From positions 1-64,000 of the IMG/VR virus record IMGVR_UViG_3300048591_000302: DNA of 64,000 nucleotides; one strand, written 5' to 3'. Below are positions 1 to 64,000 of the stretch, one piece after another; positions within the stretch are counted from its first letter, which is position 1; every line of letters begins with the position of its first letter. Made by a program: the position numbers and the translations under genes. Origin of the DNA: a virus. A model generated the notes under the pieces. The model was not told where the DNA came from. It worked only from the letters and a program-made list of their open reading frames with translations, and did no database searches.

Positions 1-160
1 ACGCTCCACGCTCCACGCTCCACGCTCCACGCTCCACGCTCCACGCTCCACGCTCCACGCTCCACGCTCCACGCTCCACGCTCCACGCTCCACGCTCCAC
101 GCTCCACGCTCCATGCTCCACGCTCCACGCTCCACGCTCCACGCTCCACGCTCCACGCTC
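1..160. repeat. Heptamer tandem repeat (ACGCTCC)n
   Basis: About 22.9 head-to-tail copies of the 7-base unit ACGCTCC run from the first base of the window to position 160. Only one copy, at 113-119, differs (C to T at 114). The array may extend beyond the left edge. A 7-base unit shifts reading frame in each copy, and no start with a ribosome-binding site lies near, so it is not coding. It could be a genuine minisatellite or a contig-end artefact. Confidence 0.9.
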
Positions 161-219
161 ATAACGTATTGTAACAATAGCGAGTTACAACTATTTTTAG
201 GAAATTTGCAAATTGCTAT

Positions 220-247
220 TTGTAATTCCGGTTTGACGTGATATAGT
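220..247 (+). promoter_or_regulatory. Promoter P1, sigma70-like
   Basis: TTGTAA at 220-225 and TATAGT at 242-247 are separated by exactly 16 bases. The same hexamers and spacing occur at 23043-23070, and close relatives at 372-399 and 11847-11874, which supports a real recurrent promoter. It would drive rightward transcription through the leader hairpins into the ParB-like gene. Confidence 0.55.
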
Positions 248-291
248 AATGACATGGTAAGATAATTACCGTAGTTCTTTGATAGTGAATG

Positions 292-365
292 TTCGGAAAA
301 GTTCCGAATGTTTCAAAGATTACCGTTTTCGCATACAGCGAAAAAAAGTGAAAAAATCTTTGAAA
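292..365 (+). promoter_or_regulatory. Leader with nested inverted repeats
   Basis: Three perfect inverted repeats lie between promoters P1 and P2. TTCGGAA 292-298 pairs with 302-308. TTTCAAAGATT 311-321 pairs with 355-365. Inside the latter, TTTTCGC 326-332 pairs with 338-344 around a 5-base loop. A transcript from P1 could form two adjacent hairpins, one of them nested. The role could be attenuation, messenger stability or protein binding. No U-tract follows, so a simple terminator is unlikely. Confidence 0.5.
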
Positions 366-371
366 TGGGAC

Positions 372-399
372 TTGCAATATTCCGAAACCCTGCTATAGT
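372..399 (+). promoter_or_regulatory. Promoter P2, sigma70-like
   Basis: TTGCAA at 372-377 and TATAGT at 394-399 have a 16-base spacer, the same geometry as P1 and the promoter at 23043-23070. It lies about 155 bases upstream of the ParB-like gene at 556 and just after the leader hairpins. Confidence 0.55.
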
Positions 400-462
400 A
401 ACCAGTATACAGTAAAATGTATGCTCTTTACGATATAGCGGGTTGGGTTGGCGGGTTACTTG

Positions 463-475
463 TAATCTGCTAATC
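463..475. promoter_or_regulatory. Half-operator TAATCT-N2-TAATC
   Basis: This matches the right half of the composite operator found complete at 22551-22582, 23109-23139, 11756-11785 and 11924-11953. The left half here is badly degenerate. It sits about 65 bases downstream of the P2 -10 box, the usual position of these sites relative to the promoters in this phage. Confidence 0.35.
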
Positions 476-510
476 CGGATTTGCTGATCATCGGTTCTTT
501 GAAAATTAGA

Positions 511-537
511 AGTTGCGCCATGCAGGGTTCCGGATTG
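511..537. repeat. Left arm of inverted repeat boxing the ParB-like gene
   Basis: Positions 511-537 are the reverse complement of 1594-1621 except for one substitution and one single-base indel. The first 16 bases, AGTTGCGCCATGCAGG, are identical. The two arms bracket exactly one gene, the ParB-like protein at 556-1578. They may be ends of a small mobile cassette or may pair in the messenger, joining its 5' and 3' untranslated parts. Confidence 0.75.
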
Positions 538-555
538 TAGAAATCAGGAATTATC

Positions 556-1578
556 ATGAAAAAGATTAATGTGTCCGGAATCGTACCTTGCAAGTTTTGG
601 CCGCGTCGTTATGCCACAATCGACCAGCTGAGTCTGGTTCGTTTGTCCAGTATTCGCGATGGGTTCCATGAGGAAAAAGCCATTCGGGTTATCCCTTACA
701 AGGGTAACGAAGATTTGGCGATCCTCGATCATCCGTTCTTCTTTTGTTCGGATGAACCGGAATACATCGTTTTTGCCGGGCATTGTCGGACCATCGCGTC
801 AAAGATGTTCGGGTTGGAAGAAATTCCCGCGAATGTCACTGATGCGAAAAATCTCCACGAGAAGATTAACGACACTGGCAACATGCACTTGACCAAGGGT
901 CAAGGCTCGTTGCTAATCGCCAATTGGATTCGTGAGATTTTGAAGCCGACTGAATATGGCAAGAAGATCGCGGTCGAAGTTTGCAAGCGGTACCTCTCGA
1001 TTCTCTTCGAGATGGCAGCTCCAAGCTTGAGCAAGGCGAAGAAAGCCGAGGTCGAGGAAGCGGATGCCATGATCACAGCATCAGAATCCGTCACCGATCC
1101 GAAAGCCGGTCAAGCTCTGTTGGAGAAAGGCGTCGTCAAACGTGCAGCTGTGTATACGGACTATTACTACGGCAGGCTGCAGGAAATCATGCCTCTGGCA
1201 TTCCTTCCTGCGTCGCTCGTGAAAACGATGGTTCTTTTCTTCGACGGCACGATCAAGCGGGATGAACTCCCAGCAGAATTGTTCTGGGACGCTGAAAAAG
1301 GCGAAGCAATTCCCGTCAAGACGGTTCTTGAACGCCTTGCGAAAGCAAAATTGCTCGATCCTGATTACGTGATCCCGGCGGGTGACTTTTTCGACGATCC
1401 CAACGGTTTCACGGGAAAACGGATCAAGGACTATCAGGAAGCGAAAGAAGAGAAGAAAGCAAGCATGTTGAAGGCGAAGGATATCGAGGAATTGATCCAG
1501 ATCGTCACCAACAGTACGGTGCGGTCGTGTCTCGAAGCGGTCTTGTCGGGTGACAAAGCCGCAATCGTCAAGCTCTAA
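556..1578 (+). CDS. ParB-like nuclease-domain protein (first of three)
   Basis: This 340-aa protein probably binds DNA. Residues about 70-93 carry the ParB/Srx-type signature of a small hydrophobic strand, G-H-C-R, and a helix ending in G-L-E-E-I-P, as in the ParB N-terminal domain. The usual ParB E-N-L-x-R stretch is not visible; instead there is a glycine-rich segment around residue 115 and a long helical C-terminal half rich in Lys, Glu and Ala. There is no neighbouring ParA ATPase. The ribosome-binding site is weak (AGGA about 9 bases before the ATG). The gene is boxed by a 27-28 bp inverted repeat, has two upstream promoters and shares a transcript with the next small genes. Its role (partition, transcription control or nuclease) is inference. 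Confidence 0.7.
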   Translation: MKKINVSGIVPCKFWPRRYATIDQLSLVRLSSIRDGFHEEKAIRVIPYKGNEDLAILDHPFFFCSDEPEYIVFAGHCRTIASKMFGLEEIPANVTDAKNLHEKINDTGNMHLTKGQGSLLIANWIREILKPTEYGKKIAVEVCKRYLSILFEMAAPSLSKAKKAEVEEADAMITASESVTDPKAGQALLEKGVVKRAAVYTDYYYGRLQEIMPLAFLPASLVKTMVLFFDGTIKRDELPAELFWDAEKGEAIPVKTVLERLAKAKLLDPDYVIPAGDFFDDPNGFTGKRIKDYQEAKEEKKASMLKAKDIEELIQIVTNSTVRSCLEAVLSGDKAAIVKL

Positions 1579-1593
1579 TCCCAAATCAACCCG

Positions 1594-1621
1594 CAATTCC
1601 GGAATCCTGCATGGCGCAACT
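1594..1621. repeat. Right arm of inverted repeat boxing the ParB-like gene
   Basis: This is the reverse complement of 511-537 with one mismatch and one inserted base. It begins 15 bases after the stop codon of the ParB-like gene and ends before the ribosome-binding site of the next gene. No target-site duplication is visible outside the arms. Confidence 0.75.
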
Positions 1622-1648
1622 AAACAATAACCAACAATAGGAGAGATC

Positions 1649-1888
1649 ATGAAAATCCGTCTCATCAACCGGTGCGTGTACGAAACGTTGGAACCCAATG
1701 AAATCGACAAGTTGCGGTCGGCGTTTGACTGGAAGTCGGATGAAAACTGGCAGGTCAAGCAAACCATCAGCCATCGTCCTTACAGCGGGCTGATTACCGT
1801 AACCACGACCATCACTGGGAAGATTGACAAACTGGATAATGTCCAGCGTTACCTCAGTGACTGTTTTGAGGTGACCTTATGGGCATAG
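1649..1888 (+). CDS. Hypothetical 79-aa protein
   Basis: This small soluble protein is preceded by a strong ribosome-binding site (AGGAGA, 5 bases before ATG). I do not recognise a family. Two beta-type stretches (an I-T-V-T-T-T-I segment around residue 50) and a helix near residue 20 suggest a compact alpha/beta fold. Its 3' end overlaps the start of the 21-aa membrane peptide, so the two are probably translationally coupled. Confidence 0.75.
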   Translation: MKIRLINRCVYETLEPNEIDKLRSAFDWKSDENWQVKQTISHRPYSGLITVTTTITGKIDKLDNVQRYLSDCFEVTLWA

Positions 1889-1944
1889 CAGTAGTCATGG
1901 CAGCCATCGGTGTCATTAGTCTGTATCTTCTAACCTATCGGTAA
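1879..1944 (+). CDS. 21-aa single-span membrane peptide
   Basis: A short reading frame starts at ATG 1879, inside the end of the preceding gene, with a near-ideal ribosome-binding site (GAGGTGA) placed correctly upstream. Almost all residues after the Met are hydrophobic or small (about 18 in a row from Gly2), and the peptide ends with Tyr-Arg. That fits a single transmembrane helix with a charged C terminus. It ends 5 bases before the terminator stem. It could act on the host membrane; the function is unknown. Confidence 0.5.
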   Translation: MGIAVVMAAIGVISLYLLTYR

Positions 1945-1949
1945 CCATT

Positions 1950-1985
1950 AGACCCAGCCTTTTTACAGGCTGGGTCTTTTTTTTT
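1950..1985 (+). terminator. Rho-independent terminator
   Basis: The arm AGACCCAGCCT (1950-1960) pairs perfectly with 1967-1977 around a 6-base loop and is followed by nine T residues. It ends the rightward ParB-like/79-aa/21-aa unit. Confidence 0.95.
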
Positions 1986-2036
1986 GCCTGTTTTCCGCCG
2001 GATTACTAAACCGGTTCTTTTGGCAAGAGGTAAACC

Positions 2037-2111
2037 ATGGACTTTTTTCAAGTGATTATGAGTAGATTTTATCGTGTGGTGAACCACAAATCCGATCAGC
2101 ATGAAGCATAG
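2037..2111 (+). CDS. Possible 24-aa peptide
   Basis: A short frame starts at ATG 2037 behind AGAGGT with a 5-base gap. It lies directly after the terminator and encodes an aromatic/hydrophobic start followed by a polar His-rich end. Support is limited to the ribosome-binding site, and no promoter is seen for it. Confidence 0.25.
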   Translation: MDFFQVIMSRFYRVVNHKSDQHEA

Positions 2112-2149
2112 TCAAGGAAATATGTCACAGTCAGATTAAGTCAATCTGT

Positions 2150-2230
2150 AGGAGGGAGGTCAATTCTGGGATGCAGGCAAACTTGATACACGAAGCAAGG
2201 GGATTTGATCATCATAAAAAAGGAGGTGAT
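2150..2230 (+). other. Twin purine-rich anti-16S complements
   Basis: A first site, AGGAGGGAGGT (2150-2160), and a second, AAAGGAGGTGAT (2219-2230), are strong Shine-Dalgarno sequences. The second matches 12 consecutive bases complementary to the 3' end of bacterial 16S rRNA. A 41-codon frame (2171-2296) begins 10 bases after the first site but runs into the palindrome array and encodes nothing recognisable. The second site has no well-placed start after it. They may serve a short leader peptide or an untranslated ribosome-binding RNA. Confidence 0.35.
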
Positions 2231-2255
2231 GCAAAACTGAAAAGAGGACAAAAGA

Positions 2256-2458
2256 GGTGTGACATTATGTCACACCAAAGTAGCAAACAGGTGTGACAAA
2301 ATGTCACACCTAAAGTAGAAAGTGGGACATTTTGTCACACTGGGACATAATGTCTCATTCAGGTGCAACAAAAGTTGCACCCTGTGTCATTTTGGCGCAC
2401 CAAGTGGGACATTTTGTCACACCTAAAGTAACAAACAGGTGCAACAAAAGTTGCACCC
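2256..2458. repeat. Array of eight palindromes of two related types (iteron or operator array)
   Basis: Type A palindromes read GGTGTGACA-N3-TGTCACACC (2256-2276 and 2290-2310 perfect; 2322-2340, 2341-2357 and 2404-2423 imperfect). Type B read GGTGCAAC-AAAA-GTTGCACC (2362-2381 and 2439-2458 perfect). A degenerate unit lies at 2384-2401. Several are joined by the linker AAAGTAGCAAACAG or a shortened form, giving a period near 33 bp. The array lies in non-coding DNA beside a ParB-like gene and a duplicated AT-rich element. It fits binding sites for a dimeric replication initiator or repressor. It is not CRISPR: the linkers are conserved and short. Confidence 0.75.
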
Positions 2459-2636
2459 TCAAAGTAGCTTGCTGTTACATCCGCAACAGATGGTCAAATC
2501 AAGGTCATCGCAGTAACCGTGGCACAAGCACATCCATAACGTTTTTCGCCGAAATTCGGGTACAAATGAAGTTGCAAGAAAAGATGAATAATTTGAGTAG
2601 AATCCACATCTCACACAAATAGAATAACTTACACAC

Positions 2637-2782
2637 ACTTATTTATCCTTATTTATCTACATAATCCCCTTCAGGGTTCCTTTTAGGTTCTCTTTGATAT
2701 AGAGAGGACTTCTTTTTTAAGTAGCGATCTGTAAGTCATTCATACTCAAGCTTATCAACCTATTTATTTATCCCTTTTTCGG
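2637..2782. repeat. 146-bp duplicated control element, copy 1
   Basis: This stretch aligns without gaps to 22866-23011, with about 90 percent identity by eye. It begins with direct repeats of CTTATTTAT, contains a conserved core (CCCCTTCAGGGTTCC) and ends AT-rich. The flanks are weakly alike too: both copies are preceded by GAGTAGAAT. Both copies are in non-coding DNA at the edge of a transcription block. An origin (AT-rich unwinding element) or a shared regulatory RNA or operator are the likeliest roles. Confidence 0.7.
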
Positions 2783-3103
2783 TAATACTGGCTCAGATGG
2801 ATAGCAACTTTGCGCTCCAATGCCATTCTCCTTGCGACCATTTTTTGACCATGCCGACATGTCACTTTCATCGTCAAACGCCGTGGCAAGGCACTACAAG
2901 CCATTTTCAGCCCATTGTAGCATAGTACAGCAGATAGGAACTTATCAAAACATGGCTCGTTCGGTCAATTATCAATTCTCTACTAAATTCGATGTGGCAT
3001 CGCCGCAATTCCACTTTTATTCGTTGTAGAAAAATGATATGGAAAATAATTACACATTTTGTAGAAAAATGCTACAATAAATATTTGGATCATGTAATCA
3101 GAA
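2783..3103. other. Non-coding stretch, no gene seen
   Basis: A 69-codon frame (2820-3029, plus) lacks a ribosome-binding site and any recognisable feature, so I leave it out. The short string TTGTAGAAAAATG occurs twice (3025-3037 and 3058-3070). Otherwise I see nothing definite. Confidence 0.5.
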
Positions 3104-3135
3104 AGGGACATGCTTCGGTGCTGAAGCATGTCCCT
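3104..3135. terminator. Terminator hairpin after the leftward block
   Basis: GGGACATGCTTC (3105-3116) pairs perfectly with 3123-3134 around a 6-base loop; A3104 and T3135 extend the stem. It lies just beyond the last leftward gene (stop at 3159). On the minus strand only three T residues follow the stem, so the poly-U part is weak, but the stem is long. Confidence 0.65.
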
Positions 3136-3158
3136 AAAAAGCTGCCCTAAAAAGTGAA

Positions 3159-4103
3159 TCAAAGAGTGCGCAGAAACTCTCCACCGGGTGCTCCGAGTGT
3201 AGCAGCCTCGCGTTCAAGCTCGTCAACGTCGATTCCAATTGTCTGATAGTACCGGCGTAAGCGACCTTCATCGCTAAGTAGTCCCCACGCTGCTTCATAG
3301 CGTGCCATGAGTCGCTCTTGATAAGCAGGCGAGACCAAAGCTCGAAACGAGGCTACTCGTACCGCTCCGACACCACCAACGAGCTGGTCAATACCACACA
3401 AGATTTCGCCGCCCACTGGTGCCCCCAAAAGCCACGCGTAAGTACACGTTTGAGCTGCCCAAGATTCGTCGATCTCAGATAGGCACACCCCAGTCACATA
3501 TTCGATACCGTGGAGCGTAGCTGTACTCACGCCTTTATAGCGTTTTTCAGCTCCGCAGCGCAAATAATGCTTCTTGGGTGAGGGTGCTTTCTTCGCCATG
3601 AAGCCGTTCACCTTCCAGTCGAGGATGTACACGCACGAACCGGCAGAAAGCATCGACCGTTGAGGTCCGATCTGCATCTTCATATCTGGCTTACCAAGCA
3701 TAGGCACGGATCGGACACGCCCGGAGATCGTTTTCTCGAAGGAGATTGCGTAACCACAGCTTATCTCCGTCATCAAGGAAGCCAAAGCTCCAGACGACAC
3801 GTACACATCAAACAGGTATGATCCTGCCGCCTCTACTCGCGCGCGCATAGCAGCGTCGGTTGTCTCAATCTGCCCTGCCAGTAGAGCCGAGAGATCAAAC
3901 GATCCATCAGCCCCAGAGTGACCGAAGCATTTTTTGTGCAAGTAAGCCTTGACGTACGCGTCGAACGAGGAACCGACAGCCATGGGCTCTGTTTGAGGCA
4001 TCCGAGCTATCCGCGTAGTCGCGAGCCGCTCCAAGTAGAAGTTGCGTGGATCGTCGAAAAACGCCTTGAGAGACGACGGTGAAAGGTATTCAATCATTCG
4101 CAT
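3159..4103 (-). CDS. RecB/Cas4-type PD-(D/E)XK exonuclease
   Basis: This is a single-domain nuclease of 314 aa, likely acting on DNA ends in recombination or replication. Seen: an N-terminal L-S-P-S-S-L-K segment typical of this superfamily, G-K-P-D with Asp140, D-W-K at 162-164 as the (D/E)xK pair, and Q218-x3-Y222, the Q-x3-Y motif of the RecB/AddB/Cas4 branch. No helicase domain or clear four-Cys iron-sulfur set is present. The start follows GGAGGT by 7 bases, and that ribosome-binding site lies next to a duplicated piece of the upstream ligase gene. It is the last gene of the leftward block. Family is secure from motifs; the substrate is inference. Confidence 0.8.
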   Translation of the reverse strand: MRMIEYLSPSSLKAFFDDPRNFYLERLATTRIARMPQTEPMAVGSSFDAYVKAYLHKKCFGHSGADGSFDLSALLAGQIETTDAAMRARVEAAGSYLFDVYVSSGALASLMTEISCGYAISFEKTISGRVRSVPMLGKPDMKMQIGPQRSMLSAGSCVYILDWKVNGFMAKKAPSPKKHYLRCGAEKRYKGVSTATLHGIEYVTGVCLSEIDESWAAQTCTYAWLLGAPVGGEILCGIDQLVGGVGAVRVASFRALVSPAYQERLMARYEAAWGLLSDEGRLRRYYQTIGIDVDELEREAATLGAPGGEFLRTL

Positions 4104-4114
4104 TACAATGACCT

Positions 4115-4197
4115 CCAGTAGCGTGCTTCTTTGGGCACGCCAACTATTTATAGTTAATCAGATAGTGCGCCAGTAGCGTGCTTCTTTGGGCACGCCA
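4115..4197. repeat. 28-bp direct repeat of the ligase 3' end
   Basis: The 28 bases at 4170-4197, which encode the conserved tail of the ligase (around G-V-P-K-E-A-R-Y-W), occur again at 4115-4142 in the gap between ligase and exonuclease. The copies are identical and offset by 55 bases. This looks like a scar of insertion, deletion or unequal recombination at the gene boundary. Confidence 0.8.
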
Positions 4198-5066
4198 TTT
4201 GTTGATAATTCACGATACCAGAAAGAGATTCTCGAACCGATTGGGATGGCTCCAGGCACCCGCAAATTGTCTCGCATTCCAGATACGTCAACACGAATCC
4301 CATTATCCATTTGGACGATGAGCGAACCAACTAACCCCTCATATTTGCCATTACCGTCAACATAACCAAGAACAGTACCATCAGCATCATGCTTATCCTT
4401 CACTTTGAGTATTCTGCGTGTACGTTCGTAGACATAATATGAGCCGGGAGCGCGGAGCATAAGACCTTCACCACCGTGTGTATACACACCCGACAGTAAA
4501 CTGTCATACATGCCAGTATTTGCAATCAGCGTTTGATCCACGACCATCGAAGGTACCAGATCACGTAATCGGTCGTAGACCACACGGTATTCGCCCGGTA
4601 TGTAGTTCCACCCGCGAGCCTGGCTCCACTCAGGTGTACCGTCTGGCACGACGACAAAGTCGTCGCGTTTGATTTCGATAATCCCACGCTCAAATGGCGG
4701 TGGCGAGTCGAACACGCGATATTGAACGCGCTTCCACCGATCACCGGCGTCGTAAGACCGACAGATTGACATGGTTTCCTGGAACAGACCACGGTCGATC
4801 CACAGTTCACCATCCAGCGCAGTATGCGCTGGTAGCTGATCGATCCACCAATCGGGCGCATGGATGGGTCGCCAGTAGGATGACCACAATCCGGTGCTTA
4901 CACGATCACCACGATACCACGGTACCTTACCGGGTCCGAGCCCGCGAGTGCATCCACCATCCCAGATGCACCGCATCCCGTCCAGCTTCTCCGAGGCGTA
5001 GTAGCCGATCACATTGTCCCCAGACCGTAGGGTCTGAGCCTTGAGACACGACGTTCGCTTACCCAT
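4158..5066 (-). CDS. ATP-dependent DNA ligase
   Basis: This enzyme seals nicks in duplex DNA using ATP, acting on Okazaki fragments and repair intermediates. Motif I is E-K-L-D-G with the adenylated Lys27. Motif III (A-L-D-G-E-L-W), motif IV (G-E-G-L-M-L-R) and motif V (I-L-K-V-K-D-K) follow in order. After them comes an OB-fold region beginning near D-A-D-G-T-V-L-G. At 302 aa it is a minimal viral ligase without an added DNA-binding domain. Its start overlaps the previous small gene by 8 bases. Confidence 0.93.
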   Translation of the reverse strand: MGKRTSCLKAQTLRSGDNVIGYYASEKLDGMRCIWDGGCTRGLGPGKVPWYRGDRVSTGLWSSYWRPIHAPDWWIDQLPAHTALDGELWIDRGLFQETMSICRSYDAGDRWKRVQYRVFDSPPPFERGIIEIKRDDFVVVPDGTPEWSQARGWNYIPGEYRVVYDRLRDLVPSMVVDQTLIANTGMYDSLLSGVYTHGGEGLMLRAPGSYYVYERTRRILKVKDKHDADGTVLGYVDGNGKYEGLVGSLIVQMDNGIRVDVSGMRDNLRVPGAIPIGSRISFWYRELSTNGVPKEARYWRTI

Positions 5067-5247
5067 TGTCGATCATCTCCCTTGTTATTGTTACGAAACT
5101 GCATCCCCGAAGACCATTCCCATCATCCCACTCGATGATGACATCATCAGGGAATCCATACTTCTCACGAATCATCTTCTCCAGATCACCAACCGTGAAA
5201 GTTACACGTTTCCGCGTTACGGTTTCAACCCACTTTTCCTCTTTCAT
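5059..5247 (-). CDS. Hypothetical 62-aa protein
   Basis: This charged small protein has a helix-rich middle (V-G-D-L-E-K-M-I) followed by an I-I-E-W-D-D segment. It overlaps the ligase start and the preceding gene by 8 and 4 bases, so it is in a tightly coupled run. No family recognised. Confidence 0.65.
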   Translation of the reverse strand: MKEEKWVETVTRKRVTFTVGDLEKMIREKYGFPDDVIIEWDDGNGLRGCSFVTITREMIDNG

Positions 5248-5459
5248 ACAACCCTCCGTACGATACAGTTGAAATCTCGAACCAAGAATCCTGCTTCATC
5301 TTTCTTAATGCGCCGCCATTCGCTCTCACACAGATCGCGGGCTTTCGTCTTACCACGAAGCACAGCTTCATAGCCGAGAGGCACGGCAACAATTTCCTTT
5401 TCACCGAGGAAGTAAATTTGTTTCACGTGCCTGAACTTGTTCCGCCCAATGTTTTTCAA
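5244..5459 (-). CDS. Hypothetical protein of 60-71 aa
   Basis: The longest frame starts at TTG 5459. A GTG at 5426 behind CAGG gives a 60-aa product beginning at the K-Q-I-Y-F-L-G segment and is at least as likely. The protein is basic with an alternating beta-type middle. It ends in an ATGA overlap with the next gene. No family recognised. Confidence 0.55.
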   Translation of the reverse strand: MKNIGRNKFRHVKQIYFLGEKEIVAVPLGYEAVLRGKTKARDLCESEWRRIKKDEAGFLVRDFNCIVRRVV

Positions 5460-5472
5460 TAAAAATAATCAT
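5401..5472 (-). CDS. Possible 23-aa peptide
   Basis: The start ATG 5472 overlaps the stop of the preceding 21-aa frame (ATGA) and follows AAGGA at 8 bases. The frame crosses the N-terminal part of the next gene in another frame. It is supported only by its ribosome-binding site and coupling geometry. Confidence 0.25.
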   Translation of the reverse strand: MIIFIEKHWAEQVQARETNLLPR

Positions 5473-5534
5473 TTGATTTTCCTTTTTGTTAGGTCCATAG
5501 CAAGAGTCTTAGTCCCCAAAACTATAACAATCAC
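5469..5534 (-). CDS. Possible 21-aa peptide (GTG start)
   Basis: GTG at 5534 overlaps the stop of the upstream 80-aa gene (GTGA). It follows GGAGGT by 4-5 bases, one of the best ribosome-binding sites in this block. The peptide has a hydrophobic N-terminal half (I-V-I-V-L) and a basic C-terminal end, resembling a tiny membrane-associated peptide. Confidence 0.4.
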   Translation of the reverse strand: MIVIVLGTKTLAMDLTKRKIK

Positions 5535-5773
5535 GTTGACCTCCGTATCACACAGAAATAATTATAAATGTCGAGACCCACATCTCTTGCCATGGCATCT
5601 ATCCACCGTACTTCCGATGGCAAGAACATCTGATCACCAGCACATACTGTGCCGGCTTCAATGATATACCAATCTTCTGGTACGACCACCGCGCAATCCT
5701 CACCCTCCTTGCTTGGGATCATACGCTCGATCTTGTAGAAACTGTCCGTCACCTTCCAAAGTATGCAGATCAT
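5531..5773 (-). CDS. Hypothetical 80-aa protein
   Basis: Small protein with an alternating hydrophobic start and a V-V-V-P-E-D-W segment. It overlaps the preceding phosphoesterase by 4 bases. No family recognised. Confidence 0.65.
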   Translation of the reverse strand: MICILWKVTDSFYKIERMIPSKEGEDCAVVVPEDWYIIEAGTVCAGDQMFLPSEVRWIDAMARDVGLDIYNYFCVIRRST

Positions 5774-6576
5774 AAGACCTCCCGAAGCGTAAGCTTGGTT
5801 TTGAATCCTGCTGCGCCTGCGTGACCGCCACCGCCACGCTGTGCAGCCAATACCGAGACGTCCACCGTGTCAGAGAACAAACTCACTTTGGTCTCCGATC
5901 CATTAGAGCAATACGCGATGTACACCGCCGCTTTGAGACCGCTGAAACACAGGCTGTTGCACAGACCGCGATTCAACAGTATTGCATCATAGATGGTATT
6001 CGTCGCCAGATCGGTGATCGTTCCCCAGTAGTGATATGCTTCAGCATACATCCGGTTCTCGCTGATTACATAATCGCGGATTGCGCGACCACGGTCCAGC
6101 GTCGCCGGAACATTCTTGATATAAATCCAAGCAAGACCATCCGCAGGATGACAGTCACCATATGACCGGCAACCGTATTGGAACGGTACCACATCCAGAT
6201 CAGCGTGATCCCAGACATCGTACCGACCGAGCAGATAAACATACCGCGGCATCTCCTCGCCTGGATGGAACCATTCCCATGTGAGTTCACATCCGGCACG
6301 TCCAATCTCGCGTATCCCGTGGATAAGCGGCAACTCTGGCATCGTCTTGTGATGATCGATCCATTCCAGATGAACAGCCTTGTCCAAACGAGACATGTCA
6401 TGCGCCGGAAATGAGAAATCAACCAAGATCACGTTATCTCCCACTTCATATTCCGGCATACCGCGCCCATATTGCACCCCTTCCAAGATCGCTTCGCGCC
6501 CAACTGCGTTGTAAGCAATATACGCCGAACATTTCCCGTCCAAATCCGATTCGTGATACCAAATACGTGTTTTCAT
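5770..6576 (-). CDS. DHH-family phosphoesterase (NrnB-like)
   Basis: A predicted metal-dependent phosphoesterase of the DHH/DHHA1 superfamily, whose members degrade short RNA or DNA oligonucleotides or cyclic dinucleotides. Seen: S-D-L-D-G near residues 10-14, an I-L-V-D-F-S-F strand, the D-H-H-K signature near residue 80, and C-terminal G-G-G-G-H-A-G-A-A-G-F, the DHHA1 glycine motif. Length (268 aa) fits oligoribonuclease NrnB-like proteins. I prefer ATG 6576 because it lies against the stop of the upstream gene and homologues begin near this point; an ATG at 6600 would add 8 residues. It may recycle nanoRNA or remove signalling nucleotides; the substrate is not decided by the sequence. Confidence 0.8.
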   Translation of the reverse strand: MKTRIWYHESDLDGKCSAYIAYNAVGREAILEGVQYGRGMPEYEVGDNVILVDFSFPAHDMSRLDKAVHLEWIDHHKTMPELPLIHGIREIGRAGCELTWEWFHPGEEMPRYVYLLGRYDVWDHADLDVVPFQYGCRSYGDCHPADGLAWIYIKNVPATLDRGRAIRDYVISENRMYAEAYHYWGTITDLATNTIYDAILLNRGLCNSLCFSGLKAAVYIAYCSNGSETKVSLFSDTVDVSVLAAQRGGGGHAGAAGFKTKLTLREVL

Positions 6577-6578
6577 AA

Positions 6579-6887
6579 TTACACAATCACTCCGTTCCAT
6601 TCGCCCTGGGCATGCAGTTCACCGCATGCCATCCAAAGCACACGTCGAGCAAGCACTTCGTCGCTTAGCGACTCCAGTTCTTCACGCTCCCAGACTTCTG
6701 CCAGATACGATGTAGCACGTTCACGGTCAACAGTGAAACCCAAACGTTCACGCCACATATCGACGGTCTCAGTCACGTCGCCAGATGACATACACTCGTT
6801 CACGCATTCCGCCGGTATTGATCCCGGCACGTACCACCCACGTTTGTCAAAGAATCGCACGATGGCACCCACTTTCTCCGAGTTCAA
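6579..6887 (-). CDS. Hypothetical protein of about 100 aa
   Basis: This acidic helical protein is read from TTG 6887 (no ATG is available in the first part; GTG 6872 is an alternative). It has many Glu/Arg pairs and a W-M-A-C-G-E segment near the end. It overlaps the radical-SAM gene by about 40 bases. No family recognised. Confidence 0.55.
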   Translation of the reverse strand: MNSEKVGAIVRFFDKRGWYVPGSIPAECVNECMSSGDVTETVDMWRERLGFTVDRERATSYLAEVWEREELESLSDEVLARRVLWMACGELHAQGEWNGVIV

Positions 6888-7398
6888 GCCCGGTTAATAC
6901 GTTACCGAGGAACGGTGCGTCGTCGCACCCACATTGAAACACGTCTCCGTTCGGCTTGACGACGAAGTCGTCGCAATAGCATCGCGCTTCGTCACCCCAC
7001 GTACACCGCCCGGCTAATGAAGGTTCCGTAACCGTGTTGATGTTCATACCGAATGCCTGAATCACCGCTGGCTCAATCGGCTCATGCCAGTCATCCAGTG
7101 AGAGCCGACCGCTGATTGCTCCTTTAGCAATCAGTTTTGCAATCAAGAAGGCACGTTCCGGAATCTTACCATTGGTAACGATCCACACTTCTTCTGATTG
7201 TGCAATCACTCTGCACAATATGCGTTCGAACTGTGGGTGAATGGTCGGTTCGCCACCACCAATCACGTTGAATTCACCTCGACACATAGCCAGCGCGGCT
7301 TCCAAGACCTTCATCGACATGTCATCCCCGACCTCTGTAGCCGCGAACCCACAATGGTCGCACAGCATGTTACAGCGATCAGTTATCTTTAGGTACAT
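6847..7398 (-). CDS. Small radical-SAM protein
   Basis: This 183-aa predicted radical S-adenosylmethionine enzyme shows C9-x3-C13-x2-C16, the 4Fe-4S motif, directly after the first beta strand. An I-G-G-G-E-P-T-I-H-P motif (SAM-binding G-G-E-P) follows near residue 50. A C-terminal set of Cys residues (C-Y-C near 140 and C-G-C near 158) in a SPASM-like position follows a conserved K-P-N-G-D-V segment. ATG 7398 is chosen because AAGGAGG lies 6 bases upstream; a start at 7416 would put the ribosome-binding site inside the gene. Its substrate is unknown. It lies among zinc-ribbon genes, and the phage also encodes an NrdD-like glycyl-radical fragment at 36403-36531, a possible but unproven link. 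Confidence 0.8.
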   Translation of the reverse strand: MYLKITDRCNMLCDHCGFAATEVGDDMSMKVLEAALAMCRGEFNVIGGGEPTIHPQFERILCRVIAQSEEVWIVTNGKIPERAFLIAKLIAKGAISGRLSLDDWHEPIEPAVIQAFGMNINTVTEPSLAGRCTWGDEARCYCDDFVVKPNGDVFQCGCDDAPFLGNVLTGLELGESGCHRAIL

Positions 7399-7555
7399 CT
7401 GCTTCCTCCTTCTCAAAAGTGATTTCGCGTTTCGTCAGTTCCTTGCAATCCCTGCAACCAAAGATTACAATAACCTTATCAGCGGGTGCTCCAGCATGGA
7501 ATACCATCATGTTGTCGCTCCCACAAGCATCACACTTGGGCAGTACATGTTTCAC
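7379..7555 (-). CDS. Zinc-ribbon protein, 58 aa
   Basis: Two C-x2-C pairs about 26 residues apart (C-D-A-C-G and C-R-D-C-K) form a likely zinc ribbon. GTG 7555 follows GAGGT at a good distance and shortens the overlap with the upstream gene; an upstream ATG at 7588 is the alternative. The function is unknown; such ribbons often mediate nucleic-acid or protein contacts. Confidence 0.6.
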   Translation of the reverse strand: MKHVLPKCDACGSDNMMVFHAGAPADKVIVIFGCRDCKELTKREITFEKEEADVPKDN

Positions 7556-7760
7556 TATCCACCTCAACGGTTTTCGGTCCAACTTCATACCGCGTCATCG
7601 TTCCGGTTTCGTCAATCAGTCCAAGTGTCTTGTGACACTTGTCACAATAGACGCGAACCAGAAACGTTTCCGGCACTTCTGTGTGAAGCATCTCTTGCAG
7701 TTCCAGATCATAGATCGATTCAGTTGGAACCTTGTACACAAGTCTGTGCTTACAACTCAT
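7530..7760 (-). CDS. Hypothetical 76-aa protein with C-x2-C
   Basis: ATG 7760 is preferred: it overlaps the stop of the upstream gene (ATGA) and has GGAGAT 6 bases upstream. One C-x2-C pair (Y-C-D-K-C-H) near the middle plus an N-terminal S-C-K-H could form one metal site. It sits in the cluster of zinc-ribbon paralogues. Confidence 0.6.
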   Translation of the reverse strand: MSCKHRLVYKVPTESIYDLELQEMLHTEVPETFLVRVYCDKCHKTLGLIDETGTMTRYEVGPKTVEVDSETCTAQV

Positions 7761-8083
7761 TTGTAGATCTCCAGATTTGTAAGTTGCCATTTACGCCGCA
7801 CACGTTCGATGAAGGCTTCCCCATATGGTTGCCCATCCTTATACCGGTACACCGCACGATTCGGATAGTGTACCACCCCGTTACGACCGGCGACGAACCA
7901 GAGTGCTGTAAGGTATCCTTTTGTTGTTGCAATGATTGGGTAATCACCGGGAAAGCCCATCGCTCTGCGACCGCAATGCCAACACTTGAATCGACCAACG
8001 CGACAGTGAATATCATACAACTGTAGAGTCGTATAATCCTCACCGAGTATCGAGACCAAGCAATGCTCACACTTCAGTTTCAT
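7757..8083 (-). CDS. Zinc-ribbon paralogue A (D-Y-P-I family)
   Basis: This 108-aa protein has two C-x2-C pairs (C-E-H-C near residue 4, C-W-H-C near residue 34), then G-D-Y-P-I, then L-W-F-V-A. The same order occurs in the proteins at 8213-8551 and 8548-8880, so the three are tandem paralogues. ATG 8083 follows AAGGAG by 7 bases and is preferred to an ATG at 8119. Possible metal-binding adaptor; no function known. Confidence 0.65.
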   Translation of the reverse strand: MKLKCEHCLVSILGEDYTTLQLYDIHCRVGRFKCWHCGRRAMGFPGDYPIIATTKGYLTALWFVAGRNGVVHYPNRAVYRYKDGQPYGEAFIERVRRKWQLTNLEIYK

Positions 8084-8216
8084 CGCGCAACTCCTTGAGC
8101 AATCGAATCGCTGTTTCAATCCGCTCGATTATGTAACCCGTACTTCCTGGGTTCTTTTCGTTCAAATATTGGGCTGCACCCAACGCATTGTACAACGCCT
8201 CCATCGCTTCGCTCAT
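8067..8216 (-). CDS. Helical 49-aa protein
   Basis: A short gene squeezed between two zinc-ribbon paralogues. ATG 8216 overlaps the stop of the upstream gene (ATGA) and follows GGAGGAG by 6 bases. Its 3' end overlaps the next gene by 17 bases and contains that gene's ribosome-binding site. The product is acidic and almost entirely helical (two amphipathic stretches separated by N-P-G). No family recognised. Confidence 0.6.
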   Translation of the reverse strand: MSEAMEALYNALGAAQYLNEKNPGSTGYIIERIETAIRLLKELRDETEV

Positions 8217-8551
8217 GTGTGACTCCTCCATTTTCCTTCCGAGAAAACGATCTGCCCGAACATGTACGGGTTGCCAGCCTGATTCATGAATCGCGTTGCA
8301 CCGGATGATGCTACTTCGGCTCCGCGCTCAGCAACGAACCAAAGCACACCGATCAGGTTTGCAACCGTCTCCGTCTGCTTCGCCTGTTCCATCAGTTCGC
8401 TGATTGGGTAATCAGGATAGCCATGGACAAAACGATTGTGGCACGACGGACACACGAATATGTCCACCGTAACCCGGATGTCACAGAGTTGCTCCAGAGA
8501 CAGATCGAAATCCCAAAGAATATCTCCGCACTTTTCACAACGAATTTTCAT
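8213..8551 (-). CDS. Zinc-ribbon paralogue B (D-Y-P-I family)
   Basis: The 112-aa protein has C-E-K-C near residue 5, C-P-S-C near residue 34, Y-P-D-Y-P-I near 45 and L-W-F-V-A near 70, the same order as its two neighbours. The D-Y-P-I codons contain the palindromic GATTACCCAATC sequence. Function unknown. Confidence 0.7.
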   Translation of the reverse strand: MKIRCEKCGDILWDFDLSLEQLCDIRVTVDIFVCPSCHNRFVHGYPDYPISELMEQAKQTETVANLIGVLWFVAERGAEVASSGATRFMNQAGNPYMFGQIVFSEGKWRSHT

Positions 8552-8880
8552 GATACCAACTCCTCGGCTACAGTTTTCCAGTTACTACCACACAGTGAGT
8601 ATAGCAATACACCTCTATCGGTCATGATCCTGCCCGACCACATCACATACCCTGCTGCAGCACAGTGCCACATCACGTTACGGAGTGACGGGAACGAAGC
8701 CGTGTGAAGAGCCTCAGTGACATGCTCCTTGATTGGGTAATCAGGAATACCCATCACGGCACCATGAAGATCGCAATGGAAATCATACGCCGTGTATGGC
8801 AGTTCTTCAAACTCACATGTCATCGGTATCTTGGGCAGAGCATCAACCGGATTGAAACAGCGCTCACAAATGATCTTCAT
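8548..8880 (-). CDS. Zinc-ribbon paralogue C (D-Y-P-I family)
   Basis: The 110-aa protein has C-E-R-C near its start and I-P-D-Y-P-I near residue 47. The second Cys pair is altered (a Cys and a His, C-D-L-H), so metal binding may be weaker than in its paralogues. ATG 8880 follows GGAGGT by 6 bases and overlaps the stop of the preceding gene. A GTG six bases upstream is too close to the ribosome-binding site. Confidence 0.65.
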   Translation of the reverse strand: MKIICERCFNPVDALPKIPMTCEFEELPYTAYDFHCDLHGAVMGIPDYPIKEHVTEALHTASFPSLRNVMWHCAAAGYVMWSGRIMTDRGVLLYSLCGSNWKTVAEELVS

Positions 8881-9086
8881 GACCACACCTCCAGATTAAA
8901 CATCTTGTCACCAATGAAGCCCCACACATATGCTCTGCTGAAGGTGACTGTGTAGTCGAAGAAGTCCACATTACCTTCGAGCCAGAACACGACATCGTGG
9001 ATGCTTGCATCTACTGCTGTGCGCACCTGTCCATTGGTCTCAGCCGACTTATTCAAGTGATGGAAGAACGATTCTTTGACGCTCAT
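8877..9086 (-). CDS. Hypothetical 69-aa protein
   Basis: A beta-rich, aromatic small protein (F-W, F-F-D-Y, V-W-G-F segments) led by CGGAGGA 5-6 bases before ATG. No family recognised. Its ribosome-binding site lies inside the end of the 30-aa membrane peptide. Confidence 0.65.
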   Translation of the reverse strand: MSVKESFFHHLNKSAETNGQVRTAVDASIHDVVFWLEGNVDFFDYTVTFSRAYVWGFIGDKMFNLEVWS

Positions 9087-9087
9087 A

Positions 9088-9180
9088 TTATCCTCCGAAC
9101 ATATGTACGATACACATCAGACACCAGGCACCGTAGAGCACAGCAGCCACCATGATCACGACACAGATCGCCTTAATCAT
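9088..9180 (-). CDS. 30-aa single-span membrane peptide
   Basis: A short frame starts at ATG 9180, overlapping the end of the upstream 65-aa gene, with GGAG about 8 bases upstream. After M-I-K it is hydrophobic for about 25 residues (V-V-I-M-V-A-A-V-L core), a single transmembrane helix, with two Cys in the second half. It ends G-G. Its last codons carry the ribosome-binding site of the next gene. The second tiny membrane peptide in this window; function unknown. Confidence 0.5.
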   Translation of the reverse strand: MIKAICVVIMVAAVLYGAWCLMCIVHMFGG

Positions 9181-9370
9181 TGAGCACGCTCCGTCCTGTC
9201 ATCGGATAGATAATCCATTTGGGAGGCATAGATCCATACACGACCTCGCTCACCGCGCATGCGCCCATCAAGAACTCCAACTCTGCTTTTGCACGGGTCT
9301 TCTTACCGCGCACGTGTGACAAACGTTTCCGCAACATCTCTTCAACTGCTTTCATCTGTTCAGCATTCAT
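9173..9370 (-). CDS. Hypothetical 65-aa protein
   Basis: The N-terminal half is a basic, helical stretch (E-E-M-L-R-K-R-L) and the C-terminal part is short and proline-containing. Coupled to its neighbours by overlaps. No family recognised. Confidence 0.6.
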   Translation of the reverse strand: MNAEQMKAVEEMLRKRLSHVRGKKTRAKAELEFLMGACAVSEVVYGSMPPKWIIYPMTGRSVLND

Positions 9371-9570
9371 CTCGTTACTCCTCGGACAGCCTCGATCTCG
9401 AACAATTTCGACTGCCCATTTGTTTCAATGGTTACATAATCCGATCGCTCATACCGTACGATGTGTACATCGTTCTCTCCCTGCTGTAACATATCAACCA
9501 GTCCGACTGGTAGGTGACGCCGCCCATATCCTGCGATATAGACGACATCACCGCGCCTAAAAAGTAACAT
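9367..9570 (-). CDS. Hypothetical 67-aa beta-rich protein
   Basis: From ATG 9570 the product begins L-L-F-R-R-G-D-V-V-Y-I-A-G-Y, a beta pattern typical of small SH3-like or OB-like barrels. A longer form from 9618 would overlap its neighbour by 60 bases and lacks a better ribosome-binding site. No family assigned. Confidence 0.5.
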   Translation of the reverse strand: MLLFRRGDVVYIAGYGRRHLPVGLVDMLQQGENDVHIVRYERSDYVTIETNGQSKLFEIEAVRGVTR

Positions 9571-9817
9571 TAGTGCCACCACTGATTTGGACCGTGAAGC
9601 GGAGTCCAATAGCTTCACAATCGCACACCAGTTCGTTACAATTCGTGACTGGATGAATCTCGATCGCGAAACGCACCTTGATGTTGCATCCCGTGTAGGT
9701 CAACGAAATCTTGGGCTGACCAAAGATTTTGTCGATCTTGTGGTACATGAAATCGAGTTCTTCCACATTGTGAATGACACCGATGAACGTGATCTTCGCT
9801 TTATGAAACGGGTCCAT
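9557..9817 (-). CDS. Hypothetical 86-aa protein
   Basis: ATG 9817 overlaps the stop region of the preceding gene and follows CAGGAGA by about 6 bases. Alternating beta segments (K-I-T-F-I-G-V-I and I-K-V-R-F-A-I-E-I) suggest an alpha/beta fold. No family recognised. Confidence 0.6.
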   Translation of the reverse strand: MDPFHKAKITFIGVIHNVEELDFMYHKIDKIFGQPKISLTYTGCNIKVRFAIEIHPVTNCNELVCDCEAIGLRFTVQISGGTNVTF

Positions 9818-9818
9818 A

Positions 9819-10205
9819 TCAGCTCTCCTGGAAGAAGTGGCAAGCAACTTCGGTCAGATCGAAGGTCACGTGCGCCCCGCACCGGCACATGTACCCATCT
9901 GCGTCCGGCTCGAGAGTACGGCTGTTACCGCACAGAGGGCACGACACCTCGAAGATCGAGTCAAACAACTCGTCCTCGTTGCTGATTGCGCAATCGCCCT
10001 GCACGTGCTTCCCCTTGTTGACCGGATCGACGCTCGTCGGTTCATGGAGCACCAGCTCACTTCCAATGCCCGGACGCCCGTAGCGTGAATAACATTGTGG
10101 GCACATGTAACCCCATGCACTACCACCCTTGACTGGTGCATCATACTTCGCCATCTGTTCGCAGAACTGGCACTTCGGCAAATACGTCATCTTCACGGTC
10201 TTCAT
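9819..10205 (-). CDS. Double zinc-ribbon protein, 128 aa
   Basis: Two four-Cys sites are visible: C-Q-F-C with C-P-Q-C in the N-terminal half, and C-P-L-C with C-R-C in the C-terminal third. ATG 10205 follows AAGGA by 9 bases. A longer frame to 10253 is less likely. Two ribbons in tandem suggest binding to nucleic acid or RNA polymerase; this is inference. Confidence 0.65.
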   Translation of the reverse strand: MKTVKMTYLPKCQFCEQMAKYDAPVKGGSAWGYMCPQCYSRYGRPGIGSELVLHEPTSVDPVNKGKHVQGDCAISNEDELFDSIFEVSCPLCGNSRTLEPDADGYMCRCGAHVTFDLTEVACHFFQES

Positions 10206-10399
10206 GGTTGCAATCCTTTCCGCATAATGCGCACTTTGGTTTCTTCGATACATTTGATTAGGTCATCCAGATCTCTGATGCTCAGACATGCGTTGAACAC
10301 GTGAACAACTGCTGCTGTCTCAGAGATAGAATGCGCGTTGAAAATACCTTGACGAAACGCAGTCTTGTACTGCGTTGGTAGATCAATCAAGACTTTCAC
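10202..10399 (-). CDS. Hypothetical 65-aa protein (GTG start)
   Basis: GTG 10399 follows GGAGGA by about 7 bases and overlaps the end of the sigma-like gene. Helical protein with a D-L-D-D-L-I-K segment. No family recognised. Confidence 0.6.
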   Translation of the reverse strand: MKVLIDLPTQYKTAFRQGIFNAHSISETAAVVHVFNACLSIRDLDDLIKCIEETKVRIMRKGLQP

Positions 10400-10904
10400 G
10401 GTATTTCCTCCACATTCTGTTACGCCGCCAGTTGACAGCGGCTGTTGTTAATCCTACAATCTGCGCAATCTCCTCGTCATTCTTACCGAGGATGCGCTCC
10501 TCTATGATTCTGTGATCCAGTTCGTCAGTCGTTAGGCTGTGCAAATGCTCATGCATCTGCTTGAGCTTGTCCTCTGTCGAGTGGATGTCATTATGCACAT
10601 CCTCCCATGTGACGGTCTGGATTCGATAACCAGCCCGCCACTTCTGCCGAGGAACACGAACTATCGGTGACTTCTGCCGGTGGTAGTGTATCCGGCTATT
10701 GATGCGCTCGACCAAGTAGCCCATCCAGGCATCATGCTCCAGATCGAACAACTTGTTTGAGCAGAGGACTTCCAAGACCACTTGGAAACCCTCGTTCTGC
10801 TCGTCCTTCGTCCTCGAAATATTCTCTACCACCGGGCGGATGCCATTGATCACGGAATCTATATCTTGCGTGAGAACGTAATTCCGTAATTCAACGTCAT
10901 TCAT
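10383..10904 (-). CDS. Sigma-factor-like transcription regulator
   Basis: The 173-aa protein resembles a small group 4 sigma factor. An N-terminal helical region contains D-L-E-H-D-A-W-M-G-Y-L-V-E-R-I-N-S-R-I, like sigma region 2. The last 45 residues form a helix-turn-helix like region 4: E-E-R-I-L-G, then D-E-E-I-A-Q-I-V-G-L-T-T-A-A-V-N-W-R. It may direct host RNA polymerase to phage promoters or act as a helix-turn-helix regulator. Neither the sigma role nor its target promoters is proven. It overlaps both neighbours by a few bases. Confidence 0.6.
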   Translation of the reverse strand: MNDVELRNYVLTQDIDSVINGIRPVVENISRTKDEQNEGFQVVLEVLCSNKLFDLEHDAWMGYLVERINSRIHYHRQKSPIVRVPRQKWRAGYRIQTVTWEDVHNDIHSTEDKLKQMHEHLHSLTTDELDHRIIEERILGKNDEEIAQIVGLTTAAVNWRRNRMWRKYRESLD

Positions 10905-11335
10905 TCGCGAACTCCCATCATCGGTGCGAACCCACCACGCAAGCGACTGGCAACATAACGGTTATCGCGGTAACAACTGGTTGCCGCTCCGACTTTCTGC
11001 GCCTCGTACACTCGCTCGATGCTGAAACCGAGACACAGAGCGTACGTTGTCAGACGTTCCAAGTGCTTCTCAGGCTTATGCGCTGCTGCGACATTGTAAA
11101 TGTTGCGGAACTGATTCACCAAATCTTCGAAGACCATCGTCTCGCAGATCGGAATGAGCGTTTCATCGCCGACGAGCAAGACGCCCATCTCCTTGTATTG
11201 TGATGCAACTTCGAGTGCATTGTTGCATTGGACTTCGACGAGATACTCACCATTGTGACCCAGAGGGATCAGCATGTACTCGGAACGGATATTGGACAGT
11301 TTCGATTCGCTATGCAGTTTGATCTTGAGTTTCAT
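10901..11335 (-). CDS. Hypothetical 144-aa protein
   Basis: Preceded by AGGGAG 7 bases before ATG. It has a beta-rich first third (L-K-I-K-L) and a helical middle (F-E-D-L-V-N-Q-F-R-N-I-Y). The C-terminal tail is Gly/Arg-rich. No family recognised. Confidence 0.65.
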   Translation of the reverse strand: MKLKIKLHSESKLSNIRSEYMLIPLGHNGEYLVEVQCNNALEVASQYKEMGVLLVGDETLIPICETMVFEDLVNQFRNIYNVAAAHKPEKHLERLTTYALCLGFSIERVYEAQKVGAATSCYRDNRYVASRLRGGFAPMMGVRE

Positions 11336-11388
11336 TGCAAGTCTCCCTAATTGTAATTATAATTGTTATTGACACAACCGAGCGTTTT

Positions 11389-11697
11389 TTACTTCCCGAG
11401 CACCTCCAATCTTTTGTACCATGCTTTGATGATCATGGTGACTGCGAGGTTTCGTTCTGGATTATGTGCATCTTCTTTGCACTCGGTCCCGTTTACATAC
11501 ATCTCGTAAGCACGAAGAACCGACCGTTTGGCGACGTTTCGCCGAACAGTCGGTTCTTGGAGCATGAATGCGTATTTGCCGTTGATCGTGTAATCGCGAT
11601 ACACGAGCGACAGCTGATGTGTGAACCGAGACCAGTTCATCTTCCTGTATGTGTACAGGTAGGTCTCATAGATTTCGTTGTAGAACTTGCGCGTCAT
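11389..11697 (-). CDS. Hypothetical 102-aa protein
   Basis: A basic, Tyr-rich helical protein led by AAAGGTGAT 2-3 bases before ATG. It is the first gene after the promoter at 11847-11874 and the operator at 11756-11785, so it may be expressed separately from genes further upstream. No family recognised. Confidence 0.65.
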   Translation of the reverse strand: MTRKFYNEIYETYLYTYRKMNWSRFTHQLSLVYRDYTINGKYAFMLQEPTVRRNVAKRSVLRAYEMYVNGTECKEDAHNPERNLAVTMIIKAWYKRLEVLGK

Positions 11698-11755
11698 ATA
11701 TCACCTTTGATTCTGATTTGGTAATCTGGCTTGTAGCCACACTACCTTGACTTCT

Positions 11756-11785
11756 GATTATGAGATTCGGCATAATCTGCGAATC
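11756..11785. promoter_or_regulatory. Composite 30-bp palindromic operator
   Basis: The site has the layout GATTA-N2-AGATTC-N4-TAATCT-N2-GAATC: four half-sites with the same spacings as the exact pair at 22551-22582 and 23109-23139. It lies 62 bases downstream of the leftward -10 box at 11847-11852. Confidence 0.6.
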
Positions 11786-11846
11786 TCTATTCCGCTTTGA
11801 ATAGCGGAACCAACAACCAACCAATAATGTAAAAGAACTATACCAT

Positions 11847-11874
11847 ATTATACCCTAAAAAGGGTAAAATACAA
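11847..11874 (-). promoter_or_regulatory. Leftward promoter with internal palindrome
   Basis: On the minus strand, TTGTAT (11874-11869), a 16-base spacer and TATAAT (11852-11847) match the promoter type at 220, 372 and 23043. The spacer carries the palindrome TACCCT-AAAA-AGGGTA, a possible repressor site. It lies between two composite operators in a 228-bp gap and would drive 11389-11697 and the genes beyond. Confidence 0.55.
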
Positions 11875-11923
11875 GCGGGAAACAAATTATTTTCGATTTA
11901 TTTTCAACCAGGGTTCAACCCCA

Positions 11924-11953
11924 GGTTATGAGATTATGGGCAATCTGATAATC
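11924..11953. promoter_or_regulatory. Composite 30-bp operator at a gene end
   Basis: The layout is GGTTA-N2-AGATTA-N4-CAATCT-N2-TAATC, one base changed in each of two half-sites relative to the exact operators. It overlaps the last codons of 11926-12366 and lies 50 bases upstream of the promoter at 11847-11874. Confidence 0.5.
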
Positions 11954-12366
11954 TGGTAAAATGTGTGGATTTCTTGATCTGCAAGCGTGGTTATGTAACC
12001 TCGCGAGTCGTAGATTTGCTCACCATCCCATGCTACTGCGTGACCGGGCATGAGCAATATGCCCATGCGCCCTTGTATATGCTCACGCAGACATAGATAA
12101 TATGAGATTGCATCATCATCACACGTACCCACGTGTATCACGCGCTCGAACGTGACACACGCATATCCGTGATCAAGCGCAGCGAGCGCAAGCTCGTTCG
12201 GGTGCATACCCTTGTAACACAATGGAGCTGAGCATCTTGGTCGAACGATCTTGTCACACGCATAGCGTGTGATTAACGAATCTGTCTCAGCATCCGATAG
12301 GTCAAGGCATGATGCAAGCGCGAGCGCGAGGCATGAACCTGGTCTTCTGCTTGTTATGAGTCTCAT
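11926..12366 (-). CDS. Papain/C39-like cysteine peptidase fold protein
   Basis: The 146-aa protein shows P-G-S-C12 followed by a helix, and near the C terminus M-P-G-H109-A-V-A-W with Asp120 in I-Y-D-S. This Cys-His-Asp order and spacing matches C39/papain-like peptidases and related phage proteins. No signal peptide is seen, so it would act in the cytoplasm. Target unknown; it could be a peptidase, deamidase or inactive relative. Its last codons overlap an operator. Confidence 0.55.
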   Translation of the reverse strand: MRLITSRRPGSCLALALASCLDLSDAETDSLITRYACDKIVRPRCSAPLCYKGMHPNELALAALDHGYACVTFERVIHVGTCDDDAISYYLCLREHIQGRMGILLMPGHAVAWDGEQIYDSRGYITTLADQEIHTFYQIIRLPIIS

Positions 12367-12689
12367 AGTGTTAGCAACAGGTATTTGTCGTAGTTTGGTT
12401 TCTGGAACAAGACCTTGTACTCATAGTCGTTCGCGGCAGTCATGATCCAAACACCAGACCCATTATCACAGAGTCTTGGGAAAGTCTGGAGCTGGGCTGC
12501 CGTGAACCGCGAGCCTTTCATATTGGGTAACTTGACCTCAATAAGTCGGATACCGTAAAGGCGATGCGTGGCAAACAAGTCTGGCATACCCTCCTGATAA
12601 GCATTGCCATGCAACACCTTTACGAACCAACCTCGTAAGGTTAGGAAATCCTTTATGTCTGTTTGGATTCGGGCTTCTCTACCTTGCAT
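12363..12689 (-). CDS. VRR-NUC domain nuclease
   Basis: A stand-alone nuclease of the VRR-NUC branch of PD-(D/E)XK enzymes, often coding for structure-specific DNA cleavage in replication or recombination. Seen: an N-terminal R-E-A-R-I-Q-T-D-I-K-D-F-L helix, M-P-D-L with the catalytic Asp, L-I-E-V-K as the ExK pair, and a F-T-A-A-Q-L helix. ATG 12689 follows AGAGGAA by 3-4 bases; a longer frame to 12746 overlaps the previous gene. It ends in a 4-base overlap with the next gene. Confidence 0.85.
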   Translation of the reverse strand: MQGREARIQTDIKDFLTLRGWFVKVLHGNAYQEGMPDLFATHRLYGIRLIEVKLPNMKGSRFTAAQLQTFPRLCDNGSGVWIMTAANDYEYKVLFQKPNYDKYLLLTL

Positions 12690-12916
12690 TGTTCCTCTTT
12701 CATCATTTGAATTGCGAACAACAGCATTTCGACGGCCTGCTTGCAATGGTGCATCTCATTAGGCGTGTCAATCAAGGCAAGCGCACACAAGCGTTTGGCT
12801 TGGTGCATGTAGAAAGCCTTGTTCTCGACGTCGAGCGAGATCTTGGTTACCAAATCTTTGAGATCCGGTTTGCACTCATGGAGCAGCGAACGTAATTGTT
12901 TGTCAGTCATTTTCAT
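12653..12916 (-). CDS. Hypothetical 87-aa helical protein
   Basis: Predominantly helical and charged, with a H-E-C and a H-H-C motif that might bind metal. GGAGG lies 9 bases before ATG 12916. It overlaps the Cys-rich protein upstream by 14 bases. No family recognised. Confidence 0.65.
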   Translation of the reverse strand: MKMTDKQLRSLLHECKPDLKDLVTKISLDVENKAFYMHQAKRLCALALIDTPNEMHHCKQAVEMLLFAIQMMKEEQCKVEKPESKQT

Positions 12917-13079
12917 CTAAGTCATCCTCCATATCAAACATGATTGTGTCATCGAAGTAACCCTTGCAAGCGAGATCCTGCTTGCAATTACCATCTTTGT
13001 CTACCAACACGTTCTTATTGACGTGCGCGATCATACAGCGACCCTTGTCATTACAGGACGAGCAACCGATTTCATTCAT
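12903..13079 (-). CDS. Cys-rich 58-aa protein
   Basis: A short gene starting at ATG 13079, which overlaps the stop of the upstream gene, with AGGAGG about 10 bases upstream. It has Cys at about residues 6, 9, 15, 32 and 38 (C-S-S-C near the start) and ends in a run of Asp/Glu. The pattern resembles the Cys-rich small proteins at 30950-31448, suggesting a metal-binding or disulfide family. Confidence 0.6.
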   Translation of the reverse strand: MNEIGCSSCNDKGRCMIAHVNKNVLVDKDGNCKQDLACKGYFDDTIMFDMEDDLDEND

Positions 13080-13431
13080 AGGGATACATCCTCCTCAGCA
13101 CTCCCGGACGTTGTGTCCATGCTTCGATAAGCGTGGACTTGTACTTCTTCAGCAGTTTCACTTCTTCGAGGTTCTTGATTGTGTCATCGAAATCCTTGTA
13201 CGTCTCGTACATATCCCACGTATCGGGCGTACGCAATCGATAGATTGACATGAACGGCTTGACTTGTTTCATCACGAAGGTGCCGAGCCAGATTTGCGCA
13301 TCTTTGATCTGGTCGTTGGTTGCACCCTGTCCTGGGTAGACAATGATGGAACCGAATCCGCATACGCGCATACATTCGTGCGCTTCCTTTATGAAGAACT
13401 CCTTGATGCCGTCAATCATTTCCTGTTTCAT
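13072..13431 (-). CDS. Hypothetical 119-aa protein
   Basis: A helical protein with a central S-I-I-V-Y-P-G-Q-G-A-T-N-D segment. ATG 13431 is preferred because it shortens the overlap with the upstream gene; ATG 13470 is possible. No family recognised. Confidence 0.6.
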   Translation of the reverse strand: MKQEMIDGIKEFFIKEAHECMRVCGFGSIIVYPGQGATNDQIKDAQIWLGTFVMKQVKPFMSIYRLRTPDTWDMYETYKDFDDTIKNLEEVKLLKKYKSTLIEAWTQRPGVLRRMYPYE

Positions 13432-13762
13432 TTTTCTCACGTCCTTTCTTACGGTTACGTATTTCTTCAATCAATCGGACCTTATTGTGTTGATAGTACT
13501 TGGGTATGCCCATGTTACGTGCAAGCCCATACAGGTCTTGCATTGTCATATCATAGTATGTTTCGTAGCGCAAGTACAACTCATCGATATACGATAGCAA
13601 CTTGTCATAGTTGCATATCCGGACGACCTTGGCAATGTACGCTAATTCATCCTCCTTTAGTTTGGAGATCAGCGTTTTCTCCAGATTACCTAATCTGTAT
13701 TCGATCTTCCGTGCCTCTGATGTTCGAGCTTTGGATAGGTCAACGACATCTTCCCATATCAT
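13412..13762 (-). CDS. Rho-N/SAP-like domain protein
   Basis: The 116-aa protein has a long helical first part. The C-terminal 45 residues read M-T-M-Q-D-L-Y-G-L-A-R-N-M-G-I and then K-V-R-L-I-E-E-I, the helix-extended-loop-helix pattern of Rho N-terminal or SAP-type nucleic-acid-binding domains. It overlaps the polymerase stop by 4 bases, so it is coupled to DNA polymerase and may bind DNA or RNA near it. Confidence 0.6.
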   Translation of the reverse strand: MIWEDVVDLSKARTSEARKIEYRLGNLEKTLISKLKEDELAYIAKVVRICNYDKLLSYIDELYLRYETYYDMTMQDLYGLARNMGIPKYYQHNKVRLIEEIRNRKKGREKNETGND

Positions 13763-16053
13763 TTTTCACCCCAGCTTGTCATATTGGTTTTCCATTCCAT
13801 ACCGATAAGTGGAACAATGGGTCTATAGGACTCGACCTTGAGGCGAACTGTCTCTGCTATCGCTGCTGATGCTGTGCGCTTATTGACACACATGATTTCG
13901 TCATGTATGTTCAGCGGAAGCGTAACAAATGGGTGCGCCCCTTGCGGTTGATGGTCCCATATTCCTCGTTGTACAGCTTTGGTAATCTGCGCTCCAGTAG
14001 ACTGGATACGGTGGTTACCTGCTGCTCTCATGTTAGATCCTTGAATCTGGAAAGCAGCACCATACAAAGCGGATTGCAATGCTCCGCAAGCTGTCTGCTC
14101 TCTATCAGAACGAACCACGGTCAACCGCAGTTTCTTCCACGGTTCAGGTGGCTTCTGTGCCATGTCAAATAGCGCACGGCAGATACGATTCTCAAGAGTG
14201 AAATACCTGCGGAACATGAGCATACTCGCTATGTAATCTGCCGGTTCATGCCACTCAACAGCTGTGCCTATGCCACCAGGCTGTTTCATGGAACAGAACA
14301 TATCGACCACATCACGACGTGCTTCACAGAACTCAGGATAATCTTCGAGAATACGCCTGTATGCTTCCTCAGCTACATCCTCAGGAAGACCCACTCTTGT
14401 AACGAGAGTATGAGTCTCACCGAAGTAACAGACAGCGAACACACCGTTCTTGCTTCTGCTGTACAAATCCTGTTTCGTACCTTTGGTTGCGCAAATCTCG
14501 TCATACGACAAGTGCGGGAAGAAGTACCTGCTTCCCCAGATCGAGTGAATCTTGAGACCAGAAGTAAGTTCTGCATGCATCTTACTATCATGGTATGCCG
14601 CATCCATCAAGCCAACTTCGAACGAATCGAAGTCACCGCCATCAAGCTGGTAACGCTTGTTGAAAGCGAGCTGGAAACACTCACGCACCTTGCGCTCACG
14701 ATTGATACCTTGTGGATTCAGTTCATCAGCACCTGACATGCGCGTACTCAGTGAGCCGATGACCTTGAATGATGCGTGAAATCTACCAGCCCGCAACAGT
14801 TTGTTGTACAGGTCGATTTCCTTCTCAGCACCACGGGCATCAATAATCTCTTGTGCCCGTAGGGCTGCGGGATGAGGCGAACTGTCATCGTTTGACCACG
14901 TTGCGACATGCTCAAGGAGCTTGCCGCGTGTGCTGTCAACGATAAGGGCTTCAGTTGGTTCCATCACGTCGTGCAAATATTTCAACGCTCTGCGTGGGTC
15001 AGTAGGTATGCGCCCTCTGGAGTCCACAGATTCTTTAATCAGAGCTTTGATCTTCGCCTTATTGATCGCGAAACCGTGCCACCGAACATTACCAACCATG
15101 CAAGCAAGTTCGCTGTCGTCATCAGACACAACAAGCTGTAAGTCCTCATTAGCTGTTCGCTTGAAGAAATTATACAACTCGCGGGTGTACACGATGTCAT
15201 CATGAGCATACTTGCGAGCTTGATCGTTGAACTCCCACATGCGCACATGATCTTCAACGTAGCGAGGCCAAGTTTGCTTCCAGTCATAATACACGTCTCC
15301 TGATGGGAGTTTGATTACTTTTGGTTTCACATACTTGCCTTCGATGGTTTTGTAACCTGCAAGTGCGAACGGGGCATAGCCCAATCCTCGCGGATGCGTG
15401 ACATCCAAGTTCTCGTACTTGATTTGCACATCCAGTCCGAGCGCATCAACGGCTAATGCTTTCAATGCACTTGAAGGCGCGAACTTCAAGATGACATCTT
15501 GGAACTTCAAATCCAATTTCCCATCTGCATCCTTACGGTCGCGAATGTGCCATTTCTTCTTTTCCTTGGACCGCTCGAAGTAGATGTCCTTAATCTCGAT
15601 ACGCTTGTTCAATTCTTCAGCGAGAAACTTCCCCAGCTCGACCGGAACCTTCTTGACGCGAATGGACTTGCGGTCCATCGTGCTTTGATATGGTCCCTTA
15701 CGAGCATGGAGCATCAGATCAACGATACCGCGAGGCTTGAGACACAAGGCATTGTTCCGTGCCTTAGGTTCAAGAAGTGCGATTTCGTTAATCATGCTGA
15801 TCGGTTTCTTGTCAAAGCCATAGGTTTCACCAGTAAGACGCAGAACATTATACAGCTTCGTCAAGTGAAACTGGTCAAATGCCCAGTTGAAACCGCACAA
15901 GTCATGCTTGAACAAATCTTCGATTAGTTCAAGAGTGACCTTGATGGGTTCAAGCCATGGGCTATATAGCGTTATCGGTCCATCATCTTCAGCGTACTGA
16001 ATGAGGACTATAATGCCATGTAAGCCACATGTTTCTGTGTCTACGAAATGCAT
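13759..16053 (-). CDS. Family A DNA polymerase with 3'-5' exonuclease
   Basis: The phage replicative polymerase. The N-terminal proofreading domain has F-V-D-T-E-T (Exo I, residues 3-8), G-F-N-W-A-F-D (Exo II) and a Y-A-H-D-D segment (Exo III). Polymerase motifs follow: A as D-F-D-S-F-E near residue 472, B as R-S-K-N-G-V-F-A-V-C-Y-F-G near 533, and C as I-H-D-E near 717. At about 764 aa it is typical of phage PolA-type enzymes. ATG 16053 is chosen; TTG 16062 sits too close to GAGGT but cannot be excluded. The Rho-N-like gene is coupled downstream. Confidence 0.95.
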   Translation of the reverse strand: MHFVDTETCGLHGIIVLIQYAEDDGPITLYSPWLEPIKVTLELIEDLFKHDLCGFNWAFDQFHLTKLYNVLRLTGETYGFDKKPISMINEIALLEPKARNNALCLKPRGIVDLMLHARKGPYQSTMDRKSIRVKKVPVELGKFLAEELNKRIEIKDIYFERSKEKKKWHIRDRKDADGKLDLKFQDVILKFAPSSALKALAVDALGLDVQIKYENLDVTHPRGLGYAPFALAGYKTIEGKYVKPKVIKLPSGDVYYDWKQTWPRYVEDHVRMWEFNDQARKYAHDDIVYTRELYNFFKRTANEDLQLVVSDDDSELACMVGNVRWHGFAINKAKIKALIKESVDSRGRIPTDPRRALKYLHDVMEPTEALIVDSTRGKLLEHVATWSNDDSSPHPAALRAQEIIDARGAEKEIDLYNKLLRAGRFHASFKVIGSLSTRMSGADELNPQGINRERKVRECFQLAFNKRYQLDGGDFDSFEVGLMDAAYHDSKMHAELTSGLKIHSIWGSRYFFPHLSYDEICATKGTKQDLYSRSKNGVFAVCYFGETHTLVTRVGLPEDVAEEAYRRILEDYPEFCEARRDVVDMFCSMKQPGGIGTAVEWHEPADYIASMLMFRRYFTLENRICRALFDMAQKPPEPWKKLRLTVVRSDREQTACGALQSALYGAAFQIQGSNMRAAGNHRIQSTGAQITKAVQRGIWDHQPQGAHPFVTLPLNIHDEIMCVNKRTASAAIAETVRLKVESYRPIVPLIGMEWKTNMTSWGEK

Positions 16054-16247
16054 AGGTAACAAATGACCTCACGTCTGTTGTTAGCAAGCTTGCAATCGAA
16101 CTTGATTCCGTTGATCTCGAATTGCGGGGAAATGCTTTTGAGTTTCACTGGTGACTGCATAACGAACACGCGGAGACCACTGGAAACAACTTTGAACGGT
16201 CTGTCAATTCCAGGCATCTTGAGCGTGTTCCCTGGTTTCATAATCAT
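16041..16247 (-). CDS. Hypothetical 68-aa protein
   Basis: A basic beta-rich protein (F-K-V-V-S-S-G-L-R-V-F-V-M) beginning at ATG 16247 with GGAGA 7 bases upstream. It is coupled to the gene before (ATGA) and overlaps the polymerase start. Small barrel-like; no family recognised. Confidence 0.65.
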   Translation of the reverse strand: MIMKPGNTLKMPGIDRPFKVVSSGLRVFVMQSPVKLKSISPQFEINGIKFDCKLANNRREVICYLCIS

Positions 16248-16540
16248 GACTGCTTCTCCATCGATTTGGCTTTGTGCATTTTGATGAACTCGCCCACAAG
16301 GAAGCGGTCCACCTTACGACATCTGATTCCGAGATTGCGCTCGATGAATCGTACGGATTCGAGCTGCCCGGCTGTCGGGGCAAACTTCTCCACGATCAAT
16401 TGAGCGTCATCATTGCTCAGCTGTATGTCAGCTGATTGACCAACCTCTTTGATTGTGTCAATCAGCTTAGCCAAGTGTCCGTCTGTGTCCAGACAAACAC
16501 GGGCAGCGATCCTGAAGATCACCATCTTCCCGTTAATCAT
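16244..16540 (-). CDS. Hypothetical 98-aa protein
   Basis: ATG 16540 overlaps the end of the upstream gene and follows GGAGA by about 7 bases; the longer frame to 16603 is unlikely. Mixed alpha/beta with a V-I-F-R-I-A-A-R-V start and a helical C-terminal part (R-F-I-E-R-N-L). No family recognised. Confidence 0.65.
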   Translation of the reverse strand: MINGKMVIFRIAARVCLDTDGHLAKLIDTIKEVGQSADIQLSNDDAQLIVEKFAPTAGQLESVRFIERNLGIRCRKVDRFLVGEFIKMHKAKSMEKQS

Positions 16541-16859
16541 CCAGATTCTCCATGCTTGTAAGAACAGGTATTTTGAGAACGACTGACGCCACATAGATTT
16601 CAACGCTGACGCCCGTACTGTGCGAAGATTGTGGCATCACAAACATATGAGTGAAACCACCATTCAATAATACTGTCAAATGACGACACATGCACTCAGA
16701 CCATGGCTTGTCCGGGTCCATCTCCGACTGGATCGGATTGTAGACGTTGCCATAGACTGATAGCTTACGCTCATACGATCTGAAATCTTCCTTGATGTCC
16801 TCAAGCTTCATACCGGCGTTGAGCCTGTTAGATATTGAGCCTGCCAAGTAGATTTTCAT
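16533..16859 (-). CDS. DUF4406 / nucleoside deoxyribosyltransferase-like protein
   Basis: The 108-aa protein begins with K-I-Y-L-A-G-S-I-S, has V-Y-N-P near residue 40 and a conserved S-x-G-V-S-V-E-I-Y-V-A helix near residue 85. This order fits small Rossmann-like proteins related to nucleoside 2-deoxyribosyltransferases (DUF4406), which exchange or cleave bases of deoxynucleosides. ATG 16859 follows GGAG by 8 bases. Enzymatic activity is inferred only from family likeness. Confidence 0.7.
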   Translation of the reverse strand: MKIYLAGSISNRLNAGMKLEDIKEDFRSYERKLSVYGNVYNPIQSEMDPDKPWSECMCRHLTVLLNGGFTHMFVMPQSSHSTGVSVEIYVASVVLKIPVLTSMENLDD

Positions 16860-17038
16860 TCGCAATGCTCCACGCGGGCTGTGATGTTGGACATCTGACC
16901 GACATTCAGATCGAGGAAATCCACGATCTTCATCTTTTCCAAAACGGCATTCTCGTGAACAACCGGATCGAAGCCACGCTCGTCATATGCCCGTTCGTCG
17001 ATTTCGTAATCAGCTGAGAACACAATTCTTAGTTTCAT
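16856..17038 (-). CDS. Hypothetical 60-aa protein
   Basis: An acidic protein starting with a beta strand (L-R-I-V-F-S-A) and a helical middle. Overlaps the next gene by 4 bases. The ribosome-binding site is weak. No family recognised. Confidence 0.6.
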   Translation of the reverse strand: MKLRIVFSADYEIDERAYDERGFDPVVHENAVLEKMKIVDFLDLNVGQMSNITARVEHCE

Positions 17039-17260
17039 TCAAACCCAACTTTCATGATAGATTTTATTACCAACAATTCTTGTTGTGGATTTAGGAAACC
17101 ACCTGCAAGCAATTTCACCCCCTACATGGTACATAAGATGGTATGCAAGTTCAGTTTCCCCGAGCTTCATCGCTAAGACGTATTTGATGGTACAAGTTCG
17201 AGGTCTTGTGTCTAAATCCTCGGCATCGTCATATATATCATAGTCATCCGCGTAACCCAT
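17039..17260 (-). CDS. Hypothetical 73-aa protein
   Basis: Acidic N terminus (many Asp and Tyr) then a T-I-K-Y-V-L-A-M strand and helical segments. GAGGTGA lies 3-4 bases before ATG. Adjacent to the next gene with no gap. No family recognised. Confidence 0.65.
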   Translation of the reverse strand: MGYADDYDIYDDAEDLDTRPRTCTIKYVLAMKLGETELAYHLMYHVGGEIACRWFPKSTTRIVGNKIYHESWV

Positions 17261-17263
17261 AAA

Positions 17264-17674
17264 TCACCTCAGATCATAATGCTGGGTTTCGAAATCCAGA
17301 GCAGTATCCAGGATATATTGTTGTGTATTCTTGGGCTGTATCTTATCTTTCGGTATCAACCCGAAGCGATCATTGATTTGCATAATCCGCCGTGTATAGA
17401 ACTTCCAAGCGTTGAACCGCTTAGTTGGCGAAGCATTCGGGTTAAGAAGAACCTTCCTATATCGTTGCCACTCAAGAAACACAGCGTGTTCATACGGAGT
17501 AAGTCGACCAGTATCGCGCTTCTGTTGAAGACGATACTGGTCGGTCACCCACTTCTGATACTGCTCGTTCCAGGGCATTCTCTGATTATAGAATCCCTGG
17601 ACCGATGCCTCTCCTGCGTTAGCCGCAGATAGGAGAGTCCAAATTAGGACCAGTATACAGTTTATTTTGTACAT
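17264..17674 (-). CDS. Secreted or periplasmic 136-aa protein
   Basis: The first 21 residues form a typical signal peptide: a Lys, a hydrophobic core (I-L-V-L-I-W-T-L-L) and S-A-A-N-A as a cleavage site. The mature part is basic, rich in Gln, Tyr and Arg, and helical. No lipobox Cys follows. ATG 17674 is used rather than GTG 17677. It overlaps the 3' end of the ParB-like gene by 56 bases. It may act at the host envelope, e.g. superinfection exclusion; this is inference. Confidence 0.6.
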   Translation of the reverse strand: MYKINCILVLIWTLLSAANAGEASVQGFYNQRMPWNEQYQKWVTDQYRLQQKRDTGRLTPYEHAVFLEWQRYRKVLLNPNASPTKRFNAWKFYTRRIMQINDRFGLIPKDKIQPKNTQQYILDTALDFETQHYDLR

Positions 17675-18464
17675 CACACACCGTTTTGATGTCTTGGATC
17701 ATGTCTCGGTCAGTAATGCCACCAGAGCACCAGGCGGCAACGCGAGTATGAATGCCGTAACCGATGTTAGCGGCAAGCAATTCGACGAGCTTGTCAACTT
17801 CACCGCGACAACGAACACGACGAGCGTTGGAGTTCGCAGATGTCCGAGTGACAACCTTGGAACGAACGCTCCCGTCAGCATTGTTCTCGTGATGGATCTT
17901 GAGGCGCTTCGCCAGATCGTACATCTTGTCCTTGTCGTCACGGAGAGAGTACAAATCACGAACCGAAGCCTGCGAAAGAATGTTCTTGGCTGCCAGTTCC
18001 TGAATGTCAACGGGAAGCTTCAGCAAGAGCCAGCGGCATTGAACCCAACCACGAGATTTGCCGATCCGATCGGCAACTTCGTATTCGTTCAGACCGGCAG
18101 CAAGCAACGCCTCGATGCCTTTGGCTTCTTGGTAGAGCGACAGGGCACGACGCTTCAGGTTCTCGGACAGGTTCATGACGCGGGCTTGCGTTTCGTCGAT
18201 GTCAGTCCGAATGATGCACGGGATGGTCTTCTTGCCAAGCAATTCGTGCGCTTTGTACCGGCAGTTACCGGCAACGACACGATACTTGTAGAACTTCCCA
18301 TCGCTTGCCAGTCTCTCAAACGGCTGAATCATGATTGGCTGCATCAGACCATTGGCTTCGATGTCCTCAGCCAATTCCTGTACCTCCGACGGGTTGATGA
18401 CGCCACGACAGTTGAAGGTCGGGTCCGAAATCATTTCTTCGAGTGCGATCAGCTTGACTTCCAT
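17619..18464 (-). CDS. ParB-like protein with helix-turn-helix (second of three)
   Basis: The closest of the three to canonical ParB. It has an N-terminal Q-P-I-M-I-Q-P segment, Y-R-V-V-A-G-N-C-R near residue 68 (ParB box II-like), M-N-L-S-E-N-L-K-R near 118 (the E-N-L-x-R stretch) and a helix-turn-helix E-Y-E-V-A-D-R-I-G-K-S-R-G-W-V near 145. The C-terminal third is divergent with several Cys. In phages such proteins bind DNA for partition or transcription control; no ParA is nearby. The gene directly follows the SNF2-type helicase with a 1-base overlap. Confidence 0.85.
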   Translation of the reverse strand: MEVKLIALEEMISDPTFNCRGVINPSEVQELAEDIEANGLMQPIMIQPFERLASDGKFYKYRVVAGNCRYKAHELLGKKTIPCIIRTDIDETQARVMNLSENLKRRALSLYQEAKGIEALLAAGLNEYEVADRIGKSRGWVQCRWLLLKLPVDIQELAAKNILSQASVRDLYSLRDDKDKMYDLAKRLKIHHENNADGSVRSKVVTRTSANSNARRVRCRGEVDKLVELLAANIGYGIHTRVAAWCSGGITDRDMIQDIKTVCDVQNKLYTGPNLDSPICG

Positions 18465-20338
18465 TAGAATACCCTCCTAAGTTCGTTTGTTGTTATTGTC
18501 TGCAAGTCACGTTTCTTCTTCAAGTTCTGTAAGATTAACTCATCTGTAGGCAGATGAATGATATCGATGATCGTAGCACCTGCGTTGGTATCCATCCCTA
18601 ATCTGTGGATACGGTCCTCAGATTGCATACGACTCTCGGCGTTGTAATCATTGCTGTAATAGACGATGGCAGGTGACGCTGTAAGCGTAAGTCCCATACC
18701 GCCGGCACCCGGTTGAGCAACGAATGCAATCAATGGATAATCGTCGAAGTTCTCTTGGAACGCTCGTAACACTTCGGTATTATCCTTGATGCCCATTGTG
18801 TTGATCCAGCCTCGACCATCAACCTGTATGACATTCCATCCTGCTTTCTTGGCAATGTCCGTACAGATATCAACCGAGCCTTGATAGCCTCCGTAGATTA
18901 CGAGCCTTCCAATTTCGGAGTACTCGTCGAGCAGGTCTTGCAAGACTGCCATCTTCGGAGATTTCACAACCTGTGACTGACGTTCGACGATTGGGGCTTT
19001 GCCCTCACCCTTACAATGAGGACACACGATTGTCACCATTTCATAGGTCACCTCCTGCATTTCACCACTGATTGTAACATCTATACCGTCGTTGCTCGTT
19101 GAAGCAATAGCTTCAGTGATCTTGCCAACGCCATCACAGACTTCGCAACGACCCATTCTGTCAGTCACCACTTCGATGTACTGGAACCCGTCACTCAGCT
19201 CACGAAGTAGATTGAGCGCAGTAATTGCTCTTGGTGCTTTCGCGGCAATCGTAGTCATTGCCCGGCGTGTTGCTGAATCGATATCACACTTGATAAGCCG
19301 ATAGATCTTGTCTGGCAGATTCAGCAAATCTTTCTTGAGCTGAATGATGGCAATGCCCTTCATACGTTCGCCGAGAACCTTGACTTCGTTCTTGGCTTCG
19401 TTGAATGAGTGATACGTTATGGAGCCGATCACATGATTCGCATGATCTTTGGTCATCCCGCAGGTACGGCACAAGCCTTCCTTGTCATACCACGTCACCA
19501 ACTTGGGGAACGTATTACCCGCGAGACCTTCTTGTTTCACGATCAAACCAAGACGGTCGCGGAATTTGTGAATGTTGCCCTCAACGAGAAAGCCTGGACA
19601 ACACACTTCAACTTGCCAATACCAGTCTGTTGGGTTTCTTGGAGCGGGTGTACCTGACATCAAGATTACGAAACCGTCGTTGTTGCGCAAGTTCCGAATT
19701 GTTGAAGCGAGTTTCATAGCCGACTTGGAACGTTGTGCATTCGGATTCTTCAATCTCGATGATTCGTCGAAGACGACTCCATCGTATTGGTCACCAATGC
19801 ACTTCTCGAACATGTTGTAAGACATGAACGTCGGCATGATCTCGGCTTTCCATTTCTGGAACTCAAGCTTGTTGGCATACAACACGCTTTTGGGAGCTAC
19901 CCATAGCCAGTTACGTAATCCTTGCTTGGCTGCCCACTCCATGGTTTCGATAGCCATGAGTGTTTTGCCAAGGCCCATCTCTGAGCCAAGAATGCACTGG
20001 CGGCGCGTGATAAGATGCCTGATTCCGTCGATCTGATAGGGTCTGAGAGAGCGTTTGCTCTCGTATTCGAGAAGAGGTTTGTCATATCGCTCGTAAGGAT
20101 TCAATCCTTCGAGAAACATGAGCTGGAAGATGTTTCGCTCTGTTGCCTTGATTGACCAATCTTTGGTTGGATTCACTTCGTCGAAGCCGTGATACTTGGC
20201 TCCGTCAAAGGTCTTGATTCGGTCAATCAAAGTCTTATTGTAACCGCTTTGGATGCGGATACGATCCTTATCCCAGATCAGTTTGACAGGGACTTTGCGC
20301 CTGTCAACGATGAAGAATGTTTGTTCAATGTTTGACAT
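18464..20338 (-). CDS. SNF2-family DNA helicase/translocase with zinc-finger insert
   Basis: A 624-aa superfamily 2 ATPase. Walker A is G-S-E-M-G-L-G-K-T (118-126), Walker B is V-F-D-E-S-S (189-194), then S-G-T-P-A-P-R-N-P (motif III), and near the C terminus Q-S-E-D-R-I-H-R-L-G (motif VI). Between the two RecA lobes, around residues 415-470, it carries C-E-V-C-D-G-V-G and C-P-H-C-K-G-E-G, a DnaJ-type C-x2-C-x-G-x-G zinc module, plus an earlier C-R-T-C. It probably moves along duplex DNA or remodels forks and protein-DNA complexes. Between the ParB-like gene and a hypothetical. Confidence 0.88.
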   Translation of the reverse strand: MSNIEQTFFIVDRRKVPVKLIWDKDRIRIQSGYNKTLIDRIKTFDGAKYHGFDEVNPTKDWSIKATERNIFQLMFLEGLNPYERYDKPLLEYESKRSLRPYQIDGIRHLITRRQCILGSEMGLGKTLMAIETMEWAAKQGLRNWLWVAPKSVLYANKLEFQKWKAEIMPTFMSYNMFEKCIGDQYDGVVFDESSRLKNPNAQRSKSAMKLASTIRNLRNNDGFVILMSGTPAPRNPTDWYWQVEVCCPGFLVEGNIHKFRDRLGLIVKQEGLAGNTFPKLVTWYDKEGLCRTCGMTKDHANHVIGSITYHSFNEAKNEVKVLGERMKGIAIIQLKKDLLNLPDKIYRLIKCDIDSATRRAMTTIAAKAPRAITALNLLRELSDGFQYIEVVTDRMGRCEVCDGVGKITEAIASTSNDGIDVTISGEMQEVTYEMVTIVCPHCKGEGKAPIVERQSQVVKSPKMAVLQDLLDEYSEIGRLVIYGGYQGSVDICTDIAKKAGWNVIQVDGRGWINTMGIKDNTEVLRAFQENFDDYPLIAFVAQPGAGGMGLTLTASPAIVYYSNDYNAESRMQSEDRIHRLGMDTNAGATIIDIIHLPTDELILQNLKKKRDLQTITTNELRRVF

Positions 20339-20639
20339 TTTTACCTATCCTCTTGAAGAGTTCAGCATCTATTTTATACAACTCGTCGAACACTTTACCA
20401 AGACCGTCTATGTTGGTCACATACTCATACTTGTGCAAGTTTGAGTAGATATTGTACCAATCTAATAGTGTCCCGGTACAGATGTAAGCATCTGTGTTCG
20501 TGAGTTCATCGACTAACAAATACTTGTTGAATAGGAACATCAAATTACAATTGAGCTTCAGAACATAGCTGACGTAACAGTGAGATCGCATAATCTCGAT
20601 CGGTAAAGTCTGCTTTGGTACTGATCGTATGATTTGCAT
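20325..20639 (-). CDS. Hypothetical 104-aa protein
   Basis: A helical, Tyr- and Leu-rich protein just downstream of a terminator hairpin, without a clear ribosome-binding site at ATG 20639; an internal ATG at 20591 is an alternative. It overlaps the helicase start by 14 bases. No family recognised. Confidence 0.5.
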   Translation of the reverse strand: MQIIRSVPKQTLPIEIMRSHCYVSYVLKLNCNLMFLFNKYLLVDELTNTDAYICTGTLLDWYNIYSNLHKYEYVTNIDGLGKVFDELYKIDAELFKRIGKNVKH

Positions 20640-20643
20640 GGTG

Positions 20644-20674
20644 AAGAAAAGGCGGGTGTATTGCTACACCCGCC
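20644..20674 (-). terminator. Rho-independent terminator inside the leftward block
   Basis: GGCGGGTGTA (20651-20660) pairs perfectly with 20665-20674 around a 4-base loop. On the minus strand the stem is followed by TTTTCTT. It lies between the 220-aa gene and the rest of the leftward block, so it may make the first two genes more abundant than those downstream. Confidence 0.85.
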
Positions 20675-20689
20675 ACCCTTTCCCCCGCT

Positions 20690-21352
20690 CTACACAGTCC
20701 TGTCGGAAACAGGTTCTGCTTCAGGTGCTTGCTCGGCAGTCTGAATCTTCGGATTGTTGAAATCCTGGATTGCAGCAGCGATTGCCTCGTCGTCCGGCAA
20801 CGGATTGATCACGTTTTTACAGTCGATACACTTGGGAGCGTGCCAACTGTAGCCGTTTGCTTCGACGAGAACGCTTTTCACCGTGGCAGATCGCCCAATC
20901 CGCGATACGAAGGCACGGGTCTCGTAGCGTGACGACTTGTTTCCGAGCAGGTACGGGACGAAGGTTTCCTTCGACGGGAACCAGAGCAGGAACTCAGGAC
21001 CGGCCATATTGCCCATCCGGACTTCCTGAACCTTGCTGTCCGAGTCTTGCATGATCTGCTTGAAGAGTTCGCTCTCCGGCTCATGCGAGACAACGACTTT
21101 CTCATCGCTGAACTTGATGGCTTTGGGACGCCAAGCCAAGATGATGCAATCGAACTCCTTGCCAACGTCGCAGATTTCTTTGCCTTCGACGTAGCCGAAG
21201 TGACCCATCCCGATTGCACCGGTCTTGACTTCGCGACTCGACGAGCCGTAAAGTTGCATCCGATTGAAGCCGCCTTTGGACATGTTCTCGATGAACGACT
21301 CATCCCACTGGGTAGGAACGGACGGAACGGAAACGATCATTTCATTACTCAT
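20690..21352 (-). CDS. Abundant-type hypothetical protein, 220 aa, acidic tail
   Basis: A globular protein of mixed alpha/beta composition with one C-x2-C pair (C-I-D-C near residue 180) and an acidic, proline-containing C-terminal tail, as often seen in single-strand DNA-binding proteins. I cannot identify an OB-fold signature. ATG 21352 follows AAGGA by 8 bases. A terminator right after it and the ParB-like gene before it suggest strong independent expression. SSB-like function is only a guess. Confidence 0.65.
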   Translation of the reverse strand: MSNEMIVSVPSVPTQWDESFIENMSKGGFNRMQLYGSSSREVKTGAIGMGHFGYVEGKEICDVGKEFDCIILAWRPKAIKFSDEKVVVSHEPESELFKQIMQDSDSKVQEVRMGNMAGPEFLLWFPSKETFVPYLLGNKSSRYETRAFVSRIGRSATVKSVLVEANGYSWHAPKCIDCKNVINPLPDDEAIAAAIQDFNNPKIQTAEQAPEAEPVSDRTV

Positions 21353-21399
21353 GGTCTTAATCCTTAGTGATTAATGATTAACGATTAGTGATTAACGAA

Positions 21400-22440
21400 T
21401 CAGACTTCGACGACCTTCGCCGTGTCAGCGGTGACAGCGACGTTACCATTCAACTCGCTCTTCATCTGTTCGAGCTTGGCAACTTCGCGTTCGAGCTTCT
21501 TGCGCTTGCGTTCTTCGTCACGCTTGGACGCCGCTTCTTCGAGCGACATCTTGCGCTCGTCGAATTTCCGCTTGGCTTCGCCGATGCTCTCCGGATCGAG
21601 ACGCATACACCACGTCAGGGCGAAGAGGAAGGCTCCGGAGGGATCGGTGATACTGTTCCGGCTCAGCAGATCGGCAACATCTGCGGTGTTGTTGCGCATG
21701 GATTCAATTTCACCCTTGTTGCGCCACGTTGCCACGGTCGGAGGAACGAACTCTTCCGTTGCGCCACGACCTTCACGCTTCGCCTTGTTCAGCTCGGCGA
21801 GACGGCTTTTGATGTTGCCAGCGAACTCGCGGGACGAATCATTGATCGCCGCTTCCTTGTAGTTCAGCTGTTCTTCCGGCGGCAGATTGGCGAGAGCGAA
21901 CGCATTGGAGAGCTTGATGACGCCTTCGTCGACCAGGGTCGCGATATCTTCGTGGAGCTTGATGAGCTTCATCCGTTCCTTCACGAACGCCTCGGAGACG
22001 GCGAGCATTTTCGCCATTTCTTTGGTGGTCATGAGCGGATCGGCTGCCATGATTCGCACCATCTGCTGCGTGAATTGCGCCGGAAGGGTGTCGATGCGGT
22101 GATGGTTCGCCATGAACTGGTCAACGAGTGCTTCGTTGTCGCTGATGTTACGAATCAGCGCCGGGACTTCGGACAGACCAGCCATCTTGCTTGCCGTGAA
22201 ACGTTGCAGACCGTCACAGAGGATGTACTTGCCTTCGATTGCGTCAATCTCGATTTCCTGGCTTTCCTTGAGCTGAACCGCGTCGTCCTGCGTCATCGGA
22301 CGAACCGAGAGCGCATTGATCAGACCACGGGCAGCAATGGAATCGACGAGTTCTTGGAACTTTTCGGTTTCCTTGTTGACCGGTCTGAGAGCGACTGGAG
22401 ATTCGTAAATCTCCCCGAGTTTGAGCATTTTCTGCTCCAT
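21400..22440 (-). CDS. ParB-like protein with C-terminal coiled coil (third of three)
   Basis: The 346-aa protein has an N-terminal ParB-like domain: S-I-A-A-R-G-L-I-N-A-L-S-V-R near residue 40, then Y-I-L-C-D-G-L-Q-R-F-T-A near 75 and a G-L-S-E-V-P-A-L segment. A helical region with a possible helix-turn-helix (T-K-E-M-A-K-M-L-A-V-S near 140) follows, and residues about 280-325 are a charged coiled coil. It is the first gene of the leftward block, led by GGAGGCACGAA directly before ATG and preceded by a dense set of palindromes. It may repress or organise the control region next to it; inference. Confidence 0.8.
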   Translation of the reverse strand: MEQKMLKLGEIYESPVALRPVNKETEKFQELVDSIAARGLINALSVRPMTQDDAVQLKESQEIEIDAIEGKYILCDGLQRFTASKMAGLSEVPALIRNISDNEALVDQFMANHHRIDTLPAQFTQQMVRIMAADPLMTTKEMAKMLAVSEAFVKERMKLIKLHEDIATLVDEGVIKLSNAFALANLPPEEQLNYKEAAINDSSREFAGNIKSRLAELNKAKREGRGATEEFVPPTVATWRNKGEIESMRNNTADVADLLSRNSITDPSGAFLFALTWCMRLDPESIGEAKRKFDERKMSLEEAASKRDEERKRKKLEREVAKLEQMKSELNGNVAVTADTAKVVEV

Positions 22441-22550
22441 TTCGTGCCTCCGTATTTTGGAGTTTGGTTATGTAATCTGGGCGTTTTACCCAGATATCCG
22501 GTAGGTTATGTAATCTCGCAGATTACGCAAATCTCAGTATCAGTATTCCC

Positions 22551-22582
22551 AGATTACGAGATTATGCGTAATCTCATAATCT
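22551..22582. promoter_or_regulatory. Composite palindromic operator, left copy
   Basis: Layout GATTA-N2-AGATTA-N4-TAATCT-N2-TAATC, symmetrical about the centre with four half-sites. 31 consecutive bases (22552-22582) are identical to 23109-23139. It is 112 bases upstream of the ParB-like start at 22440. The size suits binding by two dimers. Confidence 0.75.
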
Positions 22583-22865
22583 ACAGTTTGTTCCGCGACA
22601 TAAGGCAGTAAATAGCGGTTTGCGTCAATTCCTATCGGTCTAACTTGAACGGTATGGCGTTTACTGCCTTTATCCATATTCATATATAGGTCGGCTTTCA
22701 AGTTGAAATTTGACGGCTAAAAACAAAAGACAAGAAAAATTTTCGACTCTATCATACAATACCACAATTCGGACTAAAAAACAAACGTGAAACTAAAAAA
22801 GGTGAAAAAAAGTCGGTAAAATGAGTAGAATTTACAAAGCATTCAACCTATAGCGTTTTACAGAT

Positions 22866-23011
22866 ACTTATTTATCCTTATTTATCTACATTATCCCCTT
22901 CAGGGTTCCTTTCAGGTTCTCTTTGATATAGAGAGGACTTCTTTTTTGAGTGTCGGTTTGTAAGTTGTTCATAGTCAAACTTATCAACCTACTTATTTAT
23001 TGCGTTTTCGG
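22866..23011. repeat. 146-bp duplicated control element, copy 2
   Basis: Ungapped match to 2637-2782, same strand, about 90 percent identical by eye. The tandem CTTATTTAT repeats and the CCCCTTCAGGG core are kept; most differences lie in the last third. It ends 32 bases before the -35 box of the rightward promoter. Confidence 0.7.
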
Positions 23012-23042
23012 ACATTCCATTTATTTCAATATACCGTTTGTT

Positions 23043-23070
23043 TTGTAAAGGGTTTAGCGTATTGTATAGT
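23043..23070 (+). promoter_or_regulatory. Rightward promoter for the primase-helicase block
   Basis: TTGTAA (23043-23048), 16 bases, TATAGT (23065-23070): both hexamers identical to P1 at 220-247. A composite operator begins 38 bases downstream of the -10 box, well placed to block early transcription. The first gene starts at 23174. Confidence 0.65.
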
Positions 23071-23108
23071 AATGCGGTTTCGTTTTACGCGCATGAAACG
23101 CCGTTTGT

Positions 23109-23139
23109 GATTACGAGATTATGCGTAATCTCATAATCT
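23109..23139. promoter_or_regulatory. Composite palindromic operator, right copy
   Basis: 31 bases identical to 22552-22582 with the layout GATTA-N2-AGATTA-N4-TAATCT-N2-TAATC. It lies in the leader of the primase-helicase gene, between promoter and start codon. Confidence 0.75.
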
Positions 23140-23173
23140 GGATTACATAACCACAAAAATAAGGTACAAAAGC

Positions 23174-25768
23174 ATGGTCACAAGAGGGCAGATTATCAAA
23201 GATTTCCTTGAAAATACGCCAGATTATGATAATCTCGCTGATTTGTATGCACTTTACCGCGATGAAATGCAATGTCATGTAGTGGTTGCAGCAGATAACG
23301 GTAAGCGTGACGGATTAGGTTGGACGGACGGCGTTTCATCTTGGTATCCTTTCGTGATTTCAGACCAAGATTCACTAATCAAACATGTCGGTTTTGATTT
23401 GCGCAGTCATGTTGAAGGTATTGGACTCACTGGCTGGAACTGGAAAGAGAAATGCAGCATGTGGGTCGCCTTTGACTTCGACTCGCTTGTCAATCATAAA
23501 CAGGGATTGACGGAATCTGAACTCAAAGACATCGCGAATGCAGTAAGTAACATCGAATGGGTAACTATTCGGCACTCAACGAGCGGGAAAGGTTATCACA
23601 TCTATGTTAGATTAGATCCTGCAATCCCCACGGATAACCGTGCTGAACACTCAGCACTTGCGAGAGCGGTATTGCACAGGATGACAGCGTTGACCGGCTA
23701 TAACTTCAAGGACAAGATTGACGTCTGTGGCGGTAACATGTGGGTTTGGCACCGCAAGATGCGTGGTACGAATGGTCTTGAACTGATTAAAAGTGGTATT
23801 CCACTCAATAACCTTCCGAATTGGAAGGAACATATTGATGTGATTACCCAATCTCAGCGCAAACCTCGTGATTATGACACCTTGGTTTCAGCCAGAACCA
23901 ATATCAAGCTTGATGCGTCACATCTGAAGTTGTTGAATTGGCTTCAAGATAACGGTTGTACATGGTGGTGGGATAATGATAGGCATTTGCTTGTCACACA
24001 TTCGATTGATCTCAAGCAAGCACACGAATCACTCGAACTAAAGGGGTTGTTTGAGACAAACAGTAGCCGGACTACAACACACAACGTGTTTTGTTTTCCA
24101 TTGCGTTGTGGTGCGTGGGTCGTTCGTCGCTTCGGTAAGGGATGTACCGAGCATGAATCGTGGGAAGTAGACGCAAATGGATGGACAAGATGCTACTTCA
24201 ACACAGATTTGGACATCAATACGGCTTCGCGTACGTTTGGTGGCACTGAACATCCAAATGGTGGCTTCATTTTTGGCGAAACAGAGAGTGCTGTCAAAGC
24301 TGCGCTCTCCTTAGGTGTGCATTTAGACTTGCCACCTAAGGCAAACCTGTGTACGTGTCGCATGAAAGAACATAGAGATGGTCGTCTGATTGTCGAAATC
24401 TTTGATAAGGAGAACCATTTAGCTGGGACAATGGACGGTTGGATTCGCGATGGTCATTTCTGGAAGAAACTGTACAACAAGAACAGGCAGAATAAGACAA
24501 CAGAAGAGCTTGAGAACTTCGATGACTTGATTCGGCATCTGATTTCACCATCTGGAGAGGATCAGGGCTGGGCGATCTATGTCAACGGAGAGTGGACCTT
24601 TGAAATCCTAACGCATATCAAGCTGGCTCTGGCAAGTCTTGGCTATAAACAGAAGGAGATTAACGAAATCTTGGGTTCCTCGGTGCTGAAAGGATGGAAA
24701 CTTGTCAATGTTCCCTTCGCAACCGAATATCCCGGCGACAGATCGTGGAATCTCAATGGTGCTCAGTTGGTGTATCAGCCAACTATCACGTCAATTGATT
24801 CACTACAAGTGAGTTGCCCGCACTGGTGGTCAATTATTGAGCATATTGGTCAGTCTTTGGATGAAGCAGTATCAACCAATGATTGGGCACTCAGTAACCG
24901 TATCTATACTGGTGCTGATTACATAACCTGTTGGATTTCCTCACTCTTTCAAGAGTCAACGCAACCGTTACCTTACTTGTTTCTCTATGGGAAACAGAAC
25001 ACTGGGAAATCCATACTGCATGAAGCTCTTTCGTTGCTTATGACTAAGGGCTATGTCAGAGCAGACAATGCTCTTACAAGTCAAGGCGGCTTCAATGCCG
25101 AGTTGGAGTCAGCGGTTTTGTGCGTTGTTGAAGAAACGAATCTCAAAACTGCTAAGGAAGCATCAAACAGAATCAAAGATTGGGTAACCGCACGTGAGCT
25201 GTCTATTCATCATAAGGGTAAAACACCCTACATGATTAAGAACGTGACACACTGGATGCAATTCAGTAACGAGTATGATGCTTGTCCAGTGTTTCCCGGT
25301 GACACGCGAATCGTTGTTATTCATGTGAATGAGCTTAAGAGTATTGTTCCCAAGAAGAGGCTTATCGAACATTTGAAAGAGGAAGCCTCAGCTTTCATGA
25401 ACTATATTCTTAACTTCCAGATTCCGGAATCACCTGATCGCTTGAACGTTCCAGTACTTCAAACAACAGACAAATTCAATATTGCAGAAAGTAACAAAAG
25501 CTTAGTCGAGGTGTTTATCGAAGAAAAGTGTCACTCTGTGCCTGGTCATCTGATCAAATTCAGCGACATGTATCAGGAGTTCATCAATTGGCTTGGACCA
25601 ACAACAGATTATTGGGGAAAGAAACGCTTCTCTAAGGAGCTTCCTCCCCATATTCTTCGGGGTCGTAGTCCACAAAACAATCAACTTTATGTGGCAAACC
25701 TGACCATGTACGCTGAAGCAGAGCCAGGTATGCCCTATAGGGTAATAGACGGAAAGGTTACTCAATGA
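23174..25768 (+). CDS. Primase-polymerase/SF3 helicase replication protein
   Basis: An 864-aa fusion that likely primes and unwinds DNA at the phage origin. The N-terminal archaeo-eukaryotic primase-like domain shows W-V-A-F-D-F-D (metal-binding DxD, near residue 100) and S-T-S-G-K-G-Y-H-I-Y-V (S-x-G-x-G-x-H type motif, near 140). The C-terminal helicase is superfamily 3/D5-like: F-L-Y-G-K-Q-N-T-G-K-S (Walker A near 605), V-L-C-V-V-E-E-T (Walker B-type acidic pair) and F-S-N-E-Y (sensor 1/motif C). It is the first gene rightward of the control region, which is what is expected of an initiator. Overlaps the methylase start by 4 bases. Confidence 0.88.
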   Translation: MVTRGQIIKDFLENTPDYDNLADLYALYRDEMQCHVVVAADNGKRDGLGWTDGVSSWYPFVISDQDSLIKHVGFDLRSHVEGIGLTGWNWKEKCSMWVAFDFDSLVNHKQGLTESELKDIANAVSNIEWVTIRHSTSGKGYHIYVRLDPAIPTDNRAEHSALARAVLHRMTALTGYNFKDKIDVCGGNMWVWHRKMRGTNGLELIKSGIPLNNLPNWKEHIDVITQSQRKPRDYDTLVSARTNIKLDASHLKLLNWLQDNGCTWWWDNDRHLLVTHSIDLKQAHESLELKGLFETNSSRTTTHNVFCFPLRCGAWVVRRFGKGCTEHESWEVDANGWTRCYFNTDLDINTASRTFGGTEHPNGGFIFGETESAVKAALSLGVHLDLPPKANLCTCRMKEHRDGRLIVEIFDKENHLAGTMDGWIRDGHFWKKLYNKNRQNKTTEELENFDDLIRHLISPSGEDQGWAIYVNGEWTFEILTHIKLALASLGYKQKEINEILGSSVLKGWKLVNVPFATEYPGDRSWNLNGAQLVYQPTITSIDSLQVSCPHWWSIIEHIGQSLDEAVSTNDWALSNRIYTGADYITCWISSLFQESTQPLPYLFLYGKQNTGKSILHEALSLLMTKGYVRADNALTSQGGFNAELESAVLCVVEETNLKTAKEASNRIKDWVTARELSIHHKGKTPYMIKNVTHWMQFSNEYDACPVFPGDTRIVVIHVNELKSIVPKKRLIEHLKEEASAFMNYILNFQIPESPDRLNVPVLQTTDKFNIAESNKSLVEVFIEEKCHSVPGHLIKFSDMYQEFINWLGPTTDYWGKKRFSKELPPHILRGRSPQNNQLYVANLTMYAEAEPGMPYRVIDGKVTQ

Positions 25769-26640
25769 GTTATTTGGACGACTTGCTTTCGTTTGTTGAA
25801 ACAGATGTTGCAACCACCAGAGAGAAGGTGAGTAAGGGTGCTTTCCCGTACCCTGGTGGCAAGTCACGTTCGCTAGGCAATCTGTTGCCTCTGCTCCCTT
25901 ACCGGAACAAGTACATCGAATTGTTCGGTGGTAGTGGTGTCGTGTTCATGAATCGGAAGAGGTCCAAGTGTGAGGTCTTCAACGACAAACACGCTGGCTT
26001 AGTTGACTTCTTCAAATCGTGTCGTGAGAAACCAGATGATGTAATCGAGTATTTGAAGCAGTTTCCATTCTCTCGCGAGGATTTCATTGACTGTCGAGAT
26101 ACTTGGGTTACGACAACCGATCCGTTGGAGCGTGGTTGCAAATGGTTCTATTCCATTATCAACAGTTTCACGTCCCAAGGTCGTAATTTCGGACGCAGTT
26201 TGCAGGATAGCTCTGCTAAGCATTTGCGCAGAGAACCTATCATCAAAGAAATCGCAGCTCGGTTCAAAGATGTTCTAATCGAGAACCAGGATTTCATGCA
26301 ACTGCTCAAGGATTATGATTCAAGTGATTCAGTTTTCTATCTGGACCCACCGTATATCGGTGACTTGTGTTCAACTATGAGCGGATTCTATAAGCATATG
26401 ATGACACGTGAAGAGCATTTAGCTCTGATCGAACAAGTGTTCAAGATGAAAGGGTTCGTTGCTGTAAGCAGTTACAAGAATCCGCTCTACGAGCCATACC
26501 CTTGGACTCGCGTTGAATGTTGGGAGATTATGCTCAGCATGAAAGGCTGTGCTTTCACTGAATCGAACAAATTGTTGGAGCTACGGGATCGTAGCGAAAG
26601 TCGTCCGATGCGTTACGAATATCTATATATCAAGGAGTAA
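25765..26640 (+). CDS. Dam-type DNA adenine-N6 methyltransferase (D12 class)
   Basis: A 291-aa enzyme that transfers a methyl group from S-adenosylmethionine to adenine in DNA. Motifs: F-P-Y-P-G-G-K-S (near residue 27), Y-I-E-L-F-G-G-S-G-V-V-F (SAM-binding motif I, near 51) and F-Y-L-D-P-P-Y-I-G (catalytic D-P-P-Y near 194). This order is that of the alpha-class Dam/M.DpnII type, many of which recognise GATC. No restriction endonuclease is adjacent, so it is an orphan that could protect phage DNA or mark replicated DNA. Target sequence not provable from here. Confidence 0.9.
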   Translation: MSYLDDLLSFVETDVATTREKVSKGAFPYPGGKSRSLGNLLPLLPYRNKYIELFGGSGVVFMNRKRSKCEVFNDKHAGLVDFFKSCREKPDDVIEYLKQFPFSREDFIDCRDTWVTTTDPLERGCKWFYSIINSFTSQGRNFGRSLQDSSAKHLRREPIIKEIAARFKDVLIENQDFMQLLKDYDSSDSVFYLDPPYIGDLCSTMSGFYKHMMTREEHLALIEQVFKMKGFVAVSSYKNPLYEPYPWTRVECWEIMLSMKGCAFTESNKLLELRDRSESRPMRYEYLYIKE

Positions 26641-26642
26641 AT

Positions 26643-27233
26643 ATGTTCAAGCATTTCAATAGTAATCTCTTGTGTACGGTGACCGCGACCCTCACTGGTC
26701 CTCGTCATATTGAGAACGATATCGTGGATATCTGCATCTGCCCGGTAAATCACGATTTCACCGTTTCGGCAGATTTCCCGATCTTCTATGGGATATTGGA
26801 ACCACGAAGAGATGGTGTGCTCGATACAGGCTACTGCCCCAGAAACAAGTATGAAGAGTTAATGAAGTATGCTCAGAATCCATATGATGTGTCCGATCAA
26901 CTTGTGCGCTGGTTTGACAAAATCAAACTGCGCGAAGGTAAGAAGATTATGCCTTTGGCGTACAACTGGCCAGTGCTAAGCAAGTTCCTCCTGGACTGGC
27001 TGGGTGAATTGGATTTCGAGTACGTTTTCGATCATCAATATCGTGACCTGTTGAGTATGGCAACTTTCTTGAACGATAGGAAAGTCTGGAACTTCCAGCT
27101 TGCAGCCTATCCAAAAACCAAGTTGTCATATTTGGCAAGTCAATGTAAAGTACAATACAAAAAACATGACCCAGTTACACAGGAGGGACTGGCGATTATG
27201 CAAATCTATAAGCAAATGCTTAGTAACAACTAA
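26643..27233 (+). CDS. Degenerate DnaQ-like exonuclease paralogue 1
   Basis: The 196-aa protein has the outline of a DEDD 3'-5' exonuclease: an A-T-L-T-G start strand, P-L-A-Y-N-W-P-V-L near residue 100, R-D-L-L-S-M-A-T-F-L, then L-S-Y-L-A-S-Q-C-K-V and H-D-P-V-T-Q-E-G near 180. The acidic catalytic residues expected at D-x-E, H/N-x3-F-D and H-x4-D are mostly replaced (T-x-T at Exo I, Gln at Exo III). It is probably inactive as a nuclease and may have a structural or binding role. The following gene is a diverged copy. Confidence 0.55.
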   Translation: MFKHFNSNLLCTVTATLTGPRHIENDIVDICICPVNHDFTVSADFPIFYGILEPRRDGVLDTGYCPRNKYEELMKYAQNPYDVSDQLVRWFDKIKLREGKKIMPLAYNWPVLSKFLLDWLGELDFEYVFDHQYRDLLSMATFLNDRKVWNFQLAAYPKTKLSYLASQCKVQYKKHDPVTQEGLAIMQIYKQMLSNN

Positions 27234-27247
27234 GTGGAAAGGTAGAA

Positions 27248-27691
27248 ATGTGGAATTGTTCCCTATACATCAGTGGTGGTAGTATTGCAGTCGTTCCATA
27301 TGACAGCTCAATACATGCCAGTAGTAACTTGATTTTCAGGCACGAACTGAACACAGCTCTTGAAGAGAGTTACACGAAATGGCAGAATAAGAACAATATT
27401 GGTAGGATTCTTGTTCTTAGCCACTGTTATGCAGTACAGAAAAGTATTCTTGTAACCTTGTTCAAACATCATGAAGAGCTGTTCCACTATAACTATAAGG
27501 ACGTTGCAGTAGTTGCTGCTGCGATCAATGATAAGCGTGTTTATCGTGGCGAACCACCACTTTTCACAGGCTTGTCACTCAAGGTTATCTGTGGCATGCT
27601 CAAAATCAAAAATGAGGATGAGCTTGATTCGGTATCGAACGCTTGCAAAATCATAGAAGTGTACAGGGCAATGATGAAGGGAGTACTATGA
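27248..27691 (+). CDS. Degenerate DnaQ-like paralogue 2
   Basis: The 147-aa protein shares with the previous one the pattern L-V-L-S-H-C near residue 57, K-D-V-A-V-V-A-A-A-I-N-D-K, L-S-L-K-V-I-C-G-M-L-K-I and a closing E-V-Y-R-A-M-M helix. It lacks the first catalytic strand acidic pair and the final H-x4-D. Tandem duplication followed by loss of active-site residues is the simplest reading. It overlaps the glycosyltransferase by 4 bases. Confidence 0.5.
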   Translation: MWNCSLYISGGSIAVVPYDSSIHASSNLIFRHELNTALEESYTKWQNKNNIGRILVLSHCYAVQKSILVTLFKHHEELFHYNYKDVAVVAAAINDKRVYRGEPPLFTGLSLKVICGMLKIKNEDELDSVSNACKIIEVYRAMMKGVL

Positions 27692-28689
27692 AAGTCACAT
27701 ACGTCAAAAGCAAAGTTGCATATTGGAACCAGACATTTCTGGATCTGATGGAGATGGCTGACATTACGGTCGATGATGTCTCCTACGATTATGCTCTCGC
27801 AATCAACACCTATCGGAATCACTATAAGGTTCCTACCAAGGTGAAATGGATCACGTGGGTGCAGGACCATCCATGTGAGGTCGAGGAACAAGCGGAACTG
27901 TTCAACGAACATACGGATGACGTAATCATCGGTTATGAAAGTCCGTATAAAGCCTTGGGCTTCGACAGCAAGAGGCTTTACAGCATTCCGTTTCCAGTCG
28001 GTCGCAGGTTGTTCAAGCCGAAGACAATCTCTAAGAGGTACGATATCGTCTTCGTGAGCAACAAGGGACTTTATGTCTACAATCATGCACCATTGCAGCT
28101 GTATAAGGTGATCAAGAAGCTCGAAGCTATCTATGCTGAGACTCTGAAACCGTTGACAGACAAAGAGATTCATGAAATCTGCATGAACGATAATGAGTTC
28201 TATACATACTACAATACGCATGTGAAGGTTGATCTGCGTGAGAAGTTCATGTCGCTGTTCATCTATTGGCTTGTTTGCGAGTGTCTCTATCGTCAAGCGA
28301 TGGTAGATCATTGCATCAAGCAGGGCTTCAGTGTTCACGTCTGGGGTGTAGGTTGGAAGAAGAATCCCAAATACTGCCATATCGCTTCTGATATGGTCAG
28401 TGAAGGTGATTTGGTTCATGCCTACAGCCTTGGCAAGTATGTTTTGCACCTGAACAGTCTTGGTGGTGTACATCAACGTCCGATCGAAGCACTCTATTGT
28501 GGATGTAAGGTGCTGAACCCAATGCAGGGATCAGACCATCCAGAAACGTTCGATGCAGATGCACACTATACGGAGACAAAACGGCGTATTCAAACACAAT
28601 TTCACAACATCGTGAATCATGTACCATGTTCTGCACAACTGTGGGACATCATGGACGTGAGTAAATACACTTACAAGGAGATACTATGA
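27688..28689 (+). CDS. CgeB-like glycosyltransferase
   Basis: A 333-aa GT-B-type transferase. The C-terminal half is diagnostic: G-F-S-V-H-V-W-G-V-G-W near residue 220, then A-Y-S-L-G-K-Y-V-L-H-L-N-S and G-V-H-Q-R-P-I-E-A-L-Y-C-G-C-K-V-L, the nucleotide-sugar-binding region of CgeB/Glyco_trans_1_2 proteins. ATG 27688 overlaps the previous stop (ATGA) behind AGGGAG; the longer frame from 27643 is not used. Being among nucleotide-metabolism genes, it could glycosylate a modified base in phage DNA, or a phage or host surface. No hydroxymethylase was seen, so the base-modification idea is weak. Confidence 0.7.
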   Translation: MKVTYVKSKVAYWNQTFLDLMEMADITVDDVSYDYALAINTYRNHYKVPTKVKWITWVQDHPCEVEEQAELFNEHTDDVIIGYESPYKALGFDSKRLYSIPFPVGRRLFKPKTISKRYDIVFVSNKGLYVYNHAPLQLYKVIKKLEAIYAETLKPLTDKEIHEICMNDNEFYTYYNTHVKVDLREKFMSLFIYWLVCECLYRQAMVDHCIKQGFSVHVWGVGWKKNPKYCHIASDMVSEGDLVHAYSLGKYVLHLNSLGGVHQRPIEALYCGCKVLNPMQGSDHPETFDADAHYTETKRRIQTQFHNIVNHVPCSAQLWDIMDVSKYTYKEIL

Positions 28690-29186
28690 TCGTCGGATTT
28701 ACAGGATTCAAACAGAGCGGCAAAGATACTGCCGCGCTTGCATTGTATGAGATGGGTTACGAAAAGGTAAGCTTTGCACATCCAATCTACCAGATTGCAG
28801 CCATCTTCGATTTCGATCTTGACGACAAGAACGCTGTTCATCCTGTTTGGAGGATCACGCTGAGACAGTTCCTTCAGGTGGTTGGGACTGAAATGTTCCG
28901 TAACATAATGGATGATGACGTTTGGATCAAGCACATGGAGCATATTCATGGCCTCCCTGAACGGGCGGTGGTCACGGACGTTCGTTTCCCTAATGAAGCG
29001 GCCTTCATCCGGCGCAAGGGTGGGATCGTGATTCGGATTTGTCGTGATACAAAGGAATACGATTGTCACGCTTCAGAAATGGGGCAATCAAGTATCACAC
29101 CTGATTACACAATCAACAATAATGGTTCGGTGGAAGAACTACATCAAGCAGTAAGGAGTATTCTCGATGCGCGCAATATTGATTGA
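28686..29186 (+). CDS. Deoxynucleoside monophosphate kinase
   Basis: A 166-aa P-loop kinase: V-G-F-T-G-F-K-Q-S-G-K-D-T (Walker A) at the start, V-V-T-D-V-R-F-P-N-E-A near residue 98 and a helical lid with Arg residues, as in T4-type dNMP kinase. It phosphorylates dTMP and other dNMPs to diphosphates. It overlaps neighbours at both ends and belongs with dCMP deaminase and ThyX in thymidylate supply. Confidence 0.85.
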   Translation: MIVGFTGFKQSGKDTAALALYEMGYEKVSFAHPIYQIAAIFDFDLDDKNAVHPVWRITLRQFLQVVGTEMFRNIMDDDVWIKHMEHIHGLPERAVVTDVRFPNEAAFIRRKGGIVIRICRDTKEYDCHASEMGQSSITPDYTINNNGSVEELHQAVRSILDARNID

Positions 29187-29505
29187 TTCCGTCAAGCAGG
29201 AAGTTCGTGAGATCGATCTCGATATCGAGAAGATCGCTGAAACAATTGGCTGTGAACTGTTCACAATCGTTGGGTACAAGCCTTACACATTCTTCGTGGA
29301 TGATGAAGGCTTGCTCAAAGACCCGAGGAATTGGTTCACTATTGTCGGTGCTGGCTACCAGTGGTTCGCTGGTAATGGTCTCATTCTCAATGGAACCTAC
29401 GACTGCGAGCCATGCACTATGTCCCTTGATGAAGCGAAGAAACTGATTGTTTTCGCCCGTGGTCGGAATCTAACGATCCCAAGTGTACAGGTATATTCAC
29501 TATGA
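29167..29505 (+). CDS. DUF3846-like protein
   Basis: The 112-aa protein has the order A-I-L-I-D, E-T-I-G-C near residue 25, V-D-D-E-G-L-L near 45 and W-F-A-G-N-G-L-I-L-N-G near 68, resembling small phage and plasmid DUF3846 proteins of unknown function. AAGGAG lies 9 bases before ATG. Confidence 0.6.
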   Translation: MRAILIDSVKQEVREIDLDIEKIAETIGCELFTIVGYKPYTFFVDDEGLLKDPRNWFTIVGAGYQWFAGNGLILNGTYDCEPCTMSLDEAKKLIVFARGRNLTIPSVQVYSL

Positions 29506-29933
29506 AATGGCACGAATATTTTCTGAATGTCTGTGCGGTTGTTGCTGGTAAAAGCAAAGATGAATCAACCAAAGTGGGAGCAGTCATCGTTGGACCAGAT
29601 CATGAAATCCGGTCAACCGGTTACAACGGCTTCCCACGCGGTGTCAGAGAGCTGAAGGATCGGCAACATCGACCGTTGAAGTACCGTTACACTGAACATG
29701 CTGAGCGCAATGCTATTTACCAAGCGGCGAGAGCTGGAGTATGCACAAACAAGTGTACGCTCTATGTGAATTCGTTGCCTCCGTGCGCAGATTGTGCCAG
29801 AGCAATTATCCAAGCAGGTATTGTTGAAGTCTACTTTGCCTGCGCTGATGTACCAGAACGCTGGTATGATGATTGGATAATCAGTCAAACAATGTTCAAA
29901 GAAAGTGATGTGATTTGTGAAAACATTTTCTGA
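29502..29933 (+). CDS. dCMP deaminase (zinc cytidine-deaminase fold)
   Basis: Converts dCMP to dUMP, the substrate of thymidylate synthase. The zinc site is T-E-H-A-E-R-N-A (His and catalytic Glu near residues 66-68) with L-P-P-C-A-D-C-A (two Cys near 95-98). An E-S-T-K-V-G-A-V start is typical. At 143 aa it is a normal length. It is coupled to its neighbours and linked in pathway with ThyX at 35070. Confidence 0.92.
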   Translation: MKWHEYFLNVCAVVAGKSKDESTKVGAVIVGPDHEIRSTGYNGFPRGVRELKDRQHRPLKYRYTEHAERNAIYQAARAGVCTNKCTLYVNSLPPCADCARAIIQAGIVEVYFACADVPERWYDDWIISQTMFKESDVICENIF

Positions 29934-30249
29934 GTATCAAGCAGCAGCCGCGACAACCGCAATCTACCCCAAGACTGGGATGCTCGGTCTGACATATGTC
30001 GCTCTTGGTCTTGGCGAGGTTGGTGAAGTACAGGGTAAGATCAAGAAGATCATTCGTGACAATGCCTGTGTAATCACGGATGAGGCAAAGAAAGAAATTG
30101 GCAAGGAGCTTGGTGACGTGCTTTGGTATCTTGCCAACATGTGTACGGAGCTTGATCTTGACTTCGGAGAGATTGCACAATCAAATCTTGATAAGTTGGC
30201 ATCAAGAAAAGAACGTGGCGTCCTTCAAGGGAGCGGAGATAACCGATGA
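29917..30249 (+). CDS. MazG-like nucleotide pyrophosphohydrolase
   Basis: The 110-aa all-helical protein shows G-L-G-E-V-G-E-V-Q-G-K-I near residue 32 and K-E-L-G-D-V-L-W-Y-L near 63, the E-x2-E and E-x2-D metal-binding helices of the MazG family. It hydrolyses nucleoside triphosphates to monophosphates, feeding deoxynucleotide pools or removing aberrant or signalling nucleotides. It starts at GTG 29917 inside the deaminase 3' end. Confidence 0.85.
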   Translation: MKTFSEYQAAAATTAIYPKTGMLGLTYVALGLGEVGEVQGKIKKIIRDNACVITDEAKKEIGKELGDVLWYLANMCTELDLDFGEIAQSNLDKLASRKERGVLQGSGDNR

Positions 30250-30326
30250 AGCGCTTAGGCAGAAAGCAGTCTCAAGAACTCAAAGATATGAAGGAAAAAT
30301 GGAATGAAAAAAATGGGAGGCTATAA
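30246..30326 (+). CDS. 26-aa basic peptide
   Basis: A short frame beginning in the MazG-like stop codon (ATGA), with GGAGAT about 5 bases upstream, and ending one base into the next start (TAATG). Mostly Lys, Arg, Glu, Gln: a single charged helix. Its position in an unbroken coupled chain supports translation. Confidence 0.45.
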   Translation: MKRLGRKQSQELKDMKEKWNEKNGRL

Positions 30327-30475
30327 TGATTGATTATTATACCGTTAAGAAGCAAGAAGAATTCGATAAGGTTACGAAACCTAAGCAGTACAAACGTATC
30401 AAGCCGAGGGTTGATCGTAACGGGCCTTGTCCGTGTGGTAGTGAACTGAAAGCAAAGAAGTGTTGTTACAAATGA
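30326..30475 (+). CDS. SEC-C zinc-motif mini-protein, 49 aa
   Basis: A short gene after GGGAGG. The last third reads G-P-C-P-C-G-S-E-L-K-A-K-K-C-C, the SEC-C metal-binding motif found at the end of SecA and in many stand-alone proteins. The first part is basic and Tyr-rich. It may bind zinc and contact protein or RNA; no specific role known. Confidence 0.75.
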   Translation: MIDYYTVKKQEEFDKVTKPKQYKRIKPRVDRNGPCPCGSELKAKKCCYK

Positions 30476-30654
30476 TTACATTAATGTGCACCTTAGTCTC
30501 GGTATGTCTTTCGAGCGCAAGCTTCATCGGACTCATGTACTTCGGTTTCGGGATCGAAATCCAAAACATTTGGGCATTCTTCGTGCTATTCGCGGCTTGG
30601 AAAGTGTTTTCTAATCTGGCACGCGCTTTCGCGAAGAGTGTGAAGGTGGAATGA
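30472..30654 (+). CDS. Two-span membrane protein, 60 aa
   Basis: Starts at ATG 30472 overlapping the SEC-C stop. Two hydrophobic segments (about residues 2-24 and 31-47) separated by a short acidic turn, then a basic tail, suggest two transmembrane helices. Such small proteins can be holins, antiholins or host-membrane modulators; nothing in the context proves lysis. Confidence 0.6.
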   Translation: MITLMCTLVSVCLSSASFIGLMYFGFGIEIQNIWAFFVLFAAWKVFSNLARAFAKSVKVE

Positions 30655-30953
30655 TGCCATTTTATCACAGGGAATTAGTTTTGGTCGAAGCCATTCAATT
30701 GAGATGGGCGACTTGGAACGAGATTTGTGCGTTCCTTGGAGACACAATCAATGATAGTAATCCAGGATTCTTTGGACCAGCCTCAGATACGTGCGGAGAA
30801 TGTGGTCCTGATTACATAAATATTAAGATTCCTACGCCTATAGGTGAACAGATAGTCCAGCACCGTGATTACGTAATCCAGGGCGTGAATGGTGAGTTCT
30901 ATGCTTGCAAGCCAGATGTCTTTGCTGAGATATATGAGAAGGTGGGATCATGA
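30651..30953 (+). CDS. Conserved-type phage hypothetical, 100 aa
   Basis: The pattern V-E-A-I-Q-L-R-W at the start and a closing V-N-G-E-F-Y-A-C-K-P-D-V-F followed by I-Y-E-K-V is one often met in small phage proteins of unknown function. A C-G-E-C pair near residue 48 adds a possible metal site. Confidence 0.65.
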   Translation: MMPFYHRELVLVEAIQLRWATWNEICAFLGDTINDSNPGFFGPASDTCGECGPDYINIKIPTPIGEQIVQHRDYVIQGVNGEFYACKPDVFAEIYEKVGS

Positions 30954-31177
30954 ACTACTATACACCAGAAACCCACGAATGTTTGGATAATCAAATGAAT
31001 CAGTGCAGTATTGTAACAAACTATGTATGCAGCCGATTGTGGAACAAGTGTAAATATTGCAAACTTGACGAAGATGGATGTTGCATTTACATGGGCTATA
31101 CAGGCGAATGCCGTAATTCTGAAGCAAGATGTGATCAAAAGGAACACGAACATGAGCGTAAGATATATGTGCCGTGA
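30950..31177 (+). CDS. Cys-rich 75-aa protein
   Basis: Nine Cys in 75 residues, including C-K-Y-C and a C-C pair. Overlaps the following Cys-rich gene by 26 bases. Its Cys layout resembles the neighbour and the 58-aa protein at 12903-13079, so these may be one metal-binding family. Confidence 0.6.
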   Translation: MNYYTPETHECLDNQMNQCSIVTNYVCSRLWNKCKYCKLDEDGCCIYMGYTGECRNSEARCDQKEHEHERKIYVP

Positions 31178-31448
31178 TTTCGAACGCTGTCCATATTGGA
31201 AGTGTGATCTGATTAACAATTTCCTTTGTGGATGGAGAAATCACAAGAGTGAATGTTCAAACCCACAGGCACACGCAAGATGTGAACAGATTATTGAGTA
31301 TAAATGTCCCGGTGAAGAAGGATGCGCGTACAAAGAGGGCAACGATTGTGTGTGCAAAGTGAGAAGCGGTCCTCGTAGCGGTAACTGTACAAACAAGAAG
31401 GCACAACATGAAATGGCAAGAACTGAGAAAATGGCGGCGCAAGGGTAA
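31152..31448 (+). CDS. Cys-rich 98-aa protein
   Basis: From ATG 31152 (AGGA 8 bases upstream) the product has ten Cys in spaced pairs, with basic residues between. A longer frame to 31023 is not used because it lacks a ribosome-binding site. Likely a paralogue of the previous gene. Function unknown. Confidence 0.55.
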   Translation: MSVRYMCRDFERCPYWKCDLINNFLCGWRNHKSECSNPQAHARCEQIIEYKCPGEEGCAYKEGNDCVCKVRSGPRSGNCTNKKAQHEMARTEKMAAQG

Positions 31449-31737
31449 GGATTTCCTGATTGAAGTAACACACTATGATGAGTCGATCTGGAACATCCAC
31501 CTGTATCTCTATCCAGATCATCCTCTTTTCAAGGCTGATCGTAGAGCGTTCGATCAGGCACCGGGACATTGTTACATTTCATTGTTTCAGCGGAATCGAC
31601 TCAACAGCGATACTGATACGTCTTTACAGGTCGGTTGGGACTACAATCACGAAGGCGATGATTACTATCGTGATCTTCGTGATCCGGGACCAATACTCGC
31701 GGATGCTGACAAACTGTATGATTGGGTAATCAAATGA
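31408..31737 (+). CDS. Hypothetical 109-aa protein
   Basis: A basic start (K-W-R-R-K-G-K-D) then beta-rich and acidic C-terminal parts ending D-W-V-I-K, whose codons form the recurrent GATTGGGTAATC palindrome. AAGAAGG lies 6 bases before ATG. No family recognised. Confidence 0.6.
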   Translation: MKWQELRKWRRKGKDFLIEVTHYDESIWNIHLYLYPDHPLFKADRRAFDQAPGHCYISLFQRNRLNSDTDTSLQVGWDYNHEGDDYYRDLRDPGPILADADKLYDWVIK

Positions 31738-31949
31738 TTTCTTTTGATGAGAGCGAAATCAGCAAAGAGGAATTTGAAAAATTAATTGCTGATAATGATG
31801 TGTTCAAAATTCATTCAGGCGATGCTTGTCTTTGTATTCCCAAAGCAAGCGTCACGTTTCAAGGTATGGTTGACCTTCATCTGTTGGATAAATTGATTAA
31901 ACAAGCAAAAATGTCAAGCGATATTGTAGAACTTTCAAACTTAGGATAA
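31734..31949 (+). CDS. Hypothetical 71-aa acidic protein
   Basis: ATG 31734 overlaps the previous stop. An acidic helical start is followed by a C-L-C-I-P strand and a helix. AT-richer than neighbours. No family recognised. Confidence 0.55.
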   Translation: MISFDESEISKEEFEKLIADNDVFKIHSGDACLCIPKASVTFQGMVDLHLLDKLIKQAKMSSDIVELSNLG

Positions 31950-31953
31950 TCAA

Positions 31954-32592
31954 ATGACAGAAGAGGGCCCTTTTACTTATTTTCCTAACGAGTGTAATGA
32001 AGGTAAAACAATGAAACCATGTCCGTTCTGCAAGTCAAGCGATCTGAAGTACTACTCAGGATGGCCGAAGAAGATCAAGGAAGCTGAGAAGTTACAACAT
32101 CTGATGCGTAAGCCTACAATAACGTGTAGAGGCTGTGGCATCGAGTTCAGTTCAGGTGTATTCGGTTGCGGCTACAATGATAAGTACGCCTATGATGTCA
32201 CGGTACAAGTCTGGAACACCCGCGTCTTTGAGAGCCATGACCATCTTGTAGCCGAGAACAAACAGCTGCACGATATGATCTATGATTGTCAAACCCAGAT
32301 TCACGGATACAAACGCAAGCTTGAAACCTGCGTCATCCACGAGAATGTTTTGCTGAACGTCGCACAGCTCGATGTCTGGTATGCTTCGATAGCCAAAGGC
32401 TACAAAGCTTGCAGGAAGTGCGGTGCGCCGGTAAGAGGAAACGGTTGCTGCATATTCTGTGACGCGTGGGACTCCGGAACTGAATTTCGCTGGATCAACG
32501 CAAGTGCTGATTCAGTGGTCGCGTTCAAGAATGAACTGGACTGGCTTCTTGCTAAGTACGGTGCTAAGATTGATGGTGTAATCAAAATGTAA
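31954..32592 (+). CDS. Lar-like zinc-ribbon protein with second ribbon
   Basis: The 212-aa protein contains M-K-P-C-P-F-C-K-S near residue 20, C-R-G-C near 58 and V-W-N-T-R near 86, the order found in Lar-type restriction-alleviation proteins. A helical linker follows, then a C-terminal ribbon with C-R-K-C and C-I-F-C near 150-168. ATG 31954 has AGGA 8 bases upstream; an internal ATG at 32011 behind AAGGT would give a protein starting at the ribbon. Restriction alleviation is inferred from likeness only. Confidence 0.55.
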   Translation: MTEEGPFTYFPNECNEGKTMKPCPFCKSSDLKYYSGWPKKIKEAEKLQHLMRKPTITCRGCGIEFSSGVFGCGYNDKYAYDVTVQVWNTRVFESHDHLVAENKQLHDMIYDCQTQIHGYKRKLETCVIHENVLLNVAQLDVWYASIAKGYKACRKCGAPVRGNGCCIFCDAWDSGTEFRWINASADSVVAFKNELDWLLAKYGAKIDGVIKM

Positions 32593-32603
32593 GGAGCTTA
32601 TGT

Positions 32604-32804
32604 ATGAATGACTATGTTTGGTTTGAAAACGGTTGCATCAATTTCTTCAATACTGATGGTGAACGGTTTGTTGTTATTCTTGCAAATGTTTTTGAGTGCA
32701 GATTCGTTTGTGAAGATAATGATGTATTACTAAAAGTTACCTTCACCGATAATGCAACAGTCCACTACAAGCTTAAAAGGATGAACAAAGATGAGCAAAT
32801 CTAA
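32604..32804 (+). CDS. Hypothetical 66-aa protein
   Basis: A beta-rich protein (R-F-V-V-I-L-A-N-V and V-L-L-K-V-T-F) led by AAGGAG 7 bases before ATG. Overlaps the next gene by 14 bases. No family recognised. Confidence 0.6.
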   Translation: MNDYVWFENGCINFFNTDGERFVVILANVFECRFVCEDNDVLLKVTFTDNATVHYKLKRMNKDEQI

Positions 32805-33510
32805 GCACTATGAGATGTCCAAACTTCATTTTGAAGATTTGACACGGCAGGTAGAGTTCAACAGCACAAGTGGATGGCGGCCTGTAGGCTTGCCAACATT
32901 CAAAGAGCATGAGAATTACAGGTTCAAGCCACCGCACGATATCGAGGGTAATAAGATGTTCGTTGGACCATGGTACGTGAAGGACAAGACACCATTCAGG
33001 ATCACGCGACTCGATATCAGCGCAACATACAACGATTACAACTTCAAATCTGTGACTATCTGCTATTGGAACGGTTCGAGCGGTGACGTGTATCCATGGG
33101 AGATCATGGGTGCGCATAAAGTGATTATTGAATCAAAGCACAAAGAAATTATGGCTTGGCATTATGCTGATCCATCCTTGCCTATATTCTACCGTGCTAA
33201 AAATGGTCTTGCTTGGCAAGTATGTGGCAGACCTATAAGCTTCCGTGAGGATTGGGAATACAAGCTCGGTGATCCTTTGGACGCCCATGGTAATCTATTC
33301 AGGGTAGGTGAATGCTATACGTGCAACGGTTCGACATTTATTTTACTGGATGTTGATAGCCGCAGAGCTAAAGTATTGAATAGCGATGAATCGTTGTATG
33401 ATTTGCCAATCATAGAAATTAAGGGTGCTGTTCCGTGCTACGAAAATCGTGTACTCAGCGCGTTCATCAAAATCTTATTTAGGAGTTACTATGAAAAGCC
33501 GACACAGTGA
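32791..33510 (+). CDS. Two-module hypothetical, member of a local paralogue set
   Basis: The 239-aa protein contains two similar units of about 110 aa. Each has an N-terminal K-H helix, a G-W-R or G-L-A-W strand, a F-K/F-R-E segment and a Y-K/R-F/L stretch, followed by a G-Y/G-E-C-Y turn and beta strands. The second unit matches the following gene (R-P-I-S-F-R-E-D-W-E-Y-K-L-G against K-P-I-A-F-N-E-D-Y-E-Y-E-L-G). Function unknown. Confidence 0.6.
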   Translation: MSKSKHYEMSKLHFEDLTRQVEFNSTSGWRPVGLPTFKEHENYRFKPPHDIEGNKMFVGPWYVKDKTPFRITRLDISATYNDYNFKSVTICYWNGSSGDVYPWEIMGAHKVIIESKHKEIMAWHYADPSLPIFYRAKNGLAWQVCGRPISFREDWEYKLGDPLDAHGNLFRVGECYTCNGSTFILLDVDSRRAKVLNSDESLYDLPIIEIKGAVPCYENRVLSAFIKILFRSYYEKPTQ

Positions 33511-33961
33511 ATTGATCAGAGAATATTATGAGGACATAACTCAGGATGTCTGGGGACGAGTAAGCTGTTCAGACTCTTGGCGCCTGTGCGTTAAGCCAAT
33601 AGCCTTCAATGAAGACTATGAGTATGAGCTTGGTGCGCTTAGAGATAAACATGGTGAAGTGATTGAGATAGGTGGGTGCTACGTACTAAATGGTCGAGTA
33701 TTCGTTGTTCGATTCCTAAAAGACCGTGAAGTACATATCCAGTATCTGGATAATAACTACAGAGTCAGTTTTAGTGTAAAACAGATGCTGGAAGCTGAAC
33801 CTTGTCGGAATATCGGTACTCTGAAATATGCTATCGGCAGATTACAGAATCAGATAGCTATACTCGAATATCTTACTGATGTTCACAGACCGTTCGAAGG
33901 TGAAATCGGACCATGTAACGATAAAGTAAAGGTGAACGCATGCACAAAAATGCCAGCGTAG
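33491..33961 (+). CDS. Paralogue-set hypothetical, 156 aa
   Basis: ATG 33491 follows TAGGAG by 5 bases; a longer frame from 33425 is not used. The first 95 residues match the second unit of the previous protein (W-R-L-C-V-K-P-I-A-F, then Y-V-L-N-G-R-V-F-V-V). The rest is helical. Function unknown. Confidence 0.6.
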   Translation: MKSRHSELIREYYEDITQDVWGRVSCSDSWRLCVKPIAFNEDYEYELGALRDKHGEVIEIGGCYVLNGRVFVVRFLKDREVHIQYLDNNYRVSFSVKQMLEAEPCRNIGTLKYAIGRLQNQIAILEYLTDVHRPFEGEIGPCNDKVKVNACTKMPA

Positions 33962-34434
33962 TCAAACATTGGGTCGTAGACACGAATCGTCGGGTCGAGT
34001 TCTTAAGACAAGATGAAACATGGCGACCACTAACAGGGGTCACATTACATGACTTCGAATATGCGTTAGCAAGATTTGCTTACCCAATCGACAGTAATTG
34101 GCGCGAGATGGTGGTCGGAAATGAATACTATAATGATGCATTTGGCTACTTCATTTTCCACGGTCGTGTAGATGCTGCAAGCTTTTCCATTGGTCAGCTA
34201 CACAAGGCACAATGGGAGCTTGATGGAGCCAAACCGAAGTGTGAAATGTTTGGTGAAATGGAATATATTCCTCACCTGATACCGGAAGGCTTCCGGGTGC
34301 TTACAGCTGAGGAACAGTTTAACAAGGGTGACTATTTTTTGAAGAGTTGGTGTGGTTCAACCTACTGGGAAAAATTTACTCTAGGTGGGTCCACCATTGG
34401 CAATGCAATAGCAATAAGAAAGGTGAACACATGA
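33940..34434 (+). CDS. Paralogue-set hypothetical, 164 aa
   Basis: Starts with K-H-W-V-V-D-T-N-R-R-V-E-F and W-R-P-L, then F-E-Y-A-L and V-G-N-E-Y-Y, the same order as the unit in the two preceding genes but more diverged. It is the third member of a local amplification. Function unknown. Confidence 0.55.
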   Translation: MHKNASVVKHWVVDTNRRVEFLRQDETWRPLTGVTLHDFEYALARFAYPIDSNWREMVVGNEYYNDAFGYFIFHGRVDAASFSIGQLHKAQWELDGAKPKCEMFGEMEYIPHLIPEGFRVLTAEEQFNKGDYFLKSWCGSTYWEKFTLGGSTIGNAIAIRKVNT

Positions 34435-34598
34435 CAGTCAGGGAGATCGAGGTTCTTACAACCTATGTGTGTGAGCATTGTGGTCACATTCATAAAAAAC
34501 AATTTCAGATTCGTTGCAATGCTGATTGGTTACGCAATAGCATTCCACCAAAGATGGAATGCCCTAAATGTAAGGAGGCGTATGAAAGAAGCAATTGA
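34431..34598 (+). CDS. Zinc-ribbon mini-protein, 55 aa
   Basis: ATG 34431 overlaps the previous stop and follows AAAGGTG. C-E-H-C near residue 14 and C-P-K-C near 45 make a complete zinc ribbon. The longer upstream frame is a shadow of the previous gene. Confidence 0.65.
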   Translation: MTVREIEVLTTYVCEHCGHIHKKQFQIRCNADWLRNSIPPKMECPKCKEAYERSN

Positions 34599-35073
34599 TC
34601 ACGCAATCAAACTAAGGCTTATCCTAATTGAGGCTGGCGCAACAATGCCCTATGCGTTCGATGAAACACCGCTCGAAGAACCGGCAAGCTGGTTCTTCGG
34701 TGAGCTGTTACATCAACATACAGTTGCAATAGAGCTTGCAACCTTCATGCACCAGATTCTCTATCGACTCACTGGCGAGATTGTTGATGCAAGTTCGATG
34801 ACCAAAACTGTTGATAGTGACTTCTTCGTGGTCCAGCTCAAGAACGAGATCGAGCTGATCCTTGAGGAAGCGAACCGGACCAAGTACATTGCTCAACGGA
34901 TTCGCGACAGCAGCGGTCAAATCTTTGGTATTGCTTTCAGCGACGAACCAAATAATCCTGAATCAATTGTTAGCTCAATCTATGACAAGATGAATATGGT
35001 CAAGGAAATTTATATAGAGATTACACGAATGATTAAGGAAACAATACAACTATATGAGGAACAGAGACCATGA
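34582..35073 (+). CDS. Hypothetical 163-aa helical protein
   Basis: ATG 34582 is preceded by AGGAGGCGT, so the longer upstream frame is excluded. The protein is nearly all helical and acidic, with a central E-N-R-T-type basic patch missing. No family recognised. It overlaps ThyX by 4 bases. Confidence 0.65.
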   Translation: MKEAIDHAIKLRLILIEAGATMPYAFDETPLEEPASWFFGELLHQHTVAIELATFMHQILYRLTGEIVDASSMTKTVDSDFFVVQLKNEIELILEEANRTKYIAQRIRDSSGQIFGIAFSDEPNNPESIVSSIYDKMNMVKEIYIEITRMIKETIQLYEEQRP

Positions 35074-35834
35074 AGCAGAGCGTTAAGAAAGTCGAGATAC
35101 GTAACCCCTACGAGAAAATCGAGTATTGCGGTCGTATCTGTTACAAGAGTGAACCGAAGGGTGATGCAGTTGGCTTCATCAAGAAGCGTATTGCCAGCGG
35201 TCATGAAAGCATTTTGGAACATGTGTATATCACTGTTTACGTGGACACTGATACACCGATTTTCCTCGATGACAAATTCCTGACTATCGGTACACGTTCT
35301 GTATCTGGCAATATCCGGTCATTCAGGAACTACTGTAAACGCCGTAAGGACTATGCCATGGCACAGTACCTGCTCTCCATACTGCGTGGTAGTGCATACA
35401 ATCATTTCTTCGAGGATATACCATGTAAAGACAAGACAGCATCCGGTGGTATCGTGTTGATGAAGCAGGAAACCTATCATTGCGTAACCAATCGTGGTAT
35501 TAGTCACGAACTGGTGAGGCACCGGCAGATGTCCTTCAGTCAAGAGAGTACTCGATATATCAAGTACGATGAAATCGAGTATATTGATCCACTCACAGAC
35601 CATCCGGCTTTGGGTCGTGCGCTTAAGGCTTGCTCCAAGGCTTACAAGGAACTGATCCGTGGTGGGATACCACCGCAGATTGCGCGAGCAGTACTGCCCA
35701 ACGATTTGAAGACCGAGATCATTATCACAGGTACGCCACAAATGTGGGATTACGTAATCAATCTGCGCAGTCAGCCAGATTGTCACCCTCAAATGCAAGA
35801 ACTAATGAAGGAGATCAAAACATGTCGGAGCTGA
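35070..35834 (+). CDS. thyX: FAD-dependent thymidylate synthase
   Basis: Makes dTMP from dUMP using methylenetetrahydrofolate and FAD/NADPH. The diagnostic motif R-H-R-Q-M-S-F-S-Q-E-S-T-R-Y is present near residue 150, and H-E-S-I-L-E-H near 45 is also typical. A C-terminal helix with D-L-K-T-E (substrate binding) follows. At 254 aa it is standard. Together with dCMP deaminase and dNMP kinase in the same block it gives dTMP and dTDP for replication. No ThyA or dihydrofolate reductase seen. Confidence 0.95.
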   Translation: MKQSVKKVEIRNPYEKIEYCGRICYKSEPKGDAVGFIKKRIASGHESILEHVYITVYVDTDTPIFLDDKFLTIGTRSVSGNIRSFRNYCKRRKDYAMAQYLLSILRGSAYNHFFEDIPCKDKTASGGIVLMKQETYHCVTNRGISHELVRHRQMSFSQESTRYIKYDEIEYIDPLTDHPALGRALKACSKAYKELIRGGIPPQIARAVLPNDLKTEIIITGTPQMWDYVINLRSQPDCHPQMQELMKEIKTCRS

Positions 35835-36028
35835 ACGGAACAATAAATCTTAAAGAGATCGCAGACCTTGTCTGCAAGAAAAAACAAGACCTTGCTAATG
35901 GCATCTACAAATGTCCAATTTGCGGAGCAAGGGTGAATCCCGAAACAGATTTCGATGATGAACGCTCGAAGAAGGAGTTCTTCATCTCGTCCCTGTGTCA
36001 AGAATGTCAAGATAAGGTTTTCGGCTAA
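35822..36028 (+). CDS. Zinc-ribbon protein, 68 aa
   Basis: ATG 35822 follows AAGGAGA by 7 bases within the ThyX 3' end. C-P-I-C near residue 31 and C-Q-E-C near 60 form a zinc ribbon. The end touches the next start (TAATG). Confidence 0.65.
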   Translation: MSELNGTINLKEIADLVCKKKQDLANGIYKCPICGARVNPETDFDDERSKKEFFISSLCQECQDKVFG

Positions 36029-36399
36029 TGGCTGTCATCTTGACAATAGACAAGGTGAAGTTCGCAGTTGATGGTGCCCTGTGGATCAGAGAAGGTGAGA
36101 AGCTGCATATCGATGCTACGCTTGCACTGATGCTGCCACAGGACAACACCCTCTGGATGGACTACATCAGTAAGTTCGCTGATCTGATGAGCCAATCAGA
36201 TGCGCTAACCAACTTCACCATAGTGCGCGTTGGTCAAGAGATCATGGTGACGCTACCAGATAACATGTGTACGCGATATCTGCTCAATGGACTGTATATC
36301 GCGGATGATGAGTTCATCTTCACTACGTTACGTCCATTGGAAATGATGATCTGTCTATCCACTGGACGCAGAAACGCCGCTTTGCGCGGCGTTGGTTAA
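36028..36399 (+). CDS. Hypothetical 123-aa protein
   Basis: The last gene of the rightward block. Beta-rich N terminus (V-I-L-T-I-D-K-V-K-F-A-V), helical centre. Its last codons carry an 8-bp perfect hairpin (36373-36380 with 36386-36393). No family recognised. Confidence 0.65.
   Translation: MAVILTIDKVKFAVDGALWIREGEKLHIDATLALMLPQDNTLWMDYISKFADLMSQSDALTNFTIVRVGQEIMVTLPDNMCTRYLLNGLYIADDEFIFTTLRPLEMMICLSTGRRNAALRGVG
36373..36393. terminator. Hairpin at the convergence of two blocks
   Basis: AACGCCGC pairs perfectly with GCGGCGTT across a 5-base loop. It lies inside the end of the rightward block and just past the end of the leftward late block (stop at 36403). On the minus strand it is followed by TCTGCG, a poor U-tract, so termination is uncertain. 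Confidence 0.35.
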
Positions 36400-36402
36400 G
36401 TG

Positions 36403-36531
36403 TTACTTGGGAACCTTGAAGTTGAGTCTTTCTTTGAACTCTTCTTTCTTTCCTTTGTTCCAGTTGGATACGGGTCGAATATAGCCGCACACGCGGCTAT
36501 ACACTTCGCACTTCTGACCACACTTAGCCAT
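36403..36531 (-). CDS. Stand-alone NrdD C-terminal (glycyl-radical motif) mini-protein, 42 aa
   Basis: A short gene at the end of the late block, starting in the stop of the previous gene. It reads C-E-V-Y-S-R-V-C-G-Y-I-R-P-V near residues 8-21, then W-N-K-G-K-K-E-E-F and R. R-V-C-G-Y is the glycyl-radical loop of anaerobic ribonucleotide reductase (NrdD), and the W-N-x-G-K-x-E-E-F tail matches small NrdD-family proteins annotated in many bacteria and phages. No catalytic NrdD body is in the window. It could act as a radical-domain spare part, like GrcA for formate lyase. Function inferred only. Confidence 0.7.
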   Translation of the reverse strand: MAKCGQKCEVYSRVCGYIRPVSNWNKGKKEEFKERLNFKVPK

Positions 36532-37189
36532 CGACTACGCTTTCTGGTGTTATGTATTCATGTTTCTGTCCCTTAATTACCTTATTGAAAGGTACGATCT
36601 GATTCTCCAATCCAGAATATACGCTCCTGAGTATGTGCTCACCATATATGCTTGAATGATAAGCTTTCTCGCGCTTTGCGTGGTAGTCACAACAAAGGAA
36701 ACGTATATTCTTGGATTGCAAGAATCTGCAAAGAGCAACAGCAACGCAGATGCATGGCATTGATGGCCCGTACACGCCAAGCAGAGGTTCCTGTATCATG
36801 ATCAGGTTCGTGTAACCGGTATAGCATGTCCAAGCTCTCGGCGATAGTAGCATCGTTGCTCGACAGCAATAGGCTCTATCACGAAGGGATGCGTCAATCT
36901 GTATCGCGAATAGCGGTCCATCGGCAACGGTGTTTACTTGATGCACACTATTGTTCAAACAGATGGTCATGTGACCAGCCAAGTGTTCAGCGCGCAAGTA
37001 TTCGAGCGAGGCACCGCTACCAACGATGTTGATTACTTGTCCTTGGTAAAGATCAACCAAAGAAAGGAAAGCGTTATTAATTGCACTAGAAATAGGTACA
37101 TAATATCTCCTTCTGTAATCAACAGGCACGTACTCTTTAGTCGTGCCTTCTTTCTTTAGTTGTTTTAGACTTTTAAACATGCGATACAT
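36524..37189 (-). CDS. DUF115/MptE-like protein
   Basis: The 221-aa protein has V-I-N-I-V-G-S-G-A-S-L near residue 53, followed by a helix, C-L-N-N-S, then P-L-F-A-I and a D-A-S motif. This is the Rossmann-like core of DUF115 (MptE-type) proteins, found near glycan and flagellin-modification genes. The role is unknown; with the sulfotransferase upstream it suggests late modification of a surface polymer. AAGGA precedes ATG 37189; ATG 37180 is an alternative. Confidence 0.5.
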   Translation of the reverse strand: MYRMFKSLKQLKKEGTTKEYVPVDYRRRYYVPISSAINNAFLSLVDLYQGQVINIVGSGASLEYLRAEHLAGHMTICLNNSVHQVNTVADGPLFAIQIDASLRDRAYCCRATMLLSPRAWTCYTGYTNLIMIQEPLLGVYGPSMPCICVAVALCRFLQSKNIRFLCCDYHAKREKAYHSSIYGEHILRSVYSGLENQIVPFNKVIKGQKHEYITPESVVDG

Positions 37190-37410
37190 TCTTCCTTATC
37201 AATCTTACGACCTTCGCAAGATAGCTGATTAGTAAATCCACAGCAGAAGCGTACTCGTTCGCTACCTCGTTTCGCACACGGTGGAAGGATCAGGTGGTAG
37301 ACGCGCTTGTTCCGCGTGTCACGCTCGTAGCCCTCCGGCATATCAGGCACCTTCGCTATGTAGTACCTGTCTCCGTTGTTCAACGTTCTGAATCTTTCCT
37401 TCGATTTCAT
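37165..37410 (-). CDS. Cys-rich 81-aa protein
   Basis: ATG 37410 follows AAGGAGA by 7 bases. The C-terminal half has seven Cys (L-P-P-C, F-C-C-G, S-C-E-G, C-I-A-C). It may bind a metal or cluster. It lies between the DUF115-like gene and a hypothetical. Confidence 0.6.
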   Translation of the reverse strand: MKSKERFRTLNNGDRYYIAKVPDMPEGYERDTRNKRVYHLILPPCAKRGSERVRFCCGFTNQLSCEGRKIDKEECIACLKV

Positions 37411-38029
37411 CGAGCATCTCCTTGTCCACAGCTTGTCCATTCATCACGTCGAGCCGAATCATGCGAAGCATATTCCGGATTTCCTCATCTGCGCACTCGT
37501 CCTCCGCTTCCGAAAGTTCTCCGACCAGTTTCCACTTCGGATAGTTGCCACTCTCCTTGAGTATTTCAGTTATGCTCTCGAAGAGATTGCTCAAGCGATT
37601 GGTCCGAGCCAGCATCATGAGTGGTTGAAGTTGCTTACGTAATCCTTCCGGAGCCTGTTTCATGGCTTCTTGAAGGTTCTTCATGAGAATGTCCTCGAAA
37701 GCATAACCAGAGATCATCTCTCCAGCTACGATACGTGCCTTGGACAGATGCTTATACACGCAGTCGAGACACGGCTCACGCCGGATGTTGATTTCCGTTT
37801 GTCCTGGATGATGAGGGGGCTTGTTATCAAGCATTTGTTTCAGCGCGGAGGGAAGATCAAGCTTCAACAGTTCCTTTTTATCAGTGTTCTTGAATAGAGG
37901 AAGGATTTCCGTCTGAAGGAAGCCGCAGCATTTCTTGCTGGCCTCCAGCTGATCGATGAAGCCGGGTACAAGCTTTTCGATGTCGCTCTCTACGAGTTTC
38001 AACTTTTTGTAATTGTCGTTCTCGCTCAT
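37343..38029 (-). CDS. Hypothetical 228-aa helical protein
   Basis: Almost all helical, with Lys/Glu-rich stretches, one C-L-D-C pair near residue 88 followed by V-Y-K-H-L-S-K-A-R, and a coiled-coil C terminus. GGAGGACAGA precedes ATG. No family recognised; a structural or virion-internal role is possible. Confidence 0.6.
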   Translation of the reverse strand: MSENDNYKKLKLVESDIEKLVPGFIDQLEASKKCCGFLQTEILPLFKNTDKKELLKLDLPSALKQMLDNKPPHHPGQTEINIRREPCLDCVYKHLSKARIVAGEMISGYAFEDILMKNLQEAMKQAPEGLRKQLQPLMMLARTNRLSNLFESITEILKESGNYPKWKLVGELSEAEDECADEEIRNMLRMIRLDVMNGQAVDKEMLDEIEGKIQNVEQRRQVLHSEGA

Positions 38030-38991
38030 TCTGTCCTCCAGGAATTATTCTGAATGCTGTCTTCGATGGTTTTGAACGCCTCGAGATCACCTAGTCCACA
38101 CTCGAACAGACACGGTTCCCTTTCCCATTTGATCCGGGCATGTATTGCCTGCTTCTTGAAACGTTCACGAAATTTCTCATCTGTAAGACACTTGCGACAA
38201 CGTTCGTGATCAACCAAGATTCCGCAACGTGGGCAGCCATACTGCTGCAAGCTCTTAAGAGAAATCTTACTCCCGTCTTCAAACTCTCCCTTCTTCAGAT
38301 GTTTATATAAATCGATGGCTTTTTCCCAATGTTCGCTGACAATCCTTTTATGTCTGCTACGATTCAGCTTGACGTTGATTCTTCTGCGGGCTTTCTTGAT
38401 GTCAAAGGGAACACCGACGAATTCAGCAACACGCTTTATTTGTTCCAGCGGCTCGGAGACAAGCTTTTCGTATTCCACAACCAGCGTCGGTTTCTGATAC
38501 TTCTGCAACCATGCACACATCGGTATGGCTACGTTCAAATAGAACTCAGGACCATTTACCGTTTCGTTGTTCATCTCTCTAAGAGGAAATTTCCTGGTCA
38601 TTCTCTCCTGGCTTGTGGCGACGGCTTTCGGATGTCTGACCATCAGGATGATCTTGTCCACATACTTCGGGTCGGTATGAATGATGCCTCTGGCAACGAT
38701 CTTGACCGCCGTATTGTGTTCATTGATTAGACGATCAAGACGCTCCGCATCCATCCAACGATAGAACATTCCCTGGACAGCATATATATCCTCCCAGAAT
38801 CCGTTCGGATTCATGTCCTTCTTGATGTTTGCTTTCCTTTTGGGACTCAAATACTGCATACAGGCTTCTTCCGGTGTCTTCGGTTTTCTTTCTTGTGGAA
38901 AGGCGTCTCCTACGATCTTCAGGCCACCGGACCTACAGATATCCATCATCAGACTGGTGCCGCTCCTCGAAACTCCTGATACGATAATCAT
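38026..38991 (-). CDS. PAPS-dependent sulfotransferase with C-terminal zinc ribbon
   Basis: A 321-aa sulfotransferase. The 5'-phosphosulfate loop is V-S-G-V-S-R-S-G-T-S (residues 4-13) and the 3'-phosphate segment is M-V-R-H-P-K-A-V-A-T-S-Q near 118. It would move sulfate from PAPS to a sugar, lipid or protein. A C-P-R-C and C-R-K-C pair near 257-270 forms an unusual C-terminal zinc ribbon. ATG 38991 overlaps the preceding stop and follows GGGGAGA. It lies in the late tail region, so virion fibre or host-surface sulfation is possible; inference. Confidence 0.85.
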   Translation of the reverse strand: MIIVSGVSRSGTSLMMDICRSGGLKIVGDAFPQERKPKTPEEACMQYLSPKRKANIKKDMNPNGFWEDIYAVQGMFYRWMDAERLDRLINEHNTAVKIVARGIIHTDPKYVDKIILMVRHPKAVATSQERMTRKFPLREMNNETVNGPEFYLNVAIPMCAWLQKYQKPTLVVEYEKLVSEPLEQIKRVAEFVGVPFDIKKARRRINVKLNRSRHKRIVSEHWEKAIDLYKHLKKGEFEDGSKISLKSLQQYGCPRCGILVDHERCRKCLTDEKFRERFKKQAIHARIKWEREPCLFECGLGDLEAFKTIEDSIQNNSWRTE

Positions 38992-39950
38992 ATCACTTCT
39001 CCCCAACTAACTCTTATACCGCTTGTGAAACGAACGAAACCCGGTTGTATTGTAGCGTTCACTTGTGCCAGATCATTGCTTCGGCTAGCCGTAGATGCAG
39101 GAGACAGGTAGCTTGCAGGCCACACCGTTGATGTTGTATAGGTCGGAGCCGGATATGCCGGAGCACAAGCATTCTTCTTTCGATAATACTTCTTGTACCA
39201 ATAATTTTGTATGTGGACTGAATGAACATTTGTATTATAGACATAGGCTGAATCAGGGCTGGTGCCTGCATTGTATCTGCTTTTATTACTGTTCCAGGCT
39301 GCAACTTGGTCAGGAGACATGACACCGTTTACAGCTGTTCCAGACCAATACCAATTAAGCAATCCTGAGTAGTCAGCCCCTGTCCTTGCCACCATTTCAA
39401 CGACCTGCGACGGTCCATATCTATGTGATCCTGTGTATATTCTTTGAAATTTGGCAAAGGTTCTTTTAGACCGCGAACCTTGCCACTCATACACCGTAAT
39501 TACATCAGAACCGGAGGTGTATTTAAATGTTCCGGTCCCTGAATTGTTATTTGATAGTGTCTCACAATTTGTACGTTCATCGCAGTAGACACATAGGTCT
39601 TTTGTTTCTCCATTTTCCCAAATACAGACGAAATGTTCAAATCGACATAGACTGTCGGAATAATACTTCAACATGGGTTGAAAGAACATGAGGACCATGC
39701 AATCATCATAAGGAGCCGTCCAATCGACGGTGATGGGTATTTTTCGTACAGCACCGCAATTACGGCCGCAAGTGCAGCCAGGACGATCACATTTGTTCAA
39801 ATAAGTGTCAAAACCCAGATTCTCTACCAGAAAAAATTTGTCGTCTGTTTCCTTCACAGAAAATCCGAAGTTGAATGGGTTGGTCGGATACCGATTTGGC
39901 ATATCCTTACAGTTAATGGCTCCTTTTTCGTAACGGATAACATTATTCAT
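38988..39950 (-). CDS. Putative tail or virion protein, 320 aa
   Basis: Rich in Tyr, Asn, Ser and Trp, with a C-x-C-x3-C cluster near residue 58. Led by GGAGTG 6-7 bases before ATG and coupled to the preceding gene. Composition and its place after the tail tip genes suggest a virion component. No family recognised. Confidence 0.5.
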   Translation of the reverse strand: MNNVIRYEKGAINCKDMPNRYPTNPFNFGFSVKETDDKFFLVENLGFDTYLNKCDRPGCTCGRNCGAVRKIPITVDWTAPYDDCMVLMFFQPMLKYYSDSLCRFEHFVCIWENGETKDLCVYCDERTNCETLSNNNSGTGTFKYTSGSDVITVYEWQGSRSKRTFAKFQRIYTGSHRYGPSQVVEMVARTGADYSGLLNWYWSGTAVNGVMSPDQVAAWNSNKSRYNAGTSPDSAYVYNTNVHSVHIQNYWYKKYYRKKNACAPAYPAPTYTTSTVWPASYLSPASTASRSNDLAQVNATIQPGFVRFTSGIRVSWGEVI

Positions 39951-40451
39951 TTAGAACACTCCTATGAAAGTCATTGCATTATGCCCACTGAAATATATTA
40001 AGAAATTCGTACGATGATACAGGTCTGCTGCACCGGGTCGCAATGTTCCATCTGTACTAGAGACACCTGATTGTGTAATCGTTCCATTATTATCAGTATA
40101 ATAATGTGTTGCGTCGAATTGAATATGACCGTAGTTCGTAACAGCGTTCATCTCAATCCTCTGCGTTCCGTTGTCAAATAACCAGTATTCAATATAGCCT
40201 GTTTCTTCGTCAATGGTGATGTCTGTGGGACAAATAACACCCGGATAAGACGGATATCTTGTCAAGAATGTGGATTGCGGATAGATTGTCTGGGTTCCGA
40301 AGGCACAAAGCATTGTTTCCTGGGTCGTTATAAGCATCGGGTGGCGGCAAGGTATCTCAATAGTTCTAGTGCAGAAAGCTCCACCACAACAGCACTGGCG
40401 GATTTTATGATCCGTCATTAGAACTTTACTGTTTTGAATGTAGAATTTCAT
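39951..40451 (-). CDS. Putative tail protein, 166 aa
   Basis: Beta-rich, with a Cys cluster (C-C-C-G-G-A-F-C and a later C) near residues 20-35 that resembles the pattern in the next gene. Ends with a F-I-G-V-F segment. Placed between tail-tip and surface genes. Unknown function. Confidence 0.5.
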   Translation of the reverse strand: MKFYIQNSKVLMTDHKIRQCCCGGAFCTRTIEIPCRHPMLITTQETMLCAFGTQTIYPQSTFLTRYPSYPGVICPTDITIDEETGYIEYWLFDNGTQRIEMNAVTNYGHIQFDATHYYTDNNGTITQSGVSSTDGTLRPGAADLYHRTNFLIYFSGHNAMTFIGVF

Positions 40452-41443
40452 CAGTCACAAAGCTCCAATGGCATGACTCTGAACCAACGTTGTAACCCAT
40501 TGAAACCGCTGTAGTGCGCGACCATGTATTCGCGGTCGTCACGATCAGTGTTTGGCTCTTCATCGACATCCGTTCCTTGCTGCATCCGAATTATTGCAAC
40601 CGTTTTGTTACCATCAATCGACGGCGTGTCGAGATATACATCTTTAGTGAACTCTGCATTAGCCACGCACTTGATCAGACCGAGACGCATCAGCGTCATC
40701 CAGTTACTATCGCTGGTTGCATCATCACGATCTTCAGCTTCCAAGATCAAATCACTACTTGTAGGTGCCATCGTACTCTCATTGAAAAGGAAGCCAACGA
40801 ACCTGTTTTCGCCGATCACAGCAGAGGAATACACTTCAGCTGAATCAGTAGGAGGGAAAGACAATGGTGGATTAACGAATCCAGGATAGCCATCTACAAC
40901 CATGCTCGTCGGTGTTTCATCAGGCCACGTATCCTGTAGAGCAGTTATTACAGTCGTCGGTGTTGACCATGAACTACGAAGGAAAAGCCCAAGCTGTTTC
41001 TCAAAGAAATGGTACTCAATATTTTCTGACAGCTCTTGCGTGATTATGGCTGAGTAGACACCACTCTCGACCTGAAACTCGATTGTTCCAAGCTTGTAAG
41101 CGTTGTGTCCAGTGAAATGCAAGTCCTCTTCCATATCAACGGCGGCTGGCGAAAGTGCGAAGAAACTGCTTTCAGCGTCACCGTCATCAACGGAAGAGAA
41201 AGCGACGAAATACACGTTCCATGTTTCGACAGCAATAGCTGCTGTTATGTCGATCGTGCCTCCGTTGATTGGACGAACGAACTTGCTACCGTTGCCATAC
41301 CAGATGTAGCGACCACCGGTTATGGTAATCTCGTACTTGTAGACATCAGGATCTTCACTCACCAGAGTAACTAAGAATCCGATCTGGAACGGAGCATTCT
41401 TAGCTATCGTGATCCAATTGATACGCTCTTTTTGAATAGGCAT
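40451..41443 (-). CDS. Putative tail protein, 330 aa
   Basis: Beta-rich and acidic without membrane or signal segments. The start overlaps the tail-tip stop by one base. A central T-P-T-S-M-V-V-D-G-Y-P-G linker separates two halves. Probably part of the tail tip or an attached fibre. Family not recognised. Confidence 0.55.
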   Translation of the reverse strand: MPIQKERINWITIAKNAPFQIGFLVTLVSEDPDVYKYEITITGGRYIWYGNGSKFVRPINGGTIDITAAIAVETWNVYFVAFSSVDDGDAESSFFALSPAAVDMEEDLHFTGHNAYKLGTIEFQVESGVYSAIITQELSENIEYHFFEKQLGLFLRSSWSTPTTVITALQDTWPDETPTSMVVDGYPGFVNPPLSFPPTDSAEVYSSAVIGENRFVGFLFNESTMAPTSSDLILEAEDRDDATSDSNWMTLMRLGLIKCVANAEFTKDVYLDTPSIDGNKTVAIIRMQQGTDVDEEPNTDRDDREYMVAHYSGFNGLQRWFRVMPLELCD

Positions 41444-43965
41444 TATGGCACCTCTTCGCTAATGAATGCTCCACCGTGCGGAGCATAAGCTATTACTACT
41501 GTGTCACCTACAGCAACACTATTGTCCTTGATAGCAAACTTGATATCCTCGTAGTCAGTGTTGGTTTGAGCAACACCCTTCTGCTTAGCCATCTTGACGG
41601 TCGTGTTACCAATCTGTACTGCATCACCAACAGCGTAAGTACCGTGTACGCTCTTAACCTTGACAGTGATTATATCGCTCTCCTTGACTTGATTCATTAG
41701 CTGATCGCCGTAGCGACCAACACTCGTCAGGTCATATATCCGAGCGCGCTTCTTCAACCCGGGCAGGAAGAACGAGTCGAAATAGAACGGCTCAGGGAGG
41801 AAGGTGCTGTCAATGGCTGCCACGATATTATCCGGATACGGATCGTTGAAATCCGGGAACGGGTCACCGCCAGTGGGTGAAGTAGGTAGCCAGATCACAA
41901 CATCAGAAGCATCCTCAGCGAAGTTGGTTTCATTGGACAGCACGACACCGTGCGTTGCAACGGTGAAGTCCGGCAAGTCTATCTCCACGACGTCGAAAGG
42001 CTTGACATCAACCTTCGTATAGAACTGACCTACACGAAGCTGATGCCACGAATTGCTGTAGCGAACAAGCCAGAACTGCACACTACGGAGTACACAGATG
42101 CGCAAGTTGTAGATCAAGTAATCATGTTTATACAGGTACTGCTTGAAGCCAACTGGTCTGTTCTTCTGGTAGACGTATCGCTCAGTACGCTCAGGAAAGT
42201 AGTCAGTGAAGTAGGCAGCCTTGATGTCGGTGTAGATGCTACGTACGTCGGTTAGCTCCATCTCGATAGTAGGATACTCAGTCGTGTCCTCATCAACAGT
42301 ACCTGCCGGATCAGCAATCGTCGTTATATCCTCAGCGAGATCGCGAATATACACTACACCATCTACGATCACTATCCCAATATGCGCTTCCCAACACACT
42401 TGCCTCAGCAGTTCCAGCGCATCCATCATCTCGAAGAGTGCGAAGCCACAAGGATAGTTCTTGACGCTATCCAAATCACGGACATGCGCGAAGCTTACAG
42501 GGTCAGCAGTTAGATCAGTAGTGTAGTTATCGATCACGTATTCGAGAACATCAACTACATTACCTGTGGGCGCGATAGATGAACGATAGGAGACGTACCA
42601 TTGTTTGGTGTCCCAGTCGTTACGACCACGCATAGCTTGTCCAACTGTCAAGATGGATGGACCTGAAAGGTCTAGCTCATACATCGTCGTAGGCACGACA
42701 CGAAGCTCACCACGGTAGAAAGCGTATGCTGCTAGCACTTCCTCGGTTGCCTCGCCATTGAACACGTAATCGTAGCCATCTTCATTAACGAGAAACACTT
42801 GTGTACCAGCCGGGATATACCACACATTGGGGTAGTTGTACTGAATCTCACCTGGCCATCCACCTTCAAGCTCTACACCACCAAGTTCATACTGACCACG
42901 GGCATCAACGATACTGGCATCCATAGTATAGCCTGCACCAACGTTGGTATCAATCAGTATTGGATTTCCCAAATCATCAAGCACAGGGTTCTCAAGGATA
43001 AGTTTGTCACCGATATGCTGGCTACAACGAACGTAGACATCGCGATAATCGGTTTCTTGGTCGTCGTTGAAACTGGGATCAGCCATTTCACGACCTTCAG
43101 GTTCAGGGAGTGACGTGGGCTGGTACTTGATATAGTAATAGTTCTGCCTAAAACGTATACGCAAATACTTGCCAGCGAGACGACCGCTGAAGTTGTTGAC
43201 CCAGAGTGCGCTCGGGTTCGCGGCATCAGCGTCATCATCAGGATTAGGACGTGTCGTTATGTCACGACCACCAGTATAGTAGTTGACATTGAAGTACAAT
43301 GGGCTGTCATCTTTGGTCTCGAACTCGCCAGTTATTTTGTTCATTGAACCATAGATCAGCACATCACCAACGTTGACCATATACTCACCATCAGGCATAG
43401 CCTCTGGATTGCTCACCTTGAACTTGGTCTTGATGAACGTTAGATTCGCTGATCCACGTTTGAACTTCCCAACCGAGGCTGCTTCATACACGGCTTCGAG
43501 CAGCTTGCAGTCTGGTATGCAATAGCGGTTGATTGCAGGTACACCCAAGACGGTGCCGAAACCAATAGGAGGATTGGGTGGAGGGCATATTTCATCCTCG
43601 ATTTCCTCATCTGTCAGAACGGTTACCAAACTCGTCTCAACAGAAGATACACAGGCGAGCTGCATAGTTCTGTTCATCTCGATCCAAACGATCGGCGTTG
43701 ACACCTTGCCCTTGAAAACAGTCAGTGCATCGTCAGTAGGATTAGCCTTGAAAGTGATAATCACAGGCAAGCCATACAGCGGTGAGCTGTCGAAAATAGC
43801 TTTCATCTCTCCATCACTGTCATCGAGCGTGATCGAGACATCACTTGACATAGTGATCGAATCGATACTACCTTCTGAGTGTATGGCACCCATCTGGATG
43901 ACACGGGCAGTACGATCTACACCGCCGATGGTCAGGGTGTACTGCGGTGAGAAAGTATTAATCAT
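41443..43965 (-). CDS. Tail tip / baseplate hub protein, 840 aa
   Basis: Large beta-rich protein directly downstream of the two distal-tail-like genes and the tape measure, where siphoviruses carry their hub (gp27/TAL-type). The first 90 residues (Y-T-L-T-I-G-G-V-D-R-T-A-R-V) look like the N-terminal hub domain, and the middle has A-L-E-L-L-R-Q-V-C-W-E-A-H-I-G-I-V-I-V-D-G, a strand set typical of hub proteins. The C-terminal part is barrel-rich. Function by position and composition. Confidence 0.6.
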   Translation of the reverse strand: MINTFSPQYTLTIGGVDRTARVIQMGAIHSEGSIDSITMSSDVSITLDDSDGEMKAIFDSSPLYGLPVIITFKANPTDDALTVFKGKVSTPIVWIEMNRTMQLACVSSVETSLVTVLTDEEIEDEICPPPNPPIGFGTVLGVPAINRYCIPDCKLLEAVYEAASVGKFKRGSANLTFIKTKFKVSNPEAMPDGEYMVNVGDVLIYGSMNKITGEFETKDDSPLYFNVNYYTGGRDITTRPNPDDDADAANPSALWVNNFSGRLAGKYLRIRFRQNYYYIKYQPTSLPEPEGREMADPSFNDDQETDYRDVYVRCSQHIGDKLILENPVLDDLGNPILIDTNVGAGYTMDASIVDARGQYELGGVELEGGWPGEIQYNYPNVWYIPAGTQVFLVNEDGYDYVFNGEATEEVLAAYAFYRGELRVVPTTMYELDLSGPSILTVGQAMRGRNDWDTKQWYVSYRSSIAPTGNVVDVLEYVIDNYTTDLTADPVSFAHVRDLDSVKNYPCGFALFEMMDALELLRQVCWEAHIGIVIVDGVVYIRDLAEDITTIADPAGTVDEDTTEYPTIEMELTDVRSIYTDIKAAYFTDYFPERTERYVYQKNRPVGFKQYLYKHDYLIYNLRICVLRSVQFWLVRYSNSWHQLRVGQFYTKVDVKPFDVVEIDLPDFTVATHGVVLSNETNFAEDASDVVIWLPTSPTGGDPFPDFNDPYPDNIVAAIDSTFLPEPFYFDSFFLPGLKKRARIYDLTSVGRYGDQLMNQVKESDIITVKVKSVHGTYAVGDAVQIGNTTVKMAKQKGVAQTNTDYEDIKFAIKDNSVAVGDTVVIAYAPHGGAFISEEVP

Positions 43966-44305
43966 TTGGCATAACCTCCAATGTGAGTGATACGCTAACG
44001 AACCTGCGCTTGCTGCGTATGTAATTGATTAGTTCATCGCTGATGTAGACGCTCTTGGTCAAGCCACGATGGTCAATGTACGGTATGGCTGTACCCATAG
44101 TGGACAGTAGGTAACTGATCACCGAATCATACTCTTCATCACAAGTGGGCATGTCAAAAGACACTTCAATATGCTCACGTGTGATATCATCCTTGAAGAT
44201 TTGCAAGTTGTTTGAATAGCTGCGTTTGGTGCGAATGTTAGGTCGCACGTTGATCACCTTCGACTCACGACCTTCGGGCAGTTCGAGCGTACCGAGTGTA
44301 ATCAT
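43958..44305 (-). CDS. Minor tail protein (distal-tail type), 115 aa
   Basis: A beta-rich protein that follows the tape measure by one gene and precedes the hub, a position usually held by distal tail or tail-tip components. C-terminal V-S-V-S-L-T-L-E-V-M strand. GAGGTGG lies 5 bases before ATG. Confidence 0.5.
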   Translation of the reverse strand: MITLGTLELPEGRESKVINVRPNIRTKRSYSNNLQIFKDDITREHIEVSFDMPTCDEEYDSVISYLLSTMGTAIPYIDHRGLTKSVYISDELINYIRSKRRFVSVSLTLEVMPND

Positions 44306-44703
44306 TATGCCACCTCGAAACTGAATTCGACATTAGTGTTGCAATCGTTGACCGTGATGTCGCGATCTGTGACAACTATGTCTCCAACGATGGTACCATC
44401 AAACGACTCGTCTGTCTCGACAAGCTCGTCATCAATATAGTATAGAGTCAATGACATAGCCTGACCAAGACTTGCATACAAGAACGAAAGCAAACCGAGG
44501 TGATCGGTGATGCTGCTGAAGGAGAGTTTGAGCACGTTGTATTGGATCGCTGTGTCCCGTAGGAAGATGTGCCTACGATCCTTAATGATATTGGTTGTTA
44601 TATCGGTTGTCCATGCAGCTGCGTCACCGAAGTCTGGACCTTTGGTGATCGTGTAATCAGTGGTACCTGCTGTGAGCGTTACTTGATATATTTCTTTGTG
44701 CAT
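44305..44703 (-). CDS. Minor tail protein, 132 aa
   Basis: Beta-rich, immediately downstream of the tape measure. A T-A-G-T-T-D-Y-T-I-T start and N-V-E-F-S-F-E-V end resemble small tail-completion proteins. AGGTG precedes ATG. Assignment by position. Confidence 0.5.
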   Translation of the reverse strand: MHKEIYQVTLTAGTTDYTITKGPDFGDAAAWTTDITTNIIKDRRHIFLRDTAIQYNVLKLSFSSITDHLGLLSFLYASLGQAMSLTLYYIDDELVETDESFDGTIVGDIVVTDRDITVNDCNTNVEFSFEVA

Positions 44704-44726
44704 TGTTTCACCTGTGTGGTGGGCTA

Positions 44727-44753
44727 GGGGTTAGCGGAGGGCTAACTAACCCC
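44727..44753 (-). terminator. Hairpin between tape measure and next tail gene
   Basis: GGGGTTAG (44727-44734) pairs with CTAACCCC (44746-44753). No T-tract follows on the minus strand, so it is probably a weak attenuator or messenger-processing/stability element rather than a full stop. Confidence 0.35.
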
Positions 44754-44765
44754 TTAGACGGCCCA

Positions 44766-47700
44766 TTAATATTTCGCTTTAGACGTGTATCCACTGACCT
44801 TATTGTTCCGGTCTATATTTTGCTCGGTAACACGACCAAGCACCTTCCCGTCAACAATGATATTAACCGGGACCATAACTGCTGTTGACGCATCTTTATC
44901 CTTATACGGAACTCTGCCTCCACCGAACTCGCTCTCCATACCATCAGCCATGTTATCGAAACGTCTCGCAGGTCTGGAGCTGATCTCTGATGAGGACATC
45001 CAGCCACCGCGATAAATATCTTTATTCTTCTTGATCTGCTCAGGTGTCAAACCACCGCCGCGACCCATCTTCTTCCACTCACCACCAAGGTTCTTCTTCT
45101 GTATTCCACCGAGTGCCGCGCCACCCATGATCTTGCGACCACTGGCAACATCTGCTTCGGTTACGAACATCTCACCCATTGGTCCTTTGAGCTTCTTACC
45201 TGTCATCTTCTCGTAGCGATCAGCGGTTGTTCCTTCACGGAAGTCAACTAACTCTCCGCGAGCCTTCATGACTGCTTCTTGTCCGAGAACACCAGAGCCA
45301 CCTTTACGTATGTCCTCCATAGCCATTTGACGGACGCGCTGATTCACGAAAGCTTCTTCAGACTTGTTTTGCGGTCCCTGCATCATGGCTCCGCTTGCAG
45401 TCTTAGCAACACGCTGTTTCTCTTTCTTGAAGAAGGCATCGAAACCGCTAGCCGTAGCCTGATCTTCCTCAGTGAGAGGTGTTTTGACCTTGGCAGCTGC
45501 CTTAACCGTAGCGGCGATCCTCTTAGCTTTCTCTTCCTTAGTCTCAGGCTCACCCTTGATCTGTAGAACACCTGCACCTTTCTCTGTTGCCCGCATTTCA
45601 TCAGATGAATCTGCAAGGTATCTCTGCAACCTGTCTCTTTGCTCATTGACCAATTTGGCTACTTCTCTTGCCACCTCTTGTGATCCTGATTTGTCAATCG
45701 CAGATGTAGTTTCATCATCGAAATTGACAGTCCTTAGGTCTTTACCCTTCAAGTGTTCAAGAAGCGACCTTGCCTTGATTAGTGCTTCACTCTCGAACGG
45801 AGCAGATTCTTCTTCAACAAGCTTATCACCTTTGATGCGTAATGTAGCTGCTGCTTTCTTCTCTTCTGCGTCCTTGCGCATAGTATACTCGACAGCCTGC
45901 TTACGCTCATCATCACGACCGATCAAGTCAGCTGTCTTGCGCAATGTTTCTTTCTGCTTATCTTCTTCGCTATTACGCAGGGAGTACTCGACGGCTTTAG
46001 CTTTCTCTTCTTGCTGTATTCTGCTAGCTTGCTTGTTCTGATCATCACGACCGATCAAGTCAGCTGTCTTAAGCAATACTTCTTTCTGCTTCGCTTCTTC
46101 ATGCTTATTGAGAGAATAATCAATAGCTTGCTTACGTTCATCATCACGGCCGATCAGGTCAGCAGTATTACGTAATGTTTCCTTCTGCTTGACTGATTCA
46201 TAATCTTCCATGCTCTTCTCAGAGATACCAATATCGGACCTACGACGGATGTCCTCCATCATCTTTTCATTCATGTAACCATGGGTCTTCTCAGGATCGA
46301 AGTCATTATCTTGGACTTCTTTCTTTACCTTGTCAACAGCCTTGACTGTATCCTTGTCGTGCGTATAGATAGAACCCTTGGTCAGCCCTTCCTTGATGAA
46401 GGGAGTGAGCATCTGCTCGATACTCTTCAGGATGCCTTCGAGGACGTGGATACTCTCAACCTTGATAGGCGTTTTCTGGTAGAGGATCATGGAATCAATA
46501 AGACGAATTAGTTCTTGATCCTTAACGCCGGTCTTGGACGTCTCAAGCTCTTCAGGTGTCAAAGCAGACAAGAACGCTTTCGCATCTTGCAGACCAAGGC
46601 TCTTGAGTGCGTCAGCCATGCTCTTGCCAGCCATGCGCTCACGGATGTCCATGCCATTGTTAATCAGCTTGATCGTACCAGCAAGCTTATTATAATCGTC
46701 CTGCTGCTTCAGTAGTGAATCTCTGATATCCTCTTGGACAGCACCCTGCTTGAGCAATCCTTTGAGATTGATTAGCTGATCCTTCAGGGCAATTACAGCT
46801 TCATTAGTACGTGCAGTTGCCAGATCACCACCTATGGCATCGTACTTCATATTATAATTGGGCGATCCCGGCGTCCGGGCAGAGATGTAGCGTTGATCGA
46901 TTGCTCGTATGAGATTTTCTACATCAGATATCTTGGGTTGCTTAACATCAATCTTGCCTTTAAGCTCATCCAGATTCTTACCTGTGAACAAGTATTTGTC
47001 AAGACCCCCATACAGCGGCTTGATCTGTTCCAGTGACTGCTTAACGGTATTGGCAAAGTTCTTGTTAGCGTCAGTCTGTTCCTGTATCCTGTTGTTCAGG
47101 GCTTCATTAGTTTGCCTGATCTCTTCGCCTTTAGCGGCGAGCGCAGTACGCTCAGACGTTGCCTTCGTGTTGATAGCAATCTGTGCCAGTAGTTTCGTTA
47201 CCTTCTCTGTCTCAGTAGTGATCTGTTTGCCAATAGTCTCGTTAAGTTTGATCGTCGAGTCCTTGAAGGCATCACCAAGCTTGGTGCCGAGCGTAGCTGC
47301 TGCCTCGTCATTGCTAAGCGCACGGATCGCCTCAGCAGTACCACCACCGATTGCGGCAATACGTTTGAGGGTTGTCTGAATTTGGGTAGAAAGCTCTCCG
47401 CGACGAACGCCGAGAGCATCCATCTTTTGTGTCGTGGTTTCATCAACACCGACTGGCTTGCGCGTGATCTCAGCCAAACGTTCAGAAGAAAGGTCTTCAA
47501 CACGTTTCTCGGTCGTCAATAAGGTATCGATCTCTTTACGCTTCTCATTCAGCTGTGCCAGATGTTCCAGACCTTTGGTCAGCGAGGCTGCTTCCTTCTG
47601 CACAATATCTGCGTTCTTCTTGAGCTGAGCCATGCGCTCACGCTCCAAGTCATTGCGCATCTGCACAAGCTTGAGCGTAGATTCGGTGATCTCCATATCG

Positions 47701-50700
47701 GTGAAACCGACGCTGGCAAGCTGCTTATTGATATCAAGTGCATCGTCGAAATGCTTGCGACCCGCATCCGTATCACCCTTCTTGTATGCAGTCTTCGCGT
47801 CGGCAACAGACAAGCGGCGTAGTTCAAGGAACACACGGAGCTTCTTCGTGTCCTCGGCAAGTGTCTTGGTCATCTTGGTTCCGCTACGCATAGCCGTGAC
47901 ATACTTGGTCAAGCTATTTCTGGCTTTGAACCATTCGAGCGTAATCTCTTTCTGTTCGCTCACCAAGTCAATAATCGCGGAACGCTGGATATCGTAGACA
48001 TTGTTGCTCTTGACATAGCGATAGCTGTCAGTATACTCTTTGCGTGTCTGTTCCAAGACATTGTTGAACAGTCCGATCCGACTGGTCACTTGTGTCATTA
48101 CGCTATCAATAACACTCTGTAAGGTTTTGAAACCTTCACGGATGACATCGATATTGTGTTCAATCTGTTTATTCAGAGAGGACGTCTCAGCAGCAATATT
48201 CTGCAAGGAATATCTGGCTACAGCAGTATTCAGCTCTTTCTGTGCGTCAGCTGCGTCCTGCATCGCAATCACATTACGGTCTAGCCGGACCTTGACCAAC
48301 CCAGTCTTATCAAGCAGATTCTCATATGTCGCGACCAAATCAACCAAGGTCTCTGTGACCTTGACAGCGGCGTAACCAACAGCTGCGAAGATACCGACCT
48401 TCGCGAGTGAACTGGCTGTATAGAGCAGAGCGTTGGTTATCGTAATCTCAGCATTGAACGCCTTGAGTGCAGCCATTGTTTTGACGATCTGCGCTGTAAC
48501 CTTGGAACCGATATAGTAGCCAACGAAAATGCGCAATGCCTCGGTGAGTGCCTGGATAACCTTGACCGAACCACCAGCCACCTGTAGGAACGACGCCATG
48601 TACGAAACTACTTTATCACCAAACACTTCTTGGATGTAGTTCTTGGCAGCTTCACGCTGTATCTGTATGTACTTGGCATTACTCTCGAAAGAGATATTGA
48701 CGGCTTTGATGTACGCTTCGGTAGCAGTCTTGAACTTGTTCAACGTCTTGTCGAACTCTTGCATATCATCGCGAGCCAAAGCAGCCAAACCAGCGATAGG
48801 ACGTTCGCGACCGAGCAGTTCCCCGATTCGCGATAGTCCGTTAGCTTTGTTCATCTCGTCATTAAGCTTACGAATGACGTTCTGGAAACCAAATGTTGCG
48901 ATAGCAGCTTCACCGCTCTCTACGCCCCACTCAGCGAACAACTCTTTCATCTTGTCCGTGGGCTTGATAAGCTTGATCAATATGGAGCGCAACTGCGTCG
49001 AAGCAGTATTATACTTCTGACCTTGGATGGTCATAACCGCTAATGATGCGTTAAGCTCGTCTAGCGTGATGCCGAGTGTGTGCGCAAGAGGTGCAGTACG
49101 ACCGAGCGTATTGGACATTTCCTTGGCAACGACACGACCTAAGTCGATTGTCTTGAACATGGATGCAGCAACCTGCGTGGTATTGGAAGCATCCAAGTTG
49201 AAGGCATTCAATGCAGCTGTAAGCAGATTGACTGATTCAGCAGTACTGGTGACAGTAGCTGCACCGAAAGCAAGAGCCTGATTCATGAAGGTTATTGCAG
49301 CAGTACCACGGGCAACTTGATTCGACAAGGTTTCGTAAGCACCTTCTGCAACAGTAAGCACATCAACGCCGAATTGTGAGGACAACTGGCGCATCTGCTT
49401 CGTCCAACCTTCAAGAGGCATCTGTTGGTCTTGACTGATTGTGCGAATCTCGGAGACTTTGATTTGCAACAGCTCAGCCTGCTTGATGGAATCCATCATC
49501 AGATTATTGAAGCTGCTGATGAAGCGATAAATCTGGTGAACGAAAACATATTGGAATGCACGATCCCACATCGTCTTGAAACGTGTGGTGTGTTCCTGCG
49601 TATGTTTTGCGATCAGGGCACCTGCTTCTTCATAAGACTGGGCTGAAGGAACTCTAGACTGCGCGAGACGACGCATACCCTGGTTCATCATGTCACCAGT
49701 CATGCCAATCTGTGCGCTATTACGAGCGTTCCGATTAGCTTCTTCAAATGTTCGTGTTTGCTCAGCACGTTTCTGACGTTCAGATTCACGAACCTGACGA
49801 TCACGCTGGGCAATCAGCCGAGCTTGTTCTCGCTCATTAGCGTTACGAGCTTGATTACTATCAGCAGCTGAAGCAAACTCTTGCGCGATGCGTTCCCGTT
49901 CGCCACGGCTAGCCCGCATCCGCGCCAAACGTTGCTCGACCTGCATCCGACGTTCCATTACATCGGTGTAGACCCTGTTCTCTGCAAGCTCAGCACGAAT
50001 ACCTTTGAGCGCACGTTGCGAGCGCAGGTTCTCTTGAACAGCCAAACGCCTGCTATCAGAGATGCGCCTATTGACACCTTCCTCGTAAACTGCAAGACCT
50101 TCCTTGGAATATGCTACTTCATCAGCTATACGCTTTCTGCTATCTTGAGACACACGATTAGCCGCTCGTTGCGCAAGCAACTGTTTGGCTCTCTCACTAC
50201 GCTCATACATTCTGGTCAAATTGGCGTTGCGCTCCGCTTCATACGTTGCATCCTCAGGACCAACTTGTGCAACCGGATTCTTAGCACCACCGCCAATACG
50301 TACTTGAGATAGTGAGCGGAGCAAAGCTGCTGATTCGCTAAGCTCAGCATTCATCTGGCGTAGCTTACCTTGTGCTTGATTCAGTCCCATTGCCTCACTG
50401 AGATTCTTGGTCGTGAGACCCTTATTACTCAGATTGTTGAGGTCAACATATAAGCTAATCGTTTCTTTCAGGTCATTATTGACCTTAGACATGTCCAGCA
50501 GTTTGACGAAACCGCGCACACCCTTGAAGCCGGAAAATCCCTTGAACATGCTGGCTTCGAGAGCCTTCATCTCACGGGAGACGATCTCAGCTTGTGTAGC
50601 CAGCTTCTTGTAGCTTTTGATTACCTCATCATTAATAATGCTGAGTGCGCGTACACGCTTAATCGTGACGCCAATGACCTCGTTCTGGGTCTCCATTGAC

Positions 50701-50765
50701 TTGTTGGCTTTGTCAATGTCTTGCTGCCCAGTAACATTCAAGTCAATATTATGCTGATAGTCCAT
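44766..50765 (-). CDS. Tape measure protein (TP901 family)
   Basis: Sets tail length and lies inside the tail tube. At 1,999 aa it is the largest gene. The TP901 core is visible around residues 440-660: V-S-E-I-R-T-I-S, F-G-V-D-V-L-T-V-A-E-G-A-Y, L-A-H-T-L-G-I-T-L-D-E-L and L-R-S-I-L-I-K-L-I. Long heptad coiled coils precede it, hydrophobic helices follow near 760-830, and the C-terminal third contains three copies of a unit with T-A-D-L-I-G-R-D-D (about 45890-46200). ATG 50765 follows CGGAGA by about 6 bases. A multi-kilobase tail is expected from this length. Confidence 0.92.
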   Translation of the reverse strand: MDYQHNIDLNVTGQQDIDKANKSMETQNEVIGVTIKRVRALSIINDEVIKSYKKLATQAEIVSREMKALEASMFKGFSGFKGVRGFVKLLDMSKVNNDLKETISLYVDLNNLSNKGLTTKNLSEAMGLNQAQGKLRQMNAELSESAALLRSLSQVRIGGGAKNPVAQVGPEDATYEAERNANLTRMYERSERAKQLLAQRAANRVSQDSRKRIADEVAYSKEGLAVYEEGVNRRISDSRRLAVQENLRSQRALKGIRAELAENRVYTDVMERRMQVEQRLARMRASRGERERIAQEFASAADSNQARNANEREQARLIAQRDRQVRESERQKRAEQTRTFEEANRNARNSAQIGMTGDMMNQGMRRLAQSRVPSAQSYEEAGALIAKHTQEHTTRFKTMWDRAFQYVFVHQIYRFISSFNNLMMDSIKQAELLQIKVSEIRTISQDQQMPLEGWTKQMRQLSSQFGVDVLTVAEGAYETLSNQVARGTAAITFMNQALAFGAATVTSTAESVNLLTAALNAFNLDASNTTQVAASMFKTIDLGRVVAKEMSNTLGRTAPLAHTLGITLDELNASLAVMTIQGQKYNTASTQLRSILIKLIKPTDKMKELFAEWGVESGEAAIATFGFQNVIRKLNDEMNKANGLSRIGELLGRERPIAGLAALARDDMQEFDKTLNKFKTATEAYIKAVNISFESNAKYIQIQREAAKNYIQEVFGDKVVSYMASFLQVAGGSVKVIQALTEALRIFVGYYIGSKVTAQIVKTMAALKAFNAEITITNALLYTASSLAKVGIFAAVGYAAVKVTETLVDLVATYENLLDKTGLVKVRLDRNVIAMQDAADAQKELNTAVARYSLQNIAAETSSLNKQIEHNIDVIREGFKTLQSVIDSVMTQVTSRIGLFNNVLEQTRKEYTDSYRYVKSNNVYDIQRSAIIDLVSEQKEITLEWFKARNSLTKYVTAMRSGTKMTKTLAEDTKKLRVFLELRRLSVADAKTAYKKGDTDAGRKHFDDALDINKQLASVGFTDMEITESTLKLVQMRNDLERERMAQLKKNADIVQKEAASLTKGLEHLAQLNEKRKEIDTLLTTEKRVEDLSSERLAEITRKPVGVDETTTQKMDALGVRRGELSTQIQTTLKRIAAIGGGTAEAIRALSNDEAAATLGTKLGDAFKDSTIKLNETIGKQITTETEKVTKLLAQIAINTKATSERTALAAKGEEIRQTNEALNNRIQEQTDANKNFANTVKQSLEQIKPLYGGLDKYLFTGKNLDELKGKIDVKQPKISDVENLIRAIDQRYISARTPGSPNYNMKYDAIGGDLATARTNEAVIALKDQLINLKGLLKQGAVQEDIRDSLLKQQDDYNKLAGTIKLINNGMDIRERMAGKSMADALKSLGLQDAKAFLSALTPEELETSKTGVKDQELIRLIDSMILYQKTPIKVESIHVLEGILKSIEQMLTPFIKEGLTKGSIYTHDKDTVKAVDKVKKEVQDNDFDPEKTHGYMNEKMMEDIRRRSDIGISEKSMEDYESVKQKETLRNTADLIGRDDERKQAIDYSLNKHEEAKQKEVLLKTADLIGRDDQNKQASRIQQEEKAKAVEYSLRNSEEDKQKETLRKTADLIGRDDERKQAVEYTMRKDAEEKKAAATLRIKGDKLVEEESAPFESEALIKARSLLEHLKGKDLRTVNFDDETTSAIDKSGSQEVAREVAKLVNEQRDRLQRYLADSSDEMRATEKGAGVLQIKGEPETKEEKAKRIAATVKAAAKVKTPLTEEDQATASGFDAFFKKEKQRVAKTASGAMMQGPQNKSEEAFVNQRVRQMAMEDIRKGGSGVLGQEAVMKARGELVDFREGTTADRYEKMTGKKLKGPMGEMFVTEADVASGRKIMGGAALGGIQKKNLGGEWKKMGRGGGLTPEQIKKNKDIYRGGWMSSSEISSRPARRFDNMADGMESEFGGGRVPYKDKDASTAVMVPVNIIVDGKVLGRVTEQNIDRNNKVSGYTSKAKY
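45895..46200 (-). repeat. Three tandem repeats inside the tape measure gene
   Basis: A coding unit with the core T-A-D-L-I-G-R-D-D and a following K-Q-A-x-x-Y segment recurs at about 45903-45945, 46035-46080 and 46130-46180. The DNA is alike as well (ATCATCACG-CCGATCA in each). Such units can change copy number and alter tail length. Confidence 0.6.
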
Positions 50766-50767
50766 TC

Positions 50768-51322
50768 TCAATCTCCGTAATTGTAAGTTTTGGTGGCTGT
50801 AAATGTAATTGGTGAATTGGCTTTAGTATCCTTCATGGCAGACTTGAAACTAGCGTAACCTCTATTGAAGGCTGACCATGGTGAACTCTTGACCTTGGCT
50901 ATGCTGAAGCGGTCATTCAGTTCAAAATAGTCAAGCGTAGGTTTCTGTCCGGCGTCCTTGATACCAAAGCCGAATTGCAGATTCGGTAATCTGCTGTTGT
51001 AGGTGTACTGACCAAGTGTTGCTCCGCGAGCAGGATTCTTAAGCTTCTCAGATGGTGTACGTTTCACAGCTGTGAAACGACCGAGCCTATTTCTTTTCTG
51101 CTTCACCTTCATGTCAATACGCACCTTCGTATTGAAGAAGGTTTCGGCACTCTCCCCGGTACCTTTTACGTTACCACGGAAAGTGCCTCTTGCGAAACCA
51201 GTATCAACAGGTACTTCCTTGTTAGCACTCTCAATGAAAGCACGACCAGCACTGCGAAGAAGATTATCGAAATCAACTTCGATCTTAGGGAGAGTCTTGC
51301 CTTTGATTTTGATGCTATACAC
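50768..51322 (-). CDS. HK97 gp10-like tail component
   Basis: The 184-aa protein has E-V-P-V-D-T-G-F-A-R-G-T-F near residue 36, a signature of HK97 gp10-like proteins that sit at the head-tail joint or tail. The rest is basic. Its start is GTG 51322, preceded by AGGT. Its unusual place between the chaperone and tape measure is noted; usually this family is nearer the head-closure genes. Confidence 0.65.
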   Translation of the reverse strand: MYSIKIKGKTLPKIEVDFDNLLRSAGRAFIESANKEVPVDTGFARGTFRGNVKGTGESAETFFNTKVRIDMKVKQKRNRLGRFTAVKRTPSEKLKNPARGATLGQYTYNSRLPNLQFGFGIKDAGQKPTLDYFELNDRFSIAKVKSSPWSAFNRGYASFKSAMKDTKANSPITFTATKTYNYGD

Positions 51323-51994
51323 GGATTCTACCTGCCATCATCATTGCTTGTTGAAGTTCCATTTCCTCATGCTGACGAATGTCATCGTATGCTAAGATCT
51401 TGGCTTGCGCCCAGACTGAGCAATCATCCCAGGAGGCAGATGAACCGGGTGGTCTGATCCGGAGTCTTTCACATGCTCTCCAGATTTGGTATTCACCTGT
51501 TCTGCCTCCTGGGTAGAATGCCTTTATTGAGCCTGAGCAGCTGATTGTAAAAAACGCTTGCGCGCTTCTTCAATCCTCGCTTCGTTCAAACCATTGGCAT
51601 CGAAGACCGCACTGATGATCGCATCGATCTCACGATCGGTGAAGCAAGACTTCTTGAGGTCCACGTCGTAGTTGCCCCACGTCGTTGGGTCAGTCATCTT
51701 GACGGTATCCCACTCCAGCCCTTCGGTTGCACCCAGTGATTGCACGATCATGTAATTGATCTTGGTTTCACTGTACTGCTCGATCTGTGCAATGAACTCC
51801 TTGTCCTCGATATCAGGCTTGGCTTCTTTCTCGCCACGCTTCATGATCATCTTGGGGATAGGACGCTTGCACAGATCGGTGAAGATCGTGTAATCAAGAA
51901 CCGCTCTTGCTTTGAACACGATATCGCCGTTGTTACGAGGAATGACACACACGATCTCATTCGGTTGATCGATATTCTTGCCGTTGATTTTCAT
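51315..51994 (-). CDS. Tail assembly chaperone GT fusion, -1 frameshift product
   Basis: The slippery heptamer T-TTT-TTA (51554-51548) lies in the zero frame as CG(T TTT TTA), the X-XXY-YYZ type. A -1 shift opens a frame that runs without stops to TAG at 51315 and adds about 77 residues containing W-R-A-C-E-R-L-R-I-R-P-P-G and W-A-Q-A-K-I-L-A-Y-D with an H-E-E end, typical of the T-part of chaperones upstream of tape measures. G and GT products together chaperone the tape measure. The frameshift efficiency is unknown. Confidence 0.75.
51524..51994 (-). CDS. Tail assembly chaperone G-like protein, 156 aa
   Basis: Zero-frame product of the chaperone gene, mostly helical and acidic. It ends L-Q-S-A-A-Q-A-Q shortly after the slippery site. 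Lies between the tail tube and the tape measure region as in lambda-like siphoviruses. AGGAGGG is 7 bases before ATG. Confidence 0.8.
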   Translation of the reverse strand: MKINGKNIDQPNEIVCVIPRNNGDIVFKARAVLDYTIFTDLCKRPIPKMIMKRGEKEAKPDIEDKEFIAQIEQYSETKINYMIVQSLGATEGLEWDTVKMTDPTTWGNYDVDLKKSCFTDREIDAIISAVFDANGLNEARIEEARKRFLQSAAQAQ

Positions 51995-52026
51995 AGGATT
52001 TGCCCTCCTATTACATTGTTAGTTGT

Positions 52027-52518
52027 TTAGGACCGGACTGCTTCGACGACGAGCACGTTACACTTACCGCTGGTCGCGATCTGACCTTCCGCGATATTGT
52101 AATCGAGCTGCTCGTAACGGAACTCGGGCAGGGTGATCGTTTCGGTCTGCGTCACCGCACCGCACAACACTTCCACCTTGACCTCGATGTCAATGGCGAA
52201 GGGTTCGCATTCGTCCTCGGACGTGGATTCCCATCCGAGATGGTTCAATCCGGTCGCCGGGTCCACTTGAATCGCGTCAAGCGGGGTTGCCGTCGCAGAC
52301 GTTCCACGGACCCATTCCCACATGAACTCCAAGTTCACGTCAACGGGCTGCTCATCCGCGAGCCGGACGCTATCCAGCTTGCCACGGTCGAGAGCGTACT
52401 CCATTGCGCGATACTCGGTCCAAGAGATGGAGCCGTCGCCGATTTTGACTTCGAGAGATTCCCCACTACCGCCGCCCTTGAGCGTGATGGTGGCGTTCTT
52501 GAGATCGACTTTAGCCAT
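52027..52518 (-). CDS. Major tail tube protein
   Basis: The 163-aa beta-rich protein lies directly before the tail assembly chaperone, where siphoviruses encode the tail tube subunit. It starts V-D-L-K-N-A-T-I-T-L-K-G-G-G-S-G and ends with alternating beta strands; Gly- and Thr-rich with few helices. GC-richer and cleaner codon use than flanking genes, like the capsid gene, as expected of an abundant protein. Confidence 0.7.
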   Translation of the reverse strand: MAKVDLKNATITLKGGGSGESLEVKIGDGSISWTEYRAMEYALDRGKLDSVRLADEQPVDVNLEFMWEWVRGTSATATPLDAIQVDPATGLNHLGWESTSEDECEPFAIDIEVKVEVLCGAVTQTETITLPEFRYEQLDYNIAEGQIATSGKCNVLVVEAVRS

Positions 52519-52960
52519 GTTTTACCTCCATGTTATAAGTCGCTTCGATTGTTGAACGTATCAATTCCTCTGACGGAGCTACTTCACCGTAATGGTTCAC
52601 AAGGATAGTTGGCTCATTTGTTGCATCAATATCAAGGCAGATTATCACATCACCGTTCTCATCCAGTAGAGGTATAGAGAGTGTGAAAGCATTCATCGCA
52701 TCAGCAACACTGTGAACATGCGTATAAATGTTCTCTTCATCCCTCTTCGTGCAGATAAGAGCATTAATGACCACTTCCACCAATACTTCATTATTGGCTC
52801 TTGGAGTGAAATGAGGTCCGTTCACACGGATTTCACACCAAGTAGTTTCACCAGAAGTGAGTCGCTTCTCACCGATGAAGTACTTGCTTACGGTCAGTAC
52901 TCCGTCAAAGTGAAGATTGATACTCTTCATGATGATGAAAAGCCATTCTGAAAGACTCAT
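52511..52960 (-). CDS. Tail terminator/completion-type protein, 149 aa
   Basis: Precedes the tail tube, the usual place for the tail terminator. Has a beta-rich middle (V-L-V-E-V-V-I-N-A-L-I-C) and W-C-E-I-R-V motif. AGGA is placed 8 bases before ATG. Assignment by position. Confidence 0.5.
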   Translation of the reverse strand: MSLSEWLFIIMKSINLHFDGVLTVSKYFIGEKRLTSGETTWCEIRVNGPHFTPRANNEVLVEVVINALICTKRDEENIYTHVHSVADAMNAFTLSIPLLDENGDVIICLDIDATNEPTILVNHYGEVAPSEELIRSTIEATYNMEVKHG

Positions 52961-53367
52961 GGAAGTATCCTCTTAATATTCATCCACACGGCATACTCTG
53001 CATGAATGCTTGTGATTTGATAATCACAGCCGTCAACTGTCACCATGTCATTGAGGTTAGGATGATCGATGTCATAATCGTCAGGCAGGTCAGATTTCTT
53101 GATCAGCAGATGACGCGCATCCAGATCAAAGAATCCGCCTTGCTTGAAGATACCAGACAGTCCAGGAAGATCCTTACTCCGATGTATGTCGGACGGGAGC
53201 AGTATTGCATGACGAATAGTGTAACTATCGTAGGCAATGTCCTGCTCACCAGTCTGCAAATTCAGAGTTTTCTCTTTGTAGACTTTCCACAAGGCATTGA
53301 CACCCCACATCTTGCGCAGGGCATACAGTGTCTTGTCTATCTCGATTTGACCATAACCTTTTGACAT
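52957..53367 (-). CDS. Head closure/neck protein, 136 aa
   Basis: Follows the capsid gene and precedes the tail terminator-like gene. A beta-rich small protein with a D-L-P-G-L-S-G and C-D-Y-Q-I-T-S-I end, as in phage head-closure proteins. Weak ribosome-binding site. Assignment by position. Confidence 0.5.
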   Translation of the reverse strand: MSKGYGQIEIDKTLYALRKMWGVNALWKVYKEKTLNLQTGEQDIAYDSYTIRHAILLPSDIHRSKDLPGLSGIFKQGGFFDLDARHLLIKKSDLPDDYDIDHPNLNDMVTVDGCDYQITSIHAEYAVWMNIKRILP

Positions 53368-53378
53368 AAGTGAGCCAT

Positions 53379-53400
53379 GGAGGTTGGTTACCCAACCTCC
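53379..53400 (-). terminator. Perfect hairpin after the capsid gene
   Basis: GGAGGTTGG (53379-53387) pairs with 53392-53400 around TTAC. It lies 18 bases past the capsid stop codon. No T-run follows, so partial termination, RNA processing or 3' protection of the capsid messenger are the likely uses. Confidence 0.45.
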
Positions 53401-53417
53401 ACTATCCCTGTTAGTTA

Positions 53418-54812
53418 TTAGGCGAACATCACGATACCCTGGTTCACGTCGAGCTGGGTGACTCCGCAGAGCAGATCCAACGTGACCAAGTGACCCTGCT
53501 CTTTCGGCAGGTAGGAGATGACAGCGCGCATCGACAATCCCTTGTAGTTCACGACAGCCGCACTCACATTGCCAGCACGTGGCATAGCCAACGGGCGGGT
53601 GACGAGAGCGATAGCTTGCGGGGTGAACGCGAGATTGTACGATCCGGCAGGCGCCAGTCCGAGAACGGCATCATTCGCCAACGCACCGGCAAGCGGCGAG
53701 CTGGGCATGATGTCTGCTTCAGACGAGACGATGTTGCTGACCGCGCTGACAGTGTACAGGTTCCCGGCTGCATCAGCGATGATCCGACCGACGAACGGCG
53801 GATAGCTGGCATTGAAACCGTCCACCGCGATGTCTTCAACGTAGCCGTTGGCATAGCCAGCCGACAGATTGACAGCCATCGGGGTGTAGATCCGGATGAC
53901 AGCATCATTCAGCACAGCATCCTTGAGACCGGTGCTAAGAACGATGGTCGTCGGGGTCGCACCACCAACAGTCGAAGCCACACGATACGGGAACATCGAA
54001 CCCGCGATCGTGACGTAGGAACCGTTCACGATTGCCGCCGAGAAGTTATCGACGGTCAAGGACGTGGTACCAGCCGCGTAACCCGCACCATTGTTGACTG
54101 CACCAACGACAACTTCACAGTTATCGACGAGAGCATACGGCGTGTTCTGGACTCCGTAGAGGGAGAACCCGAACCGACGACCGAGCGACGCTTCGCGGAT
54201 AGCCGTGCCATCATCACCGATCTTTTCCGCACTCGTAAACTGCGGAGTCTGGAGCAGAATGCTCTCAGTCGCCGGAGTGATCACGAAATGCCGATTGGCA
54301 GCATCCCACTTCAGTTCTTCAGCTTTCTGACGAACCTTGGCGAGATACTCGACCGAGTTGCTCGGAGTCATGGTGTCCAAGCGACCGACATAGTTCGGGA
54401 AGAACTGCGGAACAACGCCCATACAGGCTTTGTCCACACCACTTCCGAGCGAAGAGGCCGCCGGGCGCATGAACATATCGACGAGATCCTTCATGGACAG
54501 GGACAATTGCTTGTCCGTGATCATGAACGACGTATGCAGGTGCTGATTCAGCTTGACCGGGATCGAAGTGGACTTCGCGGACTGAATCTTGACTTCGCCA
54601 TCACCCTTACGTTTCGCGGTGAAGGCTTGCGGGCGATCCGCATTCACGACATCCCCGAATTGCGCGATCTCTTCGCTGAAGTCACGATGGACAAGGTTAC
54701 CCATGACCATTCGTTCTTCGAGAAGAGCCAGCGTTTCCTGCGCCCAAATCTCGGGTGCAAGACCATCGACCTCATTGGCATAGACCGGTCGAAACAGTTT
54801 GTTGTACTTCAT
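53418..54812 (-). CDS. Major capsid protein (P22 coat-like) with inserted domain
   Basis: A 464-aa capsid protein. The N-terminal part, with P-E-I-W-A-Q-E-T-L-A-L-L near residue 20, F-G-D-V-V-N-A-D-R-P near 55 and S-F-M-I-T-D-K-Q-L near 95, matches P22 coat-like (Gp5) capsid proteins of the HK97 fold. After residue about 225 there is a Gly/Thr/Ser-rich insertion (V-G-A-V-N-N-G-A-G-Y) similar in place to the extra domain of P22. ATG 54812 is used; TTG 54815 is not. Scaffold gene upstream and hairpin downstream. Confidence 0.85.
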   Translation of the reverse strand: MKYNKLFRPVYANEVDGLAPEIWAQETLALLEERMVMGNLVHRDFSEEIAQFGDVVNADRPQAFTAKRKGDGEVKIQSAKSTSIPVKLNQHLHTSFMITDKQLSLSMKDLVDMFMRPAASSLGSGVDKACMGVVPQFFPNYVGRLDTMTPSNSVEYLAKVRQKAEELKWDAANRHFVITPATESILLQTPQFTSAEKIGDDGTAIREASLGRRFGFSLYGVQNTPYALVDNCEVVVGAVNNGAGYAAGTTSLTVDNFSAAIVNGSYVTIAGSMFPYRVASTVGGATPTTIVLSTGLKDAVLNDAVIRIYTPMAVNLSAGYANGYVEDIAVDGFNASYPPFVGRIIADAAGNLYTVSAVSNIVSSEADIMPSSPLAGALANDAVLGLAPAGSYNLAFTPQAIALVTRPLAMPRAGNVSAAVVNYKGLSMRAVISYLPKEQGHLVTLDLLCGVTQLDVNQGIVMFA

Positions 54813-55651
54813 CAAATGAGACCTTTCTCTTTCAGTTCTTTGCGATGTTCACGCCACGCTTTCGGGTCTTTGGCGAGCTTGGCAACATCAAGAGTGCCGC
54901 CCGTTGAGCCGCCGGTATTGTTACCACCCGTACCGCCTGACGCTTTGCTTTTGAAGAGGTTGCCATACCGTTCAGTCATCTCACGCATCTTGGTCACCGC
55001 TTGACTCGGAGAGAGTACAACTTCCTTTGGTACTCCTTTCTCATCAGGCACAGTGATCTTGACGGTCGTGAGAAGATTGCCAGTGGACTTACCATCTTCA
55101 CCAACTTCCTCGGAGAGTGCAGCCTTACCGATTAGCAAATCAACGATTTGACTTGCGTTGAATGCTTCCGCTTCGAGAGCAGCAGCAGTCAAATCCCTCT
55201 GGATGCGCTCACCGGTATACCGGTTCTTCCAAGTGTCACGTTCAGCCGAAGTGCTGGTGATTGCAGTCTTATGCTCGTCAAGAAGACGCTTCCGCTCGCG
55301 CTCAGCTTTCTCCTTGTCGGACATGTACTGATTCTGCAATCCTTCGATGCGCTGATTCAGCGAATCAATCTCTTGCTGACTCAGATTCTTGCTACTCCGA
55401 AGAGTCTCAAGCTCTGTGACAAGAGTCTCATTCTGCTCGCGCAATTTTCTCTTGTTCTCAGCAAGGATGCTGTTGACCTCGACTTGCGTGAAGACTTTGC
55501 CAGTCGGCGCAGCTGCTTTTGCTTCAGCATCAGCTTTCGCCTTTGCTTCAGCTTCAGCTTTCGCTGCTTCAGCTTTGGCTGCTTCAGCTTTGGCTGCTGC
55601 TTCTGCATCATTGTCATACACCGGAACGAAACACTTGTAAGATGCCCTCAT
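54812..55651 (-). CDS. Capsid scaffolding protein
   Basis: ATG 55651 follows GGGAGA; the longer frame to 55789 has no ribosome-binding site. The 279-aa product has an N-terminal Ala/Glu/Lys repeat of A-E-A-A-K type, a central coiled coil (L-N-Q-R-I-E-G-L-Q-N) and a basic C-terminal end (W-R-E-H-R-K-E-L-K-E-K) after a Gly-rich linker (G-G-T-G-G-N-N-T-G-G). This layout fits phage scaffolds. It directly precedes the capsid gene and overlaps its start by a few bases. Confidence 0.8.
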   Translation of the reverse strand: MRASYKCFVPVYDNDAEAAAKAEAAKAEAAKAEAEAKAKADAEAKAAAPTGKVFTQVEVNSILAENKRKLREQNETLVTELETLRSSKNLSQQEIDSLNQRIEGLQNQYMSDKEKAERERKRLLDEHKTAITSTSAERDTWKNRYTGERIQRDLTAAALEAEAFNASQIVDLLIGKAALSEEVGEDGKSTGNLLTTVKITVPDEKGVPKEVVLSPSQAVTKMREMTERYGNLFKSKASGGTGGNNTGGSTGGTLDVAKLAKDPKAWREHRKELKEKGLI

Positions 55652-55670
55652 TGTCCATCTCCCTTCAGCA

Positions 55671-56117
55671 TTAGTTGAGCCTATAGACACGCGCCGTATC
55701 ACTATAGCTGAGGTATTGTTGAAGCAGACGCCAAGCAGTAGCTGACGGGATACCTGCCACAACATAGTGATCTGGCCTTGTGCGGTCATAGTTTGTTTTC
55801 ACCGAAGCAAACGCGGATTGCACGACATTGAGATTCTCCTGTTCAATCTCTGGGTCGTAACCCTTCGACAGCTTGAGAGCGATCTCGCAGCAGGCATCCT
55901 TGATTGCTTGCGGTACGATCAAGTCTCCATTACGCGGAAACTCGTTTTCCTGACTTGCGTCAGTTTTGTCACCAATAAATGATAAAACATTAATCATCTT
56001 AGTCGCTGAATTAATAGCTTTTTGTTTATCTGAATCTCCCATCATGAACCAATCATCAGTATTGAAGATGCTGTTTAAGTATTCATCTGCTTCCTCCAAT
56101 GTTACATAAGGATTCAT
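55671..56117 (-). CDS. Head-tail connector/adaptor protein (DnaT-like), 148 aa
   Basis: The N-terminal helix T-L-E-E-A-D-E-Y-L and F-P-R (residue about 60) with I-P-Q-A-I-K-D-A-C-C-E-I-A match small phage adaptor proteins often labelled DnaT-like. GGAGG lies 7 bases before ATG. It would attach to the portal ring. Confidence 0.65.
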   Translation of the reverse strand: MNPYVTLEEADEYLNSIFNTDDWFMMGDSDKQKAINSATKMINVLSFIGDKTDASQENEFPRNGDLIVPQAIKDACCEIALKLSKGYDPEIEQENLNVVQSAFASVKTNYDRTRPDHYVVAGIPSATAWRLLQQYLSYSDTARVYRLN

Positions 56118-56551
56118 TATTTAGCCTCCGTAATGATTACGTATTTCTTCATAAGTTCAATGCTCTCAGGCGTATGCGGCCAGAGATACCAGCCACCAGA
56201 ACGTACGCCCAAGTAACAAGCATTCCTGCGTGACCAGCTGATTTCATGATCTTTCATGATTTCAAGCATTATATCGTCACAATATTTCCGCGACTTATAT
56301 TCGATAGCATAGAGCGCATCATGGACAAGGAAAGCCGCGATGCCTTTACCCATACGTTCGATACGTGGACGATAGATCGCAGGAATGCTACCGAAATCAG
56401 TAATGAAACCGGGCTTGATCTCGATATTGAAATGCCCAGCTATCGTTCCGTAGAACGTTTCTGTAAGTTCCCAATCAGTGCCACTCCATTTCCCCCAGTC
56501 ATTGCCTGGAAGTCTTGGAGTAGCGGTGATGTTTGTGAAATACATCTTCAT
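56117..56551 (-). CDS. DUF1353 family protein, 144 aa
   Basis: Contains G-F-I-T-D-F-G-S-I-P near residue 47 and V-H-D-A-L-Y near 75, hallmark segments of DUF1353 phage proteins, often located near lysis or late genes. ATG 56551 overlaps the previous stop; ATG 56566 is an alternative. Function in the family is unknown. Confidence 0.75.
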   Translation of the reverse strand: MKMYFTNITATPRLPGNDWGKWSGTDWELTETFYGTIAGHFNIEIKPGFITDFGSIPAIYRPRIERMGKGIAAFLVHDALYAIEYKSRKYCDDIMLEIMKDHEISWSRRNACYLGVRSGGWYLWPHTPESIELMKKYVIITEAK

Positions 56552-56895
56552 CGTGTGCCCAACCATGTAAAGAATGCGCCGACTATGGAACCACCCGTTG
56601 CTGATGCCCAAGCTACCATTTTGAGTGCGGTTGTTTTCTCTGTTTCAATAATCAAGATACGATCTTCGATCTTCTTCATACGCTCTTCACCTTCACGAAG
56701 ACGTTCTTGCATATCGTTGTCAATATCTTCGATCTGCTTTTTAATCCCTTCCATTTGTATTGCGATATAGCGAACGTCGTTCGCTATCGTAATCAATTGC
56801 TTTGTATGTTCCTGTACGAAATCAGCACAGGGAACGTTGGTGCGGCTATTTAGCACCTCCTGCATCATTGCTCGTATTTCATCGCGTTCACTCAT
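56548..56895 (-). CDS. XhlA-like coiled-coil/membrane protein, 115 aa
   Basis: A long helical coiled coil (K-Q-I-E-D-I-D-N-D-M-Q-E-R-L) is followed by one hydrophobic C-terminal segment of about 20 residues (M-V-A-W-A-S-A-T-G-G-S-I-V-G-A-F-F). This is the layout of haemolysin XhlA-type and holin-associated proteins. It may take part in lysis with a partner not seen here. GAGGA precedes ATG. Confidence 0.55.
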   Translation of the reverse strand: MSERDEIRAMMQEVLNSRTNVPCADFVQEHTKQLITIANDVRYIAIQMEGIKKQIEDIDNDMQERLREGEERMKKIEDRILIIETEKTTALKMVAWASATGGSIVGAFFTWLGTR

Positions 56896-57215
56896 TCGGC
56901 GGTGTCCTCTATGGTTGCATCCGTAAATCTTGGATCAGCCAACAGGAGTCCGATAACCTCCTGTACGAGTGTGGCATAGCTCGGAAGCTGAGACACGTCC
57001 GGAACGTCCACGATGATCGCACCTTTCGATGCATCCTTCATTGCGTTAAGAGTATCTTTGCTCTTCCAGCTTCGAATGATTACCTGAGCAGGTTGCGCGA
57101 AGACCACGTTCGGGTCTTGCCTTTCAGCGAAAAGCTGAACATTGATGTTCATCGCAACCTGCGCTGTTGTATCGAAGCCCTGCGAATTCTCGATTGTCTT
57201 GCCTAAGAATTTCAT
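56892..57215 (-). CDS. Hypothetical 107-aa protein, fibre-gene neighbour
   Basis: Follows the fibre gene 57212-60085 as the 113-aa protein at 60538 follows the other fibre gene. Both begin M-K with an F-L/W-F start, have a central beta strand and a closing F-I/T-D-A-T or F-I-G-A-E segment, so they may be distant paralogues. Function unknown; a fibre-tip or assembly role is possible. Confidence 0.55.
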   Translation of the reverse strand: MKFLGKTIENSQGFDTTAQVAMNINVQLFAERQDPNVVFAQPAQVIIRSWKSKDTLNAMKDASKGAIIVDVPDVSQLPSYATLVQEVIGLLLADPRFTDATIEDTAE

Positions 57216-60085
57216 GTTTGTGTCCCCACTACTGTTCCTGATGTTGTTCCGACGTGTGCAGAAGTTGAACTGATGCGTAATCTGCCGTTGTCATCAACCC
57301 AGATAAAATACACATCGCCATTTGCGCAACTAAATTGACCATATCCAGCAAAAACATTAATTGCATTCTTTCTCACCCCGATGGCTGCACTTCTATTTGT
57401 CGAGGAGTAAGCCGCCACCGCTTGAACTGCGCAGAGCTCATTTGTATCAAGATTTGTGTGCTGCACTCGAAGAATTGGACTGCCAGCGGCTGCGAGACAA
57501 GCTGTTGTGGTTTTGCCTGATGGCGTAATCTCAAGAATACCGCCACTTGTTGTTTCAATTTGGGTACGGACACTACCGGCAGTGTAAGTAAGCATCAACT
57601 GCGGATTTGTCGCGTCAAGAACTTCAAGCCGTGCATTGGCTGAGGCGTTCCCGCGATTGATTCCGATCATCCCGTCCTTGTCGATGCGCATACGTTCTGT
57701 TGTTGAAGTGCCACCGGCATTAGTTGAGAACCGTAGAGAACCGGGCATTGCAGAAGCACCGGGAGCGCCATTAGTGTAGGCTTGAATCCGTGCGCCTTCA
57801 AGCATACGATCAGAACCGTTTGCACCCTGAAAGAATAGACCGCCCAATGAGTCGGCGGAACCGGGCAAAGTAAAGCTCCCTATGACATTACCACGTGATT
57901 TTCCGAAAGCGATCCCCGGACCGCTTGCATCAACAGAATTACGCATCAGTGAGGAAGTGGAGCTATTGGAACCAGTCCCTTCCTGTTGGATTTTGAAATC
58001 AAATCCTGTTCCGTTGAACCAACCGTCTCTAGCAGCTGTAAGACCGAGCAACAATGCGCCAGACGGAGACAAACGCATTCTTTCAGTGGTAATGGCATCG
58101 GCATTATTTGTTCTGAACACCAAGGCAGTCGATAGGCTACCCTCTGATGCGTTGCTTGTCACCAGACCCTGTATGGCGGCACCATCCAGCATCTTTGTGC
58201 CATCAGCACCATTGAAGGAAATGTATCCCAACATGTTTCCTGCCGTGACAGCAGTCACCCCACCAACGGAACCACTTTTAGATCTTCCAAGCGTCAAATA
58301 TGGGCAGGTCGAATCGACTGTGCCATTTGCAACCAATGACATGGAACTGCTTGTGAAATCAGTACCTTCGATCTGCAGAACATGTGGATAAGCTGTAGCG
58401 GAATTGTAGAAATCGGCTCGGCTGGTAGTAATACCAAGGAGAAGACGACCGTTAGATAAAAGCCGCATTCTTTCATTGAGTCCGCCAGTCGAGAACTTGA
58501 GGAAGCCCGAGGTTTGTTGTTGCTGGATGTCGGTGTAATAACCATCCGTGCTATTGCCTGAACATTCGAGTCTAAAACCGCCTGTTCCGTTATATACCGG
58601 AATATCAATAATTGTTTTGACTCCTGCCGCATTGGGTGCTTCATTGAATATTCTGGCCGCCGCAAATGATCCTCCCTCGACTGTCCCGATGATATGAACA
58701 GGAAACGTTGGATTGAACGTCGCCTTGTCCCCTGCAGCGATCCCAAGACGTGACGCCGAAAGCCTGAAATCGTTTGTTGTGATTATCAAATCACTCATAA
58801 GATTCCAAGTGCCACCAAGCGGCATCTTGGTGACGGCGAGATTCGTGAACGCCGATTCGTATATTCCTGTGTGCAGATGATCTCCGGCGGCTATTTGTCC
58901 AGCACTTGTCCCTATGGCAAGTGACACCAAAAGATTATTGGCGTCAAGACCGAGAACTGTGTTTGCAGTCAAGTCAGCGAAACTGATTGCAGAAGCAGGA
59001 TGCGAATTTGGTTCGGAACGTCCGGAGAGTGCATTGTGCGTTGTGGGAGACACTCCCGAAATTTGGATACGGGACGATCGGATATTGACGACTTCAACAA
59101 GATTCGTGTTGACCGACGCTCCGCCAGTTACCCTGCGATATGTGGCTCTGCCTACAATCACAAACTCTTGGAAAGCCAGATTACCCCAAGAAATGCTGGC
59201 GGGATCTTCACCTTGAGCAGCGGCAAGCGAACCATGGACATTCTGACCCATCACCGCGAATGTCTGCCATTCCGCACCGGTTCCATCTAGTTTCCTTACA
59301 GGAGCAACTACAAGCCAATAGTTGAACCAATTGTTGTTTGCCGTGATTGCAGCAAGTGACCAGCTACCCTCGTTCAAGAGATTGTAATACGGATTCGTTG
59401 CATTGTCGTGAATACCATTGACGGATGTGTCGATCCAATCCCAATTATCTACTCCAGAGCGGAATAGAATACGATACGGACCACCAGAAATAGCTTCACC
59501 TATTTCCGTGTAGATATCTTCATCAACAAATGTTCCTTCAGTAACCGCCCAAGCAGTAGCCGGAGCTACACCAGAAGCAGCGCAACCAGAAACGATTCTG
59601 GAACCACTGGTCAGATGATCGTGTTTGTGATTTGCCTCTGACATCCCACGATTGGTAACCGTATTAGATGGGTGTCGTTCTTCAAACGAAAGTGCCTTGA
59701 CACTAGTTGCATTGTAATAGATGTAGTCAAGCTGTGCCGTCGTGTCGATGTTCCACACTGTTTGAGATACTGTGAGAACTCCTCCATCGGCATAATACAA
59801 AAACCACGTTCCAGAAGTGATTGCGTGAGCAGTCGTGGAAACTTCACCTTCTTTGACATAACGGACACCATTGACCCAGACAGCTGCACCAGTCGCACCC
59901 GTAACGGTGAAAATGCGCGTTGCTGGATCATACGCGACCGTGAACTTCGACGGATCTTCCAATCCATTGCTGAAGATCGAGCCGAAATCAGCATCAGACA
60001 CCATTGCTTTGAAATTAGCAAAGGTGTCCGGAGTATGATTGTCCGTATTTCCTATAGCATGATTTTGTACGTGATGCGATGGCAT
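57212..60085 (-). CDS. Tail fibre protein, 957 aa
   Basis: A Gly/Ser/Thr/Asn-rich, beta-rich fibre with several repeats of T-E-R-M-R-L followed by G-L-L-L-G-I/L, a common trimeric fibre pattern. The N-terminal 130 residues form a separate attachment domain. No chaperone peptidase at the C terminus is recognised. AAGGAG lies 6 bases before ATG. Probable receptor-binding protein of the phage. Confidence 0.75.
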   Translation of the reverse strand: MPSHHVQNHAIGNTDNHTPDTFANFKAMVSDADFGSIFSNGLEDPSKFTVAYDPATRIFTVTGATGAAVWVNGVRYVKEGEVSTTAHAITSGTWFLYYADGGVLTVSQTVWNIDTTAQLDYIYYNATSVKALSFEERHPSNTVTNRGMSEANHKHDHLTSGSRIVSGCAASGVAPATAWAVTEGTFVDEDIYTEIGEAISGGPYRILFRSGVDNWDWIDTSVNGIHDNATNPYYNLLNEGSWSLAAITANNNWFNYWLVVAPVRKLDGTGAEWQTFAVMGQNVHGSLAAAQGEDPASISWGNLAFQEFVIVGRATYRRVTGGASVNTNLVEVVNIRSSRIQISGVSPTTHNALSGRSEPNSHPASAISFADLTANTVLGLDANNLLVSLAIGTSAGQIAAGDHLHTGIYESAFTNLAVTKMPLGGTWNLMSDLIITTNDFRLSASRLGIAAGDKATFNPTFPVHIIGTVEGGSFAAARIFNEAPNAAGVKTIIDIPVYNGTGGFRLECSGNSTDGYYTDIQQQQTSGFLKFSTGGLNERMRLLSNGRLLLGITTSRADFYNSATAYPHVLQIEGTDFTSSSMSLVANGTVDSTCPYLTLGRSKSGSVGGVTAVTAGNMLGYISFNGADGTKMLDGAAIQGLVTSNASEGSLSTALVFRTNNADAITTERMRLSPSGALLLGLTAARDGWFNGTGFDFKIQQEGTGSNSSTSSLMRNSVDASGPGIAFGKSRGNVIGSFTLPGSADSLGGLFFQGANGSDRMLEGARIQAYTNGAPGASAMPGSLRFSTNAGGTSTTERMRIDKDGMIGINRGNASANARLEVLDATNPQLMLTYTAGSVRTQIETTSGGILEITPSGKTTTACLAAAGSPILRVQHTNLDTNELCAVQAVAAYSSTNRSAAIGVRKNAINVFAGYGQFSCANGDVYFIWVDDNGRLRISSTSAHVGTTSGTVVGTQT

Positions 60086-60088
60086 TTC

Positions 60089-60541
60089 TTACTCCTTAAA
60101 GGACTCGACTGCTTCGCTCGTTTGCATTTTGTAGGCTTCTTTGCTCATGCCGATAGCTTTCAGCTTATCAGCTTCATCCAAATATTGTGAATCAAACAAT
60201 GCTACAGTATTAAGCGAACGACCTTCGCCACGGAGCAAAGAGACATCCTTGAGACCAAACGTATTGAAATAGTTTTGACCGCGACGAACTCTCGCCGAAT
60301 CATACCGACCATAACGGAGCAGGACTGTTGGGCTATATGTAGTATGGTCATAGGCGATTTGGAAACCGAATACCTTGCCGCCATAGTAGGTGGAATTGTC
60401 GTATTCCAGAGTACGTTCTGTGATTATCGAATCATACGTCCCATTCGGAAGTAGTACCACTTGATACTTGGTAACATCCTTGGTTGGTGTCGCACAACCA
60501 GCAAGAAGCAAAGCCAAAATGATTATGTAAGCATACTTCAT
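60089..60541 (-). CDS. Lipoprotein, 150 aa
   Basis: A lipoprotein signal peptide (M-K-Y-A-Y-I-I-I-L-A-L-L-L-A-G-C) ends in the lipobox L-A-G-C at residue 16, so the mature protein is lipid-anchored. It has beta-rich Y-Y-G-G-K-V-F-G-F and an amphipathic end. Between two fibre-type genes. It may be a spanin or a superinfection-exclusion lipoprotein; undecided. Confidence 0.75.
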   Translation of the reverse strand: MKYAYIIILALLLAGCATPTKDVTKYQVVLLPNGTYDSIITERTLEYDNSTYYGGKVFGFQIAYDHTTYSPTVLLRYGRYDSARVRRGQNYFNTFGLKDVSLLRGEGRSLNTVALFDSQYLDEADKLKAIGMSKEAYKMQTSEAVESFKE

Positions 60542-60879
60542 ATTGCTGAGTCCTTTATTTCTGCTCCGATGAAATCTTCATTGGTGAGAACGGTCTCTGC
60601 AACCATTAGAAGCATCGTCGGGTAGCATTCACAGGTTTCAATATTGTCTTTTCGAACGATTTTGATTGCCGAAGCGACTGGAGGTGCCTTAGCAAGCCAC
60701 GCTTCCTTGGTAGCGAAACCGATGAGTGTGATTTCAGCATACTGATTGAATTGCTGAGGATCATTAACACCCTCTTGCAAATAATATGGATCGTACGTGA
60801 TGATGTTCACGCGAGTGATGACCCAACATTGTGCCGTTGTATAATCCCGTTGCGTCAGAAGTTTGTCAAACCATTTCAT
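60538..60879 (-). CDS. Hypothetical 113-aa protein, fibre-gene neighbour
   Basis: Follows the truncated fibre gene. Beta-rich with E-I-T-L-I-G-F-A-T-K-E-A-W and two C-terminal Cys (C-E-C). AAAGGAGAC is 5 bases before ATG. It parallels the 107-aa protein at 56892 in position and possibly in fold. Confidence 0.55.
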   Translation of the reverse strand: MKWFDKLLTQRDYTTAQCWVITRVNIITYDPYYLQEGVNDPQQFNQYAEITLIGFATKEAWLAKAPPVASAIKIVRKDNIETCECYPTMLLMVAETVLTNEDFIGAEIKDSAI

Positions 60880-60889
60880 GATGTCTCCT

Positions 60890-63800
60890 TTAGCTTAGTT
60901 CTACTGCAACTTGATCTCCTGCTCCACGACGGTACAGGAAATATACTTTGTTTGAATCGTCCGTATCAATCCAGATTGCCATGTTTCCATTGGCGGCAAG
61001 CACAGGTTCAGTGTCTTGTGCATACTGCTTCAAATTGATTTCAGAATCAAACTTGATGGAGTTGGCAATATTATAGATCGCCCCTGTGGTCTTGATTCCA
61101 AGAACCAACGCATCCGCGTTTGTCTTCCAGTGCGTCAGATCGGCTGTTTGCACGGCTGACTGCTTGAAAAGAACATTGGGCAGATCGTTCGCAAGACCGC
61201 CGAAGAATGAAACGTAATAACCTAAAGCCGGAGTGTTCTCGGTAATACTGTCATGACCGAATCCGACTCTTGAGTATCTTCCAGATACTGCGCCTGCATG
61301 ATCTATCTGATAGAGATACGTATAAGAGTTAGCCGTATGCAGTCTTACAAATCTCCCAATCGGAGCTTGGAATATGGCGCTGGCATCCGTCATATTCAGA
61401 TGATTGCAGTTGGCAATATTCATGCCTGTTCCGGTTGTCGTCATTGTCATAGGCGTAGCCGTCCCTAAGCGAGGTATCGAGATTGCGCAAGCACTCTGCG
61501 TTGTTCCAACATAGAGCGTTCTTGATGCTCCTGAAAGGGTCAGGTTGCCAACAACAGATGTCGGAGCGTTGATTGTAAGAGAAGGAGTGTCGAACTCACC
61601 ATAGATCAACGGAGTGATAGTCGGGCTATTGGCAATATACAGCTTATTCGATCCTATTTCATTATATCCTGCTTGATAACCTATGGCAACATTTCCTGCT
61701 CCTGATATCGAAGAATACAATGCTTGGTAGCCTATGGCTACATTGTTTGAGCCACCGGAGACGGTGTACAGAGCTTGGCTTCCTACGGCTACGTTGTAAC
61801 TCTGTGATCCGTTCAACCGAAGAGCGTTTGCTCCTATAGCTACGTTATCTGAACCTGTGGTGCCGGATAGCATTGCACATAGACCGACGGCGACGTTGCT
61901 GCTGCCTGTAGTATTGGCATTTAATGCGTTTCTGCCGAGAACCGAATTGGAAGTCCCGGTGGTGTTAGACGCCATCGAACCGTGTCCGACCGATGTGTTG
62001 GAACCTCCCTTCGTATTCGCAGTCAACACATTTACACCAACGCCCGTATTGTATGACGCCTCAGCAACGGCTGTCGCCGTACTCCCCATCGTGAAGTTTC
62101 CGGAGTTCACACCAACAAATGTGTTTTCTCCTGCTGTCGTGATTGCTCCAGAAACTCCCCAATTGAAGTTATGGATGAAGCGATCTGCTCCCTTATAGAT
62201 TACGCCATACTGAGTAGTTTTAGCTGTGTTGTCCAACTGAAAACTACCAGTGGACACATGAAGCAATCCGGTGATACGAAGAAGTGGTGTATTGAACTCA
62301 CCGTAAATAAGTGGGGTGACTGTATTGCTATTGGCAATTATCAAACGATCCGATTCAGTGGTAAGAGTAGCTCCAGCCTGAAGACCTATCAAAACATTTC
62401 TTGAGCCGGTTGTAAGATTTTGTCCAGCGGCATAGCCGACACCCACATTGCTCAGTGCTGACGTAATCAAGCCACCAGCATATGTTCCGAAGAAGCAGTT
62501 GTTCGCAGCAGAATTTCCAGCTGCATTCGGACCCATACCCGTGTTCATGCCGAAGAAGCAGTTGTCGCTTCCTTGATTGAAACGTCCGGATTGATAACCA
62601 TATGCACTCACTCTTGACTTGGAGTGTGCAGCGTATCCGCTGCCGGCAGTAACACCCACAAAAGTGTTGTTATCGCCTCCTGTGACGTTAAAACCTGATT
62701 GCAGACCAACTGAAGTAGAGGTGCCGGAGACGGCTTTGGCAGATACACCTATTGCGGTGGAACTGGTTCCGGTCGCATCTGCGTTTACTCCGAACTTCTC
62801 TGAGTTGACACCGACACCGGGACAGGTCAATGTTCCGTTCACACGAAGTAGAGCATTGTCGAACTCACCATAGATAAGCGGTGTTGAGGTTGCACTATTG
62901 GCAACATACAGTTTGTTGGAGCCGGTTTCAGCGTACCCTGCTTGATAACCGAGGAACAGATTGCCTGATCCAAGGTTTTTGTATCCGGCTTTATATCCAA
63001 GAGAGGAGTTGTAATTACCAAGTACGTTCAGCGCCAACCCACCACCGCCATAGACTGCGTTTTGAACGCCTGCGACGTTCTTGGTGTATGCGCCATTTCC
63101 GACGACAGTGTTTTCGGAACCGCTCACGTGATCATTCATCGTGCCGGAACCAATGACCACGTTATAATTTCCGGTTGTCATGTTACGGGCGGCTGCTCTT
63201 CCCATGACAGTATTGTGAATGCCGATGTTGATCTGCCAACCGGCTTCATAACCAAAACAACTGTTGAACGCGCCTACCGTAACCTCCTGAAGTGCTTCCA
63301 GACCGTAGCCGGTATTCTGTCTGCCTGAACACCACATGCCGGAGCTGCCACCGAAGAACGTACTGGAATTACTTCCAGCATAGAGCGGTGAGCGAACCTG
63401 CATCCGATCACCGAAATGCAGATACGGGGTCACTTCGGTTGTATACTCGAACAGGGTTATCGCGGCTCTGCCGTTCCAAGTGCTGAGAGTCGGTATGATC
63501 TTGAAGCTGTCCGTGGTTGTCGCAAGACCAGCTATTGCAAATGTTCCATTGCCATTGGCAGCTACGGACATACCGCCAAATGTGATTGTACAGCCACTGG
63601 TTGTTCTTTCAGAAATGACTACCTGAGCATAATAACGGACACCAATGGTAGCAGGAACGTCGTGGGAAAGGACATCCACATTATCGGCGATATGTTTCCA
63701 GCCAGTAGCCCAATCATCCGTCCAGCCGGTTGAAGTCCAGGCGTCGCCGGCCGTAATGAGTTGTGGTCCGACCAATGGAAGGTCATTGCCGGCGTTCCCG

Positions 63801-64000
63801 TTGATCTTGAGATTGTCCGTGTTCGTCGGGTAGAGCAGACTGTTTAGAGCATCTCGTGTCCAGTAGCCAAGTTCTGTATTGTCCACCTTCGCCCAACCAG
63901 TTGTGGTCTTGATTGCGTAATCATTGACCTGCCAATCGGTGATACCGCCGAGATCAGTTGTGCCAGCAACCGAGACGATCCACATACCACCGATATCTGT
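60890..64000 (-). CDS. Tail fibre protein, N terminus cut by the window
   Basis: The frame is open to the right window edge, so the true start is likely outside; ATG 63985 is the first inside. It is a YadA-head-like, repeat-rich beta protein: short units of N-T-x-V-G/I-G type (G-Y-N-A-V-G kinds) recur about every 14 residues over residues 190-820, and a longer unit with I/V-A-N-S-x-x-x-T-P-L-I-Y-G-E-F occurs three times (near 370, 560 and 780). This is the architecture of trimeric adhesin-like fibres. The C-terminal 250 residues form a different domain and no autoproteolytic site is seen. A long receptor-binding or side fibre is likely. Confidence 0.75.
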   Translation of the reverse strand, partial: TDIGGMWIVSVAGTTDLGGITDWQVNDYAIKTTTGWAKVDNTELGYWTRDALNSLLYPTNTDNLKINGNAGNDLPLVGPQLITAGDAWTSTGWTDDWATGWKHIADNVDVLSHDVPATIGVRYYAQVVISERTTSGCTITFGGMSVAANGNGTFAIAGLATTTDSFKIIPTLSTWNGRAAITLFEYTTEVTPYLHFGDRMQVRSPLYAGSNSSTFFGGSSGMWCSGRQNTGYGLEALQEVTVGAFNSCFGYEAGWQINIGIHNTVMGRAAARNMTTGNYNVVIGSGTMNDHVSGSENTVVGNGAYTKNVAGVQNAVYGGGGLALNVLGNYNSSLGYKAGYKNLGSGNLFLGYQAGYAETGSNKLYVANSATSTPLIYGEFDNALLRVNGTLTCPGVGVNSEKFGVNADATGTSSTAIGVSAKAVSGTSTSVGLQSGFNVTGGDNNTFVGVTAGSGYAAHSKSRVSAYGYQSGRFNQGSDNCFFGMNTGMGPNAAGNSAANNCFFGTYAGGLITSALSNVGVGYAAGQNLTTGSRNVLIGLQAGATLTTESDRLIIANSNTVTPLIYGEFNTPLLRITGLLHVSTGSFQLDNTAKTTQYGVIYKGADRFIHNFNWGVSGAITTAGENTFVGVNSGNFTMGSTATAVAEASYNTGVGVNVLTANTKGGSNTSVGHGSMASNTTGTSNSVLGRNALNANTTGSSNVAVGLCAMLSGTTGSDNVAIGANALRLNGSQSYNVAVGSQALYTVSGGSNNVAIGYQALYSSISGAGNVAIGYQAGYNEIGSNKLYIANSPTITPLIYGEFDTPSLTINAPTSVVGNLTLSGASRTLYVGTTQSACAISIPRLGTATPMTMTTTGTGMNIANCNHLNMTDASAIFQAPIGRFVRLHTANSYTYLYQIDHAGAVSGRYSRVGFGHDSITENTPALGYYVSFFGGLANDLPNVLFKQSAVQTADLTHWKTNADALVLGIKTTGAIYNIANSIKFDSEINLKQYAQDTEPVLAANGNMAIWIDTDDSNKVYFLYRRGAGDQVAVELS

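Follow-up and report, generated by a model that had tools for sequence, protein, structure and literature searches.

Which protein reads a 30-base element of four inverted half-sites that is repeated in the control regions of a viral genome, and how far beyond those regions does the half-site reach? The element lies in the viral record IMGVR_UViG_3300048591_000302 (70.7 kb), whose positions 1–64,000 constitute the window analysed here, with genes taken from an open reading frame (ORF)-based list and not from a curated annotation.

A composite element at both ends of a divergent gap

The layout described in the first-pass annotation, GATTA-N2-AGATTA-N4-TAATCT-N2-TAATC, occurs exactly at 22552–22581 and 23109–23138 within an identity of 31 bases (22552–22582 and 23109–23139). 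The two copies occupy the ends of a divergent control gap (22441–23173) separating the minus-strand gene of a ParB/Noc/KorB-like protein, here termed ParB1 (21400–22440, 346 amino acids), from the plus-strand gene of a DUF5906/phage primase-like protein (23174–25768), the first gene of a rightward operon. Alongside the ParB1-end composite (22551–22582, AGATTACGAGATTATGCGTAATCTCATAATCT), whose architecture is kept in relatives, and the primase-end composite (23109–23139), the gap contains GGTTATGTAATC at 22466 and 22504, GATTACGCAAATC at 22521 and GATTACATAACC at 23141. The imperfect copies noticed earlier at 11756–11785 and 11924–11953 carry two mismatches each; the first site (11756–11786) falls within the gap 11698–11925 and the second (11924–11954) overlaps the 3′ end of the minus-strand ORF 11926–12366. 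The half-site at 463–475 (TAATCTGCTAATC), upstream of ORF 556–1578, is likewise genuine and corresponds to the right half, TAATCT-N2-TAATC. The 30-base motif found no match in 100 dinucleotide-preserving shuffles, placing it beyond chance.

The element is best parsed as four abutting octamers, AGATTAYG AGATTAYG CRTAATCT CRTAATCT; the perfect symmetry first ascribed to it applies to the half-sites but not to the Y/R bases. Its assignment to control gaps beside promoters holds by position only, upstream of start codons; a sigma-70 consensus scan of 22.4–23.25 kb gave 3 promoter-like sites against 3.0 in shuffles. Searches of Rfam, of a viral collection with the 30-mer consensus and of cultured phages by DNA similarity to the divergent gap returned no match.

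The composite architecture recurs in related phages

Relatives were recruited by a primase alignment search of viral contigs, and 80 of the 236 primase relatives were examined; a single-sequence search of viral contigs with ParB1 recovered none, and a genome-contig search only four distant loci. Dozens of related viral loci share the divergent ParB-like/primase layout, and exact four-core composites occur in 46 of 82 gaps, against 0.6 expected from shuffles, in a set where several loci are near-duplicates of each other. The roughly 36 gaps that lack an exact composite include some on short contigs or with a more degenerate core. Across relatives the architecture consists of a 4-base core repeated as a doublet and, opposite it, the same doublet inverted, the core being mostly GATT and in some phages GATG or GGTC. 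All exact composites found in the relatives lie upstream of the primase gene, at a distance of no more than about 560 bases, and their orientation is regular: core-first at the primase end (32 of 35) and inverse-first at the ParB end (21 of 24). Core doublets are restricted to the gaps, with 129 there and 36 elsewhere, where 80 would be expected. The composite copies of one gap switch core jointly, and the linker base between cores is complementary across the arms in 30 of 40 cases, with 27 expected for independent arms.

Recurrence of this architecture at both gap ends in many relatives, together with the joint change of cores and arm pairing no higher than expected, strongly supports the composite as the putative operator of a DNA-binding protein with sequence specificity, sited at what is by gene layout a divergent replication promoter common to dozens of uncultured phages. 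The earlier suggestion that fixed spacings imply a pair of dimers fares less well: the spacings are constant inside this phage, but in the family the core-to-core step is 5, 6 or 8 and 0–24 bases separate the arms, leaving a rigid dimer pair unsupported.

The half-site is dispersed through coding sequence

The operators proved to be part of a larger phenomenon, in which the half-site is used genome-wide and mostly within genes. The 70.7-kb record contains 58 copies of GATT-N4-AATC and 26 of GATT-N5-AATC (about 1.2 per kb; 84 together), with 0–4 at neighbouring spacings, and 72 of the 84 fall in coding sequence. The window holds 66 of them (533–63922), and 18 more lie beyond it at 64279–70623 of the record. 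Within the window, GATT-N4-AATC starts at 6064, 7196, 7934, 8281, 8402, 8731, 9984, 11715, 12271, 13684, 15029, 17000, 17584, 19744, 20150, 21390, 22400, 23369, 23842, 25420, 29103, 29871, 30171, 30867, 31720, 33123, 33400, 33840, 35748, 36601, 37227, 40069, 40870, 45688, 50980, 53014, 55130, 55330, 57989, 58781, 60422, 61037 and 63911, and GATT-N5-AATC at 533, 2134, 4671, 11113, 15781, 16451, 17375, 19318, 20216, 20752, 22237, 22521, 23222, 23505, 24388, 24658, 27194, 28167, 36714, 42963, 49437, 51262 and 55354.

Coding palindromes numbered 45 (N4) and 20 (N5) where synonymous-codon shuffles gave 3.8 and 2.7, they occupy all three reading frames, and 94 of 163 sites are kept between relatives against 21 expected. 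As judged from these comparisons, the dispersed palindromes are shown to be under selection at the DNA level.

Operator and genome share a lineage-specific spelling

The half-site spelling of the dispersed palindromes differs from phage to phage: one relative (48 kb) has 79 copies of GATG-N4-CATC and a single GATT-N4-AATC, and another record has 61 and none, respectively. When operator core was set against genome core, the class matrix was diagonal. The labels GATG, GAGT and GGTC had been named from the operators before the genome-wide scan; those of GATA and GTTT were fixed after it, so that their operator–genome agreement is not independent. Two phages, L039 (GGTC operator) and L051 (GAAG operator), showed no genome-wide N4/N5 enrichment of their own core.

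Candidate readers of the half-site

A phage ParB-like protein is, from the gene content, the likeliest candidate reader of the half-site. ParB1 scores above cut-off for PF02195 (ParB_N, an N-terminal CTPase-fold domain) followed by PF17762 (HTH_ParB, a ParB-type helix–turn–helix (HTH)), matches Spo0J/Noc/KorB profiles (down to 1.6e-27), and its predicted model retrieves ParB, Noc and KorB in Foldseek. By N-terminal domain and HTH it belongs to the ParB/Noc/KorB family; 52 orthologues all keep G77, R80 and N112, although the canonical nucleotide-binding motif is incomplete. A second ParB-like protein, ParB2 (17619–18464, minus strand, 281 amino acids), is an alternative candidate. Both occur in all 30 loci with full flanks, and of the universal core proteins found, no others carry a known domain for sequence-specific DNA binding. 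The product of gene 20690–21352 was rejected as a binder: its model is mainly beta with no HTH, and its weak fold matches, ssDNA-binding proteins among them, include none below an E value of 0.001. No ParA was present among about 30 proteins scanned.

We lean slightly towards ParB1 as the protein that reads the dispersed palindromes and also controls the divergent promoters in its own gap. A doubtful but plausible alternative accepts the operators and dispersed sites as real and assigns them to ParB2, to a regulator of the phage that has escaped recognition or to a nucleoid protein of the host, with ParB1 a mere neighbour. ParB2 is as conserved as ParB1, and many small genes among the proteins scanned have no family match. 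Covariation does not separate the two ParB proteins either: a partial Mantel test relating differences at contact positions to differences in core gave r 0.05 and p 0.28 for ParB1 and was not significant for ParB2. On the other hand, the recognition helix of ParB2 is nearly constant across changing cores, whereas that of ParB1 is variable; ParB2 keeps an identical S-R-G-W-V-Q-V-R helix in GATG and GATT phages, which is hard to square with a change of target. ParB1 moreover adjoins the operators in all 30 full-flank loci, and a host protein would need host-to-host variation that tracks the phage dialect.

We consider it unlikely that an immunity repressor uses the dispersed sites as operators to block transcription, with no structural coat, after the manner of cluster A mycobacteriophage stoperators. 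Those are asymmetric, mostly oriented with transcription and read by an HTH immunity repressor (PMC6550527), and they resemble the present sites in genome-wide scatter, lineage-specific consensus and the placing of one set at the promoter of the regulator itself, here a candidate. The sites described here, however, form palindromes that mostly fall inside coding sequence, their candidate reader is ParB-like, and the part of the proteins scanned yielded neither an integrase nor a lysogeny repressor.

That the D12 adenine methyltransferase of the phage, or a restriction-like system, uses the palindromes as targets or marks is very improbable. The methyltransferase gene (25765–26640) is the second of the primase operon, but no orthologue was found in seven motif-bearing full-flank phages (L008, L046, L058, L063, L064, L075 and L076), and D12 enzymes are not known to target palindromes split by 4 or 5 free bases.

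Least credible of all is that the composites are leader RNA hairpins and the dispersed palindromes a product of codon or peptide usage or compositional bias: the composites are indeed inverted repeats and in most gaps lie no more than about 120 bases from a start codon, but linker pairing at the level of independent arms, with no compensatory-change signal, argues against a hairpin, the cores keep their identity and are repeated directly, and a compositional artefact is rejected on synonymous shuffles, which reproduce roughly one-tenth of the sites, and on spacing specificity, adjacent spacings not being enriched.

Proposed model and known systems

In the model centred on ParB1, the GATT half-site would be the recognition unit of a phage-encoded sequence-specific DNA-binding protein: a pair of half-sites in inverted orientation, separated by 4 or 5 bases, would form the simple palindrome used genome-wide, genes included, and facing doublets a specialized operator in the gap between the two replication operons. 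ParB1, whose gene starts at one operator, would most likely be the binder, controlling its own and the primase operon, by repression or activation in either case, and loading at dispersed palindromes to coat or organize phage DNA, by analogy with Noc on a chromosome and KorB on a plasmid; CTP use or sliding may form part of this. The composites are built on spacings other than the N4/N5 of the dispersed sites, so one protein would need to read two arrangements.

ParB/parS and Noc/NBS share with this system the ParB_N and HTH_ParB domains, the ParB/Noc fold and palindromes of 14–16 bp and, for Noc, many dispersed sites, and switching of ParB/Noc targets by a few residues is documented (PMC7383237). 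The phage sites differ from parS and NBS in core and spacing, are far denser and lie in a viral genome, with a doublet operator in the gap of their regulator, for which ParB1 is a candidate. In plasmid RK2 the ParB-family protein KorB regulates replication genes from operators both close to promoters and distant from them, with one 16-bp site (O_B) and a partner, KorA (PMC11790492); the phage similarly has a ParB-family candidate regulator at replication genes, but with repeated-core composites, far more sites and no KorA-like partner identified. Pseudomonas aeruginosa ParB is bound at hundreds of single-arm half-parS motifs across a bacterial chromosome (PMC10419367), whereas the phage has selected palindromes with a fixed 4–5-base gap. 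A cultured case is Burkholderia phage BcepNazgul, which encodes the ParB-like gp29 and holds 15 GAAGTWACTTC palindromes scattered over 50 kb, mainly within genes, although its site is a contiguous 11-mer and about four times less dense; three other ParB-bearing phages had no such sites, leaving BcepNazgul the only one found.

Implications

Tentatively, a widespread lineage of uncultured phages may treat its genome as a small chromosome: a ParB-type clamp loading at about one palindrome per kb, most of them inside genes, would coat the DNA to compact it, shield it or recognize it as self, and would sense its own level through the doublet operators at the replication promoters, and the sub-lineage-specific dialect would thereby mark self DNA. 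The prediction is a phage genome coated or organized by a ParB-like protein. Should this hold, a protein-binding code specific to each sub-lineage runs through the coding sequence of a large phage lineage, constraining synonymous positions about once per kb and offering, in GATT, GATG, GATA, GAGT and GTTT, a natural specificity series for the study of ParB-type target switching; it would also make concrete what many ‘ParB-like’ proteins do in phages without a partition system.

A composite operator at both ends of a conserved gap

The four-half-site element described in the first-pass annotation is real: a pattern search recovered exact, mutually identical matches at 22552–22581 and 23109–23138 and none in shuffled sequence, and the altered copies reported at 11756 and 11924 are present with two mismatches each. 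The element consists of four abutting octamers, AGATTAYG twice and then its inverse twice. The proposed siting in control gaps holds for the exact pair, which occupies opposite ends of the gap at 22441–23173, while the other two fall inside or at the border of the gap at 11698–11925. To the left of the former gap, on the minus strand, are the genes for ParB1 (21400–22440; ParB_N and HTH_ParB domains), a protein encoded at 20690–21352, a SNF2-type helicase and ParB2 (17619–18464); to its right are genes for a DUF5906 primase-like protein and then a D12 methyltransferase. This gap also holds the second copy (22858–23011) of a 154-base repeat whose first copy (2629–2782; 89% identity) lies in another gap near 2.7 kb; the repeat might be a promoter, terminator or origin element common to both gaps. 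A terminator-like stem (22914–22940) lies within the second copy.

Among relatives, taken as the best 80 of 236 viral matches recovered with a primase alignment, ParB1 is divergent to the primase gene at 68 loci, among them all 30 whose flanks are complete. Exact composites (core-n-core followed by inverted core-n-inverted core) were found in 46 of 82 gaps, against 0.6 in shuffles, with the core first in 32 of 35 composites at the primase end and the inverse first in 21 of 24 at the ParB end. The commonest form is GATT with a single base between cores; two relatives (L004 and L020) have two such bases and this phage four. The same architecture occurs with GGTC at both ends in L039 and with GATG in L052–L054 and L059. 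Copies sharing a gap change core jointly, which points to one trans-acting reader. A hairpin as the conserved feature was rejected: linker bases pair across the composite arms no more often than expected for independent arms, so it is the sequence that is kept. Upstream of ParB1, one relative (L064) has the simple palindrome GATT-N4-AATC four times on that side of the gap where a doublet composite would otherwise stand, hinting that the two forms are interchangeable. On the primase side of the gap, the GATG-class phages L052–L054 and L059 also have several repeats of another motif, TTGTGGATAACTT, that bears no relation to the core.

A dispersed palindrome with lineage-specific spelling

Across the whole record (70,748 bases, comprising positions 1–64,000 and a remaining 6.7 kb examined as L001), there are 58 copies of GATT-N4-AATC and 26 of GATT-N5-AATC, compared with 0–4 copies each at spacings of 2, 3, 6, 7 and 8 and 2–7 copies of the reversed-order control AATC-Nn-GATT. 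When each of the 256 possible four-base cores was scanned for at gaps of 0–12, GATT-N4 ranked first in this phage (58 versus 2.8), and many relatives likewise have one dominant palindrome, whose core is that of their operator. Coding sequence contains 45 N4 and 20 N5 sites, against 3.8 and 2.7 under synonymous codon shuffling; all three frames are used and the encoded peptides are unlike one another. One-base-changed half-sites (GATC, GATG, GGTT and GCTT) are also enriched at N4/N5, so weaker sites are even more numerous. Density is higher near 20–25 kb and 65–70 kb, with otherwise random-like spacing (CV 0.92). Doublets number 129 in gaps and 36 outside them, where 80 are expected; thus the doublet operator is confined to the control gap and the simple palindrome is spread.

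The spelling differs among sub-lineages. In whole records, GATG-N4-CATC occurs 61 times in 37.8 kb (L052) and 79 times in 48 kb (L059), where GATT-N4-AATC numbers zero and one, respectively; the latter reaches 64 in L076 and 52 in L018, and reversed controls in these records number 0–6. Class-pooled densities of the matching core were 8.5 (GATT), 23.0 (GATG), 9.9 (GATA), 3.5 (GAGT) and 12.4 (GTTT) sites per 10 kb, with non-matching cores near background; the GATA and GTTT labels were set after the 256-core genome scan, so operator–genome agreement is not independent for these two. Genome-wide enrichment of the own core was sought but not found in L039 and L051. When relatives were aligned in pairs, 94 of 163 sites proved to be conserved, versus 21 expected from same-shaped words.

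Other repeats were observed in the record. A non-coding tandem array of CAGATTGAGAAATCTGAAAC units (L001 5640–5780; record 69640–69780), each containing GATT-N4-AATC, is a candidate origin, pac or partition-like site. Heptamer arrays of ACGCTCC at both contig ends (1–160 and L001 6635–6748) suggest a circular genome; a TCCCTTG array (L001 6059–6118) is similar to a TCTCTTG array in the relative L002 (50–95). Inverted 24-base repeats (96%; 511–534 and 1598–1621) lie on either side of a weak ParB-like ORF (556–1578), an arrangement reminiscent of a mobile element or cassette, and the non-coding stretch at 2254–2459 holds clustered repeated palindromes GTGTGACANNNTGTCACAC and GGTGCAACAAAAGTTGCACC.

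ParB1 as the favoured reader

Every one of the 30 full-flank loci encodes both ParB-like proteins, the helicase, an exonuclease-like protein and the 20690-type protein, while the D12 methyltransferase is absent from seven motif-bearing ones. Among these universal proteins, a known domain for sequence-specific DNA binding is confined to ParB1 and ParB2; the model of the 20690-type protein is rich in beta structure and weakly resembles single-stranded DNA-binding proteins. Profile comparison links ParB1 to Spo0J, Noc, ParB and KorB, and its fold likewise matches ParB, Noc and KorB. When the residues through which Caulobacter ParB contacts DNA (PMC7383237) were placed on ParB1 by hand via a Noc alignment, several positions varied and the GATG phages shared a Gly at the N178-equivalent position, whereas the ParB2 helix is nearly constant across relatives. 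This pattern favours ParB1 as the binder, although a partial Mantel test was significant for neither protein.

Comparison with cultured phages and known systems

The same palindrome scan was applied to ten cultured phages, eight of which, including three with an annotated ParB-like gene, gave far weaker signals (best-core ln P about −6 to −28). Vibrio phage PS14A.1 (MW824431.1) has about 34 copies of TTGGTCT-N-AGACCAA (1461–48265), hairpin-like and intergenic in all copies checked; this is a different kind of element, probably a hairpin that recurs behind most genes and is either terminator-like or linked to promoters. The Burkholderia phage BcepNazgul (NC_005091.2), which has a ParB-like gene, carries 15 copies of GAAGTWACTTC in 50 kb, against 0.16 expected for the five-base core, mainly within genes (for example, at 15167, 16479, 31422 and 48762) and with copies just beyond both ends of the ParB-like gene (15308–16474). 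It is a single case, yet cultivable.

Cluster A stoperators, which are dispersed phage operators with lineage-specific spelling (PMC6550527), share both properties with the sites described here, and many sites per ParB-type protein have precedents in Noc and in the half-parS sites of Pseudomonas aeruginosa (PMC10419367). Searches of open-licence papers yielded no match for a palindromic code that runs through coding sequence at about one site per kb, has dialects and is accompanied by paired doublet operators between a ParB gene and a primase gene. Phage ParB-like proteins are described as common and diverse in passages of a ParB-CTPase fold survey that make no mention of such sites (PMC12704722).

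Most likely, ParB1 dimers read the GATT half-sites. The simple palindromes would then be loading sites spread genome-wide, and the doublet operators, placed close to where the two replication operons begin, would let ParB1 control both its own abundance and that of the primase. ParB1 might act, in the manner of KorB (PMC11790492), as a clamp that depends on CTP. Any ParB1 coat formed in this way may serve in compaction, silencing or protection.
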